NCBI GenBank assembly: GCA_950295325.1 | Contig: OX485805.1 | Location: 2,852,501 to 2,916,500, forward strand | Direction: 5' to 3' | DNA from: Polytrichum commune | Taxonomy: Eukaryota; Streptophyta; Polytrichopsida; Polytrichales; Polytrichaceae | Length of the DNA stretch: 64,000 nt | Shown here: piece by piece, positions 1 to 64,000 of the stretch | Layout of the letters: each line of letters opens with the position of its first letter | How positions within the stretch are numbered: the first letter of the stretch is position 1 | Translations under genes and position numbers: made by a program | The notes under the pieces: model-generated | What the model saw: only the letters and a program-made list of their open reading frames with translations | What the model was told of the DNA's origin: nothing | Database searches by the model: none

Positions 1-26
1 GCTATGCTAGCGAATTTGAAGGTGTT

Positions 27-3000
27 ATGGAACATGAAACTACAATTGGTGTCGCCAATGCAGAGGATGATTTCATACCAACATGTGAGGGTTATTCGCG
101 GGAACAATGGATTGATCTTAATGTTGTCATAGTCAATGGATACGGCGTCCCCGTGGCCAATGGTGTTTGTAGGAACTCAAATCCTATGGACTGTATTGAT
201 GCAAATCCCCTTGGGGAGGAAGATGTTGGGGTGTGCATTTTGAACTCCTTACATCCATTGGAAGTACCTCCTGGTTGGAGATTCTCTCTTCGTCGATGGC
301 CGTTGCGAAGTGTTCTTCACGATGGTGTCAGCTTGTGGAATCATGCACGTCGTTTTGAGGAAATACAAAAGACTTTGTTCGCCACAATGCGTCCTAGACA
401 AGGTCGGCGTAAATATGATTCCGTTCGCGTGCCCCGTGAACCCACGCAACGTCGTCGAGATCTAACATTGGGAGACACATCTATTAGGTCCGTAGCAACA
501 AAGGATTGTTGTGCAAAAATGTGTTGCCAACTATTTCCCCGTGACAAAATCAAATCTTTGAGACAAGAGATGTGGCTTGCGGACTTTCGGATGCGATCTG
601 CAAAGAAACTTGAAGTCCATCGCAACATGCACTTTGATGCCGAAGGTCGTAAGGTTGTGACCTTGGAAAATATAGAGGTATGCTGCACGGCATGGTACAT
701 TATACATGCAGTTTCAAAGGCAGATTTTTATAGGTTCCGGAACTACTCGCTGCAAGGACGGCGTTCTCGGTTCCATGGCAACTCTGGTACAAAGAAGCCC
801 AGGGAGGCAACACTCCAAGCAGCTGCAACACTATCAACCATCATTATGCCATTAGCAGATGCGATGCCACACAAAACACGGACTCTGCCGTCGGGGGAAA
901 AGGTTGTCCAGATGGTTTTAGCTACAGGGACAAAATGGAAGAACATACTTATGGATGTTAATGAGGTTGGCGAAAAGGCTGGATGTGGGCCGATTTCGTT
1001 GTCAAAATTGAGTGTGATCAAGAATCAACAATTTGCAGAGTACATTACGAAGAGGCCTGGGGATAAGTTTGCCAGGTGTTCTGCTTGTGAAAAATACAAG
1101 GGCCTTCGAGATGCACATCCCATAGGGACTGAGTCGCACAATAGACATCAACGGAAATACATTGAGCATGTCAACAACCAAGAGGCACACCGTCAAGACT
1201 ACTACAAGAATCGCGCATTATCGATAATGAGGCCGAATGAGGTTTTGACAATCATTCATGACAAAATGGACCATGCGAAGACTGCGTGCCCTTGTTATGC
1301 ACGGAAAATAAAGGCTACAGATGGATATTTCAAGCTCCCAATATCTGTCACAGGTTCGTTGGTTTTCACATTTTTTTTGCGAACCCACATACTCATCGTT
1401 AAGAGTTACGGATGTACATCCGTAAGTGTTTGTTCATTTTCTTGGCCTGCTTGCGGAAAAATTGAATTTCCTTATTATAAATGATATTGGAATGTACTTC
1501 TCATTTGTATGTCTTAATTCAGGTATGATCGCACATGGCCATGTGGACGTCAAGTATGCACATTATGGCTTGGATTTCTATCCAGGCGACGCCAATCATA
1601 CCGTAGGGTCTTTTGCAAAACTTCTACGAGATCTTGAGAGTCCGCCAACATCATCCTCTCGCGCTCTTTTTGTTGGATGTGGAACAACACCGATTTATGA
1701 GGCTGTGCTAGAGGGGAAAGAAGTATGTCTATCGTCACTGCAAGAACCGCCTGAACAAACCGTTCTTGCTAAACCTTTGCCTCCAACTCTACATGTGCAA
1801 TTGAACAATTGTGCCAAAGACAACAAATGTCGATACGTGTTTTGTTTTTGGTCATTGCTCGTAGCCAAGGGCATTTTCAAAGAAGTGTTTGTGTCTTTTT
1901 TGATGGTTGGCCACACGCATGATGACATTGACGCTTCATTTGGACGTTGGAGTATGAAGTTGCACGAGGAGGATTTTCCGACGATTCCTCTTCTCATGAA
2001 ATCATACATGGATTTGGATAATGTGCCAGTCATCCCGCATTTGATTGAAGAAGTGCCCGATTTCAAAGCGTTTATCGAACCATTCATTCTTAAGGGAGGT
2101 GACCGTTTAGTGGACCATACCAAGGCTCAACAATTCCGATTCTATATGCGTGATGATGGTTTGCCGGCCATGCAATTCAAAGTTTTGTGCACTTCCCCGG
2201 ATTGGGGTCCAGAGGAAGGGATACTCGTATGGCGCCAAAACGAAGAAGGCAAATGTATGCTACCTGATGGGGAGCCGAAGCCTTGCAAACCCAACCCCAT
2301 GAGGAATGGACCAGAAATCATCAAAGGTATATCCGGATTCATCCAATATTGGAAAGAATTGTGCGAGGAAGACATCACAAGGCGTGTTCGGGATACCCAC
2401 GAACCATTGATTACGTACTGGGATCGCATTCGCTCAGCATTGCTAGCACCCGATGTCGAAACACATTCATGTTTGACACAAGGTTTTTGGCCACAAAGCC
2501 GAGTGACAATCGTGGAATCTGAGGCCATGTTCTTCGACAATGGGGACATCCGTGAAGAGTTCGTAGCGGACGACCATTATGTTGGCCCAGCTCGTAATCG
2601 TCCGGCTCCATCATTTCGTGTGGCTGTTGATTGCTACGAAGGGTATATGATCCTCGTACGTCCTGGAGATGAGGAGCACCCTAAACCGATTTGGTTGGTA
2701 AAAGCATTGTCATCACCAAATTTTGTTCCAACTAGCCCAAATTTTCATCAAATTGAGGTGGAATATTGCCGTCCCAGCACCAAAGATCAAAATGTGCTCC
2801 GCACATATTTAGGGTGGGACACCAAAAAAGGTTTCAAATGGACAATGGACTCAGCATACGAACCAATATGGATAAACACAGATACCATACTTTGTGCTTG
2901 GAAACCACGCAAAGGTTCCAAATCAGAGACAATGACCATCCCCCAAAAACATATAGATTTTGCCAAAGACAACTTGGCACGTATTGCTGCTGCAGAAAAC

Positions 3001-3045
3001 GATGTCGAGAATGGAAATGAAGCTGAAGATGAAGATGGAGAATGA
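27..3045 (+). CDS. DUF7869-type transposon protein, two exons, 5' partial
   Basis: Two exons, 27-1353 and 1523-3045, join across a GT-AG intron with phases that match; the product is about 950 residues. The frame is also open leftwards to the window edge, so the ATG at 27 may be internal. Exon 1 has a Cys/His-rich stretch (FARCSACEKYKGLR, then CPCYARK) near the junction. Exon 2 has the core I associate with DUF7869 proteins: QLNNCAKDNKCRYVF, then FLMVGHTHDDIDASFG around window 1900-1945. That Asp/His pattern suggests an RNase-H-like fold. The C-terminus is acidic (EDEDGE). DUF7869 proteins are multicopy in plant and animal genomes and behave like transposon proteins, but their reaction is not established. 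No stop or frameshift was seen, so this copy may be functional. The palindromic array downstream may belong to the same element. Confidence 0.72.
1406..1425. repeat. Perfect 20-bp palindrome in the intron of the DUF7869-type gene
   Basis: TTACGGATGTACATCCGTAA reads the same on both strands and lies inside intron 1354-1522. Related half-sites (TTACGGATGT followed by GGA.TCC) occur downstream of the gene near 3187 and 3245. This suggests a binding motif of the element, but binding is only inferred. Confidence 0.6.
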
Positions 3046-3700
3046 TATTGACGTAGGGTTGGACCACAATTATTTGAAATGTGTCTTGGTTTTTCATGAA
3101 ATATATGACATTGGGGTCGAATACTATATTAGACACATTTTATAGCAATTTTATAGATTACAATTATATATCATGATTGTATTGATTTACGGATGTGGAA
3201 TCCAACTTCACATGCGCTATCAAATGTTTTTTATATGTTTGTGTTTACGGATGTGGAGTCCAAACTATATAATTATATTGCAGATGCTAATTTGCAATTT
3301 CTTATACACACTGTCAAATTATTTTAATATTGTTGCGTTTGGGATGTGCCGTTCAATTCACCCACAATTGGCTAAGATGTTATGTTTGGGATACGCATCC
3401 AAGAGTCCCTAGATATAAAATCAGATGGCTATTTATAGATTCATTAATTTTGTTCAATACAAAATCAAAAATACAAAATAATTGTGAATTTGTGACATTG
3501 GAATATTGTGTTGGCGTAGTTTTGATTATCCCCCAAATAATTACTATATTTAGAAACATATATATTCATCACATATGGATCTTTCGAACATTATGTTGCC
3601 ATTGTTCCCCATGTTCCCTACGTTCACAATATTCGCATCCGAAACTACGGGTCCAATTTATTTTGAGACTTTCCAAAGTCTCCAATTAACGAATATAGTG
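3046..3700. other. 3' flank of the DUF7869-type gene, no gene seen
   Basis: AT-rich sequence with short ORFs lacking recognisable domains. It contains degenerate palindromes near 3187, 3245 and 3388 that resemble the intronic palindrome of the preceding gene. It probably belongs to the 3' subterminal part of that element. Confidence 0.5.
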
Positions 3701-3702
3701 TT

Positions 3703-4003
3703 AAATTGACTAACATATTGTCTTCCTTTAGGTCGACTCAACCTAAATTGACTAACATATTGTCCTCCTTTAGGTCGACTCAACCTAAATTGACTAACAT
3801 AATTGTCCTCATTTAGGTCGACTCAACCTAAATTGACAACATAATGTCCTCAGTTAGGTCGACTCAACCTAAATTGACAACATAATGTCCTCATTTAGGT
3901 CGACTCAACCTAAATTGATAACATAATGTCCTCATTTAGGTCGACTCAACCTAAATTGACAAAATATTGTCCTCATTTAGGTTGATTCAACCTAAATGAG
4001 TCG
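3703..4003. repeat. Tandem array of imperfect palindromes, 41-43 bp period, 7 units
   Basis: The core AGGTCGACTCAACCT recurs with cores starting at about 3731, 3773, 3816, 3857, 3898, 3939 and 3980. Spacings are 42, 43, 41, 41, 41 and 41 bp. Each core is flanked by TTT...AAA, making a near-palindrome of about 21 bp. The unit otherwise reads AAATTGACAACATAATGTCC with small changes. The array follows the DUF7869-type gene and may be its subterminal repeat region; that assignment is inference. Confidence 0.85.
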
Positions 4004-4029
4004 ATTTCCCAGCTTAACATACTCTCATT

Positions 4030-4598
4030 CACGGGTAGGTCACTCTAAGGCATTTTTGTGCACCACGTGCGGCTGGGGTTTTTTTTTTGTTTTGTTTTGG
4101 GGCTATTTACCTTCAAGGGCTAAATTAAAGCCTCCCTATAATTACATAAATTAAAAAAATGGCCCATTTGTTTGCACCCTTCCATTACTTATATTGTCCA
4201 AGTCATTGCAATTTTTTGTACTCTATATTCCTTTTAAGTAATAAAAGCTAATGTACTTCCTAAACACATTGACGAGTGTTAAGGGAAACCATGGAAACAA
4301 AGAAGGGTGCAAACAGTAATATCATTGCAAACAAAGTTATGAAGAAAACACATAGGAGACCATAGCAAACATACTAAACATACCTTCTAGGATCCTTATC
4401 TTCAGCCCCTATATTAATTTTACAAAAAAATAATGGCCCACATTTTATGTCCACTAACTTACTTATAATGGGATTGTCTACATTTAATGGCCCCTTCATT
4501 ATTTGGAATTCCTTTATAATTTTTATTTCAAATGATTTTAATCCTCTCTATATTATGCCGCACGTCGTTTTTAAAATGCACTAAGTGACCTACCCGTG
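4030..4598. mobile_element. hAT-type MITE, copy A, complete
   Basis: A 569-bp non-autonomous element. The left end reads CACGGGTAGGTCACT and the right end is its reverse complement (AGTGACCTACCCGTG), giving a perfect 15-bp terminal inverted repeat that continues imperfectly to about 25 bp. It is flanked by a perfect 8-bp duplication, CTCTCATT, at 4022-4029 and 4599-4606. An 8-bp duplication with short inverted repeats is typical of the hAT superfamily. There is no coding capacity. A near-identical copy lies at 36972-37531. Confidence 0.9.
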
Positions 4599-4606
4599 CT
4601 CTCATT

Positions 4607-6549
4607 TTAATGGAAACTACACGTCTGAAGTATAATCTAGTATTTATCAACCTAACATGACTTTTAGGTGTCCAAATGGGCAATATTATTTTGAGAGGAT
4701 CCCACTCTCTCACGAGCTCTCTCAAAATATTGAATATCGTGTTAGATGGTCTTTGAAAATAGTCCAAGTATGAAACATGATCCATTTGATACCATGTAGG
4801 AATTCGTGTAGATTTTACATCCATCTTGCATTCACTTACTCCATTGGTCCCTCAAGCGTATTGTGAAGTGAACTTGGACCGGCTCCACCTTTTCCACCAA
4901 TGAGAGTGCTTGGAGTGTGATGTTCACGGGCCCTCGGTCTCATGTGTGAAGCGGTCAAATCTAATATGACGAAGACAAATTCACAATATTTGTAGGGAAA
5001 TAAGCAATGACTTAACTTAGCGCCATTCAAAGCAAAAGAATGACATCGTGCAATAGGGAACTTTGATATGATTATAGCATGGGATCATGTAGAACAAAAA
5101 TTTAGGCTATAGCCTATAGATAGGAATTTTTTATTTCTTGTCTTTTGGACTTAAGATGAAATTAGCAAGTTATAGTTAGATATATGTTGTTTAGAGGCCA
5201 TTGCAGCAGGACATATGCATGAGGTAGAGGTTACGACTATATATTAGAGACAAGGATAAGAGACTTTTGCATGAGATAGCAAGCATGCCATTTCCATGAT
5301 GATAGTCTAGCAATAGGTTGTATAGTGAGAGGCTATAAACATGGTAAGGAAACAGGCAAGCAACTTGATTACAAAATGTTAGTTTTATTTCCGGTCAAGA
5401 GCCGAAGATGAGTGATAGCATTACCGCCCGTGATAAGAGTATTGTGAGGCAATGCGGCCCCAATTCAATGATTACAAACTCAACATGTCACCCATGACCA
5501 TGAAGTAGATTTTTTTTTAATAAAGTAGAGCGCAATGTGATAATACCAAAGTTTGAATGTGAGTAAATGTATATATATGTGTGTATGTGAAAGGGGAAGA
5601 AGAGGAAGTATATGTGAGTGAGAAGTGAGGAAAGAATGCTTGGTGGAGAGGAAGTATGAATAGCAAGTGGATAATGCATGAAGGATGTGAGATGTTATTA
5701 ACGAAAATCACATGTAAAACAAAAAATAAAGAGTTGGAGGGGTTGTTTCGGACAAGGAATAAAGTGGGATGTTCCTTCTTCCTTTGGACTTTGGGCTTGG
5801 CCTTTGGAGGCTTCACATTGTGCCCGATAGAAGGCTCTAATTCTTATATTTTATTGGCTATTTTCAGCCCATTTCTTTTGGACTCTCAACAAAGTTTGGC
5901 CATTCAATCCTGTGGCCTCTCGACTTGGATGGCCACAATGTGAAGCGGCTCAAAGACCCAATGGCATCCCACTTGGAAACTATATTCCGGCAGAAGTAAT
6001 GATGAATTAGAGAGTCCTCTACAGTAGTCCGCTGGTCATAGGGTGGCACATATCCTTAACCCCTAATTTCCAAAGAGGCCAAAAGTGACAACATGTCAAA
6101 GAGCAAAGGTCATATGGCCAAGCTAAGTTAAACATGGGCCACGCCCGACAAGCATGTAGTACTAGTACAAATCAAGGCTCTTCTGAACACGAAAAAGGAG
6201 CCATTTTCACATAAACATATCTATTTTAAATAGTGTTTAAAAATAGGTCCAGTTGGTCCCAAAAATGTTGTTAGGGTCGTGTTCTAAGGGTCATGCCCCC
6301 TTTGACACAAACCCCCTCCTATTGTTGGGCTTTGTCAGATTGCCTGGGTCCACCTCAGATTTCATGGCAAATTAATTATGATGCAACCTGACACATATAT
6401 ATTCTTGTATACAAGTGGTAATCTTGTGTTTAGTAATTACCAAATTCATTTTTCGACATGGTAAGTTTTGGTCCGTGGTATATTTCTAAAAATGAACACA
6501 TTCATTTAAAAATAAGACGTGACACCCAAAAGTAAGGCCCTTCCCACCT
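4607..6549. other. No gene recognised
   Basis: AT-rich sequence with scattered short ORFs and no recognisable domain. Near 4690-4735 there is a short fold-back (ATTTTGAGAG against CTCTCTCAAAAT). No terminal repeats or target duplications were identified. Confidence 0.5.
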
Positions 6550-6554
6550 ACTAG

Positions 6555-6640
6555 GTGTGGCCAAGAGGTGTTGGGCCAAGGATTCGAATTTGGACCTCCT
6601 AACCCTACTCCAACACCTTGGCCACCAGCCCATTACACCT
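6555..6640 (-). repeat. tRNA-like SINE head (possible)
   Basis: On the minus strand TGGCCAAGGTGTTGG resembles a Pol III A box, and about 35 nt later AATTCGAATCC resembles a B box (GGTTCGANNCC). The two flanks also pair as an inverted repeat (GGCCAAGAGGTGTTGG against CCAACACCTTGGCC). No clear tail or target duplication was found, so this is only a candidate. Confidence 0.35.
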
Positions 6641-6764
6641 CACATGTGCAAATAGAGGGCTTTTGAAGCTCTCTATATGTGAAGGTCGCTTTTACCATGT
6701 ATTGCATGGAATCTATGACTAATAAGTAGCCAAAAATATAATAGAAACTTCAGGAACCTTACGC

Positions 6765-9142
6765 ATGGCCAACAAAATAGCAAGATGGCACCATGGGCCA
6801 CAAGAATGTGATTATAATCTACAAGATTTTGGTCCTTCTGTTTGTTTACCACCACCGGAGGTGATTTTTGAGATACAATGTAAACTAAGTAAAAGAAATA
6901 AAGATAATGTCTATAAGGAGATTATGGCTAGCATGGGGCTTGATAGGCCCACAACTTCATCAAGAGATGAAAGAAGCAGAGAAACTAATCATGAGAATAA
7001 TCAAGGGCCGGGTGGCCAACTAGTTAACACTCCGATACGTAATAATGCAGCTAGTCTTATGGCATTAGGCAAACATGTGTTAACACCAAGACAAGGGAGA
7101 ATATGGGAGTTTCGGAGCAAGTCCCACCTTGGAAGACAGTAAAAACAAGGTGTGGACACATACCATGGAGTAATTATTATGAAGTGGAATATCATCACAC
7201 ACAATATCCGGGGGCTCAATGACCCGGAAAACATTACAAATGAACGATGTTTTATTAACTCCTTAGTACTTAGGGCGGACATCGTCATGCTACAAGAGCA
7301 TAAATTAAGGGGCATGGCATTAGATAACTTAGGATATAGGCTCATGCCGGGATGCACTAGCTGGATCCTTAAAGCGGCACTGGGGAAAGGAGTTGGCTCA
7401 ACCCCAACACGGCGGGCAAAGGGGGGGGGTGGGAATTTTACTTGCTTAGGGTACTATATGATAATGGAGTTGTATAGATCAAACTAGAGGGGGTGGAAGG
7501 GGACAATATAGGAATCGCATGTATCTATGCGAACAGAGTGAAGACATTTATGGCATATTATGGTTGATGCCTTACCTAAGGACTGCGAATGGATCTTAGG
7601 GGGAGATTTTAACATGACAAAAAGGGTGGAAGACAAATCTAATGACTGTGGGAGAGCCGTAAGTGACTTAGAGAGATATACATGGAATGAATTGCTTAAT
7701 GCCTTCCAAATAAATGATGCATTCATCCATCTAAGGGGGCCTAGATTTCTTGGAACAACGGGCAAAAGGGCAGGTACAATGACTTCCTAGGCTTGACAAA
7801 TTTTACACGCCAAAGTATAGTAGGTTAGAGATGAAGCAATTGACATACTTCATTCATGGATACTTGGTGGGATCAGACCACTTGCCGGTCCCACTAGAAA
7901 TATGCTTTGGAAAAGGTGAAGTTAGGAAGTTAGCATTCAAATTGAATGTAGCGCATCCTGGGGGGGGGGGGGAATTGGAGAAAAACTAAAAGAAAAATGG
8001 GACAGTCTACCGAAGGACGCACCCTTCTTCTCCAAACTCAGACATATAACTAGGTATTATAGACAATACAGTAAGTAAAATGCAAAAGAACACAGGTGGG
8101 AGGAGCTTAGTACTAGGGCCAGATTGGAGATAGTAATAGCCAACTTACACAATGATATCTACAATATTGAAAAGTAGGGGGAGGTCAATCAATACAAGAG
8201 TATTCTAGAGGAAATAGAATCAAGGAATGCACGAGGGGCGGTGGTTAGATCCAAGGTTAAATGGCAAAAGGTGGGGAATAAATGTATTGCTGAATTTTTC
8301 AAATCAGTATGGCAAAAGAACACAAAAGCAATCATCTTGGAGTTGCGGGACAACCAGAGTAGATGTTTTACAAAGAAAGAGGAGTTGGAAAAGATGTGTC
8401 TAGAATTTTACAAAAATATCTATCAACATAAGGAAGTTTCGGAATGCACACTTAGAGAATCTCCCAAACACATTTATGGCCTCTATGAATGAAACCTTAT
8501 CACATGAAATTACGGAGAAAGAGCTCTCTTCGGCAATTCTCTCAATTGCTAAAGGGAAGACACCTGGGCACAATGGGATACTGATAGAGTTCTTCCAACG
8601 TTTTTGGCCAACTATTGGTCTAAATTTTTACCAAATGCTACGTAGAGGGGTAGAAGATTGGGCTTTACATGAAGGGGTGAATAAAGGGCTTATCAACCTC
8701 ATTCCAAAAGACGGTGATTCCAAAGACCTTAACTACTGGAGGCCAATTACCCTCCTAACGGCAAGCTATAAAGTTTTTGCTAAAACCCTGTAACTTAGAT
8801 TACAACCCATACTTAGGGATGTGATCAGTCCAGAGCAAATGGCCTTTCTCCCACTTAAGTTTATCTTCAATAATATTGTTCTAGCCCAAGAAACCTTACA
8901 TTGGGCAAAGGTGACTAAATAACCCACAATTTTCTTAAAACTAGACTTCTCTAAAGCCTAAGACAAAGTGTCTTAGAGGCTTCTTTTCAGCACAATGTAT
9001 AGGATGAATATGATTGAGAAATTCATAAAATGGGTTAAATTATTGTTTGAAAACGCCTCGGCCGCTATTAACCTTAATGGCATTCCGGGCAATAGTTTCA
9101 AAATAGGGAGAGGAGTGAGGCAATGTTGTCCACTTGCCCCTT
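6765..9142 (+). pseudogene. L1-type LINE, 5' part (endonuclease and start of RT), decayed
   Basis: A non-LTR retrotransposon interrupted by stops and frameshifts. The endonuclease begins near 7182 with WNIITHNIRGLND and continues ADIVMLQEHKLR, typical of the AP-type endonuclease of plant L1 elements. A second block (LGGDFNMTKRVEDKS, about 7590-7790) is the endonuclease C-terminal half. Reverse transcriptase starts near 8470: FFQRFWPTIG, LINLIPKDGDSKDLNYWRPI, LKLDFSKA and GVRQCCPLAP at 9110-9142. The RT sequence stops exactly where the Mutator-like element begins and resumes at 20581 in the same frame. A run of 13 G residues lies at 7960-7972. The 5' boundary is approximate. Confidence 0.85.
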
Positions 9143-9240
9143 GAGGGAAGCTATCTTATGAGCGATGAGCAGTGAGCGGTGAGCGGTGAGCAGTAACACA
9201 TGAGCAATGAGCAGTAACATATGAGCAATGATTCCAAATT
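9143..9240. repeat. Left terminal inverted repeat and subterminal GAGC repeats of the MULE
   Basis: After the 20-bp terminus, GAGCGATGAGCAGTGAGCGG and further GAGCRRT units follow at about 7-bp steps. The same motif in inverse orientation fills the right end. Subterminal repeats of this kind often bind the transposase; here that is inferred. Confidence 0.8.
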
Positions 9241-9359
9241 TAGTAAAGACACACGGGTTTAGGGTACACAACCAAAATTTTGACAAATTAATTGCATATT
9301 TTCAATTGTAAATTGCCAATATTTTAAATGAAGCACAAGTGAAAGGGCCCTATTTCCAT

Positions 9360-9595
9360 AGATCATTTAAAACACTTTCAATTCATTGCTGATTTTTATT
9401 ATAATAATCCAAACCAATACATGTCATTTATTGACATCCTTATACATGTAGTTACAACCAACACTTGCACAACTACTCACATTCCACAACACCATCAAGC
9501 TCAAGTAGGTGCATAACCTCATTATACGTACATGTAGGTGCCATAATTGTGAGCCACTCAAACTGCTCACGGGTTGAATTAAGGCACATAATCTA
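9360..9595 (-). pseudogene. Second, truncated copy of the transposase 3' end
   Basis: This stretch resembles 9940-10130 (for example CATTGCTGATTTTTATTATA, ACATGTCAT, TACTCACATTC/CTC, and the codons for the last residues before the transposase stop). It looks like a tandem duplication of the gene's 3' end and UTR, now diverged. It has no open frame of useful length. Confidence 0.6.
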
Positions 9596-9654
9596 CAAAT
9601 GAAAGGAAATTAGATATTAGAAATAGTCAATATGTAGGTAACTACTAGGTTTTG

Positions 9655-9860
9655 AGACATCCGCCTGTGGATGCGAGTTGTGTAAGAGACTGGTATTAGG
9701 TCTGTATCAACCCGGGTTCGAATCCGGTTGGTTACATTGATTGGTGCTATCCCAAATTGAGCTAGTGATAAAGCAGGAATAATTTATAGGCGGATACCAA
9801 GAAGACGTTACTACGCGGATGTGCGTAGAATCTTCTCAATTATTTTTTATTTTTAGAAAC
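9655..9860 (+). repeat. SINE-like insertion with exact B box (possible)
   Basis: GGGTTCGAATCCGG near 9713-9727 contains the exact Pol III B-box consensus, and TGGATGCGAGTTGTG about 45 nt upstream is a weak A-box candidate. The segment ends near 9860 in a T/A-rich tail (ATTATTTTTTATTTTTAG). It separates the two copies of the transposase 3' end. No tRNA cloverleaf could be drawn and no target duplication was found. Confidence 0.4.
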
Positions 9861-11416
9861 TTGTTATTATTTATCCATGTCAATCAATCAAACCGCTCAC
9901 GGTTGGGTCGTAGTCTAAATAGAAATGAAGTTACTGAATCATTTGAAATACTTCCAGCCCATTGCTGATTTTTATTATAAAAATCCAAACAAAAACATGT
10001 CATATTTTGACATTCAAATATATGGTACTTAATAGACCATTTACAATACTACTCACACTCTACAATACCAGCAAGTTCAAGTAGTCGCATGACCTCGTTA
10101 TAGGTATATGTAGGTGCATGAATGAATTTGTTACTCTCGTAATCCACCTTGCACAAAAATCTAAACACATAATAAAGATGTTTACAATACACCCATTTTC
10201 CTTTCTTTCCCAATGCATGAGAGGACATTTTCGTGAAATCCGGGCATGTGCAATGCGGGATGTCGCCAATTGTGACATGGTAGGTGATATCCTGCTTGGA
10301 GACAATGTTGATTATCACTCCAAAGCCCGGATATGGAATGGCAGTGACCCCAACCACATAGTAACCCTCCATGAGCCCGGCGCTCTCCCATTTGTTTTTG
10401 TGATCCGCTAGCGGTGCTGTTGGATTACGACGCACTGTCTTTCCAAACCTGAATGTAGGGTGGGCGTCCGGGTTTGGTGGCATAGAAAAATGTGAGCGAG
10501 GGATGGGGAGAGTTGCGATTGTTGAAAGCCTACGACGAGGGGACAATGCCTCCCTTTGCTGTAGTTGAAATCCAGCATCTTCAAGTGCCAAAACCTCCTC
10601 TCGCGATAGATTGGTACCTATCTTCACCGGCCATGTGTTGGGTACTATAGGCCAGTCCAACACATATTTCTTCTTACTGCCACTCACACAACGTTTGATG
10701 TCGTCAGGGCAAAACCAAAATTCATACTCCACATTGTTGGGAGAGCGAAATTCCTTCCTGAGCCCTTTGTATGTTGGAGCAGGTGTGCCATGTTTCCCAG
10801 TCCCGACTTTGGCATTGCACATAGTCCCTGTGATGGCCTGCAGTGCCCAACATCGTTTGGCTGAGTTGGGTGGTAATCTTGTAATGTGCCACTTGGAAGC
10901 AAGATAATCTGTCTCTAACACGGATGTAGTATGAGCCACACCATGAATTGTAGAACTCAACGATTCCTCTATGCGTTGACGAGTTGCTCGGGTGTTCGGA
11001 CGAGGAATGGAATAGTTCACTTTGTCGGGTCGATGAGAGTCACAATCAGCACCCGGTGGTAGGTTGAGTTTGCGTTTGGTGGAACCAAAGAGCTCTGACC
11101 CTTCCAATGCACAATCTCTAGTGTTGACGTCTTCTGCCCCTGGATAAGACTTCATGGCATCGGCCAACATTTTTGGATCTCCACACCTAGCAGCCGCTTT
11201 GAGTTTCAAGGATGCCGAATCAGGACCTTTACCATCAGACCCCTCTTTCAACCATGTCCGGTAATTTGCAATTTGCATGAAGGCACGGATCATGTCGTCC
11301 ACTGTAGCTTCATATAAACAAGTCATCTTGTTGCCGGACTGTTGGAGCCATTTGTTGTGTACAGTCTCTGCAAGGTTGCATGTTGGCATTTCCGCACGCT
11401 CTTCTATTGTCATATC

Positions 11417-11747
11417 CTATGAACAACACACAAATACAAGGATAAGACAAACATAAGATAGATTATATATCTAGGTTTGGGTCGTTCAACCCAAAATGGC
11501 TGCCACGTTTGGGTCGAACGATCCAAACTGCCTACAAGGTTTGGATCGAACAACCCAAACTGCCTACAAGGTTTGGGTCGAACGACCCAAACTGTTTGTT
11601 ATTTGTTATGTACAGTCTCTGCAAGGTTGCATATTGGCATTCCCGCACGCTCTTTTATTGTCATATCCTATGAACAACACAGAAAGACAAAAATAAGAAA
11701 AACATAGGATATATTACATTGAATAATGAAGTTTGATATGTACTTAC
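11417..11747 (-). other. Transposase intron with duplicated acceptor and exon start
   Basis: Bases 11609-11668 repeat 11357-11416: the acceptor, the first codons of exon 3 (DMTI...ERA...M) and the following 15 residues. The upstream copy runs into a stop soon after HNK. Using it would truncate the transposase before the SWIM finger. Between the two copies lies a 32-bp palindrome array. This looks like a segmental duplication; use of the decoy acceptor is unknown. Confidence 0.65.
11475..11592. repeat. 32-bp-period palindrome array, 4 units, in the transposase intron
   Basis: Units start at 11475, 11507, 11539 and 11571, exactly 32 bp apart. Each is a 22-bp palindrome with arms GTTTGGGTCG and CGACCCAAAC and a 2-bp centre, with one or two changes in the first three units; the fourth has intact arms around AA. 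Spacers are 10 bp (TGCCTACAAG twice). The same arms and period occur at 16099-16248 in the other gene of the element. Confidence 0.92.
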
Positions 11748-13849
11748 AAGTAGCATATGGCCACCCCATTGTCTGTAACGAAAGTGCCAAAATCCCAACC
11801 ACTCTGAAAGGCCAAGGATGCCTTCTTCGGAGGCAGCTCCAGATGACAACCACCAAGAACGAATAACATGGTACTTGGTCTCAGCGTCGTCCATTGTTTT
11901 CGCGTCTTTGTAATCCTTGCATATTTGTTTGTGTTGAAATTGCAAGGATGGTTTGATATACTTTTGGGTCACCTTATCCAAGCTTGCGGACCAATGAAAA
12001 AGACATGTACGCTCACGTGCAACCATGGGTAGACTTGGATCACCATCCCCATAAATCGCCCTCACCGCATTCCAATTAGCTTGAGCACTATTACCCATAA
12101 ACCCTTTGAAGTTTACGTTTGGTACATCATTATCTGCCATGACAGCATTCAAATTTTCCCAAAAGAGAATTTGCGCTGCACCATCTTCAGATTGCATGTC
12201 ACAACACGCAATAGTCAACACTTTACAGTATCGACTGTCGTACACATGGCAAGCCATGGTCGTCCAGTCCTTCAAACGTTTGACATGGTCAAACATAATC
12301 CATGAATTCTCCATATCCCCACCGACTTGCATCCTCTTCACAAGCTTTACACCACTACCTGGAAGGTCTACAGACATCTTAAAAACAAACACTTTGTCCT
12401 TTGACTGCCCTAGGAACCGACTACCATGGACGAATTTGAAAGCAGAATGGTCTTTGAGCGCCATAATACTATCCATAGTTCCCATTCCACTACGCAAAAA
12501 ACGCTTTGATCCAGATACAAAGTTACGACAATTTGGAGAGGCAAGAGTGCTGAATTTGTCCATGACGACCTCTAGGGATGAACCAACAAAGTGATGGCCT
12601 TCGACATTTGCGGGAGATTTGAGAAGGTAATCGGCCAAGAATTGTTTGCTCGCCGCCATAACTATGGCTGAATTTTTTGCTGTGGGTGTTTTCAATACTT
12701 CATTTGCAACGCATTGGTATGCCATGTCCAATGATTCACGGCATGTGCCATTGGCCACAGGGTGATCATGTACACCAAGATGAATGCAAGCCCTAGACAT
12801 TCCAACGGATGTGGAGTGAATGTATATGATTCGAGCATTACACAAAGCAATGCACACAGGTGTGGAACGATATACCTTACATTCGACAGTGGACTTAGTA
12901 GGGGTAACAACACCCACAACAAATGGGATAGGAGTTGAACCGGCCCATTCAGTGTTGTTCCGGAGGCCCCCATTGCGATTCATGTAATCACAGTAGTCAT
13001 TATGACATTGGAGATGACCAGCACAAGTAGAGCGCCGGAAGGACAGTCCAAAGTCATTTTGGATATTCGTGGTTTGGTGGTGTACCAAGGGTGACCGTCG
13101 CACATCTTGTCCATGCCGTCCATTGAGCGACCATACGTACTTGGAGCTTTGAGTCCCACAGGAGGCAAGAGAAATAAAACATTACCATTAAAAGAAGATG
13201 GTAAGTACTTGACTTCACGAACATCTATATTGTCAAAATCAATGGATGCAAGATCGGACTTTGATCTTTTTCTTGACTTTGTCAGCTTCAAGGCATCAAC
13301 CATAGTCAACCCTGTAGATGAAGGTGAAGGGTGTAGTGGAGGACGTTGAAAAGGTGAGATTTGGGGAACCACCTTTTTGTACATAAGACCGCAAGGGGAT
13401 TTGGCTACACTTCTAAATGGAAATGGCGATGTGTTTGAAAGATCAACAGATGCACAAATGTCATCTTCTGAATCTGATAGCACAAATACACTATCATCAA
13501 GGGGTTCCACCTTAACAAGTGTCATAGAGGGAATTTGAACTGTGGATGTACCGGATTCGTTTGTCAAAATGACAGTTGAAGCTTGCATTTGAGACTCAGA
13601 AAGTCCTATCACCCTAAATGAACCAGGTCCTAAGATCCACATAAAACCAACATCAGTTCTATTTTTTGGAACCAAAATCGTTTCATACACCTCTCCATCT
13701 GAAGAGTACATCTCATGCTCTAAATACATGGTTCCTATCTGGAGGTTGAATCTCAAACTAAGTAAATCCTCTGAAACACTCACATGACCATCATCTTGGA
13801 GTGGCAAGATGAAGGGAACAAAAGATCCATGAGCTCTAATGGTAGTCAT

Positions 13850-14370
13850 GGAAAATCAAAAGAACATATGAACAACACATCACAAAAATATGGGTGAATG
13901 TTGCTTTTGTATAGAGTTGTGTGAGGAAATGAATGGAAATGAAAACGTGTGATACAATAATGGATGGAGATGAAAGCGTGTGATACATAGCATCTAATAA
14001 TATAGAAGTGGACATAATACAATAATAGTCAGAGACTATTTACGAGCAAGATATACACAAAACGGCGTCAAATACTAAAAGGATTGGTAGAAATTTAAAA
14101 TATATATGTGTGGACTGACGAAGATGTAGAAAGAATTAAAATTGGTTGGAAAAATAAATTATTGATCATTATGAATAGAACAAAGTAGGTGTCAGAAAAA
14201 TTTGGCGGATATAACAAAAATAAACATATAATGACAAACGCGTTGAAATATCTCGTTCATTGAACGCCAATTACAACATGTGATCGTAATATACGCCGGA
14301 TTTTGTAAGATAGATATATTGGAAGAATAAATGATAGTACCTGATAGAAAACATATCATAGACACCAACA
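13850..14370. promoter_or_regulatory. Transposase promoter region and divergent spacer
   Basis: On the minus strand TATACAAAA at about 13913-13905 lies some 60 bases upstream of the transposase ATG and is a reasonable TATA box. The remainder, up to the lysine-rich ORF at 14371, is AT-rich without recognised features. Confidence 0.35.
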
Positions 14371-14653
14371 ATGGTAGACGATGCAGAGAGAACACCCGTG
14401 AGGCCGAAGAGAAGACGTAGGAAAACTTTGTATTTCACTTCCGAAAAAAAGAGGTTCAAACTTAGTGTGGGAAAGAATGATGCAAAAAAGGAGGGGAAAA
14501 AAAAACTTGTTGAATACGGTAGAAGAAACTGTGAAGACACTGGATTTTGATGCGATGGAGGATGATGAAGGTGCAAAGAGCAAAGAAGATGTAGACGATC
14601 GTATATCAGAGTCCGAATTGAAGACGGGTTCAAAGAAGACGACAAACAAAAAG
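14371..14653 (+). pseudogene. Lysine-rich, NLS-like short exon; candidate first exon of the ParB/methyltransferase-like gene
   Basis: An ATG at 14371 opens MVDDAERTPVRPKRRRKTLYF, with a KRRRK nuclear-localisation-like cluster, then lysine-rich sequence up to a run of nine A. One frame over, an acidic/lysine stretch (LDFDAMEDDEGAKSKED) runs to a strong donor, AAG/GTAAGT, at 14653/14654. Splicing that donor to the acceptor at 16524 keeps an open frame into the ATG at 16535. It may therefore encode the N-terminus of the downstream gene, with the palindrome arrays in a 1.87-kb first intron. The frame break at the A run argues for decay or a homopolymer error. No family is recognised. Confidence 0.4.
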
Positions 14654-14836
14654 GTAAGTCAGTTCAATGTTCACATAATTTGATAGTGCATAAGTTGTAA
14701 GTTAGGACGGAGAACCTTGTACGTTCACTCACATGTCATGTAGTAGCAATTTATAGATGTTATAAATTGGAGAGGAGAAACCCTATACGTTAATGCACAT
14801 GGTATATAACAGAAATTTAGGAAGGCTAGAAGTCAG

Positions 14837-15225
14837 GAGGAGAACGCACAGGGTTTATAAGAGCAACTTAAGAGACGAGAAGTTGGGAGGCGAAACCATG
14901 TGCGTTAACGCACAGGGTTTATAAAAGCAACTTAAGAGGCGAGAAGTTGGGAGGTGAAACTCTGTACGTTAACGTACAGGGTTTATAAGCGCAACTTAGG
15001 AAGACCAAAGTTGGGAGGCGAAACCCTGTGCGTTAACGCACAGGGTTTGTAAGCGCAACTTAGGAAGGCCAAAGTTGGGAGGAGAAACCCTGTGCGTTAA
15101 CGCACAGGGTTTATAAGCGCAACTTAGGAAGGCCAAAGTTGGGAGGTAAAACCATGTGCGTTAGCGCACAGGGTTTGTAAGAGCAATTTAGGAAGGCCAA
15201 AAGTTGGGAGGTAAAACGACTAGGA
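14837..15225. repeat. 64-bp tandem repeat, each unit with a 22-bp palindrome
   Basis: Palindrome centres lie at 14906, 14970, 15034, 15098 and 15162, exactly 64 bp apart; more decayed units precede them from about 14700. The palindrome has arms CCCTGTGCGTT and AACGCACAGGG (perfect at 15024-15045 and 15088-15109; the others carry paired or single changes). The rest of the unit reads TTATAAGCGCAACTTAGGAA then GGCCAAAGTTGGGAGG. In the unit at 14970 both arms carry the same C/G to A/T change, preserving symmetry. Confidence 0.93.
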
Positions 15226-15668
15226 GAGCCTAAAATTAAAACAAATATCTATTGTATAAATTTAAATCGATGTTCAGAACATAGGAGCAAAAAAACTATT
15301 CAAAACGAAGTTAGAATGCAAGAAATGACAAATATGACTAGTCAAGTACTCATGCAATACGTTATAGGAGCTAGAAAATGACACAAAATAGCATAAATTT
15401 TTTTTGCCCCGAAACCCAAAATCTACGAGGTGGCCCAAAACAAGGAAATAAATAGAAGAATGAGAAAAGAAAATCATTTCAAACCAAAACAAAATATAAG
15501 AAGAATTTGTAGCTACGGAGATTTAGATAATATAGCATATTTTTGTTTTTTTTTTTGATCCCATTAGCATTTTTTCCAGATTTTACAAGTTTTGGCACAT
15601 CTACGAATTCCAGATTAAATTTTTTTTTAATTTTAAAAATAACGTTTTTTTTCAAATTCACGTCTCGG

Positions 15669-15884
15669 CCCTGTGCGTTAACGCACAGGGTCTATGTGCT
15701 AACGCACAGGCCTTATGTGCTAACGCACAAGGTGTATGCGGTAACGCATAGTGGCTAGAAAGTTGCTAGCGCAGACCCTGTGCGTTAACGCACAGGGTCT
15801 ACTTGCCTAGCTAGAGGCTTCGCAAAGTTGGGCAAGTAGACCCTGTGCGTTAACGCACAGGGTCTGCGCTGGCAACTTTCTAGC
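15669..15884. repeat. 21-bp-spaced palindromes and a 131-bp inverted repeat built of palindromes
   Basis: A perfect copy of the CCCTGTGCGTT/AACGCACAGGG palindrome at 15669-15690 is followed by three looser ones with centres 21 bp apart (15700, 15721, 15742). Bases 15754-15884 then form a large inverted repeat: 54-bp arms with about one mismatch around a loop of roughly 23 bases. Each arm contains one perfect 22-bp palindrome (centres 15786 and 15851). The structure could extrude as a cruciform. It lies upstream of a TATA box at 15938. Confidence 0.9.
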
Positions 15885-15937
15885 GGCTATGCGGGGCCAC
15901 GAAGAGCCATGCTAAATATGGCTGCAGGGACAAGTAG

Positions 15938-16038
15938 TATAAATTGCCACAACCCCAAAGCATTTAGTCTTTTTTCTCTCCTCCGTCGGATCTGAGCTCA
16001 TCGCTGCAAGCTCTCTCATCAACAGGTGCAGTACAAGG
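15938..16038 (+). promoter_or_regulatory. TATA box and leader of the ParB/methyltransferase-like gene
   Basis: TATAAA at 15938-15943 is followed about 30 bases on by a pyrimidine-rich stretch (TCTTTTTTCTCTCCTCC), typical of a plant transcription start. A leader of about 60 bases ends at a donor (CAG/GTGCAG at 16026 or AAG/GTTTGT at 16038), and the matching acceptor is TTTTAG at 16524. The leader intron contains the 32-bp palindrome array. This could be an alternative to the start exon at 14371. Confidence 0.45.
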
Positions 16039-16098
16039 TTTGTTTACACTTTCGTGGTGACTGGGTAATTGCGCATAATCAGGCGTAAATTGCGGACA

Positions 16099-16311
16099 GT
16101 TTGGGTCGGCCGACCCAAACTGTGAGTATGGTTTGGGTCGATCGACCCAAACTGTCTACCTAGTTTGGGTCGAACGACCCAAATTGTGTGCCTAGTTTGG
16201 GTCGATCGACCCAAACTGTGAGCATGGTTTGGGTCGTTCGACCCAAACCTCGCGTCCAACTTTGTTAGACCTGTAGTTTGACGCACAGACCCTGTGCGTT
16301 AACGCACAGGG
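16099..16311. repeat. 32-bp-period palindrome array, 5 units plus one of the other type, in the leader intron
   Basis: Units start at 16099, 16131, 16163, 16195 and 16227, exactly 32 bp apart. Arms are GTTTGGGTCG and CGACCCAAAC; the inner four bases (last arm base, 2-bp centre, first arm base) read GGCC, GATC, GAAC, GATC and GTTC. Three units are perfect 22-bp palindromes. Spacers are 10 bp (TGTGAGTATG, TGTCTACCTA and relatives). A perfect copy of the other palindrome type (arms CCCTGTGCGTT/AACGCACAGGG) follows at 16290-16311. Confidence 0.94.
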
Positions 16312-16534
16312 TTTGGCCTTGTAGTTTTGGGATGAGCGGCCACCCTAATCGTACAATATTTAAAGGTGCAAATGACTGTGTCTAGAATAATTTTTGTCAT
16401 TCTTCCCTGTGTTCGTGGTATTCTGTTGTTATTGTTGTTGCTATTGCTGTTGTTTTTGTAATGTTATTGCTAATGTGTTGCTACTTGTTTTGAAATATTT
16501 ATAAAACTTATTTCATTTATTTTAGGACCAATCA

Positions 16535-19500
16535 ATGGATTTGGAAAGAACGACTCCTATTTCTACTGATGATGATTCCACAATGCATTCAACTCAAGAT
16601 CGTCCATCTCAACAAGTTCATCATCATCATGACATATTGTCAAATCTTCATAATAAGAAAAAGAAAAAAAATAAATGAATCCCTCGATAATTTTGACTCG
16701 GATGAAGATAATGATGGTGACAATAAAATTTATCAAGAGAAAGTGTGGGAGCTTACGAACAAACGAAAGGTCAATTCCACTTCCACAATTTCTTCAATCC
16801 GTGCTGGACCTAATGCTCGCTTGCGTGTACCCTTGTGTCGCATGGTTCCTATGCCGATTGTGCGTCCTGCTTTGAAGGGTGACATTACTAAATTGGAGGC
16901 TGATTTTTTCAATGGTTATCGTGATGGTGACCGTGTGTTTTATATATCGGCCACCGATTCTAAGGGAAACTTTCAATTCGTGGATGATGAGGTTCGCGCA
17001 TCTTGGAGCCCAAATTGGGCTCAAGCCAATGCCCTGTTTGAATTTCAATTGGATACAAATTTGTCATTGACGTCATACAAGAACAAGATGTTTTTTATAT
17101 GGGATGGAAATCACAGATTTCTTGCTTGGAAAAATTATATTGACCGCGTATATACCGAAGATTATGAACGTCATGTCTTTGTGGATTCTATCATTTTGGC
17201 GCCCGAGCCTGACGACATTCCAAGTTTGTTGACTGCTATGCATGACATCAACAAGTAATGTTCTTACCTATTTTTTTACACTTATTTCTAGTTTATATTT
17301 TTTTTTCCAAATTATATCATCATGAATCTAATCAATTTAATGTTTCTTTTAGGTCAACCGAAAATTCTCACGTATCCACCAATTTGGTGCATACTTTATA
17401 TCGGATGCAAAGTATTGGTACCATGCCTTTGACTTCCTTCCGAAAGCAACTGGATCCAAAGAGTTATAAACGATGTGAGGAGAAGTCCGTTGAAACTTTG
17501 TATTCTTTGACACGACCAATTTTTTGGATTACATGTACAGTGTAAGTTCTTCTACCATTGCTAATATGTGCCTTATGTTTATTTACCTTCATTTTACATT
17601 ACATCTATATGAACTTATAAATATTGACTTTTGTTTGATTTTTCAGCAAGAACTTGCTGAGGCTAGCGATATTGCTTTCAACCAGTACAATGAAATTCAT
17701 CCTCTTGAACGGACATCAGACGGAGTTTCAAAAGCAATGTCCGCAGCTGTCAACAAAAAACGTGCAATGTTATCTTCTAGTTTTACGAAACAACTAGCGA
17801 TTGCCGATATCAACCTTACCTCTACTTTCCTTGAAGAAGTTAAGCACCATTGGGGTTCATTTTCGGTGCCTGAAATGCTACAAGAGAAACTTCATCGTGT
17901 TGCTGTCAGTAATGTGGATGCAGAAGTCAAAGTTGGATGGCTCAAGCTTTGGAATGGCAATAGATTTGACAAAGATGCATTGCATTTTCCGAAATCGGCC
18001 CTCTCTGATTCTGCACTTGATGATTGGTTATCAAAGTCTACATATTGGGCACAGTTGGAAAAAAAGGCTATCGAAGAGCTTCAAAGTATTCTTTCATCTC
18101 CTCTTCAGTTGCCTGCAGATGTGCCTACTCTCTCCGAGTATATCCAAACCTGGAAGTTTGCGGCTTTCAATTCAATATTCTATCGTGAATTCCAAAGCGG
18201 AAAAGTTAAAAAACACAACGGTTGGGATGAACAACCTAATATTGATCTTGCTATGAAACGTGTATTATACAGGTACAACCTAATTTTATTATTTTTTTGA
18301 TTTTTTTGATTCCATTTGTCAAATTGTCATGGAATATTTGACTTACAATATTTTTGTGTATAGGTATTTTCGATATGTTTTGATTCCACATAAATGCGTT
18401 ATAGGGGAACCTCGTTTTTTCCCAAATTGGCGTGACACTGGTGCAGAAGATTCATGCATGTTCACTACTGAGATTTATTTGAATTGGTCACTCCCACACT
18501 ATGAGGATTGTGGTTGGTATCTTGATTGTCCTAAGGATGCATGTCCGTCAAATGAGAAGACAATCCGTCAGATAAATGATGCTAAAAATGTGGATCCTCG
18601 TGATACTGCAATTTTGCAAGTACAAATTGTACAACTTAAACTTAGAGAGCCAGAACCAAAAGAGATAAAACGTCGTAAGAGGAAACATGTTCCTGAAACC
18701 AAAATACAAGATCAATCGGAAATTTCACAACATGAAGAATTGCTTGTTCTTTCCAATGATTTAGATAAGAATCCACTTGGAGGCGAAAGTCAAAGTCTGG
18801 GTGCGATGTATTGGAATTCCATTACTCAAGCACCTATGACGCTATTCATCGTGCGCCAACGAATGTTTTGAGAAAATAGTTATTCATACTGAAGAACTTT
18901 CTCACGCTCTCTTTTGCTCGATCTACTGCTGTCAAGAACAAGTCTGAAGGGGTTGAAGTAGGCCCTCCTGAGTGGATCCAATGGCGGACATTTCTTGAAA
19001 ACGTAAGTATTATTGTTTTGGTATTTTCTGTAATGTTCTTACTTTCATTTGGATTTTATTTTGTGTCTTATATTATGATATGTTGTGGTATTTCAGTTCA
19101 AAGACAATCGCGAATTTCATGTCAGGGGAAGTCCGACTCCATTTGCCGTTGACTTGGTTTTTCTGCAATTTCCCGACGGTCTTGACTTCAACCTCTCCAA
19201 TAGACCTGCTGAAATTCCTCTTTGGAATAAATATGACAAGAACTGGATGGTTGCAACAATGTCCTTGTGCAAGTCCATCTTGTCTGATGATGGCGCCCTC
19301 ATAGTATTTTCTGCTATCGATATGCAAACCAAGAAGGTTTTGAATTCAACCTTACACAACGGCAACATGAAAGTTCTAAGGACTTTTATTTGCCTCAATT
19401 CGTACATGGTGTTCAAGGATCCGGAGTCTCCAACCTACACCGTAAGTATAACATATCACAATTGTTTCTATTTAATTATTTTGGTGTTATTTGCATTGTA

Positions 19501-20352
19501 TATAGTTTTAACACAATTTATATTTTTTTGTAGACTCCGGCATTTATGGCTCATGTCTTGGTAAGGGATTTTACTACCACAAAATCCACGAGACAACCAA
19601 ACTCCACTTTTTTCGGCACTGGATTGAAAAGCAAAAACTTGCTTTTCAATTTTGTGGATGAAAAAAACATGCTTCTTCTAAAATCGGGAAGACCTTGGAG
19701 GGGGCCATATAAAAAATCGCCGCGTTTTTTTTAAGATCTTATTGAATTGTTTACACCATCGAATGGACGCGTTGTTGATTTGACATGTTCCACTGGAGCT
19801 TCTATCCTAGCAACACGCGCATGTGGCAGACATCTTCTTGCATTTGAGGGTGATAATGACATGTTTGAGCACATATTGAAACCGCTTTTGGAAAACGTTT
19901 TGAAAGAGGGGTCATCTAAAGAGAATATACAAGATCTCACAAAAGAAGATGATAACCTCTCAGATGAGGAGATGCTTGAATTTGAGTGTGAGTAAGTTTT
20001 AATACAATAAATTTTTATTCAATTCATTCGTTTCATTTAATTCATTGGTTCATTTTGATTTCTTCACATTATTTACATGTTTCATCGATTTGATTTCAGG
20101 AATACGATTGGAAAGAGGACATGTCTCCCGTTTTGGGCACATAGACAATTCCTACGAAGTCCAAGCCGTAGCCCGCGTCTCCCATCATATGCCGAGAATG
20201 TTGCAATTGCAATGTTGAATCTCGAAGATTCGGATCCAAATGAAGAATCTTGCTATAGTTCCAAAATCAATTCGCAATGCGAAGGTGCTCGAATATATAT
20301 AGATGACGAGGCAAAAGATAGTTTCATGTCTAGTGCTACTACTGATGAATAA
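16535..20352 (+). pseudogene. ParB/sulfiredoxin-like domain fused to beta-class DNA methyltransferase-like domain, broken copy
   Basis: Exons: 16535-17254, 17353-17539, 17647-18272, 18364-19002, 19097-19441, 19534-19991, 20100-20352; all introns are GT-AG with compatible phases. The N-terminus is Asp/His-rich. A ParB/Srx-like region follows (FFIWDGNHRFLAW at about 17090, then an AMHDINK stretch), then about 350 unrecognised residues. The C-terminal part has the beta-class amino-MTase order: VDLVFLQFPDGLDF in the motif IV place, SILSDDGALIVFSA, then SPRFF..LIELF and RVVDLTCSTGASILA...GRHLLAFEGDNDMF (motif I, SAM binding). The catalytic D/S-P-P-Y is not evident, so activity is doubtful. Damage: a shift at the A run near 16668, two or three shifts between 18830 and 18930, and an in-frame TAA at 19732. 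Family assignment rests on motif order only. The role is likely DNA recognition or modification serving the transposon. Confidence 0.5.
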
Positions 20353-20570
20353 ATTTTTGGACTTCATGTTGTTTATCCTTCTCAACCCTCTTATTACTAA
20401 ACCCTAAAATCATCATTTTTAAGGCCACAATTCCACAGTTATAGGATATTGGTGGCCCTATTACCAAAATTTTCATCTTCCTCACTGCTCATAAGTTACC
20501 GCTCATCGCTCACCGCTCATCGCTCACCGCTCATCGCTCACCGCTCACCGCTCATAAGATAGCACTCCCC
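20353..20570. repeat. 3' flank and right terminal inverted repeat of the MULE
   Basis: About 120 bases of 3' UTR-like sequence are followed from about 20480 by CACTGCTCATAAGTTACCGC and then repeated CTCATCG/CTCACCG units up to CTCATAAGATAGCACTCCCC, which ends at 20570. This is the inverse of the left terminus. Confidence 0.8.
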
Positions 20571-20580
20571 CTTGCCCCTT

Positions 20581-21870
20581 ATCTTTTCCTCATTATAGGA
20601 GTTGTGCTCACACATATTATCAAGAAAGCGGTAGCCGCAGGGAGGTTAAGAGGGATATTGTTGCCAGGATAGAACAAAAAACAAAACACCTCATAATACG
20701 TGGATGATTCTTCATTCACGATTAGAGGAGATAAGCAATATGTTGACGAGTTGGTCCGCCTCTTTAGGGCCGGTTCACACTATGGCCAAACTTCGAGAGG
20801 AGAAGCGTTTGGACCAATGAAAATGCAAAAATGTCCAAAGTCTGTCCTCTCGGCCTTCACACTAGAGGCCGAAGTCCAAAGGACGTCGCCTCCAAAAGAG
20901 CCTAGGTGGCAACACTTTTAGGAAGTTATGGCGCCAAGAGTTTGGCCTCTCGAACAAAGTTTGGGTCGAGCAAAATGCTCGACCCAAACTTCCATCGAGA
21001 GGCCGAACTTTTTTTTCATTAAAATATTCAAAATCTGACAGTGGATTATTTTAATATATTTTTTTCAGCCCAAAGGCTTCTCCTCTCGACATAGTTTGGT
21101 CCAAAAAATTGACGTTTTTCCTTTTGACTTGGACATACTGTGAACCGGCCCTTAAAGTATTTAGCGAGGCATCCGGATTGGAAATTAATTGGGAGAAATT
21201 ATGCGCATATTGGTTCGATAAATGCACGTACAAGCCGGAATGGTTTAACGGGTACAATTGATAGTGGGCAGAAGAAGGTGACCTCTCAAAGTTACTCAAC
21301 ACTTCATTCGGGTTGAACCTCAACCCGCATGATGTGGATCGTTTTCTCTATGGGAAAATTGCTAAGAAATTGGAATACTGGAGTACGATGAAACTTTCAC
21401 TTGTTGGGAGAGCAGTCATATGCAATCAAGTGCTACTCTCCACCCTCTGGTTCTTCATCGCGGTGTGGGCGGATCTAAAATCTTAAGCAAAATTAAAGAT
21501 GCAATTCGCAATTATTTATGGTCCGGGAAGGAGCAACTTACCCAAATGAGAGTTAGTTGGAGAGAATGTTGCTTGAAGAAGAAATATAGTAGCCTTGGGC
21601 TAGTGGACCCAGAGGCAACTAAGATTAGCCTCCTATGTAAGTGGATTGTTAAGGCTATGGAACCGGGCGAATTTAATCTACAATTGTTGCTTAGGTATAG
21701 ATTGACTAGGTTCAACCCGCAAAGAGGTCGTAATTGGGGGGTCAGCCTTGACTGGTTTACAAGCAAATTGCACCAAGATTTCCCGGGGTCCAAGATATGG
21801 GACAAGATTAATCTACAAGATTAATAGCACAAATTTAGTGGTGGCCCGTACGACAAAATGGCTCAATGGC
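20581..21870 (+). pseudogene. L1-type LINE, 3' part (rest of RT), decayed
   Basis: Continues the RT frame interrupted at 9142: YLFLIIGVVLTHIIKKA, then YVDDSSFTIRGD (the catalytic YVDD box near 20697), then, across the Harbinger MITE, LF/KVFSEASGLEINWEK. The later parts, KIAKKLEYWSTMKLSLVGRA and VSWRECCLKKKYSSLGLVDP, are typical of L1 RT C-terminal regions. Several stops and shifts make it inactive. The 3' end is approximate; no poly(A) tail or target duplication was located. Confidence 0.8.
20767..21151. mobile_element. Harbinger/Tourist-type MITE inserted in the LINE
   Basis: A 385-bp element with inverted termini: GGGCCGGTTCACACTATGGC at the left and, read inwards, GGGCCGGTTCACAGTATGTC at the right. 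It is flanked by TTA at 20764-20766 and 21152-21154, the 3-bp duplication typical of PIF/Harbinger. Removing it restores the LINE frame. Inside, at 20959-20989, is an inverted repeat with arms GTTTGGGTCGAGCA and TGCTCGACCCAAAC around AAA. Those arms share their first ten bases with the palindromes of the neighbouring MULE. Confidence 0.88.
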
Positions 21871-24621
21871 GGATTAAAATAAGCATGGTCTAGACAACAT
21901 AAATGACCATTGTGTTCATTCCAAGTGTACAAAAAGCCATGATCTCTACTTGTGTAGTAAGTAATTAATAAGGACTCAGGGCAATCACCCATTATACAAA
22001 TGCGTATCATAATCTTGAAATCGCCAAAAATGGCCCGGAAGTTTGACTTTGAACTTCATAAAGGAGCCGTGCATATATTTGAAGACAAAGCATGAGAATT
22101 AAATGCCACCTGGCACCTCCAGGCAACCTGCACGGCAAGTAGCTCAGTAAATAGTAAGTAATAAGTACTGGCAAGTGCTCCTCAATTCAAACCGACAAAG
22201 TCATCACACCAACAGACTGCCAAACCGGGAAGGGTCCCGCATTAAAGTACCAGTAAACAAGTGCCACGTGGATTAAATCAAATCTCAAAAACCCTAAGTC
22301 ACTCTCGATTTAGTTTGCCACCTGCTTTCAGATGTGTAACTTAACTGCCAGAGCCTCGCATCAGTAGGGAAGTCAAAAGAAAAACTTCAATACGTCATGC
22401 TGACTTGTGATGCATGGCCAGGAATATTAGACTTAATATTGTATTTAGTGTTATATGATATTTTAATGTTACGGTGGTATTGTTTATTTGTGACACGTCT
22501 CATGAATAAGTTTATAGGTATTCTCATCCGAACATACTTTTAGTTCATCCAAATGCCAATTAGTGAAGCAAAGTTTGGTATCTTTTGCATCCCAATAAAG
22601 TTGGAATGAAATATTGTCATGTTTGGTGAAAGTTGGGATGGAAATACACTTCATAATTTGTGACAGTAATTATAATATTATAAACCTATAATGCCCCAGA
22701 TTATTTTAATGAAATGACAAATAACGTTAGATTTATATTAAGTGTTGGTAAGACTATATGGGTGGTTAACAATTAGCTTAGTATTGAGCAAGACAAATAG
22801 AATTGGGGACACTAAATACAACATTTGGTGTAGACACCCAACACTCTTTGAGATAGGCTCCACCAATATTTACCAAGGGTAAGGGGGTCTACACCAAATA
22901 TTGTATTTAGTCTCACCAATTATGTTTGTCTTGTTCAATACTAATCTTAAACCTTTACTGCAGTCTCACCAACAATCAATGTACACCTAACATTATTTGT
23001 CATTTCTTGGACAATTTCTTGGGCATTATAGATTTACAAGGTTGTAGTTATTGTCACTTACTAATTGATTTTTCATCCAAGTTTGAATCATCCATGACAA
23101 TAATTCATTGCACAAATGTTAGGATGCAGAACATACCAAAAGTGGATGAGCTAAACGTGAATTAGAATGACAATATCTGTAACCTTATTCATAAGAAGTG
23201 TCATTAAAAAAGAGCCCACAATGACATAAAATACCATATGACAACAAATACAATGTTAGTGTATTAAACACTTGACCTCCATAGGTTTGTGGTAAATTCA
23301 TCTCATGTCACTCCATTTCAACTAATTAACTGTCTTTAAGGGCTAATTTTGGGATCAAAACATCCAAAATAGATATTTCTATACTATAATATAGTTGCTT
23401 GCGTTTTGTAGACGCATTTGAAAAAATATTTATTTTATATAAGTGGAAATACCTAATATGTGTTTTTCAAGAAGTACCTCGTTATTATAACAAAGAAGTC
23501 CAATTTGTCATATTATTGAATATGTGATGCCTTGATAATATAACAGTTTTCTAAGAGGTAGGACTGTAGGTTTGTTGTCCATTCATCTCAAATGAACTCG
23601 AGTAAACTGATTCCGATCTGTAAAGTTAAATTCCAGTGTCGAATAATTAAGAAAAAAAGAAAGTAGCCTACTCGGGGTCAAGGCGTTGATGATACAAGAT
23701 GACGCTCGGTTACCAATATTCCCTCTCTCTTACTCTCTCGCTCTTCTGCACAGTGGTAGGGGCTCAGCTCAAAGGGGTGGGCGTCTAGGTGCCCCGGCAA
23801 TTCTTTGAGTGTGAAGCCATTAGTGAGTGTGGCGAGATTTGGAAATTTGTATAACTTAAGTGCAACATGCGACTCATTTGGGAGGGCTTCAACACCATCA
23901 TGTTGTATGATCTAATCTAAGCTACTACTTATTGAGCTTTGAAGGACGTGAAGGGAGGAGTCTCAAGCACCTTGTGCTTGCTGGGAGCTCCGTTTGGATC
24001 GGTCTTAGCGAAAATCCATCGGCACCTGGATCGCTCTTCAACATCAGCATCACCATGTGAGTAGTATCGATCAACCCACCGACTTCAACACCATCCGGCA
24101 AGTTTTTTTGGTGGACTGAGATCTCTTGAAGTAGTATGTATGTGTATGTACATGCTAGCTAATGAATAGACTAATTAATTAAGCGGTGGTGATTCGGATT
24201 GGCACCGGCCATGGTACTTAGTCATCATGTCGACAAGTCTAGCTGAATCCATTAGAGCTTTAACAAGAAAACAAACTAACCTTTTGCAAATTAAGAATTG
24301 GAAGCCTGAGGTGCTGCTTGTTTGCTGATATTGATTGTTCTACGAAATGGGTGGTATGAAGCTTAGTCAATTTTTCCATGGGGGGTTTACCTTTCTCAGA
24401 GGAGTATGATTGGTTTACCGGCAATAGTCATCAGATTTTGGTGTTGTCACAGACTCTGTGGTGTGGGATCTCTCGAAGCATTATTTATATGCACGGATAG
24501 CTAGACAGCCTAGTTGCGTGATGCTTCATTTTGGAACAGTCTGGCACTTAGTCACGTCGGCAAGTCTGATTTCTTTTAACTCACACTGATGCGTTTCGAT
24601 TTTGATTGCGATCGAGCTAAT

Positions 24622-24717
24622 GTCACCGTAAAGCGCACTGTAATGTCAGAGTGGCCATTCTCTCAGCGGAAGCTTAGTATGTGCACTTTGTGACATTATA
24701 GTGCGGGTTAAGGTGAC
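24622..24717. repeat. Imperfect hairpin, 27-nt arms
   Basis: The left arm 24622-24648 (starting GTCACCGTAAAGCGCAC) pairs with the right arm 24691-24717 with about four mismatches and a 42-nt loop. Size and pairing are compatible with a miRNA-like fold-back or a MITE remnant; there is no evidence for expression. Confidence 0.4.
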
Positions 24718-26866
24718 GTAACCTCTATCAAAAGCACTAATCTTTGGATAAAGATTTGGAAGAGGTGCTTGTTTAATGATCTTGGATCACAGATTGCAGT
24801 GAGCTGAATCTTAGCATCATGTGATGAGTAGTATGCGATGCATCTATTGACGTGTGGGCCCACTAGTCTCGCGTCAAATTGCATAAAATCATCGGTCGGA
24901 ACTGGTTTAGTGGCTAGTCCTGATTGGGTTTCGGAGGAGTGGGATTGGCTGATTAGTTGAGGGGAACAAATGGATCACAGAATTATATGTACTTTTTCGG
25001 AATGGCATACATGCTTAGATTAGCTTGAATACGCATGCACCAGTAGTGTTACGAAACTAATTAAGCTGACTATTCTTCTATAGAAGACACTGATGCGCCA
25101 GTCTGAAGAGTGCTTACTGATTGAACAAGTGTGTAAGAAAGCATTGAGCCGGTGTGCAATAATGCGAACCTGCTAGTTCTAGGACCTTGTACGAACGGGG
25201 AGATCAGACCGCTAGTCACAGATGACCCGGCTGAGTTTGAGAAATAGCGGGTTCAAATTCTTCAAGTCTTCAGGGAAGGTTGCGATCACTTTAGAGGTAT
25301 ATGTAAAATATACTTGAAGCTAAAAAAATGAAACTGAAAGACATTAACATGTAAGCAGTTGGACTTGGAAACACTTGATCTCGACAGATTTTGCCCAAAA
25401 TCTCCGTGGATATAGTCTAGGACACGGGTTGTATATATAGAAAGAGTAGAAAATGACTAGGTAGTACCACTTGATAACCTCATATATCTCCGCCCATAGC
25501 TGGTTCTTGAGTATGTCGTCGGCGGTCTTGTTTTTAAGGTTCTGCCAGGGTGCTGTTAAACTGCATCTGATGCATTATAAGGTTATTGCATCTGAACGTT
25601 GTTAGTGATGGCTCACACGTGAGTACAAGAGGTTGAAATCATCAGCAATGAGCTTTGAGATTTAGATCTTCTAATTCCCATCTTCTCATTTTGTTCTACT
25701 TGAGTCACTGATGTCTATAAAAGCAGAACTAACCTTGGACTCTGGAGACTGCCTCAGACCTTCTGAACATTAAAACACGACAAAGTTAAGTTGTTATGAA
25801 CCCTACACGAGGATTGTGGACTTTTCACCTGACATTATAGAATTGTTCGAGAGATTTTTATTGTTCGTGAGATTTCATTTTGTATCACAGCTGACCTGCT
25901 CACATCTATATATATATTATAGATCCCTATTTATATATATATATATACATATTATAGATCCGTACATGAGGGGGTGGTGTCCCATAACTTGAACTTCCAA
26001 TTTTCGGGAGTTTGATACTTGGAGTTGACAAGTAGCTTTCATCCAAAGCATGTCAAACAATCCTCAAGCCCTCAAAAGTGTGAGCAAGTGTAAAGTGAGT
26101 ATCGCGAGGGAATGATAGCACACGATTGAGCATTCATGACAAGCCGAATAATGCTTGAAAGTCCATTGGCTTGGGACCCGCAAAACAGTAGTTCGAGTGT
26201 GGAGGTAGCTTAGGGTTCTGACGGAGAGTTTCCTTGTAAAAAATGACTGAGCTTGGCATCGTCATTCCACATGGGATGCATCAAGCCGCCATCTAAGCAT
26301 ACTTAGCATGCTAAGTTCAAGCTCTCAGAATGAGAGCTCATTAATAGAGTCAAATTGAGTGCACGCGTTAGAAGCTCCCCGCCGCCAATGACAAAGATCC
26401 TTTGTTAGAGCTCTCAACTCGAGCTCTAGAGTAAAGGGGCCTTAGTCTAGCTGTGTCAATTTTACCGCATGTTTCCTCAGGTGATAAGTTACCCAAAGTT
26501 TCCTGTGATCTGAACATGACCACAGATTGTTGCAGAGCCTATACCATAGCTTATTTGGAATACACATAATAGCTTCCATAGGTTACAGTTTCATTTGTGT
26601 AACTATACATCCTTTGACCTGTGTAGCTACTTGGAGCGACACTCTAGTTTCTTCTTAGATGCTGATATATCTGGTGAGGTTTTTGTGGCAACGTCGTAAT
26701 TAGTTGATAGCAACTAGGCTCCTCTGTCAGTCTCAGATTTCCATTCTCGTGTCGAACTGCAGTAATTCAGTTCATTGAATCTGAGGACTTGAAGTTGCAT
26801 TCAGTCACAGTACTTCATCCATGTGTCTGTATCTGGTGGGGCTTACAACACAAGGGAATTGAACTT

Positions 26867-26963
26867 CAACACCTCTGCTCAATATCTAGGATGAATGTAG
26901 ATAGTACTCCTGGTGAAAGGGGTGCATCTCCCCCCATCCTAGATATGGTGACAGGGGTGTTGA
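26867..26963. repeat. Imperfect hairpin upstream of the receptor kinase
   Basis: CAATATCTAGGATG near 26880-26893 pairs with CATCCTAGATATGG near 26935-26948, and the pairing continues less perfectly outwards (AACACCTCTG against CAGGGGTGTT). It lies about 0.5 kb upstream of the kinase start. Function unknown. Confidence 0.35.
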
Positions 26964-27473
26964 GCATTACAGCCGCTGTGTGCAAATGTCTCTGGATAAC
27001 AACTTGAGGGCACATAAGTTAAATTGAAGCGCGTGTATTGCGGAAATTATGCGTTGGTTTTCTACATCTTCAATTTGATTGAGAAACTTTCGTACAATAG
27101 AGCTAGCTACAGCCTACAGTCCTTCAATAGGGTGTGGCACATGCAAATTGTCTTTCTTGGAAAACTGTAACTGTCTACAATATGTATTCATCGAATTTCA
27201 TATGCATGAAATTCACAAGTTACTGTGGACATAAATTGTGCTGAGGTGGTGCCTGCATGCAATCTCAAAGAGTACTAGGCTGCCGAATTTGAAATAGCCG
27301 TAGCTTCAAACAAATTCAATCTGAATCAGTACATTGACTCATGAAAGTTGCATGATGAGGTGGGTCTGCCACAGTTTATAGCAGCTCCCATCGGACTAGA
27401 GCTAGTTCAGCAGAACTTTGAAATGCAACATTGGAATGTGTTACAGCGAAGTAATTTTTACCTGAATGCAAAT

Positions 27474-30400
27474 ATGGCTAGATGCACACAAGGTGCTCGG
27501 ACATTGTACTTGGTGTTTGGAATGATGAGCAGTTTGTGGAGTCTCAACACTATGCCAATCAACGGGGCTACAAATCCACCAGGTACTACTCAATGGTTGC
27601 AGTAAGTTTCTAAGTTTGTATATTTATGTAGCGAGGGGGTTGTAAAAGTTTACGTCAATCATGACTGTAGTTATAGGCTTCTACCCAATGTAATCTCACC
27701 TCTTGCTGCACAATGCTGTCCTTTGATTGTCATCTTCGCATGAATCAAAATTTTGATATTGAAGTTTTTCCCTTGCTAGTCATATTTGACTGACGAACAA
27801 GTATATTTTCTCCTATGAGTGGCAGGGTTCGTCTACATCGATTGTGGTGCATCAGCTGCATATGCTGACCAAGTGACCGGCTTACAGTGGGTCCCAGATG
27901 ATGGCTTTATTACGACTGGTGTGAACGTTGGCAATGTAACTGTCGACTCGTCTCATTCGGAATTTCCTGAGCTTACAACCCTTCGATACTTTAATGAATC
28001 TTATCCCAAAGATTGTTACAGCCTACCGGTGACACCCAAGGCCAAGTATTTGGTGAGAGCAAGTTTTTATTATGGAAACTATGATGGTGCTTCAACGCCT
28101 CCTACTTTCCAGATGGCAATTGATGCAATAATCGTGGCCAATATATCCACTTCAACAAGTACCTTTGTGTATGAAGAGTTTGCAATAACATCTCAAAGTA
28201 ACGTGACCTATCTTTGCCTTCTAAGAGATTGGTCTAATACAGTGCCTTTCATCTCTGCTATAGCTTTACGACCTTTTACATCATATAATTATGTTATGGA
28301 TGATATCCTTGCTTCTCCTCGATATCTTTTTGTTATTGCGAGGTTGAATCTTGGCGGAGTTGGTCCCATGATAAGGTACGATTCCTCAACTTTGTTGATT
28401 TGGCCATCAAAAGCCACATGTTTTATGTAGTTCGGTGCATTAAAGAGATGACTTTGATAAAAAGAGTCGATGATAAGAACACACATGTCAAACTTGAAAC
28501 TTAATCAACACATTTTATAATTAGTAACTTAATCATCATGTTTATTGAACTCTTTTGATCTATTCATAATTTGGAGGTTAATAATTTCTCCAAACAATCG
28601 AATCTATGTGAATAAAGACTTGATAAATTTTGGCTTGATATTTTCTTTGAAATCCTACGAATTGAATCATTTAGAAACCAATCAATGGGAAATTTTGATG
28701 TTAGTATAATTGTGTAGTTTTAAATTTTTTTAATGGTGGTCAAATTATTTGCAAAAAAAGTCAAATTCGATTGCAAGTTTTTGTAGTGCTCTTAATAGGA
28801 TGTTGTTGATGCAGATACCCGGATGACAAATTTGATAGATATTGGTACCCTGAGAATGTGGATAGTCCATATGTTTCTACAACAACAACATTAACCAATT
28901 TATCCACATCTTATGTGGTGGATAAGCCGAGAACTTACGCAGCTATCCCATCGGTTGTTTTGCAAACTTGTTTGACCGTGACCAGCCTTGGAAACATGAC
29001 AATCTTAAGCAATCTCATTCCCCAAAATGTTGAAGCATATGTGGAATTCCATTGGGCTGAATTGGATCCAAAAGTAAATGCATCCTCAAGACAATTTTGG
29101 GTACAAATACCTTCTTACAATGATGCATATGAAGATACCTTCAATTCTAGCGGGGGACTATATAAGCAAGATTATTGGTTCTTTTGGAGTGTACCTTTAA
29201 CTACATCAACAACATCAACTCCTGAATTTGTATTATATCCAACCCCACAATCTATATTTGGGCCTTCATTGAATGCGTTGGAAATATATGGAGAAACAAA
29301 CAATATATCTTTGACATCCACTGAACTTGATGGTGAATATTCTACTTCACCCAAACTAATTTGATGTAGATGTTAGAATATTGGTGTTGGTGTTAGAATA
29401 TTACCAAAATACATCATGTATTAAGTCGTTGGCATCATCTCAAATATCCATTGTTGATATTTGCAGCTGAGGCTATTGAGGCTATCAAATCAAGTATGAA
29501 TCTAGGAAAATGGAGTGGTGATCCATGTCTTCCGTCTCCTCATTCATGGCTCACTTGTGACAACATTTCACCTCCATACATTCTTGCAATGTAAGTATGT
29601 CTTCTATCTTTCGATAAATCCTAGATATAATTAGAATGCTTAGGTTAATCGATATAATTTGATTCGATAAATAAATGACTTAGCTCAAAAGAATCATTTG
29701 TGTTTTTGGTCTATGATTTGTTTATTCATGTGTATATGTATATGTGCATGTGATTAAACAATCATTGGTTTATTTATGTGCATACTTGGACTTGATTCTA
29801 GTTGTAAACCAATGATATCAAGTGGCCCTCAACTATTTTATGTTTTCATAATACGGAATATCAACTAATAGTTGTTAAAATCAGCTACAAACATTGTATT
29901 ACATGATATTAGGAAGAGAACCTTAATCTTGAAATTTGAGCATACAAAGGTGGTCAATATATATGTTTTGATTGTCATTGCAGAAATCTATCCGGATATC
30001 AATTAAATTCAACCATTTCTCTGAGCTTTGCCCAACTTGTGAACCTCACAAGCTTGTAAGTAACTTTGACCATTTATTTATATTATGTTGTATTTTCTTG
30101 TTGGTGTGATTGAAATCATGAACTATGAGGACTTTTTTGTTATAACCTTGTCATGAAAATTGGGAGTAAATTGTATTTTTAATTTTGATGAATAAAAAAT
30201 ATGATTTAGTATTAGGTTGCTATTGTTGGAATGCATTTATTTTATTTATGCAAAAGATTATGAGTAACTTATAATTAGTGGATGAAGGATTAAACTAGCA
30301 TTATGGTAATTTAGAATATTTTGGCCAAAACTCGACAAAACAGGTGCATGTTGTCATCCTCCGAAACCCCTTGATATTGTGACTTCTTCCCACAACTTGG

Positions 30401-33400
30401 TTGCTGTATGTCATATGTGGGATCTGTTGGTTTTTATTTTCTATCATGTATTTATAACCATATAGTTTTGTGTGTGCATATATTTTGTCTTGTTTGTTGT
30501 CATATAATGACCTTAATACCATTTATTAGTGCAGATTAGCATTTCAAACATCAAATTCAATTAAAGAATTTTTTTGTTATATCTTATTTCTATAGTACCT
30601 ACATCGCATTTTAGTTCCAATGTGAATGAAATTATTGATATTTTTTAAAGTATATTGATGATCATATTACATCCATAAATTGTATGCAGGGATCTATCTC
30701 ATTGTGGATTGTCTGGATCATTGCCGGATCTCAGAACATTGACAAACTTACAAAAATTGTAAGTACGTAAGAATATTCAAAGACGAAAATTTGGATCAAT
30801 TTCAAATGTAAAAACACTTGGCAATTGGCATTGGCGTTTTTGAATGATTGATTGGCATAATTATTGATATAAAAACATGCTATATGTATTTGAAGTAGTC
30901 TGTTCTATGAGTTTTGGTCGTGATTGTCCAAAGATTTACAATAATAACCAAATCAATTAGCTCAGAACCTAACTTATAGTTTTTGTATGACTACATTCTA
31001 ATTTTAGACTTTAGACTTTCATAGAATCCTCAAGTTGTTGATGTAACGACTTGAAAATGCTTTAGCATTATGATGTTAAACTATTCTAAGATATGACTTG
31101 GTATCAACTCATCACTTATTTTTGTGTTTATATGACAGACATTTACAAAACAACACGTTTACAGGATTCCTCCCTGAGTGGTTGACATCATTGTCAATGC
31201 TTACAGAGTTGTAAGTTTAAATGATTTTCACTTGTATATTATGTGTACATAATGGTTGATTTAAGACATGATTTACAGAGTTTGAAATCTAGTTTTGTAT
31301 ACTTATATCTCACCTAACACATTCCAAAAATCAAAATTGTGGGTGCTTTATTCTTATTGTGTTCGTTTCAACTTCTTGGCAATCTAGGTTTGTGGAAAAC
31401 AACAACTTTTCTGGAAAAATTCCTGACAAACTATCAAATACAAATGGTTTAGACTTCAGGTCCTTCTTGACCTTTATCGTGACTTGTAAATATGTTGTAA
31501 GCACTTATTTAAAGTTGACATTGAATTTGACTTACAAGGCATAAAAATAGTATATGTGCATTTTTATTATCATACTTTATTTACATTCAATATTTGAATA
31601 CTTGAATACCTGTGTTGCAAGTCCTATCGTTATAGTCATTTGTTCTAAGTAATAACTTTGTTTTTTTAATGATTATCAAAGGTACATGCCTGGAAATCCT
31701 CTACTTGGCAATGCATGGAACTCCTCTACTTCAACACCACCTCGAAAGCTTGGTGTGATTATTGGTGTTGTTGTTGGGGGTATCATAGCATTAACAATCA
31801 TTTTATTTTTTGTTATATATTTTGTTTGCTTTCATCATCGAACAAATGGAAATAAACATCTTTCACGTATGAATGATGTTCCGATGCCACATTTTTCAAA
31901 GACAAAAGTGCTTGGTACTGGAGGTAAAAATAGACAAACCTTTGCTATAGGAAAATCAAGTAGAATCAACAAAAGCAATTGAGGAATTATTGCGGTTGTT
32001 ATCTTTTGTTTTATAGAAGATCATGATTTGTGATTCGTTGAATTTTTTTTTTACAAAATTGAAGTGTGAAATTGTCTTTACAGTTATGAGACAAGAATAT
32101 TCAAGATGTTTATAGTCTATTTAATAAATTGGGCCATTTCATTGCACGATCTTAATGAACTTGTAAGATGGTATTCTCATCATTCATTGAACTTGATTTT
32201 GTAGGAGCAAAACCTTATTCATTACCAGAGATTGTTACTGCAACTCAAAACTTTGAGAAGGAGATTGGAAGAGGTGGATTTGGCCGTGTATATTACGGAA
32301 AACTTCATGATGGACAAGAAGTGGCCATCAAAGTACTTGATGTTGCCTCTCGGCAAGGGTCAACTGAGTTTTTTAATGAGGTTTATTTTCAATTTTGATT
32401 ACTTTCGAATGATATAACTGACCACAAAAATCCAACACAATTCTATGCTTCGTCAATTGTTTTGTCCTAAATACTAAAAGTATGGTCCTAGTCTTTTATA
32501 ATATTTAGCATCCAAATGATTTTCTAACCAAAACATATATGCATGTACATACTTTGGTCTAGTAGTAACTTTATATTTTTGGTAATTCAATATTTAACAT
32601 AGTGTGTTAAAATAATGCTTTTAGGTATGATGACATTATGTGAGGAATTATATGTAGAGATTCAATTGTTGAACACTTTATACATGGGATTGGTATGTTT
32701 GTTTTGTAGGTTGAAGTATTATCAAGGGTCCACCATAAGAATCTTGTATCATTGGTGGGATATTGCGTAGACGAAGACACACAAATATTGATCTATGAAT
32801 TTATTAGCGAAGGTTCTTTGTTTCACCATTTGCATGGTGCGTATCACTCATGTTCAAAGTATTCGCATAAATTATTAATGATGATAGATTTCAATTTAAA
32901 ATATAAATTTGTAAAGTTCATGTAATAGGGTGAGAGATGACCTCAAACTACCAGATGATAGTGAAGAGGTATCCAAAACCAAATGAAGTGGTTGGCGGTT
33001 CGATTCGCAACCATGAAACCTTTTCTCTACTTGATGAAAAAACTAGCTAGTGCACCATGCGCCTCATGTGTTCCAAAACAACCAAATAAGAAGTTCATGT
33101 AATATGTGTTGCGGTCTCATAGTCTTATTGTAATGTTGATAGTATGCAATGTTGGTGTCTTTAACTTAACTTGTAATCACTAATATATACATGTTTGTTG
33201 AATTGTCGAAAGGAGCCTTAGCATCAACATCTACCCCCCTTGATTGGAAATCACGACTCAATATTGCCATGAATGCGGCACAAGGTAAACCACGTGCACT
33301 TTTTGCATATATCCATATACTGAAAAAAAAATCCTTCAGTTGTGTAGTGAAGAATTTGATGATTTATATTGATCTATTCATTATCGTAGTAATCTAATAT

Positions 33401-34554
33401 GCAAGTATAATGAGCCAAAATCAAATACTATGACAAATATGAAACTAACTTTTGAAAAGCATGAATGAATAGGATTGGACTACCTTCATACAGGATGTAA
33501 TCCAAGTATGATACACCGTGATGTGAAATCAAGCAACATTTTAATTACCAACAAAATGAAATCTGCCAAAGTGTCTGATTTTGGACTTTCCAAATTGGTG
33601 GAAGATCAAGCTGCAACACATGTTTTGACTTGTGTGAAAGGCACGATGGGTTACCTTGATCCAGAGTATGTCCTAACCTTATGCTTTGGTTTTATTTCAT
33701 TACAATACGCAATACACATTAGATGTACATGTTTTTCTTTTCTTTTATTCTTGATGTTTTTTGTGGTTTGTGAATATCATAATTGTGTGCTTGAGCATGT
33801 ATGTCGAATTGAAATCTATTTTGGTAATTGTTTATTGAGCTCCAATCTATCTAGAGCTAGGAGAAGAAAAACTCTTAACTATGTCTCAACCATCAAATAC
33901 AGTTCCAAAATATCACAATGCTCAACCTTCATCATTTGCATGCAGGTATTTTTCCACTCATCAACTATCTCCCAAGAGTGATGTTTATGGCTTTGGTGTG
34001 GTTTTATTGGAATTGATAACTGGACGTACTCCAGTTAATGCAATGGATGAAAATTTTCAAGAGACAAATATTTGTGAATGGGTAAGGGTTTTCTTTCAAC
34101 TTTCACCTCTAATCACAATATATTTTAATGTGCCTACATAATATATAATTATGAAATATGCATTTAAAATCCCAAAACATACGCAAGTTACATATTAAGT
34201 GTATTTTCTCTATATTGTTGAGCCCATTTTGAATGATTTGACAATATGCATTAATGTTGTCTTTATTCTATTTTGTAGGTTCGGAATTCTCTAGAATCAG
34301 GCAACATTGAGAAGATTTTGGACCTTAAATTGCACCAAGCTTTGAGTGCAACACTTGATTCCGTATGGAAGGTTGTAGACATTGCAATGCAAAGTGTGGA
34401 GCCTAAAAGTATTAATAGACCAACAATGCGTGAGGTGGTTGATGAATTACGACAAGCATTGGCCATGACAGATTTTTCACCTCCTACCGTCCACAAAGCC
34501 GCAAATAACTACACATCATCAAGCATCACAACTGATTCAATTCAACCAAGATAA
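27474..34554 (+). CDS. Malectin-like/LRR receptor-like serine/threonine kinase (LRR-I type), intact
   Basis: Fifteen coding exons: 27474-27582, 27826-28375, 28815-29332, 29467-29590, 29984-30055, 30690-30758, 31139-31210, 31388-31459, 31682-31923, 32205-32380, 32710-32836, 33213-33284, 33473-33665, 33946-34081, 34279-34554. All junctions are GT-AG and in phase, giving 935 residues. Residues 1-30 are a signal peptide (core [14 protein letters not shown]). The malectin-like domain (about 36-390) begins GFVYIDCG; the split Gly codon across intron 1 supports this first exon. WSGDPCLP and four LRR exons of 69-72 nt follow, one repeat each. A transmembrane helix lies near 553-579. The kinase has [15 protein letters not shown] (about 652), HRDVKSSN (about 751) and SDFG (about 770), all intact. 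Architecture matches plasma-membrane receptor kinases like Arabidopsis At1g67720; ligand unknown. Confidence 0.95.
32930..33090 (+). repeat. SINE-like segment in kinase intron 11 (possible)
   Basis: GGCGGTTCGATTCGCAACC near 32995 contains a B-box-like GGTTCGATTCG, with GATGATAGTGAAGAGG about 40 bases upstream as a weak A box. There is no clear tail or target duplication. It does not affect the exons. Confidence 0.25.
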
Positions 34555-35695
34555 ACATTTTCAATCATTCTTATGCCTTGAATTAACCTTAATATTTAGT
34601 CATACCTATATAGAATAGACAATATGGTGGTGGTAGTGGTTGTTGTTGTGCTATTCTTCACAGTTGCCCACACTTGCGGTTAGGTGGGGGAACCACGTAA
34701 AATGGTGTGTCATACGCATGGGTGCAAAAAGTTGGGACAACACATGCCCATATTGGTTTCTTTACATAGAACTTGACTCTTTATGCGTGCAAAAGAGTGG
34801 AATATATATACACCTTATTTTCCTAGAAATGTCACTTGGAACCGCTTTGGTGATTATTTTGAAATTGGAAAAGTGTTTGAAAAGATCAAATTTGTCTACC
34901 TTTTAGATTTGCCTTTGAGTTAATGATCACTTTTAGGCTTTAGGATTTCTATATTATCACTATGACCATAGAGTTTGTATAATGTGTTTTTTAGTTTGTC
35001 ATAGATATCATTATATTCGGTAATCGGAGACTTTTTGATGATTTTGAGACTTTTTAAGCACGCGCTTTTAAAATGTGGACCAATAATGACAACATAAAAA
35101 TTCCATATATTTTTAGTTTTGGTTACAATTATTAGACATAAATGCATCAAAGTGAAAAACAAATATGAAGCATACATGAAAACATTTGCGTATGAAATCA
35201 GAAATCGATGCCAATGGAAGGGAATGTGAGGAGAACAATTGCAAATTGAATCTATTTAATGGGCTTGAAATACAAATATAATGGAAATACCATTAATGTC
35301 TTGAAGACCTACAAATATAATAGATAACCAAGCACTACGTTTTACCCCTACACGCATTTAGGTATCAAGTAGACGTTTGTAGTCCCACTTGCGCGTCCCA
35401 CTATGTTTTTTGGCGGGTGTGTCCTTGTTTTTGGCGGCCTCCATGGCTTTGAAAATCTCCGGCCCGCGGTTGTATCCATGTTTGTTGACTGGACCGGAAT
35501 ATGTGTCGTTCTTTCATATATCCAGACGCACTCCCGAATTATACGAGGTGGTATTGTAAATAAAATGGCGTTTGCAAGAGGGAACGTCTTACACTTCTCC
35601 GGAGGGCCAAACAACGATTGGACTCGGAAGATGCAGCCTTGAGAGCGTGCTTATCCAATGAAGAACTCGAGGAGGGTTGGGCACCAAACGAGTGG
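34555..35695. other. 3' flank of the receptor kinase, no gene seen
   Basis: The first few hundred bases are probably the 3' UTR and AT-rich flank. From about 35350 the composition becomes more GC-rich and resembles retrotransposon sequence, but no domain could be recognised. Confidence 0.5.
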
Positions 35696-36670
35696 TGTCA
35701 TGCACCTCTCCATGAGGAGTTCCCGAAACATCATGGGCACAAGGAGGACCCCGGAATGACACCTAGGACTTGTGGCGCCATTGGTGAGAGGGCCCAAGTG
35801 ATCCTAGTGTGGGGGAGGGCCCCGGGCGTTGGGAACGCCTCCCACCCATGGAGACTAGGAGGCACAAGGGTAAGGCCATGAGCTTTGTGTAGCTTATGAC
35901 GTGTAGATTCTAGAATGCTCAAGAATACCTTAATCGGAGGTGTGAGCTAGGAGATATGGCAATTTGAGTGGGGCGTTGTCCCGGGACAGCGCCCTGGTAC
36001 AGCAGTGGCCTGGGAGTGGCTCTCGGGACTGCCAAGGTTTAAACAGGCATAACTTCCTCAATACTTGCCCAAATGGGGCAAGTGAGGGGTTCATTGGCAT
36101 TTAAGTGAATTGTAGATGAAGATGGACTAGTCGCTTGTTAGCATCAGAGATCACATAAAGAAGTTAAAATGGTCTGAAGCTATTGGGGGCTTCTAGGCCC
36201 AACAGCTAAGGGAAAATGTCTACTTGGCCCCAACTCTTGGTAGAGAGACAAAAGGTTTCTTGACGGTGGGGTAGGGGCCCCGCGTAGAGTCCTAGAGGCT
36301 TATATGGGTGAGGTGGTGTGGCCTCACCCACCCGAGGCCGAACGGCACGGCCTTCATGGGCATTGGCCCAATGTGACGCCATAGTTGCCTAGTACGCTTC
36401 GGGTTGTTGTAGTGTTGCTCCGGCAACGCGATGATCAGCATAGGATTGGACTTCCATGGATGGAAGTCCACATCTAGGAATTGGTTACCGATTAAGGGGT
36501 GAATCCTAAAAAGCAAAGTAGGAGGGTTGGTTCCCTTCTTATGAATTATAAGGTCTGGGGTAGAAGGAGCTAACCATTTCCATGGCGGAATGCGAAGGGT
36601 TAGCGCTCGTGACCCTTGCTAGAGATGAAAATCGGCAAGTTTATTAAGGGGGCTAGCAAGGGTTGCAACA
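35696..36670 (+). mobile_element. 5' LTR of a Gypsy-type retroelement derivative
   Basis: A 975-bp long terminal repeat starting TGTCATGCACC and ending GGGTTGCAACA (TG...CA). It is followed after two bases by a primer-binding site. A related, truncated copy in the same orientation starts at 39840, and a third 3' fragment lies on the minus strand at 55000-55357. Flanking target duplications could not be checked because the second LTR is truncated. Confidence 0.75.
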
Positions 36671-36672
36671 TG

Positions 36673-36684
36673 TGGTATCAGAGT
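36673..36684 (+). promoter_or_regulatory. Primer-binding site (initiator tRNA-Met type)
   Basis: TGGTATCAGAGT begins two bases after the LTR end and matches the common plant retrotransposon PBS complementary to the 3' end of initiator tRNA-Met, apart from the last base (usually C). Confidence 0.8.
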
Positions 36685-36971
36685 AGGGTTCCAATTTTTG
36701 AGCTCGCATTTTGAGGGAAACATGGTGTGAGCCCTAAAACATGTGCCCACATGGGCGCTAAGCTTAGAATTGATTAAAGATGATTTTGGTTTTATTATTA
36801 TCTGGTTGAAACATAAAAAGAGTGATATTATGGGTAAAGGGTAGGATTGGGTGTTAGGTTGGAAAGGGTAGCCACATTCAAGATTATTGGGGAAAGAATA
36901 GACTAAGGGGAATAGGGAGTATGGCAGTTTGGTGAGGATTGGGTTTTATTGACCGAATTAGGCTTGGGAGG

Positions 36972-37531
36972 CACAGGTAGGTCACTCTAAGGCATTTTGT
37001 GCATCACGTGCGGCCGGGGTTTTTTTGTTTTGGGGCTATTTACCTTCAAGGGCTGAATTAAAGCCTCCCTATAATTACTTAAATTTCAAAAATGGCCCAT
37101 TTGTTTGCACCCTTCCATTACTTATATTGTCCAAGTCACTGCAATTTTTTGTACTCTATATTCCTTTTAAGTAATAAAAGCTAATCTACTTCCTAACGCA
37201 TTGACGAGTGTTAAGGGAAACCATGGAAACAAAGAAGGGTGCAAACAGTAATATCATTGCAAATAAAGTTATGAAGAAAACACATAGGAGACCATAGCAA
37301 ACATACTAAACATACCTTCTAGGATCCTTATCTTCAGCCCCTATATTAATTTTACAAAAAAATAATGGCCCACATTTTATGTCCATCTTACTTACTTATA
37401 ATGGGATTGTCTACATTTAATGGCCCCTTCATTATTTGGAATTCCTTTATAATTTTTATTTCAAATGATTTTAATCCTCTCTATATTATACCGCACGTCG
37501 TTTTTAAAATGCACTAAGTGACCTACCCGTG
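36972..37531. mobile_element. hAT-type MITE, copy B, complete
   Basis: A 560-bp copy of the element at 4030-4598, differing by few substitutions and small length changes in the T and A runs near the left end. The left end reads CACAGGTAGGTCACT (one change from copy A) and the right end AGTGACCTACCCGTG. It is flanked by a perfect 8-bp duplication, TTGGGAGG, at 36964-36971 and 37532-37539. The unrelated duplications prove two independent insertions. Confidence 0.9.
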
Positions 37532-39261
37532 TTGGGAGGCCACCAATTAGCCTCATAGCCACTGCGGTTTAAGGGCAGGAACCGTTGGTTCAAGTTGATC
37601 TTCGAGCGGTGGGAGAGGATTAGGCAGCGAGAGGAAGAGAGCGGGGTTCTAGGTTTTTAGGGGCAACACCGTGTGGAAGAGAGAGGGGGCATGGGACTCT
37701 GCCGCAAGCAGCTGGAGGCTAATGCGAGGAGGCGGGGAGAGGTTGCGAGGACCGCACCTGCTGGTTCAAGGCGATAATGAGCGCATCTGGGACAGGTGCT
37801 CCCGGGAAGAAGGAGGAGATTCAGACTCGCCTCCGAGGAAGGCAGGAAGAGCATATTGAAGGTTCGGGGATGAGCCTGAGTCTTCCCGGACGAATTGGCG
37901 GAGTGGGGAAGATCTCAAAATGCACACCTGCATTGCCGAACAAATTTCCAGGAGCGCAAACACAATGCGAATTCACACTCGGAGGGTGGGACCTCACTTC
38001 CAGCATTCCTCATTGATTTAGTTTTAAATCCAGGGTGGAGGGATTGAGAATGAGGGAAGTAAAGTCAGTGGCTGGCAGCAGACGGAGCGCAGCTGCTGGG
38101 CGAGTGGTGGTATGAGTTCAGAGGAGTGCCGAAGAGGCCTCTGATCCCAGGGCAGTTCCGAGATCGGTCCAGGGAGGCAGCTGTCTGGGGATATTTGGGT
38201 GGAATTCTGGTCAATCTACCGAATGGCTGGTGGCCGCTAGCAGGAGGGGCGCAGTATGAGACCAGTAGCTTCGGCATAGTGCGAGCGCTGGAAAGGCCGA
38301 CTGGGTGGAGACTGGCAGTCCAGGGGCAACAGGGTAACAGGAGGGTATGACACATGAGGCCCATTCTGGCCGAAACTCTGAGATCCGAGGCTGCAGCCAG
38401 AAAAAATAAGCACTGGAGAAGCCGACTGGGTGGGCTGGGTTTTGATTTTTAGGTGGGGGTTAGTGAATCAATGTAGGATTAGGGGATTAGCATGCCAATT
38501 GCATAATGGGCATGGCTTTTAGCTTAGTGGGAATTAGTTAGGGAGTTGGCTACTTTAGGATTAGGGATTAGAGTTAGAATTGTTGGGTGTTCATGAGACC
38601 ATGGTGCATGGTAATGAGGCAAAGGAGAAAAATATTATTAAATGCTCATCACCTTGTGACTCGTGAATAAAGTTGTGTGTTCTATATCTCTAGTGTGGGA
38701 GGTTGGAATTGGGATCTCAAGGCCAATGTGGTCAGGGAAGTTCATGTGAGCCTGGGCTTCTACCCGGACTAGGATGCTTAAGGGGTGGGAGTTTAGGCCT
38801 CACACATGGCTATCAAACGTGCGGGTTATGATGGTGAGCCCGGGGTTTCCAAAAGGTTGTGATGCTCAAATTGGAACAAGAATCATGTACAAGTGGATTT
38901 TGACCACATCATTAATTGTAATGTCAATGGTGGGGATGATGGTGAATTTTGTAAGGAAAATTGAGGAGGCCTATGATAGGGCTCCCGCAAACCTCGAAAA
39001 GTATTCGGGGGCTAGAATACCGAATGCACCCAAAAGCTTGGACGGTAATAATATTGGATTGAAATTCCAATTCGATATGCTTAGAAGGTAATGATGTTGG
39101 AATGACCTTGGTGCAAATAAGGTGCCGGGGGACTCTTTAGGCCTTTGTAGGCAAAACTCACACCCAAATGAATGGTACATGTAAGATGGACGAGTTTTCT
39201 AAGAAATGCATCGTTTTAGGTGGGATTTCAAAAGTGGGTGGTAGATATCATGTTCAAATTT

Positions 39262-39540
39262 CCAAACCAAATCATATTTGTGCCGAAGATGGAATGTTAA
39301 ATGTTGGCTTGCGGACCAAACCAAATCATTTTTGTCTTGCAGACAAAATGTAAGAAGTTGGATTTGTGGTACTAAGCCAAATCATGTTTTTGCCGTGGAC
39401 GGAATGTTAGAATTGGCTTGGTGGTACCAAGCCAAAACATATTTGTGCCGCGGAAGGAATGCTAAAAGTTGGCTTTGCGGACCATGCCAAATCATATTGT
39501 TGCCGCGGACCGAATGTTAGATGATGGCTTTGTGGCCAAG
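39262..39540. repeat. 55-bp imperfect tandem repeat, 5 units
   Basis: The motif CCAAATCATATTTGTGCCG recurs, with its AAATCAT core at about 39269, 39323, 39379, 39434 and 39489, spacing 54-56 bp. Each unit continues GGAATGTTAGAAGTTGGCTT and TGTGGTACC with variations. It lies in the interior of the LTR derivative. Confidence 0.8.
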
Positions 39541-39839
39541 GCTAGTAACCTTAAGCCAAGGCCAAGTCTTTTGTATATCATGGCCCGAATCAATGGGAGA
39601 AATGTCTCATGGGTTGACAAAGAGGCTAGCACTCCTTCATGAGCCCAAAGCTCACAAAGGAGTTGGGGCTTGCCGACCGGTAGAGCGGGCAAGCCCACCA
39701 AGATGTAGTTTGCAAAGGGTGAACCGCATGAGGCAAAGGAGGTGGCGATGCATGTAACTTTTCAATGTGGGACATTGGATTTTTGTCAAGATTTCACACT
39801 ATGTGAAATAAATGAGGTGTTTGTTATTGTAAAGGTCAC

Positions 39840-40442
39840 TGTCACGCACCTCTTCATGAGGAGTGCCCACAACACCATGGGCACAAGGGGGAGCCCGGAG
39901 TGACACCCGGGACTTGTGGCGCCATTGGTGAGAGGGCCCAAGTACTCTTAGTGTGGGTGAGGGCCCCAGGTGTTGAGAACGTCTCTCACCCACGGAGACT
40001 AAGAGTCATGAGGGTAAGGCCATGAGTTATGAGTAACTTATGGCGGCAGAATTCTAGAATGCTAAGGAACACCTCAATCGGAGGAGCGAGCTAGGAGATA
40101 TGGCAATTGAGCTAGGAGATATGGCAATTTGAGTGGGGCGCTGTCCCGGGACATCACCCTGGGACAGCAGTGACCTGGGATTGGCGCCCAGGACTGCCAA
40201 GGTTTGAAGAGCCATAACTTCCTGAATACTTGCCCGAATGGAGCAAGTGAGGGATCCATCGGCATCTACACAAAGAATAGATGACGATAGAATGGTTTCT
40301 TAATAGCATCAGACATCATATGTAGAAGTTATGGTAGTCTGAAGCTGCTGGGGGGTTCTAGTCCCAACGGCTAAAAGAAAATGTCTACTTGGCCCCAACC
40401 CTGTAAAGAGACAAAATGATACTTAACGGTGGGGTAGGGGCC
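39840..40442 (+). mobile_element. Second LTR copy, truncated at its 3' side
   Basis: Matches the 5' LTR from its first base (TGTCACGCACC) to the position equivalent to 36279 (GGGGTAGGGGCC), then stops abruptly. An internal 21-bp duplication (GAGCTAGGAGATATGGCAAT plus one base) is present at about 40087-40128. What follows is minus-strand Gypsy pol. The missing right part of an LTR of this family is found on the minus strand at 55000-55357. Confidence 0.75.
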
Positions 40443-41327
40443 ATTCTTCCAAGTACTCCTTTGTCAATTTTTACTTTTTTTTATACTTGGGCTTCCTACA
40501 CTTGAGGATGCCCTCTTACCTCATGTTCCAAATAACCTCTTACAAGGTTGGGAGGTGCCCTATCACTTGCTTGCAATTGGGCCACAAGGTGTCTTCCTTA
40601 AATGGCTTTAATAATGAGACATGGAATGTCGGATGCAGTTTGATCTCGAGCGGTTATTCTAACTTATACATGTCCTTGACCACTCGTTGCACAATGGGAA
40701 ACCGAGCTCCTGTTTTGGACATGAACTTTGGAGTGAGGCCTTCGGGCAAGGGAAAGTTGTTCACATTCAACAACACCTTTTTGGCCCACCTCATTCTCCA
40801 CTTTGCGTTTTCCAACATTGATTTGCTCTTCGCGTAGCGCTTTTAGGCTTTCTCCACCAACAACTTGGTCATCTCCAAGACTTGTTCACGCTCCTTGGCC
40901 AAGTCCTCACCATCTTGGTTGAACTCTAGTGTTCAATGTGCCCCCTCGAGAGCTAGGTTAGTAGGTTGGAGCGCACTCCAAAAGCCACCATGAAAGACGC
41001 TTCCTTGGTCGCCGAGTGCGTGGCTACATTGTAACTAAACTCCGCTCGACCCACATAGTCCGCCCAATCTCTTTGGTCCGCCCCACCAAGTTCCTCAAGT
41101 ATTGTTTCAAGACTCCATTCACACGCTCCGTTTTTCCATCCGTTTGGGAATGGAAGGCCGTGCTAAACCTTGGTTTCATTTCGACCTCCTTAAAGAAATG
41201 CATTGAAAATGCACTTGTGAGCTTTGGATCTTGATCTGACACAATCACTCTTGGCAACCCGTGGTGCCTCAACCATCCTTTGAGAAAAGGCTATGCGGTC
41301 TCCAACGCGGTCGCGGTTCCCACAATC
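40443..41327 (-). pseudogene. Gypsy pol, integrase core remainder and C-terminal domain
   Basis: On the minus strand 41272-41024 encodes LRHHGLPRVIVSDQDPKLTS, TAFHSQTDGKTERVN and LKQYLRNLV: the second Asp and the Glu of the integrase DDE triad. Further left (about 40840-40500), in a broken frame, TPKFMSKTGARFPIVQRVVK, then HPTFHVSLLKPF, matches the SH3-like segment after integrase in Ty3/Gypsy elements. The coding sequence is cut at 41327 by the CACTA element and resumes at 54557. Several stops make it inactive. Confidence 0.8.
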
Positions 41328-41530
41328 CACTACTATAATGTAGGGGGTATAGCAACGTTTTCTAGCAACGCTCGGATTATAGCCCCACTTGATTGAGCAA
41401 ACGTTGCTGTCACGGGGGCTGGGGCGGGCTACGAAGTTTTCAAGCAACGTATGCGAGTTCCAATGGTCTGCCTCCGTTCCCAACGTTCCCGCGCTGCCAG
41501 CTGTTGAAGGTACTGCTCTACAGCAACCCC
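41328..41530. repeat. CACTA left end and subterminal repeats
   Basis: After the terminus, the motif GCAACGTT and relatives recur (AGCAACGTTTTCTAGCAACG, GCAAACGTTGCTG, AAGCAACGTATG). Such subterminal repeats are the usual binding sites of TNP1-type proteins; binding here is inferred from the family. Confidence 0.8.
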
Positions 41531-42229
41531 TAATTTAGGGATTTACCTTGCTCTTGCACAGCTTGGAGGTCGACCAACATACTAAATAGTGTTTAGGGCA
41601 TTTGTAACGGAACATCCCAGTTGTGAAAAAGTTTCACTATATTTGTTGATTTTGGACTTATTCGGCATTTTGAGACAGTAACAAATTTAAGAACATGGAT
41701 AAAATCAAACAGATATTGGAGAATGGTGTAAGATGTAAATACTTTGATGTTGGTGTTCATACCAAGAACCCAATTAAGAACTCATATCAAGATGCTTTAG
41801 GTAGGACGGCCCAAACATTATACCATGTTGTTGTGGTCCATATATTAATTTGAGACAAGAGAAAGTCTCAAACATTTCACAAATATAGTGATATTGATTT
41901 AATTTCTAATTTCTTCTATTGGCTTTTTGTTTCACAATAAACATAAAAGCTTCTAAGCCGAAGTCTGCAAAAAATTTCCAAAATGTAGTCCCCGTTCTTA
42001 TGGCTGCATATTCCATTAATAGCAATTCATAGTAAAAAAAACGTAGAGTTAGGAGAATCCCAATAACATATGGGGAATTCTATTTCATTAATTAAAACAT
42101 TCCGCACGGTGATCCCAATGATGTTGGGCACCCAACTCTCCAAATTATCCAAACGCAATACTATCCAAACATAGTTGTATTCTACCTAATTGCTATAAAC
42201 TTTTTCAACATCCAGAAGTAACATTGCGG
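41531..42229. other. CACTA left non-coding region, no gene
   Basis: AT-rich sequence between the subterminal repeats and the stop codon of the TNP2-type gene, presumably its 3' UTR and spacer. No further feature was recognised. Confidence 0.5.
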
Positions 42230-45200
42230 CTAGTCACTGCCTGACTCCCCTATATATTCCTCATTTCCGCTGTCAGACTCGGTCCCTGATATGGTCTCCT
42301 CTGATATTAACTGTTCTCCGATATATCTACGAACAACAGATCTATGCGTCACTGTTCCTATTCTTTGTGGCTCTTGCGATGCTACAACATTGACATCGAG
42401 CTCATGTTCGTAATCTTCCTCCTCTGACTCTGATTCTTGATCGTCATCATTCACTTCGTCATTTGACTCTGGTTCCTCATTCACAAAATCAACACTTATA
42501 GGCTCATTCTCTCCGTCGTTATTGGATACGCCAGTAACATCTTCTGGTACTGAACCCTCAACATCTTCATTGTCAATTTCACCGTCTATGCTACCACCTG
42601 CAGCTGGCCCACCTTTATAAACCACAGGGGTTGATCTTGGCTCCATTACTTTAATTAGACTCCAGCCCTTGTTGATTCTATCTGCGACAAAAAAAACTTG
42701 CTCGCAATCTTCTGGGTACATGAATGGTTCATGTGTTGGTAAGTGTGAAGGCAGGGTAGTTCTGGTTTTCACACGTAGGAAACCACATTCATCTTGTACT
42801 AAATTTGGAGATGCCCTGCGGGTTGAGTTGCTATCAAACCACTTTCCCTTCAGTAGGGTTACTTGGAAAGAGGTGAAATGAATTTGAACTATATTCTCTA
42901 TGCGCCCAAAATATTGTGTCGATGTACCTTCCTCACCATTTGAAGTGTCGTCATGAAAATGTGCACTAATTCCTATAAAAGGCCACAAAAGCCAATGTTA
43001 GATACAAATTTTTAAATTCCTCATAAAACCAAATAAAATAACCAATGTCAGTATATAACATAGAAACTTACCAGAGTCTTGTGTACTTTTGTTCACAGTT
43101 TCCCTTGCTTGTATGCGGAAAAATTTACCCTCAACCCACATATGGGTGAAGAAGCGCACCTTCTGATGAGGCCCTAGAGCTAGATGGTATTCGCGGTCAG
43201 ATATATTAATTCCCATGCCTATGAGTGCTTGGATTTGAGCCAATACCCACTCCTTGAATTCAGGAAGATTCTCCGGATCTTGGCCGTCGTATGTAGCTCT
43301 CCAGTGGGCCATTGCAGGGTCATTTCTAAGAACAAAATTGTGGGCTTGGTGTAGAAATGCCCGCCCAAGAGGGTCTCGATCCAACCTACGTAATTTATGG
43401 GATTTAGGCAATAACGACCCTGTCAGTTTGGGATCATCCCGTAAACGCCATAGTTGTGGTGACTCCGGAGATAAGCGGGTTGTGTATTCTGTGAGATAGT
43501 GCATCCCTTCAAAAAGGACATATCCTTCTGCCATAGATCCCTCTGGGCGTGCCATCTGTCTCACCCAGCCTTTCATGACTTTCATGTATCGCTCTAAATA
43601 GTACATCCACCGATAATGGATGGGACCAGCTAATTCCACCTCCTCGGGTAGATGCACGATCAGATGTGGTTGAATGTCAAAAAAACTAGGTGGTAAATGT
43701 TGCTCCATCAGACATACTAGCTCTGCTGCTTCATCCACCATGCTAGGCACTATTGCATTCAATATCTCTTTGGAACTCAACCACCGGAAAAATGCCCCAA
43801 GGCGGTAGATGATTTCTCTAATCTCTTTTGTCAAAAAACCTCTAATTGCTATAGGCAATAAATCGTGCAACAGATTGTGGTAATCATGTGTCTTCATTCC
43901 AGATATTCTATTCTCAGGGAACTTATATTGGAAGGAAGACCCATACCCACGAGGTGTTTTAATATTTTTCAAAATATCAATTACCTCCTCAAAGTCAGCT
44001 TTAGATAACACCCACGGAGCGGCCGCAGAGGTGTAAATGGAATTGCCGTTTGCATCCATTCCAGTCCGCTTTACATGCAAATGTGGCATGATGCCCATGG
44101 CGCCCATCTCCAGCCTTTGCTCCACTGAATTTGCTTTTGTGCCCTTTGCATTAGTAATAGTTTTGAACAAAGCGGAACACACATTCTTCTCAATGTGCAT
44201 GGGATCTAATAGATGAGGTATGAGGTGCTCCTGCGCAAAATTCAAAAATAAAATATTAGAAAACTTTCATCATACTGCCCAAAACAACCATAGCTTTTTT
44301 TATGAAATTAACATCCCAAGCAATTAAAGATTTTTTAATGTTTTTTCACACTCCTTATTTCTTACCGCCCAATACTCCAGCTCAAAAAAAATAGAACACC
44401 CCTTCATGCCGCTTCTCTCCATTGGTAGTGTGTCTTCTTCTACTTTTTCCCATTGCGCAAGCCATTGCCAACCACTCCACCTCTCTGGTGGCCCTAGACT
44501 TGGTTCCATTTTACCGTTGAAATTCTTCTTATATCGTTGATGTCTCCACTTGTGACCTCTAGCTAAGAACTTGCGGTGACCATGGTAAATGGTCTTCCCT
44601 AGATGCTCTGTGCCATATGATGGAACTTCTTCTGGACCGCATGGGGGGCATGCATAATAGCCTTGCGTTTGCAGTGATGATGTGACACCGTAACCAGGAT
44701 AATCGTGCATGGTCCACATCAACACCGCTCTTGCTACATATGAACGCTCTGCCTCATTTGCAATTGACATATCAGTCACTCTTGCACCATGCTCCCATAG
44801 ATTTTTCATTTCATCGATGAGTGGCCGGAGATACACATTAAAGTCCTTCACCTTTTTCTTCCCTTCATTGGATACAGACCACACGTGTGAACCCTTTGAG
44901 TGGTCCACCACTCTGCGGGATCACTTTTAGTTAGAATGTTAGCATTAAAAGTTAGAATTGATAGGGAATTTAGGAAAAATTAGTTCATTTAGCATTTAGC
45001 CTAGAAGAAGGAAGGTCAAAATGAAACTAAGTAGTGCTAGAAGATAGCAAAGTAGAAAAAATGTGCTAGCTAGTAAAAACAACTAGCTAAGCAAATATTA
45101 GTAGATGCTAGTTATTAAGCAAATGTTAGTAGATGCTAGCTAAGCAAGTGTTAGTTTATTAGTTAGTGTGAGGCACACAAGACTATTGGAGGTGTTTTAC

Positions 45201-48200
45201 GTAAGAAGATAAAATCGGCGTGAAGAATTTTGAAGACAAAAAAGAAAGAGAACAAGGGGGATACTTGCCCACTTGCCCCCTTGCCAACTCGATGGCGGAA
45301 AAATTAGAAAGATTTCTAAAGGTTTTTTGTCGGAGCCACCTCGGCGAGAGGGTGGCAACCTCAACCGGGAAAACCCCCGAGCCAAAATTTCGGGAAAGGG
45401 TTTGAAAAATGGATCCGGTGGAGGAGGGGTCCAACCCTTTTGTGAGAGGGTTTAAAAACCCCTCCTTCCACCTTGTAGCTCTCTCTCTTTCTCTAGTTTT
45501 TGGGCGAAGCCCTGCTTCAATGTAGTTAGGAAAAAATCCTTTAGCATGTATTCTCAATGGTCTAAAAGAAAGGCTTGAGAACCTCCTCTACTCTCTCTCT
45601 CCTAGTTAGGTTGTGTGTTTATTAACACACCAACAAAATTATTCCTTCTTTTGTAGAGGTAGGTTGGATGGTAGAGTTTTGAGTAGAGGCATTATAGACC
45701 TCATCTGCCAATGCCCTGAAGGCTTAGTTCAAAAGCTAGAACAAGATACTTATCATTTTTCTCTTAAAGAGATTTCATATAGCTATCCATAGCCGTTTCC
45801 CATTTGTGATTTGGTTGAGATGACAATTAGTTATGGATTTTCAAAGATGGAGTAGAAAAACTGGGTGGTCTTGTGGGTAGCGGCTGCTGGATCAGACCTG
45901 CGAGCCCAATAGGAATTTTAATTCCAAGAAATTATATTTTTCTCAAGTAGAACTTTTGTGTAGCTTTCCAAAATGGCTTAGAACATTTGATTTGAGCATG
46001 ATTTGAATTAGATATGAATTGTGCAAGATGGGACACATAGTTTGAGAACTTTTGGTTGACTGCTGCATTACAGAGGACCTGCTGGGTTCACTTCGGCTTA
46101 CCTTTCTAATCACATATTTTTATCAAATACATCTTTTTAATATCTCTCCAGGGTCATATAGAACGTTTGATTTGACTAAGATTTGAATTAGATATGAATT
46201 GTTGAAGGCGAGATACATAGTTTAAGCCTTCTTGATTGACTGCTGTGTTACAAGGAGTCCGTTGAATTTCTATTAGCTTAACCTGCTGATGTCATAATTT
46301 TTTCTAGTTAGAGCTTGTTCATAGCTTTCCAATGGTATAAGGAAAGCCTAGATCCAAGTAGTAAGGAATGTGCTATGAATTTTTGAAGTTAGAAGGTAGA
46401 TAGGTGGGTTGGAAGGGTCGGTTGAATCGACCTCACACTTCCAACCCTCATAACTTTTGCATTTCTTATCCGATTAGAGTGATTTTTAGATCATTGGAAA
46501 GATAATTTGGTGCACTAAGTATAAATATTATGCTTAGGATTAAATTACAGGGCAGAATAACACCTTATATTTTAATTGTTAACTAAGGTACGCTTACTAC
46601 CAAACTAGTTACAAAGAAGGAGGCAAGGTCGACGCTCGGAAAGTGGAGCAAGGAAGGAGGTAGCGGCTCGGCCTACATCAAGCCCAAATCAACCGAGGAA
46701 AATTGAGGTAAATTAACTAACCTTAAGCCTTCCATTTAGGATTGGAGGGAGCACGGCTAAGGTACGCATCTCTAAACTCACTCACCTATCTCGTAAGGTC
46801 AAGTGGCTTGACCACTTGACCGCCAAGGGAGTACCCAATTCCATTGTTTTCGGGGCCCTTGGTATGTTTTGTGTTAGTAGCTTCATTTATTAGCAAGTTT
46901 CGTGTGTGGTAAGTCGGATTAATCACCGACACGACCACTCTGAATGTTGTTGGTGGAAAGGTGGGGTTAATGACCCGCGAATCCACTATTATGTTGTTGG
47001 CCCCATAGATTGGGAGTAATGGCCCCAATTTATGAAGATTGCGCAACAGGTTGAACCTACAGGTCGCCCGTCACCCTGGTCCCATTGAGTTGCATTTCGT
47101 GGTCTATCCAGTGTAAACACATTTAACAATCAAAACATACAAAATAAATCGTAAACCCTTGTTGGCAAGAGACCCGAGGTAAGGGGTGATGCCTAATATG
47201 TTAATGTAGTAAGTTAGGACGTGCAAACAAAAGTAAGTAATTAAGAAGGAATTTGTGTGAAGGGTGGGACTTAGGCCAAGTTCCCCCGCTTAAAAAACTA
47301 AATAGAAATAAATAAAGAAATAGGAAGAATTGAATGGTCCATCAAATTGTCGTTATTCCGTTCGTTGAGTTGGGGTGGTATGAGTCACACCCGGTTGGGT
47401 GTATCAGAACCATCCCAATTCACAAATTAGGATTGCCTTGGTTTCAAGGCTGGTGCGTCTGCGCGTAGAATAGGTTGTAGGTTAAGGTTAGAACTAGATA
47501 TGAAATTGGTTAGTGGAGTTTAAAGCCACACTAGTAAAAAACTAAGGCCTAACCTCCGGAGGTACTACGACGCATATTTAATCTCCCTTAAAAATCTAAC
47601 TACTCACGTTATACACCTATCATCCGGGTTCGGCTTGGGCGCCTGCAAATGCAGGCCACCTTCACCGAAGGGCTTGTGTGATACTTTTAGGCTCCCTCGA
47701 AAGGGGGTGGCCCAAAAGTACCACAACACGCTTCAATTAGAGATACCTCGTCAGACCTTATTTTAGCTACACTGTCCTAGCTCGATTTTAGGGTACACCT
47801 CACTAACCTCTGATACCCTTAGATTAGACTCCACTAACCACTAGTGTCCTTGCAGGTAAAAAAAGAAAATGGATGCAATATGATATTTAGTACCTGGTAT
47901 AATGGCATTCAAAATTATGTGGCTTGCCTTAATAGCTAGCCATGGTGGAATGTTAAGATTCACCAACATGATGGGCCATGTGGAATGGCTCGTGCCATTG
48001 TTGCCCCACGGGTTTACCCCGTCGGTTGCAAACCCTAGGAAAACATTCCCTAACCTGTTCCCTAACTGTAGGGGATATTTTTCTGTCATGTGCTTCCATG
48101 CTTTGCTATCGGATGGGATCCTCATTACACCATCCTTGCTAGCATGGTCATAGTGGTGCGTCATCAATCGCGCAAGAGAAGGGCTACTATATATTGATTG

Positions 48201-49610
48201 TATCCTTGGCGTCAATGGAAAGTAGTGCATCCTCTGTTTTCACACATGTAGGAAAGCAATTGACTTAGTTTTCTCACGCTGCGTAAGACAAAATTACAAC
48301 TGCTATGTGATATTCTAAACTATAGGGTTAATGTTAAAAACCCATAAAAGCACATTGTTTAGCATTTTGGACTTACCTTTCTTGGTACTTTGTTGCTTAC
48401 AAGTCCTTCCTTGTACCTTGATCTGTTACACTTGGGGCAAGCGTTCAATGTTGAGTCAATTGCGCCATAATACAGAAAGTAATCACATGGACATGCGTCA
48501 ATTGTATTGTAATCCAGCCCAATTTCGGACACCACACGCCTTGCTTCCGCCCGGGTTCGTGGTATTTTGGACTCAAGGTTTTTGTTGATCACATGGTCAT
48601 TAATAGCCCCTAAAACATCATCCAAACAAACATTCGTCATGCCTGGATGTTTGGCTTGAATTTTGAGAAATATCATTATGAACGCTAATCGGTTTGTGGA
48701 CGATCCATTGAATATGGGTGTGGAGGCCTCCTTTTCCAAGTTGGTTATCCCTTCTCCCTCGGTTGCTGGTGATTCAGAGTTACTTGGTCTTGGTGCAGTG
48801 CCAAAGTGGTCCATAATAAAATCAGCCATGACTATGTCAGGGTGTTCGCCCTCATCGAACCCTTCTGATGTGTTCACATTGTCTGTGTCATCAATTGTGG
48901 TGGTAGTTTCTGGAGCCTCTATAAAATTGTGTCCTCCGCCCAATTCTCCAACCTCACCCAACCCTGCTCTATAGAAAGCCTGAGGCATAAGTTTTATGGA
49001 TGGTTAGTACATAACCCTTAATGCCCACATCTTATGACTTTATGCCGTTAGTTCAAGCAAGGTCATATTTCATTTAAGCCTAAGTGGGAACGGACCTTAA
49101 TATAAAGTCCATAGGCCCATTTGGAGGTCCCACTTCAAAATAGAATTTCCATGTTGGGCCCGTCAAGTGGGCCTATGGGGTTAAGGCCCACTTTACGGGC
49201 CACACCATAAAGTAGGGATAAAGTTTAGATTAAGTACACCTAATGAGTACCATGCAATACGGACATAGGAAATCACGTATTGAAGGTATTAAATAAAGGG
49301 TTAGGAAAAAAAAAACAAGGTGTATGTGGTATACCTCATATTTTGGTGCTATGGGCCGCGTCATCAAATGTCTTCCAATCACGGACATCAGTCTAACTAT
49401 GGGTCTTGGAAATTCCGCACATGACAGGCAAGGGCATATATTGTGAAAATCAAGCTCAATTCCTTCTCCCAATTGTCCATCACTCTCAGGTCCTATGGTA
49501 TTCCTACGCCTAGTTCTCCGTACATTAATTTGTGGAAAGGGGTCTAACACCACTTGGTCTACAAGGTTCACAGTTTCAAAATCAACAACCCTTTTTTTCC
49601 GCCTAGGCAT
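42230..49610 (-). CDS. TNP2-type CACTA transposase, intact
   Basis: Six exons in transcript order: 49610-49335, 48979-48377, 48233-47894, 44910-44366, 44230-43072, 42972-42230. All junctions are GT-AG with matching phases; 1,221 residues without a stop. The N-terminus is basic (MPRRKKRVV). Exon 2 ends with the family's Cys motif (CPCDYFLYYG, CPKCNRSRY). Exons 3-4 carry the TNP2 core: HYFPLTPRIQSIYSS, GVMRIPSDSKAWK, FATDGVNPWG, WPIMLVNLNIPPWL, then NVYLRPLIDEMKNLW and DYPGYG...QGYYACPPC. Exon 5 contains LLDPMHIEKNVC and a DUF4218 region (MKTHDYHNLLHDLLPIAIRG). DUF4216 spans exons 5-6 (YHLALGP, YFGRIENIVQIHF). The tail is strongly acidic. It binds and cuts the element ends by family knowledge. 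Confidence 0.92.
44911..47893 (-). other. 2.98-kb intron of the TNP2 gene with diverged internal repeats
   Basis: Unusually long compared with the other introns of the gene (about 100-360 bases). It holds three diverged copies of a unit of roughly 180 bp between about 45940 and 46400, recognisable by GATTTGAATTAGATATGAATT, GACTGCTG and AGCTTA, and a pyrimidine-rich stretch near 45480-45600. An inserted LTR or other repeat is likely, but no ends or target duplication could be defined, and no coding sequence was recognised. Confidence 0.5.
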
Positions 49611-50167
49611 ATTGCTTAATCAGACGTGATCCCTTAACATAAATTTTATTAAGACTTTGTATTAGCCTAGATGATATGTCCCGATGTCATCTACAATATC
49701 GATTTGACCACATGGGCCATATCATTTTGCGATCACATGAGTACTCTACCAATCATGTAAGTCTGTACGACCCAATTAAACTCTGCCGTCGGACAGAGTT
49801 GACCCCTCCACATCACACCGCCCATGCCACCTCGTTTTTCAAGTCTGCCACGTCATACAGGTGACCCGTTTTCGACCATGCCACCTCTGCTCGTACGTCT
49901 GCCACCTCTGCTCATACGTCTGCCACCTCGGAACTGAAGCCGGATAGGTTGTCCAAGCGCATGCCACCTGGGTCTAAAACCCTCTTGCCTGTTGCCAACG
50001 TGGAATTGCCCTAAACCCTAAACCCCCGCGTCTTCTCCCAACGACGCTTTGTTGCTCTCTTGCATTCGTCGTTCTTGTTTTACGCTCCTAGCGACTCAGA
50101 CTCGGTTGCAAGTCATCGCGCCATTGTATGTGCAACTCACACATTGTGGAAGTTACTTGATTCTTAG
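49611..50167. promoter_or_regulatory. Divergent promoter region between the TNP2 and TNP1 genes
   Basis: 557 bases separate the two start codons. Between about 49820 and 49970 the motif GCCACCTC, with CTGCTCGTACGTCT, repeats several times. These are candidates for regulatory repeats. No convincing TATA box was fixed for either gene. Confidence 0.45.
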
Positions 50168-53100
50168 ATGGCGCTCACCAAACCTGGAAAACGAAAGCGC
50201 AAGTTGGTGGAGTCGGAGACCGCACCCCACAAACCCGCAAAGAGGATTCAGGCGCCCAAGTCCGCCCCCGCCAAGAGTCAGGACCGCATTCCAGAAGCCT
50301 CTGGATCTGGAAGTCCCGTCACCAGGCGTAGGGTGAAATTGAAAGAATCCCCATTGAAGGTGTTGCGTAATGGAAAGGCGTTTTCGTCCATAGCAGGTGG
50401 GCGGGGACGTGGTCTAAGAGCGTCGATGAAAAACGCCGTAGCCGAAGTCTTGGATGCGTTGAAGGCAGCAGCAGAGACTGGAGCTCAATCCAACAAACCT
50501 GTGGCAGCACAAGAGGTTAGAGAGCCCGAAACCTGTGGCATGAAGAAGGTGTTGGACACGGTGTGCACACCACCACTTTCTCCCTCAGGTGGTGTGCACA
50601 TCAACTTCTATCTATCTCCAACCAGCCCATTGTTGCAGGAGTCTCAATTAGTGAGCGGTAGAGTCCTGCGTTCAGAGAGCAATTCGGGAGTGGTCACAGG
50701 AACCCCGATTAGGAGTCCTCTGCCCCCTCGATGCTTAATTCCTCCTGTCACTCCTTCTGTAGCTAACCCTCAGCCACCCGCAAGTGCTCCTGCTGATGTC
50801 GCACCTTCATGTCCACTAAGCAGCCCTCAGTCAGTCCCTGTTGTAGATACCAACCCCCCAGCTGAGAACATTCAGTGTTCGCCAGGTTCAAATTTGGAAC
50901 AGAATCCCAACCCAGCTGCGCCATGCCATCCAGTGTTGGGCAATGCACGTCCTTGTAATGTCGTAGATAGCACCCCTAGACCTCATAACATTCCCTGTTC
51001 TCCAGATTCAGCAGTAGCCCAGAAGTCCTCGCCAGTTGTGCCTACACGTCCAGTTTGTGGCAATGCAAGTCAGTCAAATGTCGTAGATCGCACACCCAGA
51101 GGTCACATTCAGTGTTCTCCAGGTTCAGATGTAGCTCAGAATTCCACGCCTGGTGCCACTACCAATCCAGTTTCGGGAAATGTAGGTCAATCCAATTGTG
51201 TCCCCGATGTGGATGCCCGTGTGTCTTCCCCCACACGCCCACAACCCACAACATCTCTGTCCTACCTGTTGTCTTTCATGCCAGACAATGAAAAAAAAAA
51301 CTTTCTATCAAAGCACCCCAAAGCACGTCTATCCATTTCATCCTCACCTGTACCTATCGAGAGCCATGGTGGAGCAGACTCACATTACTCTGCCAACACT
51401 GTAATACTATCTAGCACACCTCCTGCTCTTCCAGTCCCAGATGCAGAACATCCAAGTTTGCAGGCGGGAGGCCCAAGTTTGCAGGTGCAGGCAGGAGGCC
51501 CAAGTTTGCAGGTACAGCCAGGAGGCCCAAGTTTGCAGGTGCAGCCAGGAGGCCCAAGTTCACAGCTTGAGAACCTAAACCAGGCCAACAGTAGGAAACC
51601 CCCTGCTCATCTAGTGCATTCCGCATCATTCCCATGCGGAAGCCAACCAGATGCAGGAGGTCCAAGGATGCAGGTGGAGGGCGACATTGAGCAGATTCCT
51701 CCTTCAACCTCCTGCCCAAAAGTTGGTCCACACCCTAAACCAGCAAAATACAAGATGAAGGCCGTTCGAGAGAAGAAAAAAAAAACCAAGCACAAGAAGA
51801 AGGGCTCTTCACCTGAAGCACTGCCGTCGACGTCTTGTTGCAACCGAGGGGACGACTGTGCAGCCGAAGATCTAGTACCTCAATTAGATGCAGCAGGTCC
51901 ATCAAGGCCTCCCATGCAGCAGGTCCAACCAGATGCAGCAGGTCCTTCAAGGCCTCCCATGCCGTCAAGTTCAAATGGTGCAGCCCAAACTAAACCGCGC
52001 CGCAAGCATAGGAGAACCAGGGCACACCCTCATCAATCCAGTGGAGCATCGACAGTAGCTGCATCCCCTCAAAGTGTTTCTGAGTACACAAAAAGATCAG
52101 AAGACTCCGTCACAGGTGCCACGTGGGGCAAGGCAGGAGATGTTCCACCATTTGAAGTTAACTCCCTAGCAGCACCAACCGGTGAATTTGCAGATCACAT
52201 GAAGCAATATGCATTTGACCAGGGTAGCAAGGAGTTTCCGTGGCACGTGAACTGGAACCGCCAGTGCCCTGAGCTAAAGGCACGGTTCACTATGAGACTG
52301 AGGAAGGTCTACCCTGGCCCATGGGAGTGTAAAACAATTCTCACTGCCGTGGGCACTAACTTGAGGGAAAGACGGTGCAGATTGAAGAAAAAATTTGAGA
52401 CGTACAAGAATTGGAGGACAGTGCCAAGACCTACTGGCTGCACAGCGTACTCTTTCCAAAAAATATACGAGCTCACAAAGGATGCGAAGATCAACCGCAA
52501 AGCCGAACTTTGCCGGAGTGCAGCAAACAAAAGGATGAAGGAAGTGGGGTACTCTCACAAATGTGGGCCAAGTGGTCTCAAGGGCCTGAGCGACAGATTT
52601 GTAAGTGTATTTTTTTATTGTTTGATTTTTTATTGTTTATTTTTTTACTTTTACACAGTATAAGGAAGTTCAGCTGTTGATAACCTTTGTGCTAGCTAAC
52701 GTGTAGGTATAATCAGACTAAGTATGCATAAAGGTTGGTTTTGTTTAAGACGTATGTTGGTATTCAAAAGTGAAATGTAGGTTCAGCCTCGGCTATGAAG
52801 TCTGTCTGGCTAACTGCTAGTAACCCCTAAACTTTATGAACTGGCTGTTGTGTAGAAGGCGACATTTAACAAAGTGCCAACCGAGTCTGACTTGGAGTAC
52901 GGGAAAAGACATGGGTTTGATAAACTGGAGGAGCGGGAGAATGCTAAATTGGCAGGCATTGATCCGAATGCATCGTCCACAGCCAAGGATGGGCAACTTG
53001 TAAAAGAAAAGACCAAGAAGCAAGCACAGCAGGGTCAGGGAAAGACCAAGAAGCATATTAATTCTGATGATGAAGACAGTATCTCAAGCGGAAGCACCTC

Positions 53101-53182
53101 AGACTCTTCCGAGGGGTCATATGTGGAGGTTGAGGTTACAGGCTCTGAATCTGACGACTCTGAGTCAGGTGGTGAGGAGTAG
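50168..53182 (+). CDS. TNP1-type CACTA accessory protein, intact
   Basis: Two exons, 50168-52600 and 52856-53182, joined in phase 0 (GTAAGTG donor, TGTAG acceptor); 919 residues. The N-terminus is basic (KPGKRKRK), followed by a long Pro/Ser-rich, probably disordered part. That part contains internal repeats: units of about 37 residues around CSPGS..AQN...NP (51.0-51.2 kb), an octapeptide-like LQVQPGGPS repeated four times (51.46-51.57 kb), and DAAGPSRPPM twice. Residues about 670-811 hold the conserved block (FPWHVNWNRQCPELKARF, RERRCRLKKKFETYKNW), resembling the plant Ptta/En/Spm transposase family (PF03004-like). The C-terminus is Lys-rich then Ser/Asp/Glu-rich. TNP1-type proteins bind subterminal repeats and help bring the ends together; this is family knowledge. 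Confidence 0.85.
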
Positions 53183-54394
53183 GTGGTATGGTCTTGGCTG
53201 TGGAGATAATTTGGTGGAGTTCAGATCAAATGAAGGGTGCATGGGATATGTCACATGGTTCTCTTGAGCATTTCAAGTCCATAGGTCGCCACTTTGTTTA
53301 TAGTGTTTATATTACAGACCTTTTACACAATGCAGATTGTACTATAGGCATGTACAAGTATTTTGTGAAGTATCAGCTTATTGGTGGTAATCACTGCATT
53401 TTTAGACATTGGCAAGAAATCAATGCCACCATTGAAACATTGAAGATACCATAGGTATTGGGAACTGAAACTATCATTTACAATGCCTTACAAGATACCA
53501 TGTTATGTTTGGACACACAAACATATTTCACAACTAACTTTACTATCTTTGAGAATGTAAGTGTAAAACTTGAATGATTTGCATGTATATAGCTTGTAGG
53601 CTGTGCAATTGAAATTTATTATCTTATATCATATGTTGTACAAAGGCTGGTGTGGTCCATCTTTAGTAAACCATCACCTACCCTAAACCATAGTCCGGTC
53701 ATGCATGGCAATTCATTTGTTGAATCCAAATTATGCTGGATGAATTTACCCATGATGGATGATAGTCTCTTCTTTTAAACTGGCTATTTGAAGTAAACAG
53801 CCATACCATCGAACCAATGAATGATGCTACCAATAGTTGGACGACACGTGCTAGCCCTAAACCTGTAAATAGGTTATTGCTAAAAAAAACTACTAGCTAA
53901 GGCACACAAATTGGGCCATTCCATTTGGCTAATTTCAGTAATACACCATAATCAGCACTTCGAGCATATAAGTCAGACACCCAATTACAGAATAGTACAT
54001 TTGTAACAATACTTTCGGCATGCCATAATTAGAAAATTTGCGATAAATTGACATGACTCTATATTGCCACGTGGCAAGGCAAAAAAAGATAGAAGTAATG
54101 TTAGCTACTAGGGGTTTTTTTTAAGTAATAAACTGCCATTGCAAATAAAGTGCCACATCAGCTTTTTACCACAAATTACGGACGACTCAAGATATCTTCA
54201 AAATTTACTATGTGACCGTGAATTCAATGTGTAAAAACAAGTGCAATAACCTGTTGTGTGATTTTACTCCGTAACTCAGAGTAGCCACTGACAAGAACCG
54301 TCAAATGGAAGTAGGCCTTTTAATAGTATGGTGGGACCATCTTACCGGTGAAGGGAACGCTGGAACTGTAGAAGATCCCCAAACCGAAGTGAGC
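53183..54394. other. CACTA right non-coding region, no gene
   Basis: 3' flank of the TNP1-type gene. It contains only short ORFs without domains and is AT-rich. No insertion boundary was detected inside it. Confidence 0.5.
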
Positions 54395-54553
54395 CCTTAA
54401 AAACGTTGCAAATGCATGTTCTCAAACGTTGCTCATTTTAAGCAACGTTTCTATCGTTGGTTCTGCATCGTTTGTGAAGCCCCCCCTACAATAAGTGGCC
54501 AGTGTATTGAGCAACGTTTATAGCGTTGCAAAGGCACCGTTGTTCTAGTAGTG
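54395..54553. repeat. CACTA right end and subterminal repeats
   Basis: ACGTTGCAAATG, CAAACGTTGCTC, AAGCAACGTTTC, GAGCAACGTTTATAGCGTTG and CACCGTTGTTCTAGTAGTG. The motif GCAACGTT occurs in both orientations, as at the left end. Confidence 0.8.
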
Positions 54554-54556
54554 ATC

Positions 54557-54999
54557 GGCATCTGTTTGCCAAGTTGGCAAACCGCTCTATCATCAACAAG
54601 ATGGCATCATACCCATGTGACTCCGACAAACTTGTGTCCATGGACATACTATGTCATGGCCCCGACGGAATAGGCAACAGTTGCAAGAAGCCGCCTTGGT
54701 TTTGGTAAGAGGCTCCGTTCACTTGGCACTTCATCCAAGCCTTCACAAAGTGGGTTATATCTTCCTTTATGCACCGCCAATGGTACTATGGCGGTTTTTT
54801 CTTTTTCCTTTATAGCCGACAATGTGACTATCATATTTTTCCTTCAAAAACCAATGGCCTCAACTTGCTTTATGGCACAAACACGCGACTTTGCTTATAT
54901 TTGAATAACCCGTCCACCAACTTAACCTCTTCGAGCACCTTGCTCTTGCAAAGTTCACCAAGAAGCTTTTGTACTTCGGGGTAGTCAATGTGCTTCTCC
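54557..54999 (-). pseudogene. Gypsy pol fragment, upstream part of the split integrase
   Basis: On the minus strand the sequence runs from VQKLLGELCKSKVLEEVKLV (region between RNase H and integrase) to HSMSMD and SHGYDAILLMIERFANLANR, the start of the integrase core with the first Asp (MSMD), at 54557. It continues at 41327 beyond the CACTA insertion. On its other side it abuts an LTR end, so protease, RT and most of RNase H were deleted earlier. Confidence 0.75.
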
Positions 55000-55357
55000 T
55001 GTCGCAACCCTTGCTAGCCCCCTTAACAATCTTGCCCATTTTCATTCGTAGCAAAGGTTACGAGTGCTAACCATTTGCATTCCGCCATGCTAATGGTTAG
55101 CTCCTCCTACCCCGGACCTTATAGTTCATAAGAGGGGAACCAACCCTCCTACTTTGTTTTCGGGACTCACCCCTTAATCGGTAACCAATTCTTAGATGTG
55201 GACTTCCATCCATGGAAGTCCAATCTTATGTTGATCATCGCATTGCCGGAGCAACTCTACAACAACCCAAAGCATACTAAGCAACTATGGCGTCACATTG
55301 GGCCAATGCCCATGGAGGCCGTGCCGTTCAGCCTCGGGTGGGTGAGGCCACACCACC
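55000..55357 (-). mobile_element. LTR fragment (3' part), minus strand
   Basis: The reverse complement matches the LTR at 35696-36670 from the position equivalent to 36311 up to its end (AAGGGTTGCGACA). It is joined directly to pol sequence, so the primer-binding site and gag region are deleted. It begins about 31 LTR bases after the point where the truncated LTR at 39840-40442 stops. Confidence 0.75.
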
Positions 55358-57050
55358 TGTAGTAAGTTTTTGGTTTCACTTTAAACAACAAAACCCAGGG
55401 AACAAGGTCTCCAGGAAGGCTGAGCTAGTGTCTATAAGGGTTAATGTCACATTGGATTAAGGTTCACAATAACATTTTAGGGTGATTCTCATTCTTTACT
55501 CTCTTCAATGTTAACTTATCCCATCCTTTTTCCTTCCTCTTATTAATTCATTCGTGATGGTTCTATAGTGAGTGTTGTCTGTCCTATCTTCCAGGAAATG
55601 CTCTATCATTCTATGGTTCTCGACCTATGTCAGTCATGAAGCTCAAAAGCTCGGCGAATTGTCAATGGCTCATAATCAGGACAAAGTCCGGGGTAATGTC
55701 TTAGTATCCGTATAGTCTTTGCTCATTTGAATGCACAATTGCGTAATTCAACGATTTAATTAATTCTTCGATTAACTTACAACCATCATGTTTGTGTCGC
55801 GGAACCAGTAGCCATCATCTTGTTCTTCCGGTGTATCTGGCAACTCATCTCAAAATTCACCCACATTGTCAATACATAAAGCAATGCATATTAAGCTAGG
55901 CGATATCCTGTATTACAGCATTATTCTGTTACTTTTACTCAGTCTTACACAAGAATTAGCCTTACTCTTTGCTGGTAACGTCTCCACTTCCTCAGGTACA
56001 GCCTATCAGCTTATGGCCTACTAGCCTCTCAGGTAATGGCGAGTTGGTTATTGTCCACCGCCAATGCTTTATCTCTCTATCTCTCTGATCATAGCCTGAT
56101 TAACACTCTTCGACGATGGCCTAAGGCTCCCACAGCGTGCACAACTGCTTTATCTTTCAGACCTCTCAATGTTCTCTCGGCAATTGCCCTTAAGGATTTT
56201 GACTATATCATGGCCTTCGACAATGCCAATCTCTATGCATACTCTGAACTTCACTCCTTCCTGATTGAACTTAGCTCTCACCGCTGACTCAAGTTTCCAC
56301 ACCCTTACGGTCAGGTACCTTCCACTCAAACGGCTATTGCCCTTAACATGTTACTGCCATTATTTCAAGGCAATGTTGGCTTTCCCCGACTCTACTCTCT
56401 CAGAATTACACTTAGAATCAATTTCACCGCCGGCCTATCGCCTGATATGTCAATTGCCTATTTCTTTTGATAGAACCACTTTTACTCTTTCTTTTTACTC
56501 TATGGTTTCTTCCAGACTACTTGCCTGATCCACATTCAAACATCAATTGCTTATATCACTGAGACTTCATTTCTGCTTCATATAGCTTGCTCAAACTTGC
56601 ACATACACATGCTGACTCTTCGAACACATTCAAATTATACTCTTAAATTCACACTTCCACTGCAAGGTCCAAATTCAGACTCTACCGAAGTCCGCATCTC
56701 ACGGCTTCCACAGTCTTCCTTTCCTTTACTAAATTCCTATTTGCTTGCCTAATAGCCGGTCAACCTCGATCACCGAGAATTGCCGCTGGTATTTGCCTAT
56801 CGCTAATGCTACGTGAGAGACTATGTAAAGTTCTGCAAAATGTCAATAGCCTGAATTCCAACTAGGCTGCCCTCTCCTCATAGTGCCGAGGGAGAGAGAC
56901 AGTCGGTTAGCCTAGTAACCGCTCTCACAACGGCGATAGCCCTTCCTTTTCACACTGACTTGTCTTCAGTGGCCAATAGCCGGATGAATCTCATCAAAAA
57001 GTTGAAATTGCGTCGCTCGACTAGGCGATAGCCCGAAAAGTGGTTTTACA
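55358..57050 (-). repeat. Putative 3' LTR of the Athila/Tat-like element
   Basis: On the minus strand the segment begins TGTAAAACCAC at 57050 and ends ACTTACTACA at 55358 (TG...CA). It is preceded by a purine-rich stretch (GGTTAGTGTGGGGCTA). The other end coincides with the abrupt stop of the older LTR fragment. The second LTR is outside the window, so the boundaries cannot be confirmed. Short ORFs at 56036-56528 have no domain. Confidence 0.45.
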
Positions 57051-57090
57051 TAGCCCCACACTAACCTTTTTGCGTCTCGCAAAAAAAACT

Positions 57091-60015
57091 CTACCGCTTC
57101 AGCCTCTTGCCATCTGGTCCGAGCTTCTTGTATTGTCTTTGAGATGATGGCCCATAGTCTTCCACATAGCCTGGGGCCATTACCTCTTCCTGTGGGACCA
57201 CAGTATTGAGTGTCAGCCTCTGATTCTTCAGGGCTCGACTGATTACTCCGTAACGGGTAGCGCCGAATTCGTTCACCAAACTGTGGTGGGGCCCAATAAT
57301 GAAATATGTTGAGCACATGGCCTCTAGGCAACGATACCACCTAGCTGAATTGTAGTTGATCTTGGTTAAGAACATCGCCTCCCGATTAGCCTTGCTCAGC
57401 AAATTCACATTATACACAAAGTCATATTTCCTGCACCAAAATCCCAAGATTGCTGTGAAAATCGCCGCTCGGAAGCAGACTGGGTCTTGGTGCTCCCGAT
57501 GCTCGTACGAGAACTGCATATAAGACTCGTAGCAGTCTTGAGCCGTCATGAAATTTCCAGGGATCACTGGCCAATTATACTCTAGGCTATCAATGAGTGC
57601 CTGAGGTGGCCATTTCCAGCGCCTTGGGCAGTCGCAAAATCTAGGGTCATTAGTGACAGTAACAGGAGGTGTCGGACTCCAGCCGTGGCAAATTCTCCTG
57701 TAACCCACGTCATGCGCCTCTTCCGGTCAAGTGCTGATTTGCCTCGACAAACCTACATCCTCAAAAATCCACTCAAAAGCTTTCCAACTGGGAATGGGCT
57801 CCTCAATGTCAAAATCGAACAGGGCTGAGTAGTTGCCCAAGTACTGGTGCGCTAAGGGTGAAATTGGTGGTCTCCTCGTCGGGTGTAAAGCCCTCTGCAC
57901 CAGGTAAGCCGGGGGTAGGAAAAATGTAACCTGGTTCTGCAATTGTATCTGAATTCGGCCACCTGGCTGGGCGATAGCCTGCAAGCTTCTCATTAATCGC
58001 TCCTTCATCTGGTCAAATTTGAGCTGGTATTGGCCTGCTCCAAGGTCCAGCTGCTTGCTGATCGCCAACCTCTCCGAGGCCGCATCCATCACCGCCTGAA
58101 GGTAGGTGTCGTTGTCCAGGCTGGCACTCATCCTTTCAAGCTGGGCCCGCCATGACTGTAGCAACATAGGTGGGCATATTGCCATAGCTGTGGTAACAGC
58201 CTGATTCCACTGTTGCAAGTCAACCAGGCGAATAGGCTGGCTTGCCTCTGCCTCAGCGGCTAATCGTCTTCTCTTGCTTAGAGATAACTCCAATTGACTA
58301 TAGTACAGGAAGACGTGGACCCCCAAATCGACAATAACTTGAAATCCTTTGAATAAGTCGCGTAATTTGAGCTCTCCTCTCACTAGGATTTCTGTCAACA
58401 GGTTCTCACGATTCTCTCTGACAACCTCCTCCCATAGCCTTTCAAACACTATTGGCTCTAACACTTGAGATGGTTTCAGGTCATAGGCGATGAAGAAGAT
58501 ATCTCTCTGGAGTTCATAACTCTTGAACAGGCTATGAAAAGGTGGACATGCACTCTCTATGGCCCACAATCCTGACTTAAGACTATCGACTCTCTTTCTC
58601 AAAGACTCTACCCTTTCGGCCTGTGTCTCTGACAAGGATTTCAGACTCTTAACTTTTTGTTGTAGGTCCATAGTCTCTTTTTCATCTGTCAAAAATGCCC
58701 GTACCTGAGTTTCTAAACTCTTGACCTTGGCCGATTTAGTGGCTATGGCCCTTTCCTGTCTCTCCTTTAAATTCAACCACTCAGCTTTCTCCTTGGAAAA
58801 ATCAATTTTACTCTTCTCCCAGTCTTTCTTCTCTCTGGTTAATTGGCTGGTCACAGACTCTATCTCACCAAATTTTACTTGCCATTTTTTCTGCTCACCC
58901 TCTGACTGGTGAAGACTCTCTGACAGCTGTCGGACAGACTGGGTCAACTTGGAATTCTCTCTGGCCAATTGGGACACTTTCTCACTGGCTAAACTTAATT
59001 CCTCCTGTTGTCTCTCCATTAACCTCTTCTGCTCCTCTAACTCCTGTGTAACTATTGCCATTTTCTTCAGCCACTCAGCCCCTACAGCAGGCACGAGGGT
59101 TGGTAGTGGCGAATTCTCCTTCCATGGCAGACTGAGTCCCTTAGACTTGAACCCTGCTGGACTCTTGCCATGCAATTCTACATACTCCTCTAAAATGACA
59201 GGAGGTTCAGGACTACGCAGAGGACTAGAGGCTGGAGGCATTGATTCCTCACTGACAAAACCAGTAGGTTTAGGTAAGAAAGGTGCAACTGACCGACGAG
59301 TAGCCGAGGATGTGCTAGGACTAAATGACAATTGACACAACATGCCTATATACCCAGCAGATCTCAAAGGCACAGGTCGCAAACACTTGCCTTTGTCAAC
59401 TTCTTCCCGAATTCTCAGTCTCACCTCTTCTGCCCAATTGAATTTGGTGCCTCTTATCCAGGCCGCCAATGCCGCACAGACTATGCAATGCTCCATAAAA
59501 TTGCCATCTCGCTCGAGCTCAATGCGCTGGTGCACCAGCAATAGCCACTCCCGCCAGGGTGATATTGCCTTTGTCAGGTCCCAGCCTTGCTTTTGGGCGT
59601 TGAAGGCTGCATGGCCATTTTCGAACACGACTCCCCACTCTGGAGCATCAATTGCCCTGCATGCTTCCGCCACTGAGCCGCTATCGGCTCCAGGTAAAGT
59701 GGTCACTTGAGATATCGCCTCTGCTTCCAGGCGAATTAGCTGGTCGCGCACTCGCACTTGTCTGAAGTCACTTGCTCCAGCAGACAACACAAATTCTGCT
59801 AAATCAGCAGGCCATGGCCACGGAATCTCCAACTGAGTGACGAATTGCCATAACCCCGCTGATTTCAGGTGAGGTTCCTTCTCCCTGATTTTCTCCTTAA
59901 ACTCCTCAGGAATCTGATCAAATGAGATTGGTTCAATGAGCAAGGCTCCTCTCTTCCTTCCTTCCTTTGATGGTCCTGCCATTGGACTTGTCTCTCCTCT
60001 CAACCAATTTGCCAC
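57091..60015 (-). CDS. Additional large ORF downstream of pol, coiled coil, one in-frame TGA
   Basis: A frame of 762 residues (60015-57727) ends at a TGA, and the same frame continues without further stops for about 212 codons to 57091; total about 975 codons. The N-terminal 200 residues include EFVLSAGASDFRQVRVRDQL and AISQVTTLPG, which recalls the putative-plant-transposon/gag-like domain found in plant retroelement ORFs; this is a weak resemblance. Residues about 310-480 are a long Glu/Lys/Gln-rich coiled coil with Leu heptads. The part after the TGA contains two Trp-rich stretches and ends KKLGPDGKRLKR. No signal peptide or clear membrane helix is seen, so an envelope role is not supported. 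The function of such extra ORFs in Athila/Tat elements is not known. Confidence 0.6.
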
Positions 60016-60941
60016 TCAACAGAATTTCCTCACTCACCCTCTTGAATATAATCTGTTGCCAAGTTCTCACATTCACTCAGGCGATTGCCCAATGCTCCTG
60101 ACACAGACACCACTCGGCGATGGCGATCACCCTCAGACTATACTCAACTCCTTTAGACTCAACCTGAGTTTCTAGATTTTTCTCTCACATTGCCCTCTTG
60201 CACTCTCAGCTTCAGTCTATTGCCAATCTCTCATGCCAACTTGCAGCAATTACTCCAAATTCAGGTCCAGAATTCTCACTCAGCAATCTCACCCAGCAAC
60301 AATGTGCACACTCAGACTAAGACCTGGCATTCAAGCTTACTTAGACTCTACCCTGCTGGTCTCAAACTCACTTACTCAAATTTGCCCTCAAGCTGCTCTC
60401 ATGCAGCCACCTTGCCTATAGCCTGCTCGTCGCAAGGTGACGTCTTGGGTTGCGCCGCCCAGGCATCCACCTGATTGTCAAGATGATGGCCACCTCCACT
60501 TCGCGGCTACTTGCCATGATGATTCAGTTGCCGATTGCCTTTCTTGATGAGCAATGATTAGATTTTACCCAAATCCGTCGTCACTTCAACTCCTTAAGTC
60601 ACTCATTGGCGTATGAACTTCACATTCTGTTATTATGGTTATGGCCGTATCTTAGTTATCCCACTTATGGTCAATTCTACTTATCGCCTACTTCCTTTAG
60701 ATTATGGCCATTTATGGGTTGTACATACCAAATTCTAACTTACATGATACTAGGATTCTAATACTTAATAGTTTTAAAATCTATGTCTAACCCTTGATTT
60801 ATTCCATATTCTCATTAAAGGCTTAACATTAATTTGACTCCTAACTGTATTGCATAATATCAAAAAAATTTAATTGACTATCTTACGACATATTAATTTC
60901 ACCTAGCTACCCCCTCTCCCACTTAATGATACTAACTGTCC
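60016..60941 (-). other. Spacer between pol and the additional ORF
   Basis: About 0.93 kb without a recognised coding domain. Short ORFs exist on both strands but show no family features. It may carry a splice acceptor for expression of the downstream ORF, but none was assigned. Confidence 0.45.
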
Positions 60942-63900
60942 TCAGTTAGTGTGGTATATTTTGAGACGATTCCCATTAATACGGGTAGCTAATGGCCGGC
61001 CTTGGAAATCTTCCAGGTCACAGGATCCATTCTCGTAGGCTTTAACCACCTTATAGGGTCCTTGCCAACGAATTTTGAACTTACCTGGGAACTTTTGAAA
61101 TCGACTATCATATAATAAAACCAAATCATTATCAGCGATGATTTTATTTTTCATTTTGCTGTCATAATAGGTTTTGCGCCATTTTTGAATTGCGGCCGTG
61201 TTAAGATACGCTTGGCCACGTATTTCATCCAAGTTTTCTAGCATGGCTATACGTTCTTCTAGTGACTCTGAATCGTCCAATCGTTCTTCCAAGGCTATAC
61301 GCAAAGAGGGTAATTCTAATTCAATGGGTAGAATTGCCTCTTGTCCATAAACCAATTGGAATGGGGTAAATTTTGTGGTGACTTTGTAAGCTGTACGATA
61401 CGCCCATAAAGCATCTAGTAACTTAACATCCCAATCCACCATAGAGCCTTGGACGGTTTTGGTTATAATTTTACATAAAATGCCATTTGTCTTTTCCGTT
61501 TGACCATTTGCTCTTGGGTGGTATGGTGTAGTAAGTCGATGTTTAATCTTGTATTTTTCCGTTAATAACTCAATAACATCATTCACAAAATGGGTGCCTC
61601 TGTCACTAATCAACTCACGTGGGCATCCAAAACGAGATATAATATTGGTTTTAAAGAACTTTGCAACTGTTTCTTTATCATCACATTTAGTGGCTTCAGC
61701 CTCAGCCCATTTAGTAGCATAGTCTGTGGCAACTAAAATGTAACGATGACGCCCACTCTTACTAGGAGGGTTAATTGGACCCACAAAATCAATGCCCCAT
61801 TTCTCAAAGGGCGCTAGTGCTAGGATAGGGTGTAATGGCATTGCTGATGTGTCTGTAGGTTTACCCACTCTTTGACAAACGTCACACTGTCTAGCATAAG
61901 TGACACAATCATGAAATAGGGTGGGCCACCAATATCCTGCCTGTAACACCTTTCGAGCAGTGACATTACCCGCAAAATGACCTCCTGCTGGGTCACTATG
62001 ACATCCTTTTAAAATTAAAGGTATTTCTGAACTCATAATGCATCGTCTCAATACGCCATCTTTGCCTTTTTTGTATAAGGTATCGGCAATAATAGAGTAT
62101 GGAGCCGTTTTAAATATTAATCGTTGTTGCTGTTTTTTAGAGAGTTCCTCAGGAAAGGTATTGGTTTGTAAATAATCAATAATCTCAGCATATTCAGGAG
62201 ACACCTTTTCTATGAAAAACAAGTCAGCATCCGGGAAGGAGTCATCAATGGGTTCAGTACCTAATGCGTTACTTAACCGTGATAAGTGATCTGCGTTAGC
62301 ATGACTCTTACCAGGTCGAACTTGAATAGTGAAATTGAACTCTTGTAATAACAAAACCCATCTAGCTATTCTCCCACTCAATTGGGGTTTGTTTATCATA
62401 TACTTTAAGGCGTCATGATCTACGTGGAACACGAACTTATACCCTAACAAGTAATGTCTAAACTTTTGCACTGAGAATATCATTCCTAGGGCTTCTCTCT
62501 CCGTGACCGTATAATTACGTTCTGCCTGAACTAGTTGACGACTAGCAAAATATATGGGATGATCATGACCTTTGTCATCCTTTTGACTTAACACAGCTCC
62601 AACTGCTACATTGGACGCATCCACATATACTTCAAAGTCTTTTTCCCAATTAGGTGCCACTAATATTGGTGCGGCTATTAACTTCTTTTTAAGAGTGTTA
62701 AAAGCTTCTGTACATGCCTGAGTCCAAACAGGTGGGGTATCGGTTCGCTTTAACAGCTCCGTTAATGGCATTGCAATCACCGAGTAACGAAAGATGAAAC
62801 GACGATAGTAGCCCGTGTGTCCTAAAAATCCTTTGACCTCTGAAACGGTGGTGGGTAAAGGTAATGAAGCAATGATTGCAATTTTCTCTGGATCGGTAGC
62901 AACTCCTTGTTTTGATACTATATGACCCACCAACTTACCAAAGGGCACTAGGAATACGGATTTAGCGGTATTAATAGAAATTCCCACTTTCATACACTCA
63001 TCAAAACATTCTTGAAGGTGTTGTGCATGTTTTTCTCTTGCACTATAAACCGCAAAATCATCTAGAAAAACTTCCATCGTGCGATGGAGGTATTTCTGAA
63101 ACGTGTTAACTCCTAATCTGGAAAATGTCCCAGGGGAGTTACACATTCCAAACGGCATACGGGCATGTGCAAAAACACCCCATGGTGTGGTAAATGCAGT
63201 TAAGGGACGGTGGGGTGGGTATATAGAAATTTGGTTATAACCTGAGAATCCATCCATGAAGGAATAACAATCATAACCCGCTACTCCGTCCAACATGCTA
63301 TCTGTGAATGGTAAAGGAAAGTAATCCTTTTTGGTGACACTGTTTAACTTCCGGTAATCCACACATATCCGTAGTTTACCATTTTTCTTGGGTACGACGA
63401 CTATGGGTGATACCCATTCACTGTACGGGATAGGGTAGATAATACCAACTTCCAATAACTTATCCACCTCTTCCTTAACCAGCAAGGAATACTTTGGGTT
63501 CATCCTGTACTGCCTTTGTCGGACAGAAGTTGTTCCCTCTTCTAATACAATTTTGTGCTCACAAATCTCTGGAGGTACTCCTCTCAAATCTTTGTATGTC
63601 CATGCAAAGACTTTAATGTTCCTTTTAAAGAAATCTCTCCAAAACTTCCACTCGACATTTGTGATTTTCTCGTAGACTTTGATAATGCGAGGTGTCTCAT
63701 TATCACTCAAGTCCATGTCCTTACACACATTCTTAACAACATAATTCTTAACCGGTTGGTCAGACTCAAACATAGTAGACTCCCATTTCTTAGCTAGCTC
63801 GTCCTTAACTAGTATCTGAGGTTGGGTCTCTTCTTGCACAATATGTACTAATTTTAGCTGATCGAACTTAGAGGATCTCATGTTGCTGACTCGGTTGACC

Positions 63901-63974
63901 GGTGTAGTATTCTGCCATGCTAAGATAGCATCATCAGAATCTCCATCACCTAATGCACAGAAGTATTCCCCCAT
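60942..63974 (-). CDS. Ty3/Gypsy pol: RT, RNase H, integrase, 5' partial
   Basis: 1,010 residues, open to the window edge on the N-terminal side. RT spans about 150-400 (VVPKKNGKLRICVDYRKLN, FMDGFSGYNQI, MPFGMCNSPGTFSR, catalytic box FLDDF at about 303). RNase H spans about 440-570 (FEVYVDASNVAVG, ADHLSR). Integrase has the HHCC finger (HSDPAGGH...CDVC, about 659-698) and a DDE triad in IDFVGPI, SDRGTHF and NGQTEKTNG (about 729, 791, 827). The C-terminus (FKIRWQGPYKV, RPLATRINGNRLKIYH) is the SH3-like segment without a chromodomain. All catalytic residues are present, so the copy may be young. Protease is not within the visible part. It copies element RNA into DNA and integrates it. Confidence 0.92.
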   Translation of the reverse strand: MGEYFCALGDGDSDDAILAWQNTTPVNRVSNMRSSKFDQLKLVHIVQEETQPQILVKDELAKKWESTMFESDQPVKNYVVKNVCKDMDLSDNETPRIIKVYEKITNVEWKFWRDFFKRNIKVFAWTYKDLRGVPPEICEHKIVLEEGTTSVRQRQYRMNPKYSLLVKEEVDKLLEVGIIYPIPYSEWVSPIVVVPKKNGKLRICVDYRKLNSVTKKDYFPLPFTDSMLDGVAGYDCYSFMDGFSGYNQISIYPPHRPLTAFTTPWGVFAHARMPFGMCNSPGTFSRLGVNTFQKYLHRTMEVFLDDFAVYSAREKHAQHLQECFDECMKVGISINTAKSVFLVPFGKLVGHIVSKQGVATDPEKIAIIASLPLPTTVSEVKGFLGHTGYYRRFIFRYSVIAMPLTELLKRTDTPPVWTQACTEAFNTLKKKLIAAPILVAPNWEKDFEVYVDASNVAVGAVLSQKDDKGHDHPIYFASRQLVQAERNYTVTEREALGMIFSVQKFRHYLLGYKFVFHVDHDALKYMINKPQLSGRIARWVLLLQEFNFTIQVRPGKSHANADHLSRLSNALGTEPIDDSFPDADLFFIEKVSPEYAEIIDYLQTNTFPEELSKKQQQRLIFKTAPYSIIADTLYKKGKDGVLRRCIMSSEIPLILKGCHSDPAGGHFAGNVTARKVLQAGYWWPTLFHDCVTYARQCDVCQRVGKPTDTSAMPLHPILALAPFEKWGIDFVGPINPPSKSGRHRYILVATDYATKWAEAEATKCDDKETVAKFFKTNIISRFGCPRELISDRGTHFVNDVIELLTEKYKIKHRLTTPYHPRANGQTEKTNGILCKIITKTVQGSMVDWDVKLLDALWAYRTAYKVTTKFTPFQLVYGQEAILPIELELPSLRIALEERLDDSESLEERIAMLENLDEIRGQAYLNTAAIQKWRKTYYDSKMKNKIIADNDLVLLYDSRFQKFPGKFKIRWQGPYKVVKAYENGSCDLEDFQGRPLATRINGNRLKIYHTN

Positions 63975-64000
63975 ACCTATTGGAGCATATTGAAACGGTT

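Follow-up and report, generated by a model that had tools for sequence, protein, structure and literature searches.

The window analysed here, a 64,000-nucleotide stretch of the Polytrichum commune genome, carries a transposable element of subfamily S1 in which a transposase gene on the minus strand and an accessory gene on the plus strand (16535-20352) lie in divergent orientation. The termini of the element are GAGGGAAGCTATCTTATGAG and CTCATAAGATAGCACTCCCC. Its outline is as follows:

9143..20570, no strand: S1 transposable element, 11,428 bp, with inverted ends of about 90 bp made of TGAGCGG-like units
9133..9142, no strand: left target-site duplication, CTTGCCCCTT
20571..20580, no strand: right target-site duplication, CTTGCCCCTT
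10049..13855, minus strand: transposase gene, apparently of at least two exons, broken in the window

The span 9143-20570 had been given in the original prediction and was borne out, with CTTGCCCCTT flanking it on both sides. A perfect 10-bp target duplication was present in all six S1 copies checked (the window copy and five others, both ends read). Mutator-like elements are defined by long terminal inverted repeats and a target duplication of 8-11 bp; here the inverted repeats measure about 90 bp and the duplication 10 bp. The earlier label of Mutator-like is upheld by the inverted ends and the duplication; the Pfam MULE transposase profile (PF10551) matched none of the S1, S2, S3 and fourth-group transposase pieces. 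ORFs that we take to be reverse-transcriptase or LINE-like lie on either flank of the element (8404-8793 and 20697-21824, with a YVDD motif near 20697); because they occur on both sides, a LINE-like copy was apparently the insertion site of the S1 element. Rfam had no matches in the window. Within the LINE-like copy, a MITE-like inverted-repeat element was recognized by eye at about 20760-21155, with ends GGGCCGGTTCACA and TGTGAACCGGCCC.

Accessory gene and linkage to the transposase

The gene beside the transposase is an accessory gene of seven exons that encodes a 1076-aa protein and is broken in the window and open elsewhere. The window copy is arranged as follows:

16535..17254, plus strand: exon 1, coding for the N-terminal tail and the ParB/Srx-like domain (DGNHRFLAW at 17103-17129), with a frameshift near 16672
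17353..17541, plus strand: exon 2; frameshift near 17524
17647..18272, plus strand: exon 3, part of the middle region, without an assigned fold
18364..19002, plus strand: exon 4, middle region as far as the methyltransferase-like part, with a frameshift near 18800 and an in-frame stop at 18877
19097..19441, plus strand: exon 5; motif IV position VDLVFLQFPDGL at 19148-19183, DDGALIVFSA at 19286-19315
19534..19991, plus strand: exon 6; PWRGP..KS at 19690-19719, stop at 19732
19765-19812, plus strand: motif I in exon 6, GRVVDLTCSTGASILA, containing VVDLTCSTGAS
19825-19860, plus strand: motif II in exon 6, GRHLLAFEGDND, containing LLAFEGDND
20100..20352, plus strand: exon 7, C-terminal tail

All six introns of the window copy are GT-AG, and their lengths agree within 2 bases in ten other copies. 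Eight exons had been counted at first; 16535-17254 is a single exon that an A-run frameshift splits in the window, which leaves seven, while the quoted motifs (DGNHRFLAW, DDGALIVFSA, GRVVDLTCSTGASILA and GRHLLAFEGDND) were all found. Compared with open copies, the window copy is a pseudogene with three frameshifts (near 16672, 17524 and 18800) and two in-frame stops (18877 and 19732). Ten further S1 copies were chosen in which exon 1 is open and the transposase mostly so. Two of these (L009, 1076 aa, and L011, of equal coding length) are read in a single frame to a terminal stop only, with all introns GT-AG. Two others (L014 and L015) are open with one altered splice site each, L013 is without a stop and altered in length, and internal stops or frameshifts occur in five of the ten.

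With the ParB part of exon 1 as query, the genome had at least 150 matches (150 scored of 1,209 candidates), and 122 of the 150 listed have 81-100% identity; the exon-6 part likewise had at least 150 genome matches (150 scored of 783 candidates). The ParB part has 72 database relatives at E < 1e-12, and none was found in viral contigs. Given the 150 listed genome matches and the 72 database relatives, the accessory gene is not a chance ORF. Its protein is under purifying selection. In 30 pairwise comparisons between two S1 clades (five versus six copies, some of them broken), dN/dS was 0.14 for the whole protein, 0.11 for the ParB part and 0.31 for the methyltransferase part. The dS between S1 clades is 0.44 in the ParB part but drops to 0.025 in the C-terminal tail, which points to mosaic ancestry or to gene conversion among S1 copies. 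A further insertion splits one S2 accessory gene between its methyltransferase pieces (L028 with L031).

A 742-aa transposase ORF is open in many copies, and the transposase C-terminus has a weak SWIM-like CxC..CxH pattern (SWIM E 0.079, below cut-off). Searching the 408-Mb genome with the transposase ORF gave at least 85 copies (85 scored of 2,541 candidates), a list biased towards S1 because the query came from S1. In order to assess linkage, S1-type was taken as the 134 of 150 listed ParB rows with at least 50% identity, and S2-type as 72 of the 150 rows of a separate list, picked by eye with the other 78 (mainly groups at 58-66% and 43-49%) excluded. Among the 85 transposases listed, 65 have a divergent S1 exon-1 match no more than 15 kb away (no more than 6.3 kb in 64 cases), and same-strand exon-1 neighbours number zero (random placement mean 0.26). 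The remaining 20 comprise nine with an S2-type exon at 4.1-5.0 kb and 11 with neither type, and no listed transposase has both cargoes. This linkage and the target duplication support the ParB-like gene as part of the transposon; relatives of the gene are indeed linked to the transposase, at 65 of the 85 listed, as the original prediction had anticipated.

Domains of the accessory protein

For the first exon, a ParB/sulfiredoxin fold is predicted. An AF2 model of its domain (pLDDT 84.5) had ParB, Noc, PadC and sulfiredoxin as its top PDB matches, which agrees with the ParB/Srx setting proposed earlier for DGNHRFLAW and, as regards the ParB part, favours the fold that had been expected. The DGNHR box, which we take to resemble nucleotide-site boxes, is kept in 10 of 11 S1 copies. 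Pfam ParB models matched 0 of 26 aligned ParB-part sequences at E 1, a PDB search by sequence profile found no ParB for this part, and PDB searches by single sequence returned nothing for the methyltransferase part and, for the ParB part, three rows at the level of chance. Pfam searches with single exons gave nothing meaningful; the spliced window protein matched no family at E 10, and hence lacks the DUF1985/DUF287 of the Arabidopsis protein VANC. The single-sequence structure model of exon 3 (pLDDT 40.9) gave no assignable fold, and neither a DNA-binding domain nor an HTH was recognized in the accessory protein.

The C-terminal part is supported by homology as an amino-methyltransferase domain. 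In an alignment of four sequences (two S1, one S2 and one S3), PF01555 matched 4/4 with a best E of 1.1e-6, the one member shown scoring 22.0 bits against a cut-off of 26.7; PHROG 3008 matched 4/4 (best 9.8e-5) and PHROG 67 matched 3/4 (best 3.6e-8). A profile of this part retrieved DpnA (4.5e-6) and CcrM (5.7e-4), the latter aligned across profile positions 8-226 of 234. These profiles bear out the beta-class order of motifs (IV, then I and II) that had been read from the C-terminal half. An STG or TTG core persists in motif I, as does the acidic residue in motif II. There are 24 phage records that cover 80% or more of the S3 domain at low identity, and the matches to phage and bacterial enzymes make a prokaryotic origin of the gene plausible.

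Active beta-class amino-methyltransferases have the catalytic motif [DNS]PP[YFW]. Opposite ADPPYNL of CcrM, S1 has LQFPDG(L or F) in 11/11 copies, S2 has ADYPDGL at two loci and S3 has ADLPEGL at one locus, so that in the three subfamilies sampled the catalytic DPPY is absent and [DQ]-x-P-[DE]-G stands in its place. So regular a replacement would point to altered function rather than decay. The accessory protein is probably not an active methylase, and with DPPY missing from motif IV in S1, S2 and S3 the modification role once suggested for it is unsupported.

Palindrome arrays and exchange between subfamilies

Two kinds of palindrome, A and B, form arrays within the element:

11475..11592, no strand: array of palindrome B with a 32-bp period (GTTTGGGTCG NN CGACCCAAAC, plus variants), between two transposase ORFs
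14783..15171, no strand: palindrome A array, CTGTGCGTTAACGCACAG and variants, 64-bp period
15669, 15773, 15838 and 16289, no strand: more palindrome A units, 5' of the accessory gene (15669..16312 region)
16096-16248, no strand: palindrome B array, upstream of the accessory gene

The window holds 24 perfect palindromes of at least 14 bp, 11 of which lie at 14899-16312, directly 5' of the gene. Palindromes A and B both occur in 10/10 fetched S1 copies. The three elements with S2 cargo (L026-L028) contain neither A nor B within the mismatches allowed and have GTGGCCGTTAACGGCCAC instead; CGTTAACG is the core common to the S1 and S2 palindromes. Exact genome sites number 502 for the S1 palindrome A, CTGTGCGTTAACGCACAG, and 143 for the S2 palindrome, GTGGCCGTTAACGGCCAC, versus none for either reversed control. 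Sites were listed in contig order, and the first 50 of each palindrome were paired with genes: 45 S1 and 43 S2 sites lay within 6 kb upstream of a gene of their own type, none of either lay near a gene of the other type, and 5 and 7, respectively, had no assigned gene. Random placement would give 0.16 and 0.09. Dyad arrays were present at 7/7 S3 loci, with dyads of 18-24 bp, a 2-bp centre and two kinds in two sub-branches: GTGTCTCGG-NN-CCGAGACAC at four loci and, at the other three, GGTTTCGG or GGGTTCGG around a centre of 2 bp. Across seven loci of S1, S2 and S3, inverted repeats (arm of at least 8, spacer 0-6, overlapping registers included) number 19-53 per 10 kb versus 0.4-1.8 in mononucleotide shuffles. 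Bacterial parS half-sites are GTTTC..GAAAC-like. The dyad of one S3 sub-branch, GGTTTCGGGACCGAAACC (L019, L020 and L024), has GTTTC..GAAAC half-sites at a wider spacing, perhaps by chance.

Within 151 units of S1 arrays there were 222 one-sided mismatches, 22 double non-complementary and 4 double complementary; because the mismatches are mostly one-sided, there is no compensatory signal in S1 arrays. Array CpG observed/expected was 0.89-0.95 in S1, 0.89 and 0.73 in S2 and 0.34 in S3, and CpG retention was rejected as a sign of hypomethylation since it is inconsistent across the three. A forecast written beforehand for a fourth group was partly borne out: tandem arrays lie upstream of the gene at 2/2 loci, mostly as direct repeats, with one dyad at 1 and 4 copies; the transposase is divergent in L034, and a transposase fragment lies on the same strand in L033. 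Cargo matches of 58-66% identity in the same genome form a further large group with long open frames. The transposase pieces of its loci L033 and L034 are nearest to S3, and their arrays are direct repeats of 22/53 bp.

Comparison of one copy each of S1, S2 and S3 gave transposase identities of 92.1% (S1-S2), 43.0% (S1-S3) and 42.7% (S2-S3), and ParB-domain identities of 41.8%, 44.1% and 43.4%, respectively; the S1 and S2 ParB domains are thus no closer to each other than to that of S3. At the DNA level, S1 and S2 are similar across the transposase half; the similarity ends in the intergenic region and resumes only at the right end, which implies that cargo and array were exchanged together. 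On the evidence of these comparisons, cargo and palindrome array have been swapped as one cassette under a nearly identical transposase. Since the transposase has hardly changed, it is unlikely to read the palindromes, and the cargo protein would be their natural reader. The association of different gene versions with different repeat sets suggests that the protein recognizes its own transposon; the DNA recognition role put forward in the original prediction thus gains support by way of the private palindromes.

Proposed function and related systems

The molecular detail of how a transposon stays expressed despite the silencing of repeats is known for VANC in Arabidopsis. In the moss, a protein without VANC domains appears to have arrived at the same layout of own-element repeats, fast specificity turnover and a conserved transposase. 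It is hypothesized, with a probability of roughly 0.5, that the accessory protein recognizes its element at the arrays and sustains transcription of its own element type alone, in the manner of VANC. We infer that the protein binds the palindromes, counters silencing by this binding and has an inactive methyltransferase part; by analogy with VANC it is perhaps an anti-silencing factor. ParB dimers act on palindromic parS. The ParB/Srx-like module and the middle region would probably sit as a dimer on the palindromes between the divergent genes and in apparent introns. The methyltransferase-like module, with SAM-site features kept and DPPY lost, would probably sense SAM, dimerize or contact chromatin without methylating. 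Binding of the promoter-adjacent arrays would then leave only the protein's own element type transcribed. A bolder, parS-like version, which we consider very improbable, would have a ParB-type nucleotide-gated clamp load at the private arrays, spread and exclude silencing, with a dead SAM-binding domain as sensor and with types diverging by exchange of clamp gene and loading site under a nearly unchanged transposase. The ParB-CTP/parS partition system resembles ours in its palindromic sites and predicted N-terminal fold, although our protein has no recognized HTH and no Pfam ParB match.

What counts against recognition is that neutral repeats would also travel with the gene in an exchanged half-element. 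The want of a recognized DNA-binding domain, of a compensatory signal in S1 arrays and of consistent CpG retention counts against it too, as do the forecast for the fourth group, borne out in part, and the 5 and 7 sites without an assigned gene. The arrays could be neutral or host-bound tandem repeats that hitchhike with that half, the cargo having an unrelated function. Tandem repeats expand freely, fourth-group arrays are mainly non-dyad and compensatory changes were not found in S1 units, all of which would suit this reading, but the recurrence of dyads in S1, S2 and S3 at 19-53 versus 0.4-1.8 per 10 kb makes it distinctly unlikely. Some ParB-like domains are nickases, and a transposition helper that builds up the transposition complex or introduces nicks, with the arrays as helper sites, would accord with the divergent pairing of 65 (S1) and 9 (S2) of the 85 transposase copies listed. 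A Bacillus ParB-methylase is reported as nicking DNA in the relevant part of PMC5512222. We hold a helper to be unlikely, given that the arrays are internal and not at the element ends, that arrays and cargo differ between S1 and S2 whereas their transposases are almost identical and their right ends alike, and that 55 of 122 S1 exon copies among the matches listed have none of the listed transposases beside them.

Active self-modification, in which the protein binds the element and marks it by methylating adenine (N6) or cytosine (N4), would draw on the matches to PF01555 (4/4, best 1.1e-6), DpnA (4.5e-6) and CcrM (5.7e-4), on the retained STG/TTG core and motif II acidic residue, and on the 4mC or 6mA predicted for a similar algal (Ectocarpus) protein in the passage describing it (PMC12477816). 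With DPPY replaced by QFPD in S1 (11/11), DYPD in S2 (two loci) and DLPE in S3 (one locus), we judge this quite improbable.

ParB-methyltransferase accessory proteins have been reported in Ectocarpus transposons (PMC12477816), and the idea that the combination was unpublished was therefore rejected. As described in that passage, the Ectocarpus protein likewise unites both domains in about 1,100 aa (1104 there, 1076 here) and is encoded opposite to the strand of a DNA-transposon transposase. The likeness is one of description: the transposase there is Sola, whereas here there are 10-bp duplications and a Mutator-like layout, the catalytic motif is lost here, and the Ectocarpus passage does not mention private arrays or cassette exchange. 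Phage and bacterial ParB-methylase fusions, as seen in phage protein models and in the relevant part of PMC5512222, differ from the intron-bearing gene in a eukaryotic transposon found here, with its long middle region and absent DPPY. VANC/VANDAL is an anti-silencing system of Arabidopsis (PMC5735166 and PMC10398659, in the passages concerned), in which VANC binds noncoding tandem motifs that differ between related VANDALs while the transposase is more conserved (PMC5735166). Going by these passages, the two systems share a Mutator-like element, an accessory gene, fast-changing noncoding tandem targets and a transposase that is better conserved than the accessory protein. They differ in that VANC has DUF1985/DUF287 and the 9-base YAGTATTAY, whereas the moss element combines a protein of ParB-methyltransferase-like type with dyads that measure some 18 bp or longer. 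In the open-licence literature nothing relevant was found on either ParB or methyltransferase domains in elements of the Mutator-like kind or of mosses or bryophytes, and a limited search of it turned up neither private arrays nor exchange beneath a common transposase, and neither a lost catalytic motif nor Mutator-like occurrence. S1 and S2 amount to a natural swap experiment, as their transposases are nearly identical while cargo and palindrome differ, and self-recognition is thus directly testable. The protein also raises the question of what role a methyltransferase domain of bacterial type has in a eukaryotic nucleus once its catalytic motif is gone.

Elsewhere in the window, a 41-bp tandem repeat of four copies (3804-4008) has an imperfect dyad around GGTCGACTCAACC and adjoins a 539-aa ORF (1426-3045); the two may make up a further element that has an array to itself. 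The ORFs at 42230-49003 on the minus strand presumably belong to a CACTA/tnp2-type transposon, and those at 27819-29364 on the plus strand resemble what we take to be a malectin-type receptor kinase ectodomain. A repeat of about 510 bp occurs twice, at 4087-4598 and 37020-37531 (96-99% identical, 32.9 kb apart), and a direct duplication occupies 35696-36242 and 39840-40407 (82-85% identical, about 4.15 kb apart).
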